From a virus, in IMG/VR virus record IMGVR_UViG_3300042452_000842, positions 1 through 28,168 of that record: a stretch of 28,168 nucleotides of DNA; one strand, given 5' to 3'. The position numbers and the translations under genes were made by a program. The notes beneath the pieces are model-generated. The model ran no database searches. It had not been told where the DNA came from and saw only the letters and a list, made by a program, of their open reading frames with translations. Positions 1 to 28,168 of the stretch are shown in pieces; position 1 is the first letter of the stretch, and each line of letters opens with the position of its first letter.

Positions 1-20
1 ACGGGCGTGGTGGCGTTCAT
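1..20 (-). CDS. 5' end of a Cys/Pro-rich small protein (cut by the window edge)
   Basis: An ATG lies on the minus strand at 20 with a GAGG ribosome binding site five bases upstream, just after the stop of the upstream gene at 28. Only six codons plus two bases (MNATTP) are inside the window. If the window is circular, these bases run in frame into the open frame that ends at 27931 at the other edge, giving an 85-residue protein. The start and its ribosome binding site are seen directly; the join is inferred from frame continuity. Confidence 0.6.
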
Positions 21-27
21 CTGATCC

Positions 28-783
28 TCAACTGTAGGAAGTGGTAAGTCGGTCGTCCCATTTGACGTTGGTGGCGGTCGCCGTCGTCACCGTACCAGCC
101 GAGGCAACGGTCGTTCGTCTGATCGTCCACACGCTCGCGCTCGTCGTGCTGCCAGAGAGGGCGCGCCCGATGTACGAGACGTTCGACACGGTGTCGCTGC
201 GAACGGCACCACCGCTTTCGCCAGGCTCGCCCTGCGGACCGGGCGGGCCTTGTGGACCGGGCTCTCCCTGCGGACCGGGGTCACCTTGCGGACCGGGATC
301 GCCTTGCGGGCCGGGCTCGCCTTGCGGACCTGTGTCGCCCGCTTGCGCCAACAGCGTCCAGTAGTCGTCGATGTAACCACCGAACGGCCCGTAGCCGGAC
401 GGCGCGTAACGCAGGCAGTACCACGTCGCGCCTCCGTGAGTCACGACGGCACCGACGTTGTAGATCGTGCCGCCAGACCACACGCCGAGAAAGTTCCACA
501 GCGCGTCGTCGCCGGGCTCGCCCTGCGGACCTGGCGGCCCCTCAATGGCGAACTCGGCCCACGTCGTCAGATCGGAGCCTAGCCGGTAGACCTTGGAATC
601 GGCCGCCACGAACACCAGCATCCCGGCCTCGCGGCGGGCCGCCGTAATCGCGTCCCGCTCGGCAGTCGTGGCGACCGTCCGATACCCGCCTTTACCGTAG
701 CGGGCCTCGTGCGACGGATGAACGTCCGTCGTGTCGAACGGCACTACAGGCGAGGCGACGTTGGTGCCTTTGATGCCGGCCAT
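28..783 (-). CDS. Collagen-like virion fibre protein
   Basis: A 251-residue protein with two Gly-X-Y segments: a short one near residue 80 ([10 protein letters not shown]) and a longer one near residues 150-190 made of [12 protein letters not shown] repeats. Between them is an aromatic-rich block ([19 protein letters not shown]) like the small carbohydrate-binding modules found in fibre proteins. Such proteins form trimeric fibres on phage heads or tails and may touch the host. The ATG at 783 overlaps the stop of the upstream adaptor-like gene, so the two are translationally coupled in the late operon. A GTG at 786 is an alternative start. Collagen-like character is plain in the sequence; the virion location is inferred from position and family. 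Confidence 0.85.
224..331. repeat. 18-bp tandem repeat encoding the collagen segment
   Basis: About six degenerate 18-bp units with the consensus GGCTCGCCTTGCGGACCG, each encoding one [12 protein letters not shown] hexapeptide on the minus strand. The unit length keeps the reading frame, so slippage would change fibre length without a frameshift. Confidence 0.85.
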
Positions 784-1478
784 CACGCCACCTCGACGGC
801 CGCGGTGCCGGTGATCGGGTAGGTAGAGCGGTAGATCGCGTAGGAGCGTGCCGCCTGGCCGGAGAACGTGATCGAGCGGGTGGTGAGCTCAAACGCCGAC
901 GTGACGAACCCGTTGAGCGTGATTGTCGGGGCGTTGAACGACGCCGGCAGCACGACGTAGATGTATGCCGCCGTCGCCGCGACCGTGCTCGAGGCCGCCC
1001 GGTTCGTGCCGAGCGTCAGCGTCAGCTGCGCCACGATCTGCTGGTCGGTGATCGCCGCGGCCGTGGACGCACCGACGGCACGCACCAGGAGCGGGCCTGT
1101 GGAGCCTGGAGCGTTCGTCTCGATCCGTTGCGTGTGCACTCGTCGCAGGGTTTCAGAGCGGTCTGACCACCGCCAGGCGTTGTCGCCGCCAGCCGGAATC
1201 GAGACTTCGTAAACGCACTCGGTGCCGTTTTCCGTTACCGCGATCCTGTCGCCTCGCTGCGGGTCGTCGGCGAGGTCGTCGCGGTGAATAAAAAAGTCGC
1301 GGGTCTCAATGCGAGTGACGCTGCCGTCCTTCGTGATCGCATCCCACTTACCCACAACAAGGGTTGCCGTGCACTGGCGCGTTAGGCCGACCTTGGGGCG
1401 GTACTCGACCATGGCGGCGAGGTGCTCTCGCCGCTGATCTTCAAACCATGCCTCGGCCTTGGCCAGCAAGTCCTGCAC
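783..1478 (-). CDS. Head-completion/adaptor-like protein with a beta-rich C-terminal extension
   Basis: A 231-residue protein starting at a GTG (1478) with GGGGAG six bases upstream. Residues 1-125 look like the small adaptor proteins encoded after the capsid genes in lambda-like phages: an N-terminal helix, then a segment containing [20 protein letters not shown], then Trp/Arg-rich text ([12 protein letters not shown]). Residues 130-231 are Ala/Thr/Val-rich beta text ending in AYAIYRST-like motifs typical of fibre-tip beta sandwiches. It lies between the decoration gene and the collagen-like gene and overlaps the latter. A head-tail connector role is inferred from position; I do not recognise a specific family with certainty. 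Confidence 0.65.
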
Positions 1479-1500
1479 GTCACGCTCCCCGTTCGGGGCC

Positions 1501-1533
1501 GGGGGCGGGCTGCGGCTGACGCTGCCCGCCCCC
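1501..1533 (-). terminator. GC-rich hairpin between decoration and adaptor genes
   Basis: GGGGGCGGGC (1501-1510) pairs perfectly with GCCCGCCCCC (1524-1533) across a 13-base loop, in the 68-bp gap between the two genes. There is no U-run on the minus strand, so it may be a partial terminator or an mRNA end stabiliser rather than a full intrinsic terminator. Confidence 0.45.
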
Positions 1534-1546
1534 AGGCTCCCGTGGA

Positions 1547-1900
1547 CTAGCGGGACAGCTTGACGCGGACCACCGTGTCGGTCGTCGCCGGCTGCACGAG
1601 CACGATGCCGACCGGCGCGTAGGCGACGGGAGGCGTAGCCCCGTCGTTCGCCGAGCTCGTCACCTTGCCGGTGGACGTGTTGTAGTAGAGCTTCGTGCCA
1701 ACCGCGAAGTTGGTCCCGGAGCCCGTTGCCTTGTCCACGTCCGCGACACCCTCGACCTGGAGCGAGCCGAGCACGTTGGCGGCGATCGCCTGGCTGGCGA
1801 TGCCCACGAGCTCGGTCCCGATCGCCACCATCGCACCGACCGCCACCGCCGAAGACGGCGTGTGGTCGATCACCTCACCGCTCGCCACGAACTTTGCCAT
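1547..1900 (-). CDS. Capsid decoration protein, DUF2190-like
   Basis: A 117-residue protein beginning MAKFVASGEVIDHTPSSAVA and running through VGAMVAIGTELVGIA to a C-terminal VVRVKLSR. This layout (a short lead, then a PSSAVAAG/VV-type segment and a beta-barrel of small hydrophobics) is that of the DUF2190 family, which decorates HK97-fold capsids and is encoded directly after the major capsid gene. It sits just downstream of the protease/capsid gene, as expected. A longer frame from a TTG at 1945 would start inside a perfect hairpin and has no ribosome binding site, so I chose the ATG at 1900 behind GTGAGAG. It is probably expressed from the late operon at high level, bracketed by hairpins on both sides. 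Confidence 0.8.
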   Translation of the reverse strand: MAKFVASGEVIDHTPSSAVAVGAMVAIGTELVGIASQAIAANVLGSLQVEGVADVDKATGSGTNFAVGTKLYYNTSTGKVTSSANDGATPPVAYAPVGIVLVQPATTDTVVRVKLSR

Positions 1901-1945
1901 CTGACTCTCACTTTCTGGAGATTGGAAACTTGTCGGATTGGTCAA

Positions 1946-1980
1946 GCCCGGCGGCAGGGTTTCGGCCCCTGCCGCCGGGC
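1946..1980 (-). terminator. Perfect 14-bp hairpin after the capsid gene
   Basis: GCCCGGCGGCAGGG (1946-1959) and its exact complement (1967-1980) form a 14-bp stem with a seven-base loop directly after the capsid stop at 2000. Only two T residues follow on the transcribed strand, so full termination is doubtful; attenuation or 3'-end protection of capsid mRNA is a reasonable role. Confidence 0.6.
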
Positions 1981-1999
1981 ACGATGAACTTCAGCCGGG

Positions 2000-3823
2000 T
2001 CAGGCGGTCGCCATCCGGTAGGCACCCTTGCTCTCGGCCTTGGCCACGCCCCACGAGAAGTGGCCGCGGACCATGATGCCGAGCGTGTCGAAGTCCGCGT
2101 CGGCCTGCTGCACGGTCGGCGTCCGTTGACCGTTGAGGAACGCGACTTCCATCGCCGGCAGCTCGCCGGGGTTGGCCACGAGCCACCACGTCGAGGCCGA
2201 CGTGAGGTACGAGCTCGCCACGACGCGGTAGCGTCCGGCCAGCACGTTCACGTTGGTCCGCGTGGAGTTCTCGCCGGTGATGAGCAGCGAACCGCTCATC
2301 AGCTCGGCGGCGGTGATCTCCAGCTCCGGCGGCACGAGCAGCATCGACGGGCTGATGCCCAGCGGGTTGCCGTCCGGGTCCGTGAGCTTCCGGTAGCTCG
2401 ACGCCGCCGTACGCAGGGAGCCGATGGCCAGGGCGTTGCCCGAGCCGGCCGTCTCCTTCGCGTAGTAGGTGGCGTTGTTGCTCTGGAACTCGGTCCAGAA
2501 CACCTTGTTGAGCTTGATCGCCGCCCCGCGGCCAAGCCGCTGCGGGACGACGGTCAGGGCGCCCAGGTCGTCGTTCACGATGTCCACCATCGTGATCGCC
2601 GAGAGCCGGCCGTACAGCTTCGCGCTGATCGACCGGGTCTCGTCACCGGCCTCGGCGTGCTTCAGCTCGCCGCCGTTGCCGACCTCCTCGAACTCGAAGC
2701 CACCCGTGACGCGAACGCCCGTGACGGCCTTGTAGTCCGAGACCGACCGCACGGATGCGATCTGGTCCCAGTTGCTCTCGACGGCGGTGAAGCCTTGGAG
2801 CAGGAACTTCCCGTAGGTCGCCGAGAGGACGTTGCTGATCGAGTGGGTCGAGAACCCGCTCGCCAGCACCTCACGGATGTTGCCCTCCGAGATCCGGGAC
2901 GGCCCGGTGTAGCCGTTGGCACGAGCCGCGTCGATGAGCACCTCGCCGAGCGACGTGTTCCGACGCCGCCGATCGGCGGCCTCGAGCACCTTCGCGTCGT
3001 AGGCCTTCTCGACGCCCTGGAGGCCGCCGGCCAGGCAGAGCGCCGCCTCGACCACCTTGGGGCTGTTGGCCGCCTCGGAGTCCACGACGTGCACCGCCGG
3101 AGCCTTGGGCCGCTCGGCGCGGACCTCGGCCAGCCGCTCGGCACGCAGCTTCTCGAGCACCACGGCGGCGACCGCCTCGGCGTCGATCACGGCAGCCTGC
3201 ACCGACTTCTCCGCGGCGACGATCGCCGGGGCTTCCGTCTTCGGCACGGCGGCCTCGACGGGCTTCTCGTTGAGCTGCTCGCTCATATTGCCCTCTCCAT
3301 TCGCCTCGGCGGCGATCGCCGCGGACGTTGCACCGTCCGCACCAAACAGAACAACACTCGTTTCTCGGAGATCCGAGCTGCGAGCGATGGTGATAGGGCC
3401 GGCAAACTCGCGGCCGTTCACGGCCACGACGCCACCGGCGTTGATGTTTTCGAGAGCCCTCGCGTCGGCCCCGATCGAAGCCTGGAGCGGGACTCCGGCC
3501 TTTGCGAACCGGATCAGCTTGTCGGCGGCGGCCTCGCCGCGAATCAGTTCGCCGCGGATGACGAGCTGGTCGCCGGAGTTGAGTATTTCGGTGGACCGGC
3601 CGATGACCGAATCCAGCAGCGGCAGCTCGCGGCCGTGGGCGTAGAGGATCGGGATCGAGGCCTTGGCCGTATTCATGCTGGCCAGGTCAACGACGATGGG
3701 GTTACGGCTCCAGCCCTGCCGGATGGCGGCGCCGGTGTAGGCCACGAGCTCGAAGGTAGCCGGGGCCGCGTCGTCGGCGGCCTGAACGTTCATCGTCGCC
3801 GTCAGTTCGATGCGGTTGCTCAT
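2000..3823 (-). CDS. Prohead protease / major capsid protein fusion
   Basis: A 607-residue polyprotein. Residues 1-165 match the prohead protease pattern of the herpesvirus-assemblin-like fold: His63 in ILYAHGRELP, Ser116 in VPLQASIGADA and Glu154 in LRETSVVLF are the likely catalytic set. Residues 180-300 are Ala/Glu/Lys-rich, with a predicted coiled coil near 215-240, suiting a scaffold or delta domain. Residues 320-607 look like an HK97-type capsid protein (for example GRGAAIKLNKVFW and SPSMLLVPPELE). The start at ATG 3823 overlaps the end of the portal gene by four bases. An internal ATG at 3286 has its own ribosome binding site and would give a 428-residue capsid precursor. Protease and capsid are separate genes in many phages, so this fusion is a less common arrangement. 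Processing after the scaffold segment is inferred, not seen. Confidence 0.9.
   Translation of the reverse strand: MSNRIELTATMNVQAADDAAPATFELVAYTGAAIRQGWSRNPIVVDLASMNTAKASIPILYAHGRELPLLDSVIGRSTEILNSGDQLVIRGELIRGEAAADKLIRFAKAGVPLQASIGADARALENINAGGVVAVNGREFAGPITIARSSDLRETSVVLFGADGATSAAIAAEANGEGNMSEQLNEKPVEAAVPKTEAPAIVAAEKSVQAAVIDAEAVAAVVLEKLRAERLAEVRAERPKAPAVHVVDSEAANSPKVVEAALCLAGGLQGVEKAYDAKVLEAADRRRRNTSLGEVLIDAARANGYTGPSRISEGNIREVLASGFSTHSISNVLSATYGKFLLQGFTAVESNWDQIASVRSVSDYKAVTGVRVTGGFEFEEVGNGGELKHAEAGDETRSISAKLYGRLSAITMVDIVNDDLGALTVVPQRLGRGAAIKLNKVFWTEFQSNNATYYAKETAGSGNALAIGSLRTAASSYRKLTDPDGNPLGISPSMLLVPPELEITAAELMSGSLLITGENSTRTNVNVLAGRYRVVASSYLTSASTWWLVANPGELPAMEVAFLNGQRTPTVQQADADFDTLGIMVRGHFSWGVAKAESKGAYRMATA
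3284..3298 (-). promoter_or_regulatory. Internal ribosome binding site and start for the capsid part
   Basis: On the minus strand GGAGAGGG (3298-3291) stands four bases before an in-frame ATG (3286-3284) at residue 180 of the protease-capsid fusion. The following peptide, MSEQLNEKPVE, is a natural protein start. This would let free capsid precursor be made in excess of the protease fusion, as the lambda C/Nu3 nested pair does for scaffold. Confidence 0.6.
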
Positions 3824-5268
3824 AGGGGCTGCTCCTGCGTCCGCGAAGGCGCCGGACGAATGGCCGGCTCAACGCCCAACTCAGTCTCCAGTTCCCGCTC
3901 GGCGGCCCGCTGCCGCAGAACGACCCGCCAATCGCGGCCACGCTTCGAGCAAACTTCCGACAGGCTGGCCATGTTGTTCGCCACCATCGCGGCGTCGGCC
4001 TCGGCCTCCTTCAAGGGATCGACGTGCTCGAAGCCGTCCCACGTCCATGCCCAGTTCCAGGAGCCGAACGGCGGCAGGCCGCGAGGAATGACGTTGCCCA
4101 CGTCCACGGCCTCGTCCAGCCACGCCAGAAGCAGCGGGTCCAGGAAAACCCGCTCCATATCGTTCCGCTCAACGGCGATCCGCTTGCGGTAGACGAGGTA
4201 GTCGCCGCGCATCGAGCTGTAGTTGGCCGACGATGAGTCCATCGCTGCCACGATGTACGGCATATCCAGGCAGCGGGCGATTTCGTTGAGGAGCCGACGC
4301 ACGAAGGCGTCGTGGCTACTGACGGGCTGCTCGGCCTTCATTTGGACCGGCTCCCAGCCGTCTGGAGCCGCGACCGCCATGCCACGAACGATCGGCATGG
4401 TCTCCATCAGTTCGAGTGCGGCGGCACCGGCGCCGTCGGCCGGCATCGTCGTCTTGAGAATCGCCGCGAAGTTGGCCGCGGTCTCGGCCGCGGTCACAAC
4501 CGCGAGCGTGTATCGCCGCAGCAGGGCGAACAGCTCGAGCGCGGGGGCAATCTCCGGCACGCCGCGATGCTGGCCGGGTCGGGTCGCGTGCATCCAGTGC
4601 AGGACAAAATCCGAATCGACCCAATCACCATCCAGAACAAACCCCGGCGTCAGCGATCCGGGGTGCGACTTAGCGACCCAGTAGCTCGTGACATTGCCGT
4701 CGTCGTCGAACCGGACGCCGTCCACGTCGCTCTCGGTCATGAAACCCATTGGCGAAATGACTTGATCGGTCTCGATCAGTCGCACGTCGAGCTGGACGCC
4801 GCGGAGCCGTCTGTTCGTAGTCTTGAGGCCGAAAACCTCGCCGTCGCCGATCTTGCTCGTCTTGCAGATCCGCAGTTTGCGGGCCAGGTCGATGTTCACC
4901 GACCAATCGTAGAAGGCCAGTTCGACGGCCCGCGTGGCATCCGGCGACACGTCCGGCCCAAGGTCAAGCTGGAGCCTGGGGCCGGTGCCGACTAGATCGT
5001 TCGACCAGGTGGACGCGATGCCGGCCGCGTAGCAGTTGTTCCGCATCTCATAGCGGGCACGATTGCGGAGCGTGCGGCGGACGTGCGGCTGGAGGCCGGC
5101 GTCCGCCGAGTAGTGGTCGGCGGCGGCCCAGTGCCTCTTGTTCAGATCATTCGTCTGAGCCGAGTCGTACTTTGCGTTCACTAGATTCGACAGCGCAGCC
5201 TGCTGTGCCGCGACTTTCGCCGCGAGCTGACGCTTGGTCGGGCCAGTGAGAGCGGAAAACAGCCCCAT
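3820..5268 (-). CDS. Portal protein, lambda gpB type
   Basis: A 482-residue portal protein of the lambda gpB family (Phage_portal_2), forming the dodecameric ring through which DNA enters the head. Family features visible include the N-terminal block DLNKRHWAAADHYSADAGL, the arginine-rich RRTLRNRARYEMRNN, and NDLVGTGPRLQ, followed by a central region with HWMHATRPGQHRGVP and SSANYSSMRGDYLVYRKRI. Length agrees with the family (about 480-530 residues). The ATG at 5268 overlaps the stop of the small upstream gene (TGATG), and the 3' end overlaps the capsid fusion. The order terminase - small protein - portal - protease - capsid is the classic lambda-like head order. Confidence 0.93.
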   Translation of the reverse strand: MGLFSALTGPTKRQLAAKVAAQQAALSNLVNAKYDSAQTNDLNKRHWAAADHYSADAGLQPHVRRTLRNRARYEMRNNCYAAGIASTWSNDLVGTGPRLQLDLGPDVSPDATRAVELAFYDWSVNIDLARKLRICKTSKIGDGEVFGLKTTNRRLRGVQLDVRLIETDQVISPMGFMTESDVDGVRFDDDGNVTSYWVAKSHPGSLTPGFVLDGDWVDSDFVLHWMHATRPGQHRGVPEIAPALELFALLRRYTLAVVTAAETAANFAAILKTTMPADGAGAAALELMETMPIVRGMAVAAPDGWEPVQMKAEQPVSSHDAFVRRLLNEIARCLDMPYIVAAMDSSSANYSSMRGDYLVYRKRIAVERNDMERVFLDPLLLAWLDEAVDVGNVIPRGLPPFGSWNWAWTWDGFEHVDPLKEAEADAAMVANNMASLSEVCSKRGRDWRVVLRQRAAERELETELGVEPAIRPAPSRTQEQPL

Positions 5269-5483
5269 CAGCCACCGGCCCCCGGAGGCTGGATGCGGGC
5301 CAGACGGAGCCTCTGAAAAGGCGAAACCGTCGTGCTCACTGCTGCCCGGCTGTTGATGACGAACTTGGCGGCCTCGACCTGGCGATCCAGTTCGTGCTGC
5401 TCGACTTCGCCGGCCTCAGTCCGCGCACGACGTGGCTGGGCGAGATTCGCCGCCACCGCGTCGATAACGTCCTCGTTGGCCAC
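5268..5483 (-). CDS. Small protein at the gpW position upstream of portal
   Basis: A 71-residue protein from a GTG at 5483 with AGGAG seven bases upstream. It occupies the position of lambda gpW, between terminase and portal. Its text (EVEQHELDRQVEAAKFVINSRAAV, then RLRLARIQPPGAGG) resembles the short proteins in many GpA/portal_2 phages that end with an ILPPGA-like tail. It probably helps head completion or portal assembly, but the similarity is by eye and by position only. It is translationally coupled to the portal gene. Confidence 0.65.
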   Translation of the reverse strand: MANEDVIDAVAANLAQPRRARTEAGEVEQHELDRQVEAAKFVINSRAAVSTTVSPFQRLRLARIQPPGAGG

Positions 5484-5525
5484 TGGCTTGCTCCTACCAA
5501 CCAGTGTACCAGTGTTCAGCGGTAC

Positions 5526-5600
5526 TTAGAGGAACTCCATGAGCCCCTCGTCGTCTTCCGCGTCCAACTCGTCGCAGAAGTCTTGATCCGCGCACCACAT
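5526..5600 (-). CDS. Possible 24-residue acidic microprotein
   Basis: A short frame of 24 codons, MWCADQDFCDELDAEDDEGL then MEFL, starts at an ATG (5600) with GGAGG nine bases upstream and ends at TAA 5526. It is strongly acidic and lies in an otherwise empty 210-bp gap (5484-5693) of the late operon. I do not recognise it. The rest of the gap holds a small hairpin (GCCTG/CAGGC at 5651-5664) and a tandem ACACTGGT pair near 5500-5516 just before the next gene's ribosome binding site. Confidence 0.35.
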   Translation of the reverse strand: MWCADQDFCDELDAEDDEGLMEFL

Positions 5601-5693
5601 GGCACTGGCCTCCGAGGGTCCAATGCCAGCCTAGCGGTGAATGGCTCGTGGCCTGCCGACAGGCAGCAGCGAGCCGGGCGGGTGTGGTAGGCG

Positions 5694-5954
5694 CTACCGC
5701 CGCGGCTCGCCCTTCCACATTACGGTCAGATAGGTGCCTATGAAGGCACCGGCCGCCAGTGGCGCCAGGTACCAGATGTTGCGAGAGTATGTCACTATCC
5801 CGTAGGCCAGGAGCGCGTAGATCACGGCCGACAGGGCCGCCGCGCGGACAGCCCGCCGTTCACCAACCGCGATGATGTAGGCCGCATACAGAACGTCCAC
5901 GACGACGTATGTGGCAAACACCATCGCGGCGGTGAGCGGTGAGAAGTCGCTCAT
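5694..5954 (-). CDS. Small membrane protein with three predicted helices
   Basis: An 86-residue protein from ATG 5954, overlapping the stop of the upstream gene (ATGA). Three hydrophobic segments are visible: about residues 6-29 (AAMVFATYVVVDVLYAAYII), 38-55 (AALSAVIYALLAYGIV) and 61-79 (IWYLAPLAAGAFIGTYL), with a basic C-terminus (WKGEPRR). Size and topology fit a holin, and no other holin candidate lies in the late operon, but the position between terminase and portal is unusual for lysis genes. A longer frame from 6044 lacks a ribosome binding site. Family not recognised; function left open. Confidence 0.7.
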   Translation of the reverse strand: MSDFSPLTAAMVFATYVVVDVLYAAYIIAVGERRAVRAAALSAVIYALLAYGIVTYSRNIWYLAPLAAGAFIGTYLTVMWKGEPRR

Positions 5955-6241
5955 CTGTAGCGGATGACCGCGAACCACTGACGGCGGGAAGGCGAGTAGG
6001 CAACACCTTCCTCCACGATCGGCCGCTTTCCGAAAAAGCAACACGACCTACGGGCAGACTCCGGGGTCGGGCCGCAGCCTACCCCCTCGTACTGGTTGCA
6101 GCTCGAGTGCACGAGCGTGCCACGCCTGGCGATGATGATGGCGTGCTCTTGGGCCGAGATCACGGCCGGGCCGCGGACGATCACGTCCTGGGCCACGGCG
6201 CCGGAACACAGCAGGCAGAAGACGAGCGCGATTGACCGCAT
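5951..6241 (-). CDS. Small secreted Cys-containing protein
   Basis: A 96-residue protein with a clear signal peptide: MRSIALVFCLLCSGAVAQ, with likely cleavage after Ala-Gln near residue 17. The mature part has six or so cysteines (SSCNQYEGVGCG, RRSCCFFG), suggesting disulfides outside the cytoplasm. AAAGGA lies seven bases before the ATG at 6241, inside a perfect hairpin. It is the first gene after terminase and overlaps the membrane protein gene. The pair could act in lysis (a spanin-like or holin partner) or alter the host surface; neither is shown by the sequence. Confidence 0.75.
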   Translation of the reverse strand: MRSIALVFCLLCSGAVAQDVIVRGPAVISAQEHAIIIARRGTLVHSSCNQYEGVGCGPTPESARRSCCFFGKRPIVEEGVAYSPSRRQWFAVIRYR

Positions 6242-6256
6242 GAGAAATCCTTTCTC
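6242..6256 (-). promoter_or_regulatory. Hairpin holding the ribosome binding site of the secreted-protein gene
   Basis: On the minus strand GAGAAA-GGA-TTTCTC forms a perfect 6-bp inverted repeat ending directly at the ATG (6241). The AAGGA of the ribosome binding site sits in the loop. A GGA presented in a hairpin loop over a ribosome binding site is the usual CsrA target layout, and this element encodes CsrA at 12203. Confidence 0.5.
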
Positions 6257-6316
6257 GTTTGTGGCATCCGATCCGCCACCAAACTGCCACAGGCCGCTGC
6301 GGCGTCAATGGCGGTT

Positions 6317-8413
6317 TCAGTGGGCGTTTCGGCCCATCAGCTCTGCCCGTTTTGCCGCCATCGCCTCTTTCGTGATTCGCTTGCGGTCCATCCTGGGCGA
6401 CGATTCGACGCCAACCGCCGAGAGCCCGGTGTAGGAGGCCGCGACCGAACCCCCAACGATGCAGTCCCATAGATGGTTGTCTCGGCCCGGCGTCAGCCGC
6501 CACTCGTCCACGACGCGCATCTTCGACTCGACGCGAACGGGTATTTCGCTCGCCATCTGCTCGGCGAGCATATCGTGCTCGCCAGCGTGGACCGTGAACC
6601 CCTGCGGGTCGCCGACCGGCAGCTTTACGCGGCTGGCCACAAACGTCTTCCATGCGTTTGTGTCGTAAAGGACGTGCCGCTGGCGATGGATCGTGCTGGT
6701 GCGCCAGTTATGGCCGATCCGCTCGCCCCGATCGGGAGCCTTGTCCGAAATAGTTTGACCAGAGGCACCTACGAATCGGCCATGCGTCGGGAGGATTCGC
6801 GGCCCGTATTTCGATCGCCTGGCGAAGTCCCGCACCACTCCCTGCGTCTGCGCCCAGTTGGCATCCACAAACATCTGGCTCACCTGGAGGACGCCGTCGT
6901 CGGTCTCGCGGCCGTACTCGCGGTCGAGGATCATGGCCGCGACGGCCTCAAGGCCTCCCAGGATCGCCGCCTCGACGTTGCTGCCGTGTTTCTGACTCAG
7001 TAGCCGCTTGGCGTCGCGCAGCGTGAAATACGTCCGGCCCTGCTCTGGATAGGAGCCATAGGCCACGACGTGCCCACGAAGTTGGTGCCCCCAGGCCACG
7101 ACGGCCCAGTAGAGGAGCTCTTTCTGCACGTCCACAAAACAGGTGAGCGTGTCCAGACCGCTCGGCACGATCCATCGCGGCACGTTCAGTACCTTGGCCG
7201 CAACGTCGGAGACCTGGAGGCCGTCGGCCCGTGCGGTCTGCTCGAGCGGCTCATTCTGGAACTCGGCCATAAAGGCCGATTCGCCGCGGTCGATACGGAG
7301 GTTCCATGCGTGCTGGATCGCCGAAAGTTCGTCGGCTTGCTTGCGGGCCGGCCATGCAACCCGGCCTCCGGCGTCCATCGCAACCTGGTTTGCCGCGTAG
7401 AACTCGTCGGCCGCCTTGGTGCCGTGCCCGTCTCTCTGGCCGCGGCGCCGCAGCTCGGCGTATTCGTCCCACAGTGCCGTGTTCGTTGGCCACGAGTAGA
7501 CGAGCTTGAACCGCCTGCCTTGCCATGCCGGATGCCGGTTGCGGTCCAGCAGCCGGTCGGCCAGGTCGTCGTTGTGAATGACCGTCACGGTGGAGAGACC
7601 GCTGATCTTCACGCCAGGGCCGGCGAGCCCGAGGATCGCACCCTTGAGCACTGCCTCGCGGCTTTGCACCTGTGACGGGCTGCGGGCAGACTCATCGGTC
7701 TGCGGGTCGTCAATCAACACGAGCGTCGGCCGCACCTTCCGGCCATCGCTTGCCCGCTTGGCCGTCATGCCGCGGATGCGGCCGGTGATGCCGGCGACCC
7801 GGATGATGCCGCTTGAGGCCGGAGACTTCGGGATCGTAGGGAACTGCACTTCGTCGGCCGTCCACTGGATATGCGTCGGCTTTCCTTGGAACAGTTGCCC
7901 CTTCGCCCGCTGGTGGATTCGCTCCAGGGCCATGATCGGGAAGATCGCTTCCGGGAAGTCATCCAGAAGTGTTTCGTTGGTCTCACATTCGACCTTGATG
8001 GAGTCGAGCATCGTGCCGGCGTGCCCCTCATCCGAGCCGATGATGCACACGAACTCCCGATGCCCGTAAAGGAGCGACCATAGGGCGGCCGCCTCGACCA
8101 ATGAGGTTTTGCCGGACCCACGCGGCATCGCAAACGCGAGCAGCTCGCCGCGGAGGACTGCGGCCTCTACGGCCGCGATGGTCTCCAGATGATCGTCGGA
8201 CCATGCCAGGCAGAACGTCGCCGGCATATACCGCTCGCAGAACAGCCGAAACGAGTCCCGGCAGGCGGCCTTGCGTGCCTTGTCCTTGACGGGCGGCAGC
8301 GGCCCTATGTCGCGGCCAGACTCAGACAGCTCAGCCTGCCGGCGAGCCGCCCGGTCCTTGTGGGCCTCGTAAGAAGACCTCGCAGTGTTTTCTTTCACGA
8401 AACGCTTGGCCAT
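6317..8413 (-). CDS. Terminase large subunit, GpA family
   Basis: A 698-residue packaging motor and nuclease of the lambda gpA family. Seen: the N-terminal adenine-side block FCERYMPATFCLAWSDDHLE, Walker A AMPRGSGKT (residues 95-103), Walker B LVLIDD (231-236) followed by PQTDE, and the nuclease domain opening with CFVDVQKELLYWAVVAWG (near 425), plus the C-terminal DNHLWDC (near 655). Length is normal for the family (about 640-700). There is no ribosome binding site before the ATG, but a good -35/-10 pair ends six bases upstream, so the message may be leaderless. No small terminase gene is recognised next to it. It is the first gene of the late module. Confidence 0.95.
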   Translation of the reverse strand: MAKRFVKENTARSSYEAHKDRAARRQAELSESGRDIGPLPPVKDKARKAACRDSFRLFCERYMPATFCLAWSDDHLETIAAVEAAVLRGELLAFAMPRGSGKTSLVEAAALWSLLYGHREFVCIIGSDEGHAGTMLDSIKVECETNETLLDDFPEAIFPIMALERIHQRAKGQLFQGKPTHIQWTADEVQFPTIPKSPASSGIIRVAGITGRIRGMTAKRASDGRKVRPTLVLIDDPQTDESARSPSQVQSREAVLKGAILGLAGPGVKISGLSTVTVIHNDDLADRLLDRNRHPAWQGRRFKLVYSWPTNTALWDEYAELRRRGQRDGHGTKAADEFYAANQVAMDAGGRVAWPARKQADELSAIQHAWNLRIDRGESAFMAEFQNEPLEQTARADGLQVSDVAAKVLNVPRWIVPSGLDTLTCFVDVQKELLYWAVVAWGHQLRGHVVAYGSYPEQGRTYFTLRDAKRLLSQKHGSNVEAAILGGLEAVAAMILDREYGRETDDGVLQVSQMFVDANWAQTQGVVRDFARRSKYGPRILPTHGRFVGASGQTISDKAPDRGERIGHNWRTSTIHRQRHVLYDTNAWKTFVASRVKLPVGDPQGFTVHAGEHDMLAEQMASEIPVRVESKMRVVDEWRLTPGRDNHLWDCIVGGSVAASYTGLSAVGVESSPRMDRKRITKEAMAAKRAELMGRNAH

Positions 8414-8419
8414 TGCTGG

Positions 8420-8447
8420 ATTCTGGCCGAAGCATGGGTGGGGTCAA
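8420..8447 (-). promoter_or_regulatory. Candidate late promoter, leaderless for terminase
   Basis: Minus strand TTGACC (8447-8442), a 16-base spacer and CAGAAT (8425-8420), followed by six bases and the terminase ATG. The same -10 to ATG distance is seen at two excisionase-like genes (18164, 24258). The -10 has a C at its first position, so strength is uncertain. The 67-bp gap between integrase and terminase holds nothing else I can name. Confidence 0.45.
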
Positions 8448-8480
8448 CGTCACGATGCCCTCCTTCCGTGGTTGGTCATC

Positions 8481-9404
8481 CTACGCGCCGGCCGCGGCGG
8501 ATCGTAAAAATGGGGGGGTGGTATTTCTCAAAGCATTTGCCAGCAACTCGCGCGGGCACGGCGTGCGGCGTCCGATCTGGGTGGGGTCGCCATACGACTG
8601 CTCGAACACGCGACGCGTGTTGCCCAGGTGCAGATGGCCGACTCCCGGCAGCTGCATCTCCACGTCGGTGCCGCTGCCTCGCCGAATCCACTTCCACGTC
8701 CCGGCTCTGATGCCAGCCTTCTCCACTATCCGCGTGAACTGATCTCGGAACGTCTCGCCGCTCGCCGGCCACGGGCAGACCAGTGCCCGTGGGCAATCCG
8801 CGAGCGTGGCCCGCAGAGCCTCGAGCGTGGTCGGCGACAGCCGGAACGTGGACAACTTCGCCGTCTTCGACTGGGTCAGCGTGCAGGTGCCGTCGGCCGC
8901 GATCGCGTCCACGCGCAGGGCTACCAAATCGCCCCACCGCAGGCCCGAATCCCAGGCGACCCGGATGGCGAGATCCCACCAGACCGCCCGCGCCAGGCCG
9001 CAGCGGTGCCGCCGCTTCAGCGACTTGACATACGTCAAGAGCATCTCGACTTCGTCTTTCGTCCAGGCGGTCGGCACGAGCTCCGGCAACCGGACGCGGC
9101 GGACCCGCCTGGCCGACGGCTCGCTGGCGAGCCCGTCGTCGGCGGCGGCTCGCCAGAGCGCCAGGAGCATCGCTTTTTTCCCGCGTACGGTGTGCGGCTT
9201 GACGGTGGCCGAGTAGTCGCGGAGCCACTCCGAGACGCTCCGCTCGTCGAGCTCGTCGAGCCGCACGGGCCGGCCGGCCCACCGCTCGACCAGATCGGCC
9301 ACGATCACATACTGCCGGAGCGTGCCCGGCTTGATGTCGCGGGTCAGGGAATACCCGGTGCGGGCGTAATCGCCCAACGTGGAAGGGCCGGCGCGGCGGA
9401 ACAT
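8481..9404 (-). CDS. int: Tyrosine recombinase / integrase
   Basis: A 307-residue site-specific recombinase. Residues 20-95 form a SAM-like core-binding domain. The catalytic domain shows Arg156 in DSGLRWGDL, Lys180 in TLTQSKT, and a C-terminal box IRRGSG...PGVGHLHLGNTRRVFEQSYGDP with His257 and the likely nucleophile Tyr271. The usual HxLRHT motif is replaced by WIRRGSG, with Arg241 or Arg242 in the second-arginine place, a divergence I associate with planctomycete integrases. The ATG at 9404 has GAGG eight bases upstream. The attP lies just upstream, the standard arrangement, so this enzyme very likely integrates the element into a tRNA-Arg gene. Confidence 0.9.
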   Translation of the reverse strand: MFRRAGPSTLGDYARTGYSLTRDIKPGTLRQYVIVADLVERWAGRPVRLDELDERSVSEWLRDYSATVKPHTVRGKKAMLLALWRAAADDGLASEPSARRVRRVRLPELVPTAWTKDEVEMLLTYVKSLKRRHRCGLARAVWWDLAIRVAWDSGLRWGDLVALRVDAIAADGTCTLTQSKTAKLSTFRLSPTTLEALRATLADCPRALVCPWPASGETFRDQFTRIVEKAGIRAGTWKWIRRGSGTDVEMQLPGVGHLHLGNTRRVFEQSYGDPTQIGRRTPCPRELLANALRNTTPPFLRSAAAGA

Positions 9405-9521
9405 GGCGGACCTCGAGGCGTACCGCTTCCGGGGGCTTCATGCCCCCTCGTGCGGCGAGGCGGTCGGCCAGTTTCCTTCCAGGCAAGCAGCCGTCAAACG
9501 CCCCCTACAACCGGAACCTCT

Positions 9522-9583
9522 CGGTTCTGTAGAGCATCGGTCTACGGAACCGAAGGTTGAAGGTTCGAGCCCTTCCGGGTGTA
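9522..9583 (+). other. attP: attP with the 3' part of tRNA-Arg(ACG)
   Basis: Bases 9530-9583 read as a tRNA from the D-stem 3' side onward: anticodon stem TCGGT/ACCGA (9537-9541, 9549-9553), loop CTACGGA with anticodon ACG at 9544-9546, T-arm GAAGG/CCTTC (9559-9563, 9571-9575), acceptor strand CGGGTGT and discriminator A at 9583. The 5' acceptor strand (ACACCCG) and D-arm are absent, so it is not a working tRNA. An imperfect inverted repeat, CGGTTCTGTAGA (9522-9533) and TCTACGGAACCG (9541-9552), matching at 11 of 12 positions around a 7-base centre GCATCGG, fits the core binding sites and crossover region of the integrase. On integration it would restore the host tRNA gene. The 9405-9652 stretch has no gene; it also holds a GGGGGC/GCCCCC hairpin at 9431-9447 in the integrase leader. 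Confidence 0.85.
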
Positions 9584-9652
9584 TTCGGCTGCTCAATGGA
9601 CACTAGGGTCCGGCGGCCGTGGAGGCAAGGAAATTCCACGGAGGGCCTGGAT

Positions 9653-9919
9653 GTGGCGACGGTGAGCGAAAGACACGCGGGCGGGCGACCACGGGTTCAC
9701 GAGCCGTCCGAACTTTTTGTGCGAGTCGAGCGGCTGGCGAGGAGTCGCGGCCTTCACCTGGACGAACTGGCCGCGAAGGCAGGAATCTCAACTCCAACGC
9801 TGTACCAGTTGCGAGACCCAAAAGTCTCGACGGCGAAGGCAATCGCCGCAGCGCTTGGAATCACGATTGACCGACTGATCGCTCCACCGCGGCGATCCTC
9901 TCGCCGAGCCAGCGCATGA
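9653..9919 (+). CDS. XRE-family (Cro/CI-like) DNA-binding regulator
   Basis: An 88-residue protein from GTG 9653, with GGAGG eight bases upstream. Residues 20-75 form a Cro/CI helix-turn-helix: VRVERLARSRGLHLDELAAKAGISTPTLYQLRDPKVSTAKAIAAALG, with the recognition helix near STPTLYQL. The C-terminus is basic (PPRRSSRR). It lies between attP and the methyltransferase and faces it tail to tail with a 59-bp overlap. Position and type make it the first candidate for the lysogeny repressor that binds the palindrome at 11340-11368, but binding is inferred. Confidence 0.8.
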   Translation: MATVSERHAGGRPRVHEPSELFVRVERLARSRGLHLDELAAKAGISTPTLYQLRDPKVSTAKAIAAALGITIDRLIAPPRRSSRRASA

Positions 9920-11294
9920 CCGGGACGGCCATTGAGTTGCCCAGCGCCCGGTATCGAGGCCCGTCTGCGGCAGGCTTCTTCCGATACTCAACCAGCGTGT
10001 AATCGTCGGGGAAGCCTTGCAGACGCTCGCACTCGCGGGGCGTCAAGCGGCGCACGGCCATTGCTTGCCGCAGGAACTGGTAGTTGTGCTCTGCGTTGGC
10101 ACGCAAAGCCTGCATCGTCGGGTTTTCTGTCTGGCCGCCACCGCTCGCCCACTGGACTTGAACCGGCTGGTCAGCGCAGACATTCACCGCATCACTGCGG
10201 CCGCCGTCACCTAGATTCGTCAACGCAGGAACAATGCCGTCTGGCATGACCTCTGGCACCTTGACGCCGTCTCTGGTTCGGTTGGCGAACGCCACACACT
10301 GCGGCTGGCCGCCGCCGCTTGGCGGCTGCTTGGTCATGGTCAAGGCGCAGTCATGCTTGAACTTCGGAGTCTGCTCCGTGGTGAACGCCACAACCGTCGT
10401 CGCCCGCGTGTCGCCCTGGTCGAAGCAGCTCATCGTCGGGCTGACTTCGCCAGGCACCCATGTCTCATCGTCGGTGGTGCTTTGGGCTCGCTTGGACTTG
10501 GTGTACGGGGTGGCGAGGAAGGTTTGCTGGTGGGTGCCTTGTAGGTTCAAGGCCGTGGAGCAATCGCCTAAGTCCCGCACTTCCTCTCGTTGGTTCTGCG
10601 CGAACGCAACGTAGGTTGTGTTATCAAGGTCGGGTCCGCGTCCTTTTGACAGGGCGTGTGATCCAAGAGGCTTTGCGAGGCCGCCGCTAGAGCCGTCCGC
10701 AAAGCCGGAGGCAGAGCCTTGCCCCGCCTTTCCGCGCGTCGGAGGATTCCCGAACACGCTTTCGCGCTCAAAAAGTACCGCTGCGGCACGTCGCCAGTCT
10801 CCAAGGTGGCCGACAACGAACACACGGCGGCGGCGCTGGGCGACTCCAAACCATTGAGCGTCAAGAACGCGGTAGGCGAACCCATACCCGAGTTCGCCCA
10901 ACGCCCCGAGGAAGGTTCCAAAATCCCGTCCTTTGCCACTACTGAGGACGCCCGGCACGTTTTCCCAAACGATCCATTTGGGCTGCATGACCGCAGCAAG
11001 CTGGACGAATCGGAGGGCCAGGTTGCCACGCGGGTCAGCCAATCCTCCTCGAAGGCCTGCGACGGAGAATGATTGGCAAGGGGTGCCTCCGACCAGAAGG
11101 TTAACTGGGCCGTAGCCATCAAGCATCTCCTCCGTGATCTTGGTCATGTCGCCCACATTCGGGAACCCGAAGCGGTGCTCGACAACGGCGGCCGGGAACG
11201 GCTCAATCTCGCTCGTCCATGAGCATTGCCAGCCCAGCGGCTGCCACGCAACGTGCACCGCTCCGATCCCATCACACACGCTCGCGTATTTCAT
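9861..11294 (-). CDS. C5 cytosine DNA methyltransferase
   Basis: A 477-residue methyltransferase that makes 5-methylcytosine. Motifs are in canonical order: I (SVCDGIGAVHVAW, residues 5-17), IV with catalytic Cys73 (GGTPCQSFS), VI (WENVPG, 110-115), VIII (QRRRRVF, 153-159), IX (RRLTPRECERLQGFP, from about 415) and X (RYRALGNSMA, 447-456). The stretch between VIII and IX, which holds the target recognition domain, is unusually long (about 250 residues) and rich in Thr/Gln/Ser. No restriction enzyme is adjacent, so it is an orphan likely used to shield the element's DNA or tune expression. GGGAGGG precedes the ATG; a TATTAT -10 lies 24 bases upstream of it. Confidence 0.95.
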   Translation of the reverse strand: MKYASVCDGIGAVHVAWQPLGWQCSWTSEIEPFPAAVVEHRFGFPNVGDMTKITEEMLDGYGPVNLLVGGTPCQSFSVAGLRGGLADPRGNLALRFVQLAAVMQPKWIVWENVPGVLSSGKGRDFGTFLGALGELGYGFAYRVLDAQWFGVAQRRRRVFVVGHLGDWRRAAAVLFERESVFGNPPTRGKAGQGSASGFADGSSGGLAKPLGSHALSKGRGPDLDNTTYVAFAQNQREEVRDLGDCSTALNLQGTHQQTFLATPYTKSKRAQSTTDDETWVPGEVSPTMSCFDQGDTRATTVVAFTTEQTPKFKHDCALTMTKQPPSGGGQPQCVAFANRTRDGVKVPEVMPDGIVPALTNLGDGGRSDAVNVCADQPVQVQWASGGGQTENPTMQALRANAEHNYQFLRQAMAVRRLTPRECERLQGFPDDYTLVEYRKKPAADGPRYRALGNSMAVPVMRWLGERIAAVERSVGQS

Positions 11295-11312
11295 GCCGGC
11301 CCTCCCTGGCGG

Positions 11313-11334
11313 CAGGCATAATAGCCTGTTTTTT
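11313..11334 (+). terminator. Intrinsic terminator-like hairpin with T6 tract
   Basis: CAGGC (11313-11317), six-base loop ATAATA, GCCTG (11324-11328), then six T (11329-11334) on the plus strand. It would stop transcription running rightward antisense through the methyltransferase before it reaches the early promoter. The loop is also the -10 element of the methyltransferase promoter on the other strand. Confidence 0.55.
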
Positions 11335-11346
11335 GTGTGCTGAAAA
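11318..11346 (-). promoter_or_regulatory. Methyltransferase promoter
   Basis: Minus strand -10 TATTAT (11323-11318) and, 17 bases upstream, -35 TTTTCA (11346-11341). The -35 lies inside the left arm of the palindromic operator. The predicted leader is short, and the GGGAGGG ribosome binding site follows. Confidence 0.5.
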
Positions 11347-11368
11347 CTGCCGTTGACAAGGTTTTCAG
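11340..11368. promoter_or_regulatory. Palindromic operator between divergent promoters
   Basis: CTGAAAAC (11340-11347) and GTTTTCAG (11361-11368) form a perfect 8-bp inverted repeat with 13 bases between. The early promoter -35 lies in the gap and the methyltransferase -35 lies in the left arm, so one bound repressor could block both. The regulator is not shown; the XRE protein at 9653 is the nearest candidate. Confidence 0.65.
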
Positions 11369-11381
11369 ACTTCTTTACAAC
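11353..11381 (+). promoter_or_regulatory. Early rightward promoter
   Basis: A consensus -35 TTGACA (11353-11358), a 17-base spacer and -10 TACAAC (11376-11381). The right operator arm lies in the spacer. It would drive the 11496-17511 operon with a leader of about 110 bases containing a small hairpin (CGCCCA-TGGG-TGGGCG, 11395-11410). Confidence 0.65.
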
Positions 11382-11495
11382 CTCCCCCCAACGTCGCCCA
11401 TGGGTGGGCGTCGCAAGGAAGCACCAGAGGGGCCGTCATGGTCACTCCGAAGGCACGGAAGCCGGCGGCCCTCCAATCCCAAGGAGGAGTCGATC

Positions 11496-11789
11496 ATGGA
11501 AGACCAGGGAATGTATCTGCGGTCGCTGCGTCGTCGGGGCATGAGCAACAGGGAGATCGCCCGGCTCACGGGGCTCTCGCACGACGAACTGAACTCGCTC
11601 ATGGCTCGCAAGACTCCGCGCGAGGCGTTGCAGGCAGATCCAAACGAGCTGCTGATTCAGCTCGCGGCATCGGCGATCAGGCTGAGCTGGACGCCAAGCG
11701 AGCGGCGCAATCGCCACCACATGGGGGAGTACCGCGTCCGGTATGCCGACCCAGTGTCCATCGCACCGCCGGGGCAATCACGGAACTGA
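11496..11789 (+). CDS. Small HTH protein, first gene of the early operon
   Basis: A 97-residue protein. AAGGAGG stands eight bases before the ATG at 11496; longer frames upstream lack such a site. Residues 10-40 (LRSLRRRGMSNREIARLTGL then SHDELNSLMARK) form a homeodomain-like helix-turn-helix of the kind seen in transposase and regulator N-termini. The C-terminus (SERRNRHHMGEYRVRYADPV) is basic. As the first gene behind the early promoter it may be a Cro-like or activator protein. No family assignment beyond the HTH. Confidence 0.75.
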   Translation: MEDQGMYLRSLRRRGMSNREIARLTGLSHDELNSLMARKTPREALQADPNELLIQLAASAIRLSWTPSERRNRHHMGEYRVRYADPVSIAPPGQSRN

Positions 11790-11806
11790 TTGGAGAGGTT
11801 CATCGC

Positions 11807-12175
11807 GTGGCGATCGACCTGGCCTACCAATCAGATCGTGCTCGCTCCTGCCACGAGCGGCTCTCCGAGCAAGACGCGGCCAACGACAAGCTCACGGTGT
11901 TGCAGCGGCTAGAGCTCGGCGACCGCGAGGCGATCTACGACGCCGTCGTGGATGCCTGCAACCAACTCGATGCGTTGCGAGAGAAGATCGGCTGCATCTT
12001 GTCGGACGCAGACAGCGACTTGCTCGCTGAACTGCGTGAGGCCGCGCCGGCCTGCATGGCGACGATCTGCTCGAGCCGGTGGAACAAGCAGGAGACCGCC
12101 GAGACGGATCGAGGCGGGAAGGAGCGGACGCGGAGCGCCGCATCAAAGAGGAAGACGCCCGCGAGTCACGGCTGA
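11807..12175 (+). CDS. Unrecognised helical protein
   Basis: A 122-residue protein from GTG 11807, with GGAGAGG eight bases upstream. A longer frame from 11438 would overlap the HTH gene along its whole length, so I rejected that start. The text is mostly helical (RARSCHERLSEQDAANDKLT, LELGDREAIYDAVVDACNQL, DALREKIGCILSDADSDLLA) with a Lys/Arg-rich tail (RGGKERTRSAASKRK). It may be a small structural or inhibitor-type early protein. I cannot assign a function. Confidence 0.65.
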   Translation: MAIDLAYQSDRARSCHERLSEQDAANDKLTVLQRLELGDREAIYDAVVDACNQLDALREKIGCILSDADSDLLAELREAAPACMATICSSRWNKQETAETDRGGKERTRSAASKRKTPASHG

Positions 12176-12202
12176 CGACCGGGCGAAAGGCAAGAGGTAA
12201 GC

Positions 12203-12421
12203 GTGCTCGTTTTATCGCGGAGGGAAGGCGAGTCGATCCTGGTGCACATGCGCGACGGCCACAAGGTTGACGTGCGCGTGAACGAGATCGTCCACACGGA
12301 AGACGGTCAGCCGAGGGTCAAGTTGGGTATTTCGGCCCCCAACGACGTGCTCATTCTGCGTGCCGAAGTCCCGATGGCCGAGGGGCCGCGAGTGTGGGTC
12401 AAGGAGGCGACGAATGACTAG
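12203..12421 (+). CDS. csrA: CsrA/RsmA-type RNA-binding regulator
   Basis: A 72-residue protein opening MLVLSRREGESILVHM, the CsrA signature, with DVRVNEIV and VKLGISAPNDVLILRAEV following. Leu4 and the Arg of LRAEV occupy the RNA-contact positions (Leu4, Arg44 of E. coli CsrA). CsrA dimers bind GGA motifs in hairpin loops near ribosome binding sites and block or alter translation. GTG start at 12203 behind AGAGG. The 3' end overlaps the next gene by eight bases. Phage CsrA homologues are known but uncommon; this one could redirect host metabolism or control the element's own messages, such as the hairpin at 6242-6256. Confidence 0.93.
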   Translation: MLVLSRREGESILVHMRDGHKVDVRVNEIVHTEDGQPRVKLGISAPNDVLILRAEVPMAEGPRVWVKEATND

Positions 12422-12656
12422 CCCAAGGCTCGCACCGCTCACGCAGCGGTCGCGGACGGGACAAATCGACGCCAGGAACCAACAGCGTGCCCTGGACAAC
12501 GCAAAGCATTTGCGGCTCATGCGGGCGGCGCGCGACGTGACAATTCAGTGGCGGCGGCAGAGCGACGGCTCGTATCGGATTCCGGCCGGGGCCGTGCTGG
12601 CGCTGCTCGAGGCAGTTGACGAATCGTGGGACATCGTGAAAGGAGTTGACGCTTGA
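12414..12656 (+). CDS. Small early protein of unknown function
   Basis: An 80-residue protein. The ATG at 12414 overlaps the end of csrA, with AAGGAGG seven bases upstream inside the csrA coding region. It has a basic N-terminal half (TQRSRTGQIDARNQQRALDN, then KHLRLMRAARDV) and a C-terminal segment (SYRIPAGAVLALLEAVDESW) that could pack as a small helical domain. It ends in a four-base overlap with the ATPase start. Not recognised. Confidence 0.65.
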   Translation: MTSPRLAPLTQRSRTGQIDARNQQRALDNAKHLRLMRAARDVTIQWRRQSDGSYRIPAGAVLALLEAVDESWDIVKGVDA

Positions 12657-13537
12657 AGATCATCAAAGGAGTTGAACACTCGGCCGCAAAGGTGACTCTC
12701 TACGGAACGGAGGGGATCGGGAAGACGACCCTCGCTTCCCAGTTTCCGAACCCGCTCATTCTCGACACCGAGGACGGTGCCAGGCGGATCGACTGCGCCA
12801 AGGTCAAGTGCACCGATTGGAAGACGCTCTACGCAACGCTGATCGAGCTCGGCGGCGACGCGCAGGGCTTCAAGACCGTCGTGATCGACAGCATCGACTG
12901 GGCCGAGTCGCTGCTCAAGGAGAGCCTGAGCGCGAAACTTGGCAAGCCGGTGGATGAACTTCCCTACGGCCGCAGTTTCGGCGTCATCGCCGAGGGCTTC
13001 TCCCCGCTGCTCGCGGCTTGCGACGTGATCGTGTCTCGCGGCGTGAACGTGCTGCTCGTCGGCCACAGCACGATCAAGCGGTGCACCCCGCCGGACACGG
13101 ATGAGGGCTACGACCGCTACGAGCTCAAGTTGTCGAAGCAAGTCGGCCCGCTCGTGAAGGAGTGGTCGGACGCCATCCTGTTTTGCAACTACAAGACTCG
13201 CGTGGTCGAGGGTGACGACGGCAAGAATCGCGGCAAGGGCGGCAAGGATCGGGTGCTATACGCGGAGCGTTGTGCCGCGTGGGACGCCAAGAATCGCTTC
13301 TCCCTGGCCGCCGAACTACCCATGGCGATCGACGCCCTGGCTCCGCTGTTTACGCAGCCGAAGGGGTGGCTCCAGCGGGTGCAGGAGGCGGAATCGGTCA
13401 CGGATCTCGGTGCGATCGCCGACGAGGCCGACCTGGCGTTGTCGTCCGGCACACTGTCGGAGTCCCAGCACGGGAAGCTGCGTAAGGCGATCGACGCCAG
13501 GCACAACGAGCTCGAGCCGCAGGAGGTTCCAGCATGA
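12653..13537 (+). CDS. Sak4-like RecA-fold ATPase (AAA_24 type)
   Basis: A 294-residue ATPase of the phage RecA-like/Sak4 type that supports single-strand annealing recombination. Walker A is GTEGIGKTT (residues 18-26), Walker B is KTVVIDSID (74-82), and a VNVLLVGHS strand follows near 135, as in the family; the C-terminal part after residue 245 is extra. The TTG start at 12653 overlaps the upstream stop and has AGGAG seven bases before it. Sak4 proteins work with a dedicated SSB, and an SSB-like gene lies two genes downstream. Confidence 0.88.
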   Translation: MKIIKGVEHSAAKVTLYGTEGIGKTTLASQFPNPLILDTEDGARRIDCAKVKCTDWKTLYATLIELGGDAQGFKTVVIDSIDWAESLLKESLSAKLGKPVDELPYGRSFGVIAEGFSPLLAACDVIVSRGVNVLLVGHSTIKRCTPPDTDEGYDRYELKLSKQVGPLVKEWSDAILFCNYKTRVVEGDDGKNRGKGGKDRVLYAERCAAWDAKNRFSLAAELPMAIDALAPLFTQPKGWLQRVQEAESVTDLGAIADEADLALSSGTLSESQHGKLRKAIDARHNELEPQEVPA

Positions 13538-13719
13538 CCGCCCCGATGGACAGTGTGATGGGCGAGCGGCTCGGCCGCATCAAGAAGGTTCTGGAGGTCT
13601 TCGACGCCGGCCAAATGTCGGCCGTCAAGGCCGTGAGCAAGATCGAGGACATTGCTTCCGGCGAGGACGATCGGATCGTCCACGTCGGCAACGTCAACCG
13701 ACCGGAGATTGAGACGTGA
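13534..13719 (+). CDS. Small early protein of unknown function
   Basis: A 61-residue protein between the Sak4-like ATPase and the SSB-like gene, overlapping both by four bases (ATGA and GTGA). It is helical with alternating charge (GERLGRIKKVLEVFDAGQMS, AVKAVSKIEDIASGEDD). The tight packing suggests it belongs to the recombination module. Not recognised. Confidence 0.65.
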   Translation: MTAPMDSVMGERLGRIKKVLEVFDAGQMSAVKAVSKIEDIASGEDDRIVHVGNVNRPEIET

Positions 13720-14201
13720 ATTTCGATTCGTATTGGGGAGACGAGGACGACGCGATGGACAAGCCGCTGGCGGCCGAAGGCCGGCACACTGGCGAAATCG
13801 TGGACGTGAAGGAGAAGCGGCTCGAGTTTATGAAATCGGAGGCGAACCGCGACGGGGCCAGCCTCGTCGTCACGGTCTCGATCCCGAAGGCCCAGCGGAT
13901 CGAGGCGATGATCCCGGCCAATTACCGGGGCAAGATCGAGGCTCTCGCTCGTGCGGCCGGCGTGGCGCCGCCGGTTCGCGGCGAGGATTGGGACACTGAG
14001 CAGCTCGTCGGCCGCGCCGTCACCGTTGAGACGGTGCAGGCCGTGAGCAAGAAGGGCACGACCTACGTTCGCATCGAGAAGTGGCTGGCGAGCCCGTCGC
14101 AGCCGTTTCTGGAGAAGAAGGCTCCTGCCAGGTCGCAGTCCGCGAAGGCCCACCGCGAGTTCAAGGCGAACACCGCGGCCGCCGACGACGTGCCATTCTG
14201 A
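13716..14201 (+). CDS. Single-stranded DNA-binding-like protein
   Basis: A 161-residue protein from GTG 13716, overlapping the upstream stop. It opens MNFDSYWGDEDD and has a beta-rich middle (GRHTGEIVDVKEKRLEF, GASLVVTVSIPKAQ, VGRAVTVETVQAV), fitting an OB-like fold, then a flexible Ala/Lys tail ending DDVPF. That tip matches the DD(I/V)PF of SSB proteins, which docks partner enzymes. This and the Sak4-like neighbour support an SSB role in recombination or replication. The OB fold itself is inferred. Confidence 0.75.
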   Translation: MNFDSYWGDEDDAMDKPLAAEGRHTGEIVDVKEKRLEFMKSEANRDGASLVVTVSIPKAQRIEAMIPANYRGKIEALARAAGVAPPVRGEDWDTEQLVGRAVTVETVQAVSKKGTTYVRIEKWLASPSQPFLEKKAPARSQSAKAHREFKANTAAADDVPF

Positions 14202-14209
14202 GGTAATCC

Positions 14210-14482
14210 ATGAGCGCCATGTACCGCATCGAAATAACCGACGCCTCGATAAGCCGTAAGGCCGGCATCGGAATGTGGGAAACCGTCGGCCAGCCCGTGA
14301 CCGTGGACGGCGTGCCGAAGGTGCGGCTTGGGCACGGAACGATCGTCTCTGCCGAAGGGTTCTACGCATCGAAAGCCGAAGCGCTCCGAGCCGCGGCCGA
14401 CAAGATCGACGTTCTTAGGCTGGCACTGATTGAACAGTCGGAGCGTCTGCGGGCCGAAGCATCTTCGCCAACGAGACAGTGA
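14210..14482 (+). CDS. Hypothetical protein
   Basis: A 90-residue protein with GAGG before the ATG at 14210, nine bases after the SSB-like stop. It has a beta-type first half (MYRIEITDASISRKAGIGMW, ETVGQPVTVDGVPKVRLG) and a C-terminal helix (SKAEALRAAADKIDVLRLAL). This small mixed fold is common in phage early regions. Function unknown. A gap of 162 bp follows, holding only the next gene's leader. Confidence 0.65.
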   Translation: MSAMYRIEITDASISRKAGIGMWETVGQPVTVDGVPKVRLGHGTIVSAEGFYASKAEALRAAADKIDVLRLALIEQSERLRAEASSPTRQ

Positions 14483-14644
14483 CCAACTGGCCCGCGGTGG
14501 CCAATGGCGGCCGAGGAATGGCGGCCGCATCCGCCCGTGAGCCGTGAGAGCGGGAAAGTCCGCGGCAGTCGATTCCGGCACTGGCCTCCGATCGGAGCAT
14601 CGACCGTCAGCCCCACGTCACGGGGCACGAACACGGAGGTTTTC

Positions 14645-14950
14645 GTGGGCACGTTTGTGGAGCGAGACGCGGATCTGCCGCTCGTGCGGTTGTGTCGGCG
14701 AACCGACCCGGCCACGTCGTGCGAGGCGGCGGCCAAGACGCCGGAGTTCAGCGGCGACCATCGTGAGCGAATCTTGGCGGCACTCGAGGCCGGGCCTGCC
14801 GGGCAGTCCGAACTGTCGCGTCGAACTGGCCTCACGGTGGCCCAGGTATCGAAGCGGCTGAAGGAGTTGCGGGAGAGTGGCCGCATCGTGCGAGACGGCG
14901 ATGCGGTTAGTGCGAGCGGCGGGAGAGAGGCGAGGTGGAGGAGGCCATGA
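14645..14950 (+). CDS. Winged-helix DNA-binding protein
   Basis: A 101-residue protein from GTG 14645, with GGAGG five bases upstream; the frame is open further upstream to 14504 but without a ribosome binding site. Residues 38-85 are a winged helix of the MarR/TrmB sort: RERILAALEAGPAGQSELSR, then RTGLTVAQVSKRLKELRESG and a wing RIVRDGDAV. It probably regulates transcription or acts as a phage replication accessory factor. It overlaps the HNH gene by four bases. Confidence 0.75.
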   Translation: MGTFVERDADLPLVRLCRRTDPATSCEAAAKTPEFSGDHRERILAALEAGPAGQSELSRRTGLTVAQVSKRLKELRESGRIVRDGDAVSASGGREARWRRP

Positions 14951-15432
14951 GAAATCAGTGGGTTGCTGATTGCGTCGATTATTGGTCTCGCCTTGTCTGC
15001 GAAACAGAGATTGGCGTTGATTGGTCTGATGCGACTGAACACTGCTGGAGATGCGGCGCAAAGAGAAAGCTCCAGCGTTGCCACGTCGTCGCAAGGCAGT
15101 TCGACGGTGGAGATGAACCGTCCAACATTGTCGCCTTGTGCTCCGAATGTCACGACGAGGCGCCTGACGTTACTGACCAATCAGAAATCTGGCGGTGGAT
15201 CAAAGAAACAAAATCTTCTTTTTATGGCACTCTAACGTCAGAACGCGCTTTACATATATGCGTACAGCGCGGCGTAGACATAAGCCGTTTTGATGCGGCT
15301 CGTTTTCAATTTGCGATGGATCGCGTCGGTCTCCACCTAATGCAAAACGGCACTGGATGCAGAATAAAGGCCGCGAGCTATGCGTGGGCCATAGAGCAGG
15401 CTTGCTCTGTTGGAGGCAAGGATGGCCGGTAG
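14947..15432 (+). CDS. HNH endonuclease
   Basis: A 161-residue nuclease with AGGAGG just before the ATG at 14947. The HNH/treble-clef motif is at residues 33-70: CWRC (33-36), CHVVARQ (45-51), Asn60 in EPSNIVALC, and CSECHD (65-70). The C-terminal half is extra and unrecognised. The gene is AT-richer than its neighbours, with T/A tracts such as AAATCTTCTTTTTATGG, so it may have arrived as a mobile or homing nuclease. In HK97-like phages HNH proteins near terminase aid packaging; here it is in the early operon, so a homing or defence-related role is as likely. Confidence 0.85.
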   Translation: MRNQWVADCVDYWSRLVCETEIGVDWSDATEHCWRCGAKRKLQRCHVVARQFDGGDEPSNIVALCSECHDEAPDVTDQSEIWRWIKETKSSFYGTLTSERALHICVQRGVDISRFDAARFQFAMDRVGLHLMQNGTGCRIKAASYAWAIEQACSVGGKDGR

Positions 15433-16189
15433 CTGGTTCGCATTTTTCGGACGCGACTTCCTCGCGGCCACCCTTGGGTGGTCGGCCGAGGAGCGCGGCC
15501 ACTACATCACTCTCCTGGTGGCCCAGTGGGAGCAGGACGGCCTGCCCACCGATATGGCCCGCCTGGAGCTCATCAGTCCTGGCGTCTCCCGGTGCTGGAC
15601 GACGCTCGAATCGAAGTTCCCCGTAGGGCTTGGCGGCCGTCGCCGCAACTCCCGGCTCGAGCACGAACGGCACCTGGCCCACGAACGGAGCGAGCGGGCT
15701 CGTCAGTCCGCCTCCGCAAGATGGGCAAATAAGGAAAGCCAGGGAGGGGTAGATCCTGGCGGATGCGTGACGCAATGCGTGACGCATTGCTCGGAACCAT
15801 GCTCGGACGATGCTGCCATGACCATGTCTTATTCTCCTCCTCCTCCTCCCCCTCGCGGGGCTTGGGGAGGGGAGGAGGAGGCGGAAGGGTGGCAATCGCT
15901 CAGGAACGCCTGGAACGCCGTATGGGGCGAGAAGCGTCAGTGGAGGTCAACGGAGCCGCCCAAGGAGGCGATCGCCCGTCTGAGCGAGCCTGGGTGGCTC
16001 CAGGAGGCACTCCTGGCGATACCCGCCATCAAGAAAGGCGCGTGCAGCGGTTTTCGGACCCCTCCGACCCTCCGTCAGTTCTGCGGGAGCGACCCGGAGC
16101 GCGGCACCTTCGTGGCCCGGTTGCTGGGCGGTGAGTTCACCGACACGGAGCGGGCCGGCCACAGGCGACCGGCGGGGGCTGGACTATGA
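15422..16189 (+). CDS. DUF1376-like replication protein
   Basis: A 255-residue protein; the ATG at 15422 follows GGAGG by five bases. The N-terminal 70 residues (SWFAFFGRDFLAATLGWSAE, ERGHYITLLVAQWEQDGLP, TDMARL) fit DUF1376, which opens many phage replication-initiation proteins. A basic linker, a Pro-rich stretch (YSPPPPPPRG) and a C-terminal domain (WNAVWGEKRQWRSTEPPKEA) follow. Such proteins usually bind the origin and recruit a helicase. There is no DnaB/DnaC gene here, so host helicase is presumably used. It overlaps the HNH gene end by 11 bases. Confidence 0.75.
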   Translation: MAGSWFAFFGRDFLAATLGWSAEERGHYITLLVAQWEQDGLPTDMARLELISPGVSRCWTTLESKFPVGLGGRRRNSRLEHERHLAHERSERARQSASARWANKESQGGVDPGGCVTQCVTHCSEPCSDDAAMTMSYSPPPPPPRGAWGGEEEAEGWQSLRNAWNAVWGEKRQWRSTEPPKEAIARLSEPGWLQEALLAIPAIKKGACSGFRTPPTLRQFCGSDPERGTFVARLLGGEFTDTERAGHRRPAGAGL

Positions 16190-16479
16190 GCGACCTTGTC
16201 GAGCGGTTGGTTGGGGTGGCTGAGTTTGTTGGCCGAGAGCCGCGGGCGGTTTTGTACGAAGCCGTGAAGGAGATCGAACGGCTGCGGTCGCTGACGCGGT
16301 TCCAGGATGGCGTGATCCGCAGCGGCGACGTGGCGTGCCTGACGACAGCGGAGCGGGAGGCGATTGCCGCCGGTCTTGGTGCGCTGGAACGACTCTACGA
16401 ATACTCGCCGCCGATCAGCCAGCCAATCTATGAGCAGCACGCACCGACGCTGCGGGCGCTGCTGGAGCGGACGAAGTGA
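16186..16479 (+). CDS. Hypothetical early protein
   Basis: A 97-residue protein whose ATG overlaps the previous stop (ATGA). It is mostly helical (SDLVERLVGVAEFVGREPRA, VLYEAVKEIERLRS, TAEREAIAAGLGALERLYEY), with a coiled-coil-like heptad around EIERL. Its end overlaps the next gene's GTG by four bases. Not recognised. Confidence 0.65.
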   Translation: MSDLVERLVGVAEFVGREPRAVLYEAVKEIERLRSLTRFQDGVIRSGDVACLTTAEREAIAAGLGALERLYEYSPPISQPIYEQHAPTLRALLERTK

Positions 16480-16727
16480 GCCAACACCAACGCATCCTCG
16501 AGTCGCCAAGCGTCGGCACGACGCGGGGGCAGGAAGCCGTGGTGCGGGCGATCCGCAAGGCCAGGTCGCGGCACCCGTGGTACGGGCCTTCATACCGAGA
16601 GATTGCTGACGAGCTCGGCGTGACAGTCAACGACGTGGCGCAGAAGGTCAGCCGGCTCTTACGCGACGGTCGCGTGAAAGTAGATCACGGCGTGGCACGA
16701 TCCCTGCGAGTAACGGACAGAAAATGA
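16476..16727 (+). CDS. LexA-N-like winged-helix protein
   Basis: An 83-residue protein from GTG 16476. Residues 20-78 resemble the LexA DNA-binding domain: EAVVRAIRKARSRHPWYGPS, YREIADELGVTVNDVAQKVS, RLLRDGRVKVDHGVARSLRV, including the GPSYREIA turn and the wing. It has no protease domain, so it is not a full LexA. It may bind operators within the element. It overlaps the resolvase gene by four bases. Confidence 0.75.
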   Translation: MSQHQRILESPSVGTTRGQEAVVRAIRKARSRHPWYGPSYREIADELGVTVNDVAQKVSRLLRDGRVKVDHGVARSLRVTDRK

Positions 16728-17194
16728 CAGTTTTTGGTATCGACCCAGGTGTCGGCGGTGCGATCGTGATGGTTGCGGAGCCAGGACTCGTGCGTGCCGA
16801 GGATATGCCGGTCATCGAAATACGAGGCCGCAGGCATATCGACACCCACAAACTCATCTCGGTGCTCAAGAGTTTTCCGTTGAGGCCAGACATGGTGATC
16901 CTCGAGCACGTCCAGGGCGTGCAGGGCACCGGCGCCACGTCGGCGTTTTCGTTTGGACGTGGGTTTGGGTTGCTTGAGGGAACGATTGCAGCAATCGGCT
17001 ATCCCTTGACGCTGGTTCGGCCGCAGTTGTGGACGAAAGATCTCGGCGTGAGTAGGGACAAGAACGCGAGACGAGCGGCGGCATCGAATCTGTGGCCGAA
17101 ATACAGTCATCTGTTTGAGCGAGTGAAGGACGACGGGCGGGCAGACGCGGCGTTGCTCTGCCATTGGTGGATGCTGCGAGGCAAGGCTGCTTGA
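16724..17194 (+). CDS. RuvC-like Holliday junction resolvase
   Basis: A 156-residue RNase H-fold nuclease. Likely catalytic acids: Asp7 in FGIDPG, Glu61 in MVILEHV, and Asp136/Asp141 in KDDGRADAALL. Length matches RuvC-type phage resolvases (about 150-180). It would cut branched recombination or replication intermediates before packaging. It sits in the same overlapping gene string as the Sak4-like ATPase and SSB-like protein. Confidence 0.9.
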   Translation: MTVFGIDPGVGGAIVMVAEPGLVRAEDMPVIEIRGRRHIDTHKLISVLKSFPLRPDMVILEHVQGVQGTGATSAFSFGRGFGLLEGTIAAIGYPLTLVRPQLWTKDLGVSRDKNARRAAASNLWPKYSHLFERVKDDGRADAALLCHWWMLRGKAA

Positions 17195-17229
17195 CGCATT
17201 GCGTAGGATCGACGCGAAAGGAGTTTCCT

Positions 17230-17511
17230 GTGGGACGAATGAAGGATTTGCTTGTCGCTGTCTACGGTGGCGGCTACCGGGCGGTCGAAGCAGCCGAGCA
17301 GCTCGCGGCCATGAACCGCTGGACGCTGTGCACCGATCAAGAGCCGGAAATCGTCAGCGAGTCGTTGAGCCAGGTCGTTCTGGCGTGGCGGCCTGGCGAA
17401 GAATGGCCGCAGCCGGCTTTTGTCCAGCTCGAGAACGGCAATCGGGTCTGGAAGTGGAGCCGGCAAGGAAGGCCGACGCACTGGATGCCGATGCCGGAGG
17501 TGCCGGAGTGA
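17230..17511 (+). CDS. DUF551-like small protein, end of early operon
   Basis: A 93-residue protein. AAAGGAG stands seven bases before a GTG at 17230; ATG 17239 is an alternative. The last third (VVLAWRPGEEWPQPAFV, ending THWMPMPEVPE) resembles DUF551, whose members end in HWMPLPEPP and are common in phage early regions. The first third is helical (AVEAAEQLAAMNRW). Function unknown. A terminator-like hairpin follows the stop. Confidence 0.7.
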   Translation: MGRMKDLLVAVYGGGYRAVEAAEQLAAMNRWTLCTDQEPEIVSESLSQVVLAWRPGEEWPQPAFVQLENGNRVWKWSRQGRPTHWMPMPEVPE

Positions 17512-17524
17512 ATCTGTCGTTATT

Positions 17525-17553
17525 CTTGGCCAGCCGGCCAAAGAAAGTTTTTT
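17525..17553 (+). terminator. Terminator-like hairpin after the early operon
   Basis: TTGGCC (17526-17531), loop AGCC, GGCCAA (17536-17541), then six T at 17548-17553 after a six-base gap. The short stem and the gap make it weaker than a textbook terminator, but the position, 15 bases after the last gene, fits. Confidence 0.5.
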
Positions 17554-17573
17554 AGGTCGTGTGGAGTTCGAAA

Positions 17574-18020
17574 GGGGGGGCGGCCGGCGGCCGGCCGGCG
17601 GAAGTACCTTGGTGTACGCCCGTACACTATCCCCCCCACTAGTGGTATTTCGATAGCCTCGCCCGCCCCCCCTATCGGTAGTATTTCGATGGCCGGCCGA
17701 TCGGCCGGCATGATGGCCGGCCGGCGTGCTCGTGCTCGTGCTCGTGACGGTGCATCATCACGAGCGATGGGACGATGGCCGCTCGATTGACAGCCTGGCC
17801 GGCCGATGGCCGGCCACGTCACGAGACGCCAGCGGCAAGCCTGGCCGACGGTGCACCGTCACGATCGGCCGGGCGCCCGGCCAGGCTATCGAAATACCCT
17901 GGCCGGCCGTGGCCACGTCACGAGCGGCCGGACGATGGCCGGCGGCCAGGTCGCCGGGCTGGCCGGCCATCGTGCACCGCCACGAGACGGCCGACGGGCG
18001 GCCGTGCTCGTGACGTGGCC
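17574..18020. repeat. Noncoding repeat-rich region, candidate replication or partition locus
   Basis: No credible gene lies between 17512 and 18163. The stretch holds a perfect 16-bp inverted repeat, GGTATTTCGATAGCCT (17644-17659) against 17883-17898, and another direct GTATTTCGAT at 17681-17690. A 14-mer GGCCACGTCACGAG occurs at 17812-17825 and 17911-17924 and inverted at 18007-18020, with shorter relatives at 17741-17748 and 17858-17865. There is also a palindrome GTGTACG-CC-CGTACAC (17612-17627) and many GGCCGGCC boxes. Iterated sites between two operons fit an origin or a centromere-like site; this is inference. Opposite-strand frames here look like chance products of high GC. Confidence 0.6.
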
Positions 18021-18075
18021 AGCCCCCACCGATTAGGGGATAGGTGGGGCGGCGGATTCTCACGATACCAAATGT

Positions 18076-18086
18076 CCAATCGGCAA
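18076..18086 (-). promoter_or_regulatory. Inverted copy of the CCGATTGG operator box
   Basis: CCAATCGGCAA here is the reverse of TTGCCGATTGG, the box found between -35 and -10 in the promoters downstream. It sits 54 bp before the copy at 18141-18151, in opposite orientation, and has no good -10 of its own, so it may be a second operator for the same regulator. Confidence 0.55.
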
Positions 18087-18128
18087 GTGTGCCGGGCGCA
18101 GCGGAATTCCAGAAAAATTTTTCATGGC

Positions 18129-18157
18129 TTGCAACCATTGTTTCCGATTGGTAGATT
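18129..18157 (+). promoter_or_regulatory. Promoter with operator box, leaderless for the first HTH gene
   Basis: TTGCAA (18129-18134), 17-base spacer ending TTTCCGATTGG, TAGATT (18152-18157), six bases, then the ATG at 18164. No ribosome binding site exists, so the message probably starts at the ATG. A 12-bp A/T palindrome GAAAAATTTTTC (18112-18123) just upstream looks like an UP element. Confidence 0.7.
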
Positions 18158-18163
18158 AACGAC

Positions 18164-18739
18164 ATGAACACGGCAGCACACAAGCAACGGGCGGCGGAAT
18201 TCGGCCTCGATTGGTCGATCGTGCTTGAACTCTACCGGGAGGCCCGCGAACTAGAGCGTCAGGACGTTGAGCGGCTGACGGCCGATCGTCACGAAGCCTA
18301 TAGCGGGCTGGCCGGCCGCGTGCACGGCGGCCACGTCAAGGCAACCCACCGCCGCGCGTTCCGCGACGGTGGCGACGCCACGAACGTGGCCGGCCTTGAC
18401 GTGGTGGCCGCCGGCCGCGGAATGACGGCCGATGAACTCTTCGCCGAGCTGGCCGCCGACGCGCCAGGCTTGCGGCCGGCCGACGACGTGATGATCGAAG
18501 CGATCGATCGCGCCGCCCGCATGATGGCCGCCCCGGCCGCCGCCCCGGCCGCCGACATGGTGCCGCTCGTGAGCGGCGCGATCGTCGCCGACGTTACCGA
18601 ACAATGGATGCGGCGCATGGTCAAGGCCGGACGGATTCGCGGCTGCAAGGCCGGCCGCAATTGGCTCGTGTCGATCGCCGATTGTGAATCGTTCCGCCGG
18701 CATCCAACGGCCGGCCGCCCGCGCGTTACCCCCTTCTAA
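18164..18739 (+). CDS. Excisionase/MerR-like HTH protein
   Basis: A 191-residue protein. Residues 1-120 are helical and Ala-rich (LDWSIVLELYREARELERQD, then GGHVKATHRRAFRDGG), unrecognised. The C-terminal 55 residues (VTEQWMRRMVKAGRIRGCKA, GRNWLVSIADCESFRRH) form an excisionase-type winged helix ending with the usual RPR tail. It is expressed from its own promoter carrying operator boxes on both sides, which suggests autoregulation. It could be the excisionase, a regulator of the CCGATYGG promoters, or even a small-terminase-like protein, since lambda gpNu1 has a related fold; I favour regulator. Confidence 0.75.
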   Translation: MNTAAHKQRAAEFGLDWSIVLELYREARELERQDVERLTADRHEAYSGLAGRVHGGHVKATHRRAFRDGGDATNVAGLDVVAAGRGMTADELFAELAADAPGLRPADDVMIEAIDRAARMMAAPAAAPAADMVPLVSGAIVADVTEQWMRRMVKAGRIRGCKAGRNWLVSIADCESFRRHPTAGRPRVTPF

Positions 18740-18760
18740 CCGCCCCGGAGACCGCCACCG

Positions 18761-19000
18761 ATGACAGCCGCTCAATTCTGCCGATTCGCCGCCCGCATGG
18801 CCGACATGGACGCCGCCGCCCGCGACGCCGTGGCCGCCCTGGCCGCCGCCGACGTGGCCGCCGCCGACGCCGCCGCCCCGCGCGGCACGACCGCCCGCCG
18901 CGACGCCGAGCGGCTGATTCTCGAATTGCACGATGCCGGCGCCCCCGTGGCCGCCGGCCGCCCGACGGCCGCCCGCACCATGTCGCTTTTCGCCGATTGA
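18761..19000 (+). CDS. Small Ala-rich hypothetical protein
   Basis: A 79-residue protein behind the recurring leader GGAGACC...ATG used across this region. About a third of its residues are Ala (MDAAARDAVAALAAADVAAA), with a C-terminal half of more normal composition (RRDAERLILELHDAGAPVAA, ending TMSLFAD). Not recognised. Low complexity lowers confidence, but the leader and tight spacing favour a real gene. Confidence 0.55.
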   Translation: MTAAQFCRFAARMADMDAAARDAVAALAAADVAAADAAAPRGTTARRDAERLILELHDAGAPVAAGRPTAARTMSLFAD

Positions 19001-19029
19001 CCCGCCCCCACCAACGGAGACCCGCCACC

Positions 19030-19365
19030 ATGACCCGCGCCGACTTCGAGACCGCCGCCGCCGATCGACTCACGATCGCCGCCACCGCCACGGCCGCCCG
19101 CCTGGCCGCCGCCGCCCGTGCCGCGGCCGCCTGGCTTGACGGCCTGGCCGCCGAGCTGGCCGCCGCGGCTTCGCCGCTCGCCCGCGAGCGTGCCGCCGCG
19201 GCCAGGTGCCGCCCGTGCCCGGTGCCGCCGCCCGTGCCGCCCGCCCGCCCCGCCGCGGCCATCGTGCCGCCGCCGGTGCCGCCCGCTGCCCGGCCGCCGA
19301 TCGCCCCGCCCGCCGTTGTGCTCGTGACGCCGACGGCGGCCGCCCCCGTGCTCGTGACGATTTGA
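19030..19365 (+). CDS. Ala/Pro-rich hypothetical protein
   Basis: A 111-residue protein behind CGGAGACCCGCCACC-ATG. The first half is an Ala-rich helix (RLAAAARAAAAWLDGLAAEL), the second half Pro/Val-rich (PVPPPVPPARPAAAIVPPPV), perhaps a flexible linker or stalk. The end of the gene contains two CTCGTGAC sequences, the same core as the repeats in 17741-18014. Not recognised. Confidence 0.5.
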   Translation: MTRADFETAAADRLTIAATATAARLAAAARAAAAWLDGLAAELAAAASPLARERAAAARCRPCPVPPPVPPARPAAAIVPPPVPPAARPPIAPPAVVLVTPTAAAPVLVTI

Positions 19366-19393
19366 CCAACCCCAACCCCGGAGACCCGAGACC

Positions 19394-19813
19394 ATGACCA
19401 CGCCCCGCCCGATCGCCCCGGCCCGATACGTCGCCCGTCGAATCAGCGACCCCCGCAGCCGCGGCGCCTGCTACTGGTTCGAGGTGGAAAGCGTAGACGC
19501 CGACGGCCGCCGCTCGTTTGTGGCGATCGCCGACACGCGCGAGGAGGCCCGCGACATCGTGCGGCGCCTCAATGCCGCCGCCAGCGACCAGGCCCGCCGG
19601 GCCGCCTACGCCCGGCTGACCGCTGCCCGCGAGCGTGCCGCGGAATTGCAGGCCATGCGTCGCGGCTTCGCCGCGGCCACGTTCCGCCCGTTCCGAACGC
19701 CGGGCGCGATGGCCGGCCTGGCCGTCGCCCGCATGGACGCCGCCCGCGAACTCCGTGCCGCCCGCGCCGCCTACGACGCGGCCGCCGCGGCTCAGTTTGA
19801 CTCGACCACTTGA
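19394..19813 (+). CDS. Hypothetical protein, basic helical
   Basis: A 139-residue protein behind CGGAGACCCGAGACC-ATG. The N-terminal 60 residues look like a small alpha/beta domain (CYWFEVESVDADGRRSFVAI, ADTREEARDIVRRLNAA); the rest is a long Arg/Ala helix (YARLTAARERAAELQAMRR). A DNA- or RNA-facing role is possible. It ends within the -35 of the ardC promoter (its TGA is part of TTGACC). Not recognised. Confidence 0.6.
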   Translation: MTTPRPIAPARYVARRISDPRSRGACYWFEVESVDADGRRSFVAIADTREEARDIVRRLNAAASDQARRAAYARLTAARERAAELQAMRRGFAAATFRPFRTPGAMAGLAVARMDAARELRAARAAYDAAAAAQFDSTT

Positions 19814-19837
19814 CCCGTTGTTGCCGATTGGTAGAAT
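19810..19837 (+). promoter_or_regulatory. ardC operon promoter with operator box
   Basis: TTGACC (19810-19815), 16-base spacer ending TTGCCGATTGG, TAGAAT (19832-19837). The leader to the ardC ATG is about 45 bases and carries GAGGAGACC. It shares its spacer box with the promoters at 18129, 21772, 24224 and 24764. Confidence 0.7.
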
Positions 19838-19888
19838 CCCCACAACACGCGGCCACAACGGCCGCACAACCCGAGGAGACCAGAGACC

Positions 19889-20854
19889 ATGCCCACCACC
19901 ACCACCACCACCACCCGCGCCGACGTTTACCAGACCGTCACCGATGCGATCGTCGCCCGCCTCGAATCCGGCGAGTTGGCCCCGTGGCACCAGCCGTGGA
20001 AGGCCGGCAACGCCGCCGGCCCCGTGTCGCGCCCGCTGCGCCACAACGGCCAGCGGTATTCCGGCGTGAACGTGTTGTGGTTGTGGATGGCCGCCGAGGC
20101 CGCCGGCCATACATGCCCGTACTGGCTGACCTACCGGCAAGCGCAGGAGCTGGGCGGCCACGTCCGCCGCGGGGAGAAGTCTACGCCCGTCGTGTTTGCG
20201 TCCACGTTCACGAAGCGCGAGACGCTCGCCGACGGCACCGCGAAAGATCGGAAAATCCCGTTCCTGAAAACCTACGCGGCGTTCAACGCGCAGCAGTGTG
20301 ACGGCCTGCCCGAGCACTACTACCGGCAGCTGCCCCCGCCCGCCGGCCACGTTGACCCGCTGCCGGCCGTGCTCGACTTCGCCCGGCACACCGGCGCGGA
20401 CATCCGCACGGGCGGCGCCCGTGCTTGCTACGTGCCCAGCGGCGACTACGTGCAGATGCCCGACGCGGCCACGTTCGAGAGCGCCGAGGCCCACGCTGGC
20501 ACGCTCGCCCACGAGCTGGCCCACTGGACGGGCCACGCGTCGCGGCTCGACCGCGGGATGGCCCAAGCGAAGCGATTCGGAGACGACGCCTACGCGGCCG
20601 AGGAGCTGGTAGCCGAACTGGCCGCCGCGTACCTGGCCGCCGATCTCGGTTTCGAGGCCCAGCCCCGCGACGACCACGCCGCCTACCTGGCCTCGTGGCT
20701 CCGCGTGATGAAGGCCGACAAGCGCGCCATTTTCACCGCGGCCAGCGCCGCCAGCCGGGCGGCCGACTTCCTGCACGGCTTGCAGCCCGGCGGCGCAGCG
20801 GCCCCCGCCGAGGAGACCGACGCCGAGACCGACGCCGAGCCGGCCGCGGCTTGA
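19889..20854 (+). CDS. ardC: ArdC-type antirestriction protein
   Basis: A 321-residue protein with the ArdC layout. The N-terminal domain (DVYQTVTDAIVARLESGELA, then PWHQPWK and RYSGVNVLWLW) binds single-stranded DNA in the family. The C-terminal part is a zincin-like metallopeptidase domain with HELAH at residues 208-212 and EELVAE near 238-243 supplying the third ligand. ArdC proteins protect incoming plasmid or phage DNA from host restriction. The N-terminus has a run of seven Thr from repeated ACC codons. It has its own CCGATTGG-box promoter, so it is probably made when that regulon opens. Confidence 0.93.
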   Translation: MPTTTTTTTRADVYQTVTDAIVARLESGELAPWHQPWKAGNAAGPVSRPLRHNGQRYSGVNVLWLWMAAEAAGHTCPYWLTYRQAQELGGHVRRGEKSTPVVFASTFTKRETLADGTAKDRKIPFLKTYAAFNAQQCDGLPEHYYRQLPPPAGHVDPLPAVLDFARHTGADIRTGGARACYVPSGDYVQMPDAATFESAEAHAGTLAHELAHWTGHASRLDRGMAQAKRFGDDAYAAEELVAELAAAYLAADLGFEAQPRDDHAAYLASWLRVMKADKRAIFTAASAASRAADFLHGLQPGGAAAPAEETDAETDAEPAAA

Positions 20855-20964
20855 CGCCTGGCCGCCCCGGCACCCCCCGCCGCCCGCGGGCGGGGGAGAC
20901 CGGGCCGGCCCGGCACAACGCCGGCCACCGCGACCCACGAGAGACCCCGATGAGGCCCGAGACC

Positions 20965-21348
20965 ATGACCACGAAGCGAAAGACCGCCCGCACCGCCCCC
21001 ACCGACCAGCGGCCGACGTGCCCGAACTGCGGCGGACACAACGTCGAGGATACCGCCTGGATCACCTACCGCCCCGATGGCACCGCCGAGATCGTGAACG
21101 GCGAAGGCCCGTTCGGCGACGACGAGGGGACATGGTGCCACGACTGCCAGGAGCACGCCGGGCTGAGTTTCCCCAAGCTCACGCCCGCCGACGACGCCCG
21201 CCGGCAGTCAGCCGCCCACGCCCGCGCCCACGGGCCGGAGTTGCTCGCCGTCGCCCGCTGGGCGGTTGACCAGATAGCAGACGACCTTGACCCCGAGCAC
21301 CAGGAAGCGCTCGCGGCTGCTCGTGAGCTGCTCGCGCGGCTCTCGTGA
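20965..21348 (+). CDS. Zinc-ribbon hypothetical protein
   Basis: A 127-residue protein. Two in-frame starts are possible; I prefer ATG 20965 because it has the region's usual GAGGCCCGAGACC leader (20950 is the alternative). Residues 20-65 form a zinc ribbon: CPNC, a beta segment (DTAWITYRPDGTAEIVNGEG), then CHDC and H. The C-terminus is helical (PELLAVARWAVDQIADDLDP). It probably binds zinc; DNA contact or protein binding is open. It follows ardC after a 110-bp GC-rich spacer. Confidence 0.7.
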   Translation: MTTKRKTARTAPTDQRPTCPNCGGHNVEDTAWITYRPDGTAEIVNGEGPFGDDEGTWCHDCQEHAGLSFPKLTPADDARRQSAAHARAHGPELLAVARWAVDQIADDLDPEHQEALAAARELLARLS

Positions 21349-21392
21349 AACCAACCACCACAACCCCACCCCAACCCAGGAAACCCCAACCC

Positions 21393-21752
21393 ATGAACGC
21401 CATCACGCTCGCCGCCCTTCGCCACTTCGAGCACGCCGCCGCCGTGCTCGCCAGCCTGGCCCCCGATCTAGTTTCGACAGACGACCGAGACCGGCGCGTG
21501 CCCGTGTCGCTCGACTCGCCGGCCTGGCCGGCCATCGACGACGCGCTCGATCTTTTGTACGCGATCGAATCCGAGCCGGACGCCGACACGCCGGCCGGAT
21601 TCGCACACTGGCACCGCGTCGCCTGGCTGGAGGTTGTGCGGGCGGCCGCCGCCGCAGCCGGCCACGGCGCCGACGACGCGCCACGGTGGGCGAGCATGAC
21701 CGCCGCCCAGCTGGCCGACGAACTCTTCTACCTGGCCGACTTCCAAGGCTAG
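21393..21752 (+). CDS. Hypothetical helical protein
   Basis: A 119-residue protein from ATG 21393 with CAGGAAACC upstream. It is mostly helical (AALRHFEHAAAVLASLAPDL, WPAIDDALDLLYAIESEPD, WASMTAAQLADELFYLADFQ) and acidic. The frame is open upstream to 21345, but that part overlaps the preceding gene end and leader. Not recognised. Confidence 0.65.
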   Translation: MNAITLAALRHFEHAAAVLASLAPDLVSTDDRDRRVPVSLDSPAWPAIDDALDLLYAIESEPDADTPAGFAHWHRVAWLEVVRAAAAAAGHGADDAPRWASMTAAQLADELFYLADFQG

Positions 21753-21771
21753 AAAAAATATCCTCCCCCCC

Positions 21772-21800
21772 TTGCACCCATTGTTTCCGATTGGTAGATT
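21772..21800 (+). promoter_or_regulatory. Promoter with operator box
   Basis: TTGCAC (21772-21777), 17-base spacer ending TTTCCGATTGG, TAGATT (21795-21800), preceded by an A-rich tract (GAAAAAATAT). From TTGCA to AGATT it is almost identical to the 18129 promoter. It drives the 21853-24190 gene string with a leader of about 45 bases. Confidence 0.7.
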
Positions 21801-21852
21801 GCACAGAGACACGCGGCCGCCGGCCGCACAACCCACGAGGAGACGAGAAACC

Positions 21853-22473
21853 ATGTCCGCCCGTTTCAAGATTCACGGCATGACCGACGAGCCTGGCCAC
21901 TGTGAGCTATGCGGCACTTTCTGCCCGCGCCGCCGTGTCGCCGTTGAGCTGATCGCCGACGACGGCAGCACCACCGGAGACGTGCAGCTGTGGGGCGTCG
22001 TCTGTGCCGCCGAGGCCCGGCACGGCCGCCGCGACTCGACCCTAGCCAGGCAGCTCCAGGGAGAGGCCGAGGAGGCCGGCGCCTACACCGGCCCGGCCCG
22101 CGGCCGCCGCCGGATGCCGGCCGGCGACCGCCCCCGCCGGCAGACCCGGCGCGAGGCCTTCCGCCTGGCCGCGATCGCTGAAGCCGACGCCCGCGCCGTT
22201 TGGTTCCGCACGTCGTCGCCCGTGCCGGCCGCGCTCGCCGCCGCCGAGGCCGATGGCCGGCCGTGGCTGGCCGCCGAGGCCCGCTACACCAACACCGGCC
22301 ACCCTCGCGCCGCCGGCCACGCCTACCGCCACGACGACGGCCGACACGCGATCGTCAACAGCACCAGCCCGGCCGACGTGGCCCGGTTCGAGCGGCACGG
22401 CTTCCGGCACGTCGCCGGCGCCGAGCTGGCCAACTGGCCGACCGTTGCCGAGGCGCTTGCGGCCACCGCCTAG
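21853..22473 (+). CDS. Hypothetical protein with N-terminal zinc-finger-like motif
   Basis: A 206-residue protein behind GAGGAGACGAGAAACC-ATG. Residues 15-35 contain CELCGTFC plus later Cys, a possible zinc knuckle (EPGHCELCGTFCPRRRVAVE). The middle is basic (RGRRRMPAGDRPRRQTRREA) and the C-terminal third has ARYTNTGHPRAAGHAYRHDD and WPTVAEAL. First gene behind the 21772 promoter. Not recognised. Confidence 0.65.
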   Translation: MSARFKIHGMTDEPGHCELCGTFCPRRRVAVELIADDGSTTGDVQLWGVVCAAEARHGRRDSTLARQLQGEAEEAGAYTGPARGRRRMPAGDRPRRQTRREAFRLAAIAEADARAVWFRTSSPVPAALAAAEADGRPWLAAEARYTNTGHPRAAGHAYRHDDGRHAIVNSTSPADVARFERHGFRHVAGAELANWPTVAEALAATA

Positions 22474-22568
22474 CGGGCGGCCGCCCCCGCCCGCCCCGGC
22501 ACGCCGCCGGGCTGGACGGGGCCGGCCGTTCGCCGACCCGTAGCCCCCAACCCCAGGAGCCCATAGCC

Positions 22569-23087
22569 ATGACCACGACCGCCACCACCCACGCCAACCA
22601 CGCCCACACGCCCGGCCCGTGGAGGCACAACCCGAGGACCGGACGCGTGATGCTCAACGGTTCCGCGGTCTATTCGATCCGCGACCGCTGCGCCGACCCC
22701 GACGCCCCGCCCCGGTTCAATCCGGCCGACGTTCAATTGATGGCGGCCGCGCCCGAGCTGCTCGCCGCCCTGCGTGCCGCCATGCAGCTGCTCGACCGCG
22801 TTCACGCGGTCCACGCTTTGCAGTTTTCCGTAGATACGGCACGCGACTTGTCGGCCGCCTGGCTCGCCGCCAGCCGGGCCATCGAATCCGCAACCCTCCC
22901 CCTACGCCGCTGGAGCGTCACCGCCCTCGTGGCGGAATGGAATCCGGCCACCGGCGATTACGACGAAATCGACCTTGACCACGAGCCACGCGCCTACGAC
23001 GCCGCCGAGGCCGAGGAACTGGCCCGCGATGCCTGGAGCGACCACGGCCACAACCCCGACCGCGTGAAGGTGCGCCCGCTCGACTGA
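22569..23087 (+). CDS. Phage hypothetical protein with HTPGPW...LMAAAPELL motif
   Basis: A 172-residue protein. The first 70 residues carry a motif pair very common in phage early proteins of unknown role: HTPGPWR near residue 13 and DVQLMAAAPELLAALRAAM near 58-75. The rest (RRWSVTALVAEWNPATGDYD, EIDLDHEPRAYDAAEAEELA) is an added acidic domain. Start at ATG 22569 behind CAGGAGCCCATAGCC. Widespread family, function unknown. Confidence 0.75.
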   Translation: MTTTATTHANHAHTPGPWRHNPRTGRVMLNGSAVYSIRDRCADPDAPPRFNPADVQLMAAAPELLAALRAAMQLLDRVHAVHALQFSVDTARDLSAAWLAASRAIESATLPLRRWSVTALVAEWNPATGDYDEIDLDHEPRAYDAAEAEELARDAWSDHGHNPDRVKVRPLD

Positions 23088-23185
23088 CCCGGCCGCCCCC
23101 ACGCCGGCCCCGGCAACCGCCGCGGCCGGCCAGGGGGATGCCGGCGACAACCGCCGACCAGCCCGCCACCCAGGAGACCGAGACC

Positions 23186-23464
23186 ATGAACGCCACGCTC
23201 CACCCCTATCCGATCGCAGCCCCCGCCCCGCACGCCTGGAAGGTCGTGCACGAGTGGACAGACCAGCAGCCCAATAACGGCTGGTCGCTCGAGCGCTTCG
23301 CCGTGCCGATCGGCGACCACGCCACCGAGGCCGCCGCCCGCGCCCACGTCGCCGCCCGTGTCGCAGAGGGTATGCAGGCTGGCGAGGGCTATTTCATCCG
23401 CGACCCCGACGGCACCGTGATCCACCGCACCTACGCCACCAAATCCACGCGGCCCCGGATGTAG
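23186..23464 (+). CDS. Hypothetical protein
   Basis: A 92-residue protein behind CAGGAGACCGAGACC-ATG. It has a compact alpha/beta look: WKVVHEWTDQQPNNGWSLER, FAVPIGDHATEAAARAHVAA, GEGYFIRDPDGTVIHRTYAT. One of the small cassettes in this region. Not recognised. Confidence 0.6.
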   Translation: MNATLHPYPIAAPAPHAWKVVHEWTDQQPNNGWSLERFAVPIGDHATEAAARAHVAARVAEGMQAGEGYFIRDPDGTVIHRTYATKSTRPRM

Positions 23465-23582
23465 CCCACGCCGCCCCCGCCACCCCGCCCCAGCACGGAC
23501 GCCGGCCAGCGGGGAACCGGGGCCGGCCTGGCCACGCCGGCCACGCCCACACCCGCCCACGCCAACCAGGAGACCCACGCCC

Positions 23583-23858
23583 ATGCCCGCCTACGCCGCA
23601 ACCGAGATCGACCACGCCGCCTACCCCCGCCTCTGCCGGCGGATGAGCGAGGCCGCGCTGCAATTCACGATCGCCGACGCCCGCGCCGCCCTGGCCGCCA
23701 TGCCCGACGGCCCGAAAGCCGGCTACTACGCCGATGAAATCCATTACGCCCACGCCGAGCTTGCCCGCCGCGGCCGAGGCGGCCGGAGGGACACGCGGCC
23801 GCGGCTGCTCGCCGCCGACACGCACGCCGCCGGCCTGGCCGCCGTGCTCGAGGATTGA
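23583..23858 (+). CDS. Hypothetical protein
   Basis: A 91-residue protein behind CAGGAGACCCACGCCC-ATG. It is helical (DHAAYPRLCRRMSEAALQFT, IADARAALAAMPDGPKAGYY, ADEIHYAHAELARR) with an Arg/Gly-rich turn and a second Ala-rich helix. It follows a 118-bp GC-rich spacer. Not recognised. Confidence 0.6.
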   Translation: MPAYAATEIDHAAYPRLCRRMSEAALQFTIADARAALAAMPDGPKAGYYADEIHYAHAELARRGRGGRRDTRPRLLAADTHAAGLAAVLED

Positions 23859-23890
23859 CCCACGCCCGCCCACAGTCAGGAGCCACGCCC

Positions 23891-24190
23891 ATGCCCACGC
23901 CCGCCCCGCAGCTCGAGCTATTCGACAAAGGCCCGCCCCCGCCCCCGCCCTGCAAATGGATCGCACACCGCGGGCCGTGGGGCCGGAACCTTACATGGAC
24001 GCGGCCAGATATGCCCGGCATCGTCGTCCGCCACTGCGGCCACGGCACGGCCAGCTACCCCTACTACGTCACCCTCGGCGACTGCCGCGAGCCGGCCAGC
24101 CCCGGCACCTTCCGCACGCTCCCGGAGGTGCAGGCCGCCGCCGCACGCCTATGGAGCCACGCCCGCCCCGGAGCCACGCCGCCCCAATGA
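23891..24190 (+). CDS. Hypothetical protein
   Basis: A 99-residue protein from ATG 23891 behind CAGGAGCCACGCCC. It starts MPTPAPQLELFDKGPPPPPP, where QLELFD resembles short peptide ligands (such as the sliding-clamp-binding QLxLF), followed by a compact domain with HRGPWGRNLTWTRPDMPG and HCGHGTASYPYYVTLGDC. Clamp binding is only a suggestion from the QLELF motif. Not otherwise recognised. Confidence 0.6.
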   Translation: MPTPAPQLELFDKGPPPPPPCKWIAHRGPWGRNLTWTRPDMPGIVVRHCGHGTASYPYYVTLGDCREPASPGTFRTLPEVQAAAARLWSHARPGATPPQ

Positions 24191-24223
24191 AGCCACGCCC
24201 CCCCAGCCACGCCGCCCCCGGCA

Positions 24224-24251
24224 TTGACCGCAGCGGCCGATCGGCAATAAT
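24224..24251 (+). promoter_or_regulatory. Promoter of the double-HTH gene, leaderless
   Basis: TTGACC (24224-24229), 16-base spacer ending GGCCGATCGGC, AATAAT (24246-24251), six bases, then ATG 24258. The CCGATCGG here is the fully palindromic form of the box seen in the other promoters. There is no ribosome binding site. Confidence 0.6.
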
Positions 24252-24257
24252 CCCCCC

Positions 24258-24734
24258 ATGCCCACCATCGACCCGAAAAAATACGTCTCGATCCAGACCG
24301 GCGCCCGCCTGGCCGGCGTCGCCCGAATCACGCTCCGCGGGGCAATCAAGTCCGGCCGCGTCAAAGGCATCGAAATCGACGGCTACTATTTCGCCCTCCG
24401 CGCCGATTGCGAGAACTTCACCCGCGACCCGATCGGCCGAGGCCGCCCGCCACCCAAGAAAGCCACGCCCGCCAAGGCCGCCAAGGCCGGACGCTGGGGC
24501 TCGGCCAGAAAGACGGCCGCCGGCCGGTTCGACCCGGCGAAATACTTGTCGGTTGGCGCCGCCGCCAAGGCCGCCGGCGTGTCCCGGTTTTGGATGCGGC
24601 GGCTACTCCAAGAAGGCCACGTCGCCGGCATCGAAATCGACGGCCAAGCGTTCGCCCTGCGGACGGCCGTGGAAGCGTATGCAGCCACGCCCGCCGGCCA
24701 CGGCCGGCCGCGCGGCGGGAGCCACTCCGGCTAG
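24258..24734 (+). CDS. Tandem-duplicated excisionase-like DNA-binding protein
   Basis: A 158-residue protein built of two copies of one HTH module joined by a Lys/Ala linker. Copy 1 (about residues 9-62) reads KYVSIQTGARLAGVARITLR...GRVKGIEIDGYYFALR; copy 2 (about 96-150) reads KYLSVGAAAKAAGVSRFWMR...GHVAGIEIDGQAFALR. Both end in a GRGRP/GHGRP tail. Excisionase-like domains usually occur singly and bind as multimers, so a built-in dimer suits the closely spaced CCGATTGG boxes. It has its own leaderless promoter with the same box, suggesting self-control. Best candidate for the regulator of this regulon. Confidence 0.8.
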   Translation: MPTIDPKKYVSIQTGARLAGVARITLRGAIKSGRVKGIEIDGYYFALRADCENFTRDPIGRGRPPPKKATPAKAAKAGRWGSARKTAAGRFDPAKYLSVGAAAKAAGVSRFWMRRLLQEGHVAGIEIDGQAFALRTAVEAYAATPAGHGRPRGGSHSG

Positions 24735-24763
24735 CCGCTGCCCTGCTTTGGAAAATTCATGCC

Positions 24764-24810
24764 TTGCATCGTAGTTGCCGATTGGTATTCTGGTTGCCGA
24801 TTGGTAAGAT
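24764..24810 (+). promoter_or_regulatory. Two overlapping promoters with tandem operator boxes
   Basis: GTTGCCGATTGGTA occurs at 24774-24787 and again at 24793-24806, 19 bp apart. The first box ends at a -10 TATTCT (24786-24791) served by -35 TTGCAT (24764-24769); the second ends at -10 TAAGAT (24805-24810) with TTGGTA (24782-24787) at -35 position. They drive the 24846-26869 genes. Confidence 0.65.
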
Positions 24811-24845
24811 TCCCGCGCCCCTGCCACCCCCGGAGAAAAACCACC

Positions 24846-25355
24846 ATGCTCGCCGAGATCCAGCAGTTCGAGGCCGGCCGCACCTACTACTGCCGCTCGA
24901 GTTGCGACCACGACACGGTATTTCGCTACACGGTGCTATCCCGCACCGCCCGCCAAATCACGATCCGCGACGACTGCGGCCACGTCAGCCGCCGCGGCAT
25001 CAAGGCCGATGGCGGCGCCGAGTTCTGCTACCCCGAGGGCCGCTACAGCATGGCCCCGGTGATCCGCGCCGACCGCCGCCTCGACCCGGCCACGCCGCTG
25101 CCCGGCCGGGACGGCCTCTACCCGATCGGCACGAAGGTTGTCGCGCTCGACGGCTTCACGATCCGCGTCGGCCAGGTTGCCGACCACACAAGCGACCAAT
25201 TCGGCCGCTGGCACGTCGTCGTCATGGATGGAGCTTTCGAGACGGTGGGAAGCATCCGCGACCGCGACGCCCTCGGTATCGGCTGGCGAGTTGCCAAGGC
25301 CGACGAACTAAGCCGGCACGGCCAGACCGAAGGCCCGTGCTACACCGGCGACTGA
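24846..25355 (+). CDS. Hypothetical protein with a repeated plasmid/phage domain
   Basis: A 169-residue protein behind CGGAGAAAAACCACC-ATG. The N-terminal 80 residues (FEAGRTYYCRSSCDHDTVFR, YTVLSRTARQITIRDDCG, ending PEGRYSMAPVIRA) recall a small beta-rich domain found in plasmid and phage accessory genes. The C-terminal half (PIGTKVVALDGFTIRVGQVA, RWHVVVMDGAFETVGSI) looks like a second beta domain. First gene behind the double promoter. Function unknown. Confidence 0.65.
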   Translation: MLAEIQQFEAGRTYYCRSSCDHDTVFRYTVLSRTARQITIRDDCGHVSRRGIKADGGAEFCYPEGRYSMAPVIRADRRLDPATPLPGRDGLYPIGTKVVALDGFTIRVGQVADHTSDQFGRWHVVVMDGAFETVGSIRDRDALGIGWRVAKADELSRHGQTEGPCYTGD

Positions 25356-25381
25356 CTTACCACCACCCCAGGAGAACGCCC

Positions 25382-25693
25382 ATGCCCACGCCCGCCCATG
25401 ACCCCGACGCGATCGTGCTCGAGCCGTGCCGCCCCGCCGATGCCACGCTGACGCTGCCAACGCCCGACCCGATCGCCGCCGCCGTCGTCACCGCCCTGGT
25501 GGCCGGCGACGAGCTGCCAGACGAGTTCACCATCCTCGACACCTACGCCGACTGCGGCGATCCGCCCTCGTGGCACCGCTGCCGCGAGGTATGCGTTGCC
25601 GTGGCCGACGCCATGCGGCTGCTCGGCCTGCCGATCCGCACGACCTACACCATGCTCGACAACATTCCCGACCCCGACACCGACCACGAGTGA
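25382..25693 (+). CDS. Hypothetical protein
   Basis: A 103-residue protein behind CAGGAGAACGCCC-ATG. It is acidic overall, with a short beta lead (DAIVLEPCRPADATLTLP) and helices (IAAAVVTALVAGDELPDEFT, EVCVAVADAMRLLGLPI). It precedes the Prim-Pol gene by 17 bases. Not recognised. Confidence 0.6.
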   Translation: MPTPAHDPDAIVLEPCRPADATLTLPTPDPIAAAVVTALVAGDELPDEFTILDTYADCGDPPSWHRCREVCVAVADAMRLLGLPIRTTYTMLDNIPDPDTDHE

Positions 25694-25710
25694 AAAGGAG
25701 ACCCACGCCC

Positions 25711-26202
25711 ATGCACACGCTCGCCCCCCTCGCCGCCGCCGGTTGCCTGTTCGTCCGCCTCGCCCGTGGCGAGAAACGGCCGATCGGCTCCGGCTGGCAA
25801 CACAAAGGGACCGACGACCTGGATGCCGTCGCCGCCTGGCTCGCCGCCCGCTCCAACGTCGGCATCCTGCTCGGGCCGGAATCCGGCGTCGTGGACGTTG
25901 AATACGACGAGCCGGAGGGCCGGGAGCACCTGGCCGCGTTCGGGATTTTCGACTTGCGAACGCCGACGTGGCGATCGGCCCGCGGGGAGCACCGGCTATT
26001 CCGCTGGGAACCGTGGATGCCGGCCACGGCGGCCATGAAGGTGGACGCGATCGAGATACGGATTGGCGGCCGCGCGGCTCAGTCGGTGCTCCCGCCGAGC
26101 ATCCACCCCAGCGGCGCCGCCTATGAGTGGATCGTCAGCCCCGCCGACGTTGCTATCGCCCCGTTCCCTGCTCAACTACTCGCACAGGAGGTACTCGCAT
26201 GA
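25711..26202 (+). CDS. Stand-alone Prim-Pol (bifunctional primase/polymerase) domain protein
   Basis: A 163-residue protein that matches the archaeo-eukaryotic-type Prim-Pol domain of plasmid and phage replication proteins. Seen: LARGEKRPIGSGWQ near the start, NVGILLGPESGVVDVEYDEP with the DxE pair Asp62/Glu64, GEHRLFRW with His94, and IEIRIGGRAAQSVLPPSIHP then SGAAYEW with a third acidic residue near 112-115. These are the catalytic positions of the family. Usual members are fused to a helicase or are several hundred residues long; this one is only the domain. It may prime the element's replication with a host helicase. AAAGGAGACC precedes the ATG. Confidence 0.85.
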   Translation: MHTLAPLAAAGCLFVRLARGEKRPIGSGWQHKGTDDLDAVAAWLAARSNVGILLGPESGVVDVEYDEPEGREHLAAFGIFDLRTPTWRSARGEHRLFRWEPWMPATAAMKVDAIEIRIGGRAAQSVLPPSIHPSGAAYEWIVSPADVAIAPFPAQLLAQEVLA

Positions 26203-26624
26203 AACCGTTTTTTGCAATTCGCATCGACTACAACCCGGCAGACTCAGACGACCAAGATCACCGCGACGAAAACACCGTTCGCTTCGCAGTCGCAAGACAG
26301 TGCCACCCAAGCGTTATGGAAGGGGCCGACGAGGAATCGCGGGCAGAGGCCGCAGTTGCGGACGACAGGAAGGCAATCGTGGACCGCTTCGCTAGCGCTG
26401 TGCGGTTTGCCGACCGCGCTATGAACGATGGCGATGATTGGTCCTTGCTCGATGAAGTGATGAAGGCTTTACTGGGGGTTTACGGGGGCTTATCCACAGT
26501 CCGCTATTTGCTGGACACTGTGATTGACGAGGCAGACGAGGACGATCTGGAAGAATTGCAGGCCATCATCGACAGGCAGCGCACTGCCCCGCCAGGGGGC
26601 GACAGCGTGGAGCCAGACGCATGA
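26199..26624 (+). CDS. Acidic hypothetical protein
   Basis: A 141-residue protein overlapping the Prim-Pol stop (ATGA), with CAGGAGG before the ATG. It is acidic (NPADSDDQDHRDENTVRF, DEADEDDLEELQAIIDR) and helical in the second half. Its base composition is nearer to the early operon than to its Ala-rich neighbours. Coupling to Prim-Pol suggests a replication role, but nothing shows it. Not recognised. Confidence 0.65.
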   Translation: MKPFFAIRIDYNPADSDDQDHRDENTVRFAVARQCHPSVMEGADEESRAEAAVADDRKAIVDRFASAVRFADRAMNDGDDWSLLDEVMKALLGVYGGLSTVRYLLDTVIDEADEDDLEELQAIIDRQRTAPPGGDSVEPDA

Positions 26625-26869
26625 TCCGCGACACACTCCGCGCCGCCCTGGCGATTGCCGTGATGGCCGCCGCAGCCTCGATCGTGCTCGAGACGCGGCA
26701 GCGGCTCATCGCGCTCGAGCACGCCGGCCGGATGATCGCCGGCCCCACGCACGCACACGCCTACGCCGCCCCGGCCCAAGCCACGCCGCCCCAGGCCGGC
26801 GGCCGGCTCCAGGCTTTCGGCCGGGCGGCGATCCAATTCGCCGATGCGGCGATGGGCGTGGTGCGCTAG
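26621..26869 (+). CDS. Small protein with N-terminal membrane segment
   Basis: An 82-residue protein overlapping the previous stop (ATGA). Residues 6-22 (LRAALAIAVMAAAASIVLE) form a membrane anchor or signal anchor; the rest is Ala/Gln-rich and probably outside the cytoplasm. It could be a spanin-like or envelope protein. It is the last rightward gene, and its stop shares CTAG with the stop of the convergent virion-like gene. Confidence 0.6.
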   Translation: MIRDTLRAALAIAVMAAAASIVLETRQRLIALEHAGRMIAGPTHAHAYAAPAQATPPQAGGRLQAFGRAAIQFADAAMGVVR

Positions 26870-27546
26870 TCGAGCACCCCTGCCGCGTACACACGCACGA
26901 CGGCATCCGGCCACGCGAAATCGATCGACACGCCAGTGGCGGTCGCTGTCGCGTTTGCAGTCAGCACGAGCGAAGTGCCGTCCGTGATGCTGGCGATCTT
27001 GGCCGCGGCCGGGATGCCCGCCCCGCTGACGGCCATGCCAGCCGCGAGGCCGGCCGTGCTCGACAGGCCGGTGACGTTGGGCGATGCGTTCGTGGTGCCG
27101 CCGGAAAGCGTCGTCACGGCGCCGTCGTTCGTGAGCTTTACGGTCTTTGACGACCCACCGATCGGCAGTCCTGCAACGCCGGAAAACATCGCTGCCGTTC
27201 CGCCCTGGCCGACCACCAGGCCAGCCAGCTGATCCCAGCCGTCGGAATCGCCTGGCTCGACCGTGATGGTCACGTTCGGCGACTCGTTCACGATCGTCAA
27301 ATACTTCACCGAGGCGAGCGAAACCGTGCCGGAAAGCCCGAACACGGACTTCGACAGGCTCAACAGGTCGATCGTCTCGTCGTCTCCGGCCGGGATAGTC
27401 AGCTCGCCGCTCCAGTAGCCGTTAGCCTTTCCGGCCGTCGTGCCGTTCGCCAGCACCGTCGGCACCACCACCGAATCGGCCAGAGCCGAATTGCCGTCCA
27501 CGATCTTCGTGGAGAACTGGAGCGTGCCCTGCATCGAAAAGATCAT
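26866..27546 (-). CDS. Beta-rich virion-like protein
   Basis: A 226-residue protein from ATG 27546, with GAGGG six bases upstream. The first 150 residues (MIFSMQGTLQFSTKIVDGNS, then YWSGELTIPAGDDETIDLLS, VKYLTIVNESPNVTITVEPG, AMFSGVAGLPI) match a pattern I know from phage virion proteins, in which a VKxLxIxNxS strand is followed by a G-rich loop. The C-terminal part (ASPNVTGLSSTAGLAAGMAV) is a fibre-like Ig/beta repeat. Likely a capsid-surface or connector protein. If the window is circular it is the last gene of the late operon. The exact role is open. Confidence 0.65.
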   Translation of the reverse strand: MIFSMQGTLQFSTKIVDGNSALADSVVVPTVLANGTTAGKANGYWSGELTIPAGDDETIDLLSLSKSVFGLSGTVSLASVKYLTIVNESPNVTITVEPGDSDGWDQLAGLVVGQGGTAAMFSGVAGLPIGGSSKTVKLTNDGAVTTLSGGTTNASPNVTGLSSTAGLAAGMAVSGAGIPAAAKIASITDGTSLVLTANATATATGVSIDFAWPDAVVRVYAAGVLD

Positions 27547-27566
27547 GGTATCCCTCTTGTTTCAGT

Positions 27567-27926
27567 CTACTGGGCCAGTTGTCGCGCCATCGCCCGCAGG
27601 CTGCACCGCCAGCGGTCGCTACCAAACCACAGATCCAAGAGGGACAGCGAAATGCCGTCCACCGTGGGACCCAGCACGAGCGGCCACATCGGCCCGATGC
27701 CGTGCCGGGCCTCCCATTGCTCACGCACCTGGGCCTTGACCAGCCGCATGGCGTGGCCGATGGCCGCATGGTGCCGGCCGTGGGGCAGCACGACCTCGAG
27801 GTGCCGATGGGGCCAGTGCCGGACGACCAGGCCGGTGAGCTCGTCGGCCCGCCACGCCTGGCAATAGTTCACGAGCGGCCCCAGCCGGTAGCGGACGTGG
27901 GCCTGGAGCTGCTCGAGCGTGTCCAC
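27567..27926 (-). CDS. Hypothetical late protein
   Basis: A 119-residue protein. I chose the GTG at 27926 because GGAG lies eight bases upstream and it sits four bases after the stop of the preceding gene; the frame is open to 28019 but overlaps that gene. His/Trp-rich first half (VNYCQAWRADELTGLVVRHW, PHRHLEVVLPHGRHHAAIGH) and an amphipathic C-terminal helix (LVLGPTVDGISLSLLDLWF). It could insert into membranes or pack in the virion. Not recognised. Confidence 0.65.
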   Translation of the reverse strand: MDTLEQLQAHVRYRLGPLVNYCQAWRADELTGLVVRHWPHRHLEVVLPHGRHHAAIGHAMRLVKAQVREQWEARHGIGPMWPLVLGPTVDGISLSLLDLWFGSDRWRCSLRAMARQLAQ

Positions 27927-27930
27927 GCCG

Positions 27931-28168
27931 TCACGCTCCGTTCGGCTTTGACTTGCAGCGGCAGGCCGCCGGGCAAGGGCACGGCTGCACGATCCGCCCA
28001 TCGGGCCGCCACTTGCCATCTACGCACGTCCCGCCGCAGGCGCAGGCCGGTGACGGCGGGCTCGGCGGCGGCTCAGGAGACTCAGGAGCGAAGGCCGCGT
28101 AGGCCACGGCCACGGCGGCCGCCGCCCGCGGCTGCTCGACGTTGACGGCCGCCGGGTCGGCCGACAGC
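27931..28168 (-). CDS. Cys/Pro-rich small protein (3' part; start lies across the window edge)
   Basis: The frame is open to the right edge with no start needed inside the window; 79 codons are present after one leftover base. It reads LSADPAAVNVEQ..., an Ala/Val helix, a Pro-rich linker (PESPEPPPSPPSP), then a Cys cluster (CACGGTC...PCPCPAACRC) likely to bind zinc or form disulfides. The leftover base completes the GT at position 1 to make GTG, so the frame continues into the ATG at 20. The full product would be 85 residues. Confidence 0.7.
   Translation of the reverse strand, partial: LSADPAAVNVEQPRAAAAVAVAYAAFAPESPEPPPSPPSPACACGGTCVDGKWRPDGRIVQPCPCPAACRCKSKPNGA

Follow-up and report, generated by a model that had tools for sequence, protein, structure and literature searches.

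The closest working model for the locus described here would be mycobacteriophage L5, in which a repressor bound at operators and at scattered stoperators keeps the prophage silent. The available portions of two reports describe L5-type sites as asymmetric 13-mers that number 20-30 per genome, are oriented with transcription, and fall within promoter regions and the short gaps between genes (PMC9283540, PMC6550527). The sites of Xis/RDF and BldC-type winged-HTH proteins offer a second point of comparison, as presented in the available parts of the reports on 186 Apl (PMC7498355), BldC (PMC5859096), and RdfS (PMC11963761).

Here we analyse one whole IMG/VR virus record of 28,168 bases (the window), in which a conserved non-coding element (17,520-18,163) heads an early operon. 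In our best reading, the region is the control region of one early operon of a temperate tailed phage, for which a planctomycete host is only a guess. The element contains an array of the box GTATTTCGAT. As with the L5-type sites in the portions cited above, a short site is scattered over a temperate phage genome, mostly in one polarity and with lineage-specific motif variants, and a copy or cluster lies at the early-operon region near the integrase. Also as in L5, many copies of one site are present (54 in 10/10 array-bearing records) and nearly absent from relatives without the system (1 in 31 loci). The comparison with those portions also reveals differences. L5 carries 20-30 sites, whereas each record here, possibly a fragment, holds 2-12 exact copies; L5 sites occupy short intergenic spaces, whereas 43/54 boxes lie inside called genes, some overlapping start codons; and polarity here appears to follow the genome rather than gene direction. 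Unlike the L5 sites, the array consists of helically spaced copies accompanied by palindromes, some lineages have dyad forms, and the binder is represented by candidates only. Given these differences, we file the system as one working like stoperators, not as a member of that class.

Compared with the Xis/RDF and BldC systems, as covered by the available text of those reports, the locus likewise has direct-repeat sites adjoining an integrase gene and an Xis-like gene, and the downstream protein ends in an Xis/BldC-like domain. Unlike RDF arrays, which are spaced at one helical turn, the boxes are separated by about three turns (32-34 bp in 31/44 pairs). The large extra N-terminal domain of the downstream protein, the genome-wide boxes, and a second, short Xis-like gene in 7/10 records are further departures from Xis/RDF systems.

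An array with scattered copies of its box points to a hitherto undescribed network of protein-bound sites that would control or handle the phage genome. We tentatively propose that the boxes are sites for a phage-encoded DNA-binding protein and that, by analogy, they may work like the operators and stoperators of L5. The protein would bind the box (GAGTATTTCGATRGC DNA). At the helically spaced cluster, binding would create a complex of protein and DNA governing how strongly the operon for the Xis-like protein, ArdC, and PrimPol is expressed; binding at the scattered copies would act on the rest of the genome. The position of the array counts against this proposal: its boxes are well upstream of the promoter, and none lies on it. 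A clade that has the array but few or no dispersed boxes (G035-G039) also counts against it, as does the merely partial match between array variants and dispersed variants described below. Should the boxes be repressor sites, they would form a stoperator-like immunity system beyond the mycobacteriophages, in phages that this analysis knows from metagenomes alone; as polar DNA-handling sites, they would amount to a counterpart of Chi or KOPS encoded by a phage. In both cases, the box and the gene beside it offer a simple means of recognising a group of temperate phages that is widespread but poorly known, and a protein-DNA pair open to direct testing.

Organisation of the window and the element

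The left part of the window lies mainly on the minus strand and contains tail fibre, head decoration, capsid/protease, portal, terminase, and integrase genes. A plus-strand replication and recombination block (Sak4-like, winged HTH, HNH, primosomal-like, and RuvC-like) precedes the array, which is followed by a very GC-rich plus-strand operon that includes the Xis-like protein, ArdC, and PrimPol (Table 1). The true start of PrimPol is probably downstream of 25426. Base composition changes across the array, from 60-66% GC with positive GC skew in the preceding block to about 69-77% GC in the operon (18164-26200), where the coding-strand GC skew is negative, an unusual C-rich coding strand.

The gene order in relatives is TerL(-), RuvC(-), Sak4(-), integrase(+), array, Xis-like(+). 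Compared with this order, the integrase-to-RuvC block of the window is inverted (breakpoint areas 8413-8481 and 17194-17560), which places RuvC(+) against the array and integrase(-) against TerL. No inverted repeat of at least 12 bases linking the two breakpoint areas was found, and the arrangement may be either a real inversion or an assembly error. In three relatives (L039, L046, and L064), integrase and array are separated by an inserted small gene whose translation, as judged by eye, shows a likely signal peptide and resembles PDZ sequences. Among 50,697 phage records, none matched the DNA of window positions 16000-19400.

Table 1 Features of the element and neighbouring genes (window coordinates)
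Feature	Position	Strand	Remarks
Dispersed box inside TerL	6806-6815	+	antisense; not conserved there in 7 aligned relatives
tRNA-Arg(acg)	9506-9584		
C5 cytosine methyltransferase	9861-11294		
Dispersed box inside RuvC-like gene	16814-16823	-	antisense
Conserved GAGTTCGAA	17564-17572	+	upstream edge of the element; GAGTTCGAAGCC or GTTCGYAGCCGGGGC in aligned relatives
GC-rich palindrome H1	17579-17601	+	stem kept in relatives, sequences differ
Linker GGAAGTACC	17600-17608	+	nearly always GGAAGGACC in the alignment of relatives
Palindrome H2 GTGTACGCCCGTACAC	17612-17627	+	
Box 1 GTATTTCGAT	17645-17654	+	relatives have a box at the same place
Box 2 GTATTTCGAT	17681-17690	+	36 bp after box 1; usually 32-34 in relatives
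Variable repeat stretch	17697-18050		GGCCGGCC, GTCACGAG/CTCGTGAC, GACGGTGCACCGTC
Box 3, inverted	17888-17897	-	L118 and L115 also have inverted copies downstream of direct ones
Conserved element GGATTCTCACGATACCAAATGTCC	18054-18077	+	
A/T tract AAAAATTTTT	18113-18122	+	kept in relatives
Sigma-70-like promoter TTGCAA-17-TAGATT	18129-18157	+	CCGATTGG in spacer
191-aa protein, first gene of operon	18164-18739	+	helical N-terminal domain and C-terminal Xis/BldC-like winged HTH
ArdC-like anti-restriction protein	19889-20854	+	same operon as 191-aa protein
PrimPol-domain protein	25426-26202	+	same operon as 191-aa protein

The array plan is conserved in many relatives. From an upstream edge motif, GAGTTCGAA or GTTCGYAGCC, it proceeds through a palindrome, GGAAGGACC, one or more further palindromes, 2-4 GTATTTCGAT boxes in a GCGAGTATTTCGATAGCCGACC-like context, variable repeats, TTCTCAnnTnCCAAnTGTCC, and an A/T tract to a sigma-70-like promoter (TTGAC-17-TAnnnT, with CCGATNGG in the spacer). 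The mismatch limit of the scan for the 3′ motif missed the window and some relatives, which were read directly from the sequence; for L022 and L023, 3′-motif positions were counted from the locus start. In the comparison of the 5′ part, L051, L055, and L062 are without the linker because their contigs begin past it. The variable stretch differs in nearly every phage, and other tandem repeats (for example GGTCGAT, GACC, GGTGAG, and GGAGCCT) take the same place. Hypervariable minisatellites with unrelated units occupy this part of the array upstream of the Xis-like gene in L023, L024, L025, L036, L046, L150, and L164.

The initial annotation placed an unexplained repeat array between operons at 17574-18020. 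The array is real, but this span is too narrow, and the element extends from about 17560 to 18163. Its description of the repeats is borne out: the 16-bp perfect inverted repeat (GGTATTTCGATAGCCT at 17644 and AGGCTATCGAAATACC at 17883), a third GTATTTCGAT copy (17681), a 14-mer present twice direct and once inverted (GGCCACGTCACGAG at 17812 and 17911, inverse at 18007), and the 16-bp near-palindrome GACGGTGCACCGTCAC (17847) are all present. The core said to recur at the end of the gene at 19030 is found as CTCGTGAC at 19321 and 19351. These copies do recur, but they lie inside coding sequence at 19.3 kb, and CTCGTGAC is not common to the arrays of relatives and does not belong to the conserved element. 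Likewise, the many GGCCGGCC boxes are there (7 in the region), yet 19 of the 26 copies in the window fall outside the region, which identifies GGCCGGCC largely as regional composition.

In 300 dinucleotide shuffles of 17520-18163, none reached the 7 GGCCGGCC copies (shuffle mean 0.14), and none contained an A/T-rich 10-mer in three copies, as the region does. The longest inverted repeat (18 bp) was reached in 4/300 shuffles and the longest direct repeat (16 bp) in 1/300. The stretch was also said to lack genes, and this agrees with the single open reading frame searched (17758-18183, minus strand), which gave 0 PHROG matches and lies where relatives differ strongly; no conserved protein encoded in the region was found. 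Comparison with relatives, which the annotation had suggested, shows that repeats are kept and that boxes are usually 32-34 bp apart. What it missed is that only the GTATTTCGAT box is conserved, GGCCGGCC and CTCGTGAC being variable part or composition, and that this box is scattered over the genomes of relatives.

No Rfam family matches the window at the gathering score, and the region gives four weak matches far below the cut-off. When the whole 5′ part of the element is folded as RNA, that of the window is not unusually stable (z -1.04), but those of L024, L025, and L026 are (z -3.3 to -5.5). Palindrome pairing is kept in relatives with almost no G-U, which makes DNA palindromes at least as likely as RNA. 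The contigs L024, L026, L047, L050, L053, L057, L058, and L060 start at or inside palindrome H1; the opening letters of L053 are presumably sequencing adapter.

Conservation of the array in relatives

An IMG/VR search with the 191-aa protein encoded by the first gene of the operon returned seven relatives, and the four with enough sequence (L020, L024, L025, and L026) have 2-3 GTATTTCGAT boxes upstream. Scanning for pairs of boxes separated by 12-42 bases yielded 31 stretches: 27, each on a viral contig, have the same anatomy, and the other four (L043, L044, L054, and L056) were left out as A/T-rich or coding chance matches. Applied to 84,980 genomes of bacteria and archaea, the box-pair scan gave one stretch, in a Paludibacter MAG. 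This match is probably due to chance, and thus no integrated copy and no attB were found. Among the matches listed for the box letters in the PMC open-access literature, as far as their text was available, most are lists of primers or guides, or biomedical papers on other subjects.

A test independent of the box used a profile of 26 proteins of the 191-aa type, which recovered 77 loci: 56 with full-length or nearly full-length proteins and 21 with the C-terminal Xis domain only. At least 900 bases of upstream sequence are available for 32/56 full-length homologues, and the other 24 were left out. A box or variant lies upstream of 31 of these 32 (22 exact, 9 variant). All 22 exact boxes are within 900 bases, as is the variant GTATTTCGCA of L149 and L164; the variants of L160, L161, L152, L153, L154, L156, and L157 lie beyond that distance, where the same operon begins. 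The contig of the sole box-less homologue, L163, stops about 1.1 kb upstream of the gene. The exact box was found at 0/21 loci encoding only the C-terminal Xis domain.

Neighbouring exact boxes outside the usual spacing class are 21-88 bp apart. Variant lineages contain dyad sites, such as AGTATTTCG-GAAT-CGAAATACT or GTATTTCG-CAAT-CGAAATAC, and the form GTATTTCG-N4-CGAAATAC occurs in L147, L158, and L160. Such dyads fit reading by a dimeric DNA-binding protein. Their occurrence suggests that the window's lineage, with its asymmetric box, may have a decayed or specialised half-site.

Dispersed copies of the box

The box is also scattered over main-lineage genomes. With array regions and piece overlaps masked, the 54 exact copies outside arrays are spread over 359,780 bases of the ten array-bearing records, while the 31 array-less relative loci that contain the single copy comprise 258,269 bases. 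The box is the commonest of 5,913 10-mers with seven A/T, and the reversed pattern is absent from all 14/14 records. In between-record alignments (mean identity about 72%, leaving out those above 88% identity or below 80 bases), the box is kept at aligned positions in 40/134 cases, compared with 3,146/52,084 (6.0%) for other A/T-rich 10-mers and 64,306/754,595 (8.5%) for all 10-mers. The GTATTTCG-based box is thus a phage-specific site kept at 3.5-5 times background, which indicates selection, although at most positions it is gained or lost.

Seen from the array, 43 boxes point one way and 11 the other. Relative to genes, which were called only roughly from homology and longest open reading frames, 24 are sense, 19 antisense (several of them supplied by the PrimPol ortholog set), and 11 outside called genes. 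Because the boxes in the plus-strand PrimPol gene are antisense, polarity appears to follow the genome more than transcription. Several dispersed boxes overlap a Shine-Dalgarno/ATG as GGAGTATTTCGATG, perhaps no more often than by chance. Separate selection on the box inside PrimPol was considered and dropped, as only some lineages keep this box and others have lost it. Variants partly follow through from array to genome: in G029, whose array has the variant GTATTTCGCA, the record contains 6 GTATTTCGNW sites (one within the array), and every one is of this variant, but G024, G025, G026, and G027 contain mixtures of box variants.

Polarity and turnover raise an alternative that we consider quite unlikely, in which the dispersed boxes are global DNA-handling sites (Chi-like, KOPS-like, packaging, or condensation) that act by density and polarity, and the array is a loading or end point. 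The 43-to-11 bias relative to the array is as this explanation would predict, as is the loss of 94/134 aligned places while every main-lineage record keeps some boxes. In these short genomes, however, the sites are too few for the usual Chi-type spacing, and an array-bearing clade with few or no dispersed boxes (G035-G039) would be left without this function.

The main rival to stoperator-like control is a replication origin. Iteron-type origins combine iterated sites, an A/T tract, hairpins, and a promoter with replication genes next door. The locus resembles them in its repeated sites, A/T tract, hairpins, and adjoining promoter and replication genes. The boxes would be iterons, the A/T tract the unwinding site, and the palindromes priming or single-strand sites, with PrimPol supplied by the operon. 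The spacing of the iterated boxes at about three helical turns and an A/T tract set within GC-rich DNA fit this model. GC skew, the check proposed in the initial annotation, places the cumulative maximum no more than about 0.75 kb from the array in 4/6 long records; the peak is absent in G018 and G019, and the operon downstream confounds it through its C-rich coding strand. Dispersed copies of one main polarity, 54 in all, are unexpected for iterons and unlike known origins of this type. The DnaB_C helicase domain is found in 0/9 records, and no known initiator protein was recognised in the records examined. On balance we regard an origin as unlikely.

Attachment site, packaging, and partition

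The surroundings of the array also bring to mind attP, with the boxes as arm-type sites of the integrase or as Xis sites. An integrase gene lies just upstream in L020, L034, L037-L041, L045, L046, L048, L049, L061, and L064, and the Xis-like gene just downstream encodes a C-terminal domain that matches the folds of Pukovnik Xis and RdfS. The boxes, however, do not follow the integrase, which disfavours this explanation: integrases of two types precede the same boxes, one type sharing only about 24-30% identity with the integrase of the window, and exact boxes are absent from 20/22 loci with window-type integrases (51-87% identical), although some of these end too early (for example L072 and L076). 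Box spacing also differs from the one helical turn reported for RDF sites. Further, a tRNA-Arg(acg) gene lies on the other side of the integrase in the window and in 3/17 integrase loci scanned. We consider attP at the array very unlikely.

Transfer RNA genes are common attachment sites. The tRNA-Arg(acg) is divergent from the integrase, about 100 bases upstream of its start, both in the window and in the array-less relatives L071 (2859-2936), L079 (3807-3881), and L087 (3828-3901), and is probably a phage-carried attachment-site tRNA.

Two further functions, a packaging site (cos/pac) or a centromere, appear highly improbable. The ends of many contigs fall within or close to palindrome H1, which is what genuine DNA ends would produce, but many others run unbroken through it, and we read the ends as assembly breaks caused by the hairpin, since a perfect GC-rich hairpin is hard to sequence or assemble. 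Array and TerL are separated by about 10.6 kb in L034 and by 9.4 kb in L048, a distance of about 10 kb that makes a lambda-type cos beside the terminase unlikely. A centromere of the ParABS type is disfavoured because ParB_N (PF02195) and the ParA-like AAA_31 (PF13614) were found in 0/9 array-bearing records, with positive controls. The initial proposal of an origin, a centromere-like site, or a packaging site is therefore partly supported: neither of the outcomes named as refuting it occurred, and it correctly identified a conserved cis-acting multi-site element, but neither a ParABS centromere nor a terminase-adjacent cos is favoured.

Candidate box-binding proteins

Returning to sites for a phage-encoded DNA-binding protein, the 191-aa protein is the first candidate binder, as yet unproven. 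Its predicted structure is confident (mean pLDDT 91), and among the best Foldseek matches, none below E 0.001, the C-terminal winged HTH resembles Pukovnik Xis, RdfS, and BldC. The N-terminal helical domain has no convincing PDB match by Foldseek, and a PDB sequence search with the profile of the family gave 0 matches. A small XRE-type repressor in G014 is the second candidate: this 77-aa Cro/CI-type (XRE) HTH protein is encoded between the early block and the integrase (L092:16758-16991).

The second, short Xis-like gene lies in the operon of the 191-aa protein (G013:24759, G014:23996, G016:24661, G019:4189, G001:6173, G025:20202, and G026:22819). Where present, it would be the likelier true excisionase, leaving the long 191-aa protein free for another role.

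A more far-reaching proposal, which we hold to be somewhat unlikely, is that the locus represents an undescribed genome-wide site system. In this proposal, a GTATTTCG array with palindromes at the int/early-operon junction and polarised copies whose density is maintained would be read by a new two-domain genome silencer or organiser derived from Xis, and the box would have arisen from a dyad operator turned asymmetric half-site.

The phages L152-L157, L161, and L163 have leaders with repeated CCCCCGAACGTGGAAACG or CGAACGTAACAAC motifs directly before start codons.

Follow-up and report, generated by a model that had tools for sequence, protein, structure and literature searches.

A shared operator within the early promoters of a probable planctomycete phage and an excisionase-like winged-HTH protein as its candidate regulator

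Gene content and probable host of the phage

The window analysed in this study, 28,168 bases long, corresponds to an entire IMG/VR virus record. It contains a head module (portal, head protease/major head protein and terminase) on the minus strand, an integrase gene, a tRNA-Arg(ACG) gene and, on the plus strand, genes for CsrA, an AAA protein and a RuvC-like resolvase, beyond which lies an early block (18.1-26.9 kb). The host is very probably a planctomycete, because the tRNA-Arg attachment core exactly matches tRNA-Arg genes of freshwater Planctomycetaceae genomes, and the phage itself is very probably a temperate phage of freshwater planctomycete bacteria. A profile search of genome contigs found no prophages with the primase profile. 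An integrated planctomycete element (L328 272 and 406-1242; L329 14118-14525), about 34 kb long and flanked on either side by att copies, has in common with the window only the integrase, the XRE gene, att and a weak g14504-like match, and the operator block described below is absent from it.

The early block of the window lies after the RuvC gene, on the strand of the XRE operon; in relatives (L046 and L049) it comes after the integrase, on the integrase's strand. The orientation seen in the window may reflect either an inversion or rearrangement, or an effect of assembly. A different inverted repeat, CTGAAAAC-N13-GTTTTCAG (11340-11368), surrounds the -35 box of a plus-strand DNA-metabolism operon, and a matching promoter with an inverted repeat of 12-base arms is present in L045 and L046.

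Operator sites within early promoters

The promoters and genes considered here are the following (positions in the window):

18076-18083, minus strand: inverted copy of CCGATTGG, 46 bases upstream of the -35 box of the 18164 promoter
18129-18157, plus strand: promoter of HTH gene 18164, TTGCAA-17-TAGATT, operator CCGATTGG at 18144-18151
18164-18739, plus strand: 191-aa protein with a helical N-terminal domain and a C-terminal winged HTH, member of the proposed regulon
19810-19837, plus strand: promoter of ArdC gene 19889, TTGACC-16-TAGAAT, operator at 19824-19831
19889-20854, plus strand: ArdC-type antirestriction protein (PF08401, 1.1e-40; PF18818, 1.1e-47), member of the proposed regulon
21772-21800, plus strand: promoter of gene 21853, TTGCAC-17-TAGATT, operator at 21787-21794
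21853-22473, plus strand: uncharacterised protein conserved in relatives, member of the proposed regulon
24224-24251, plus strand: promoter of HTH gene 24258, TTGACC-16-AATAAT, weak operator CCGATCGG at 24237-24244
24258-24734, plus strand: tandem winged-HTH protein of 158 aa, domains at about 1-60 and 90-145
24764-24810, plus strand: tandem promoters of gene 24846, operators at 24778-24785 and 24797-24804, 19 bases apart
24846-25355, plus strand: uncharacterised protein, first gene past the tandem operators
25714-26202: primase-polymerase, after gene 24846

The original prediction held that the word CCGATYGG directly precedes the -10 box of six promoters, with 16-17-base spacers and TTGNNN -35 boxes. 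Spacers and -35 boxes of this kind were read from the sequence at all six promoters, and CCGATTGG was located exactly where it had been placed at five of them (18144, 19824, 21787, 24778 and 24797, all on the plus strand), each time followed by TANNNT; CCGATTGG followed by TA is limited to these five strong promoters. The sixth site, CCGATCGG, is real, its position being corrected by one base (24237 rather than 24238); it is a weaker site, followed by C and then by the -10 box AATAAT. The tandem promoters have the boxes TTGCAT-16-TATTCT (24778 site) and TTGGTA-17-TAAGAT (24797 site), of which the second -35 box is poor and falls within the preceding operator. A/T tracts were recovered upstream of three promoters (18144, 21787 and 24778), as reported earlier, and such tracts are seen in many relatives as well. 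The predicted inverted copy is also present, as CCAATCGG at 18076-18083. It is possibly an auxiliary operator, and it is poorly conserved, the same place reading CCGATCGGCAA in L081 and CCACTCGGCAA in L060.

Comparison with chance expectation upheld the motif in its extended form only. The word CCGATTGGTA occurs 5 times in the window vs 0.02-0.12 expected (simulation maximum 1), each copy being situated between a TTGNNN -35 box and a -10 box with a spacer of 16-17 bases, whereas bare CCGATYGG is mostly background away from promoters. The latter gave 27 strand-matches in the window (vs a mean of 4.95), 20 of which are the palindrome CCGATCGG counted on both strands, nearly all of them away from promoters. 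Taken alone, CCGATCGG is not significant in the window (20 vs 8-9 expected, simulation maximum 24-28) and it was rejected as a signal, being background in GC-rich DNA. The discriminating word is CCGATTGGTA, not bare CCGATYGG; the CCGATCGG copy at 24237 counts because it is placed within the conserved promoter of gene 24258. The operator as a whole forms an inverted repeat, though not a perfect one, of the approximate form TTGTNNCC-GATN-GGNNACAA; its centre lies some 17 bases before the point where transcription is expected to start, and it overlaps the -10 box.

Conservation and variation of the operator among related phages

The terminase, ArdC, gene 21853, the 24258 and 18164 proteins and the primase-polymerase served as queries for relatives. 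This recovered many IMG/VR contigs in which the order of the block is unchanged, and the same early block is present in about 50 related phages. The motif search over the window and its relatives, suggested with the original prediction, revealed that the promoter-type operator recurs in the early blocks of the latter. The layout of -35 box, CC-GATN-GG and -10 box is kept upstream of the orthologues of 18164 (in about 30 distinct phages), ArdC (the same in L045, L046, L047 and L044) and 21853 (operator promoters close upstream in L034, L049 and L051), and downstream of the 24258 orthologue. In the promoters of the 24258 orthologues themselves, the pattern TTGAC...GGCAAYAATG carries CCGATCGG, CCGACCGG or no site. 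The proposal of a regulon with one operator between -35 and -10 thus gains support from recurrence at orthologous promoters in about 50 divergent phages, and from sites that are strand-specific and vary between phages, and little within one phage.

Across 89 representative loci (1.2 Mb), 61 promoter-type operators were found on the strand of the early block and 3 on the other; 60 shuffled cores gave a mean of 0.5 (maximum 3) and the reversed pattern gave 0. With one locus taken per phage group, the difference between sites of the same phage is 2.8 out of 15 bases vs 5.1 with permuted labels (P=2e-4), and 40 of the 46 within-phage pairs have a common -10 register (28.7 with permuted labels, P=0.001). 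Such likeness within phages and difference between them is the mark of a phage-encoded, phage-specific regulator.

The operator occupies a very regular position next to the -10 box, in one of two registers, the core either touching the box (the window, L046, L049, L051, L058 and L163) or standing one base off. Its spelling varies roughly symmetrically among phages: the L126 operator is a perfect 20-base palindrome, TTGTATCC-GATC-GGATACAA, symmetric variants are found in L029 (GTCGATCGAC) and L027 (CCCATGGG), and in L115 and L089 the dyad is re-spaced to a 6-base centre (CCGATATCGG or CCGATAGCGG). The symmetry is imperfect, with CCGAT less variable than NGG, and no covariation beyond base composition within each register was seen at flanking positions +-1 and +-2. 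Since flank symmetry is weak, the case for a dyad is built on the core together with the perfect palindromes and symmetric variants.

In many relatives the element TTCTCACGATACCAAATGTCC (window 18057-18077) is conserved, at about 90-110 bases before the start of 18164. The window region 17560-18050 is non-coding and GGCCGGCC-rich, with the repeats CGTGACG/GTGCACCGTCACGA and GGTATTTCGATAG/CTATCGAAATACC. Relatives of the L168 type have a stereotyped leader, GAACGTGGAAACGA, before nearly every gene start (L168 3640-5460), in place of which the window and its closer relatives have variants of AACCAGGAGCCCGAACCC.

The 24258-type protein as candidate regulator

Two HTH proteins encoded within the regulon, 18164 and 24258, had been put forward as candidates for the regulator, and covariation and co-occurrence with the operator favour only the second. 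The 24258-type excisionase-like winged-HTH protein is the best candidate on these sequence criteria. Its gene has its own promoter, and an operator promoter (usually one) lies directly downstream in nearly all relatives. Three phages (L109, L191 and L195) have a 24258-type protein and the operator without a full 18164 protein; conversely, in L168, L172, L173, L176, L177 and L179, a set of few, fragmentary contigs, 18164 is present with neither a separate 24258 protein nor a canonical operator. In L089 and L115 the HTH is a variant (SERHMRLL), and the dyad with the 6-base centre is found at its own promoter and at the next.

In partial Mantel tests controlled for the primase, the operator covaries with the 24258-type protein (r=0.27, P=0.00025, n=28; in a smaller set r=0.28, P=0.026, n=12). 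The correlation of operator distance with the primase persists when the HTH protein is controlled (r=0.37), so phylogeny is incompletely removed and the covariation is support rather than proof.

In relatives the protein is a single domain of about 72 aa. These relatives form two groups, and each domain of the window protein resembles the single-domain form of one of them. Two adjacent single-domain genes are present in L165, a pair that is plausibly the precursor of the fusion. The predicted structure of the 24258 protein has confident tandem winged-HTH domains. Its match to Pfam HTH_17 (15.9 bits) is below the gathering cut-off of 27, and weak matches to this profile were obtained for 7 of 17 members of the family. 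Foldseek matches of the type comprise Pukovnik Xis, BldC, RacA, P2 Cox, RdfS and the tandem TraN, with probability up to 1.00 and TMt of about 0.7 (Pukovnik Xis and BldC), none of them reaching E 0.001.

Alternative regulators

Among the other candidates, a phage LexA-like protein (16476-16727; 83 aa, a LexA DNA-binding domain without the peptidase) binding the N4-centred dyad is an unlikely but still noticeable alternative. PF01726 scores above cut-off for the window and for 14 of 40 phage records, most of the longer records among them, and the spacing of the operator centre is similar to that of some LexA boxes. Against this, its recognition helices vary greatly among phages whose operators are almost the same, it lacks covariation with the operator in a Mantel test given the primase (r=0.07, P=0.33), and its gene lies far from the operators and was undetected in the operator-bearing L028 (45 kb). 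Nor do the sites appear to belong to a host LexA/SOS regulon: the operator was found at none of the readable host lexA promoters in 18 planctomycete genomes, and these promoters have a different conserved sequence, absent from the window.

The Cro/CI-type XRE protein encoded next to the integrase gene (9632-9919) is a somewhat less probable candidate; it would act as a classical lysogeny repressor. HTH_3 is above cut-off, phage repressor families match, and one planctomycete genome has a copy with 68% identity immediately past the tRNA-Arg attachment site, a location from which it could be expressed when integrated. The XRE gene of the window is likewise just past the attachment core (9506-9919); that of the integrated element has the same strand as the tRNA-Arg gene and follows it by about 70 bases, and the tRNA promoter could thus drive its expression once integration has occurred. 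The XRE protein was, however, undetected in the long operator-bearing records L060, L090 and L099, and the XRE-headed leftward operon of relatives has a different promoter dyad (e.g. TTTCAAAACTCC-N7-GGAGTTTTGAAA in L045), which would be a more natural XRE target.

Autoregulation by the 18164 protein through its own promoter is more doubtful again. This protein has a conserved C-terminal winged HTH and a strong operator promoter, but L168, L172, L173 and others have it and lack canonical operators, operators are retained in phages in which nothing but an HTH-like relative of it was found, and in tests controlled for the primase its HTH does not covary with the operator (P=0.32 and 0.54). That the motif is instead a fixed promoter element recognised by the RNA polymerase or by a regulator of the host, as the regular position beside the -10 box might suggest, is very improbable, and this reading was rejected, since the two-mismatch operator pattern is at the level of the reversed control in 18 planctomycete genomes, with no enrichment, its spelling is phage-specific and some promoters of the same phages are without it.

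Proposed circuit

The sites would thus be operators of a phage-encoded transcription factor, most likely the 24258-type protein, that blocks early promoters, a reading to which we assign a probability of roughly 0.55. In broader terms, joint shut-off of the early genes by some DNA-binding protein of the phage is very likely, and this protein is probably small and excisionase-like. The site, its layout, conservation, strand bias and per-phage spelling are read from the sequence, and from them we infer binding, repression and the identity of the regulator.

Bound to the dyad inside the promoter, a protein dimer (or, in this phage, a single tandem molecule with two domains) would keep RNA polymerase off five or six early promoters of one strand simultaneously. 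With spacing near 17, TTGAC boxes and -35 boxes that are often near-consensus, these promoters look intrinsically strong, and an operator overlapping their -10 boxes implies repression, RNA polymerase presumably being blocked if the site is occupied. The 24258 gene would be transcribed from its own nearly leaderless promoter, at which the operator is weak or missing; the protein could therefore be expressed, and autoregulate, while other early promoters are shut, and the weak operator fits negative autoregulation. The role of the circuit may be either lysogenic immunity or a Cox/Apl-like early shut-off.

Comparison with known systems

MerR regulators bind dyads between -35 and -10, and MerR activators use 19-20-base spacers. 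In its predicted winged-HTH fold the 24258 type would resemble the MerR family and BldC, and the location of the dyad is as in MerR systems; the spacers of 16-17 bases in the window, unlike those of MerR, point to repression. MerR-type activation from a spacer dyad, which needs 19-20 bases, was accordingly rejected (the scan of relatives covered spacers of 16-18).

In Cluster A mycobacteriophages the repressor has 20-30 asymmetric operators/stoperators, mostly outside promoters, and the site motifs of different phages are similar but not identical, in correlation with repressor distance (PMC6550527). The system proposed here would be similar in having one phage repressor and many same-oriented sites with a spelling for each phage; it differs in its smaller number (about 3-6) of dyad-like sites, all inside promoters, and in an unrelated small protein.

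Excisionase-class proteins with a second role offer another parallel. Apl of phage 186, a small DNA-binding protein of this class, also represses phage promoters and binds direct-repeat clusters at att and between two promoters (PMC7498355), and XisF4 of Pf4 is likewise described as an excisionase-class protein that represses phage promoters (PMC7379572). The candidate would be of the same class as Apl, XisF4 and P2 Cox, the last of which also represses phage promoters and is among its fold matches; unlike those of Apl, the sites here are single inverted repeats inside many separate promoters, which counts against 24258. RdfS of ICEMlSymR7A, a small winged-HTH directionality factor, binds its own promoter and has no consensus motif (PMC11963761); the predicted fold of the candidate would be similar, and the sharp site motif is the difference. 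TraN of plasmid pIP501, with two tandem winged-HTH domains, is the best Foldseek match of the window protein (TMq only 0.28) and, unlike 24258, is encoded by a conjugative plasmid.

Implications for planctomycete phages

No regulatory circuit of a planctomycete phage was found in the literature searched. The present analysis yields a defined putative operator, a set of apparently co-regulated early genes, including one for an antirestriction protein, and a ranked list of candidate regulators, and both operator and regulators are testable with synthetic DNA. Tentatively, the excisionase-like winged-HTH protein may be the master immunity repressor of this large planctomycete phage family, in which immunity would diverge by joint change of operator and protein, the operator spelling, the -10 register and even the dyad centre (N4 to N6) changing in step with the protein. 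The approximately 50 phages with matched operator and protein variants would constitute a natural experiment on the evolution of winged-HTH specificity.
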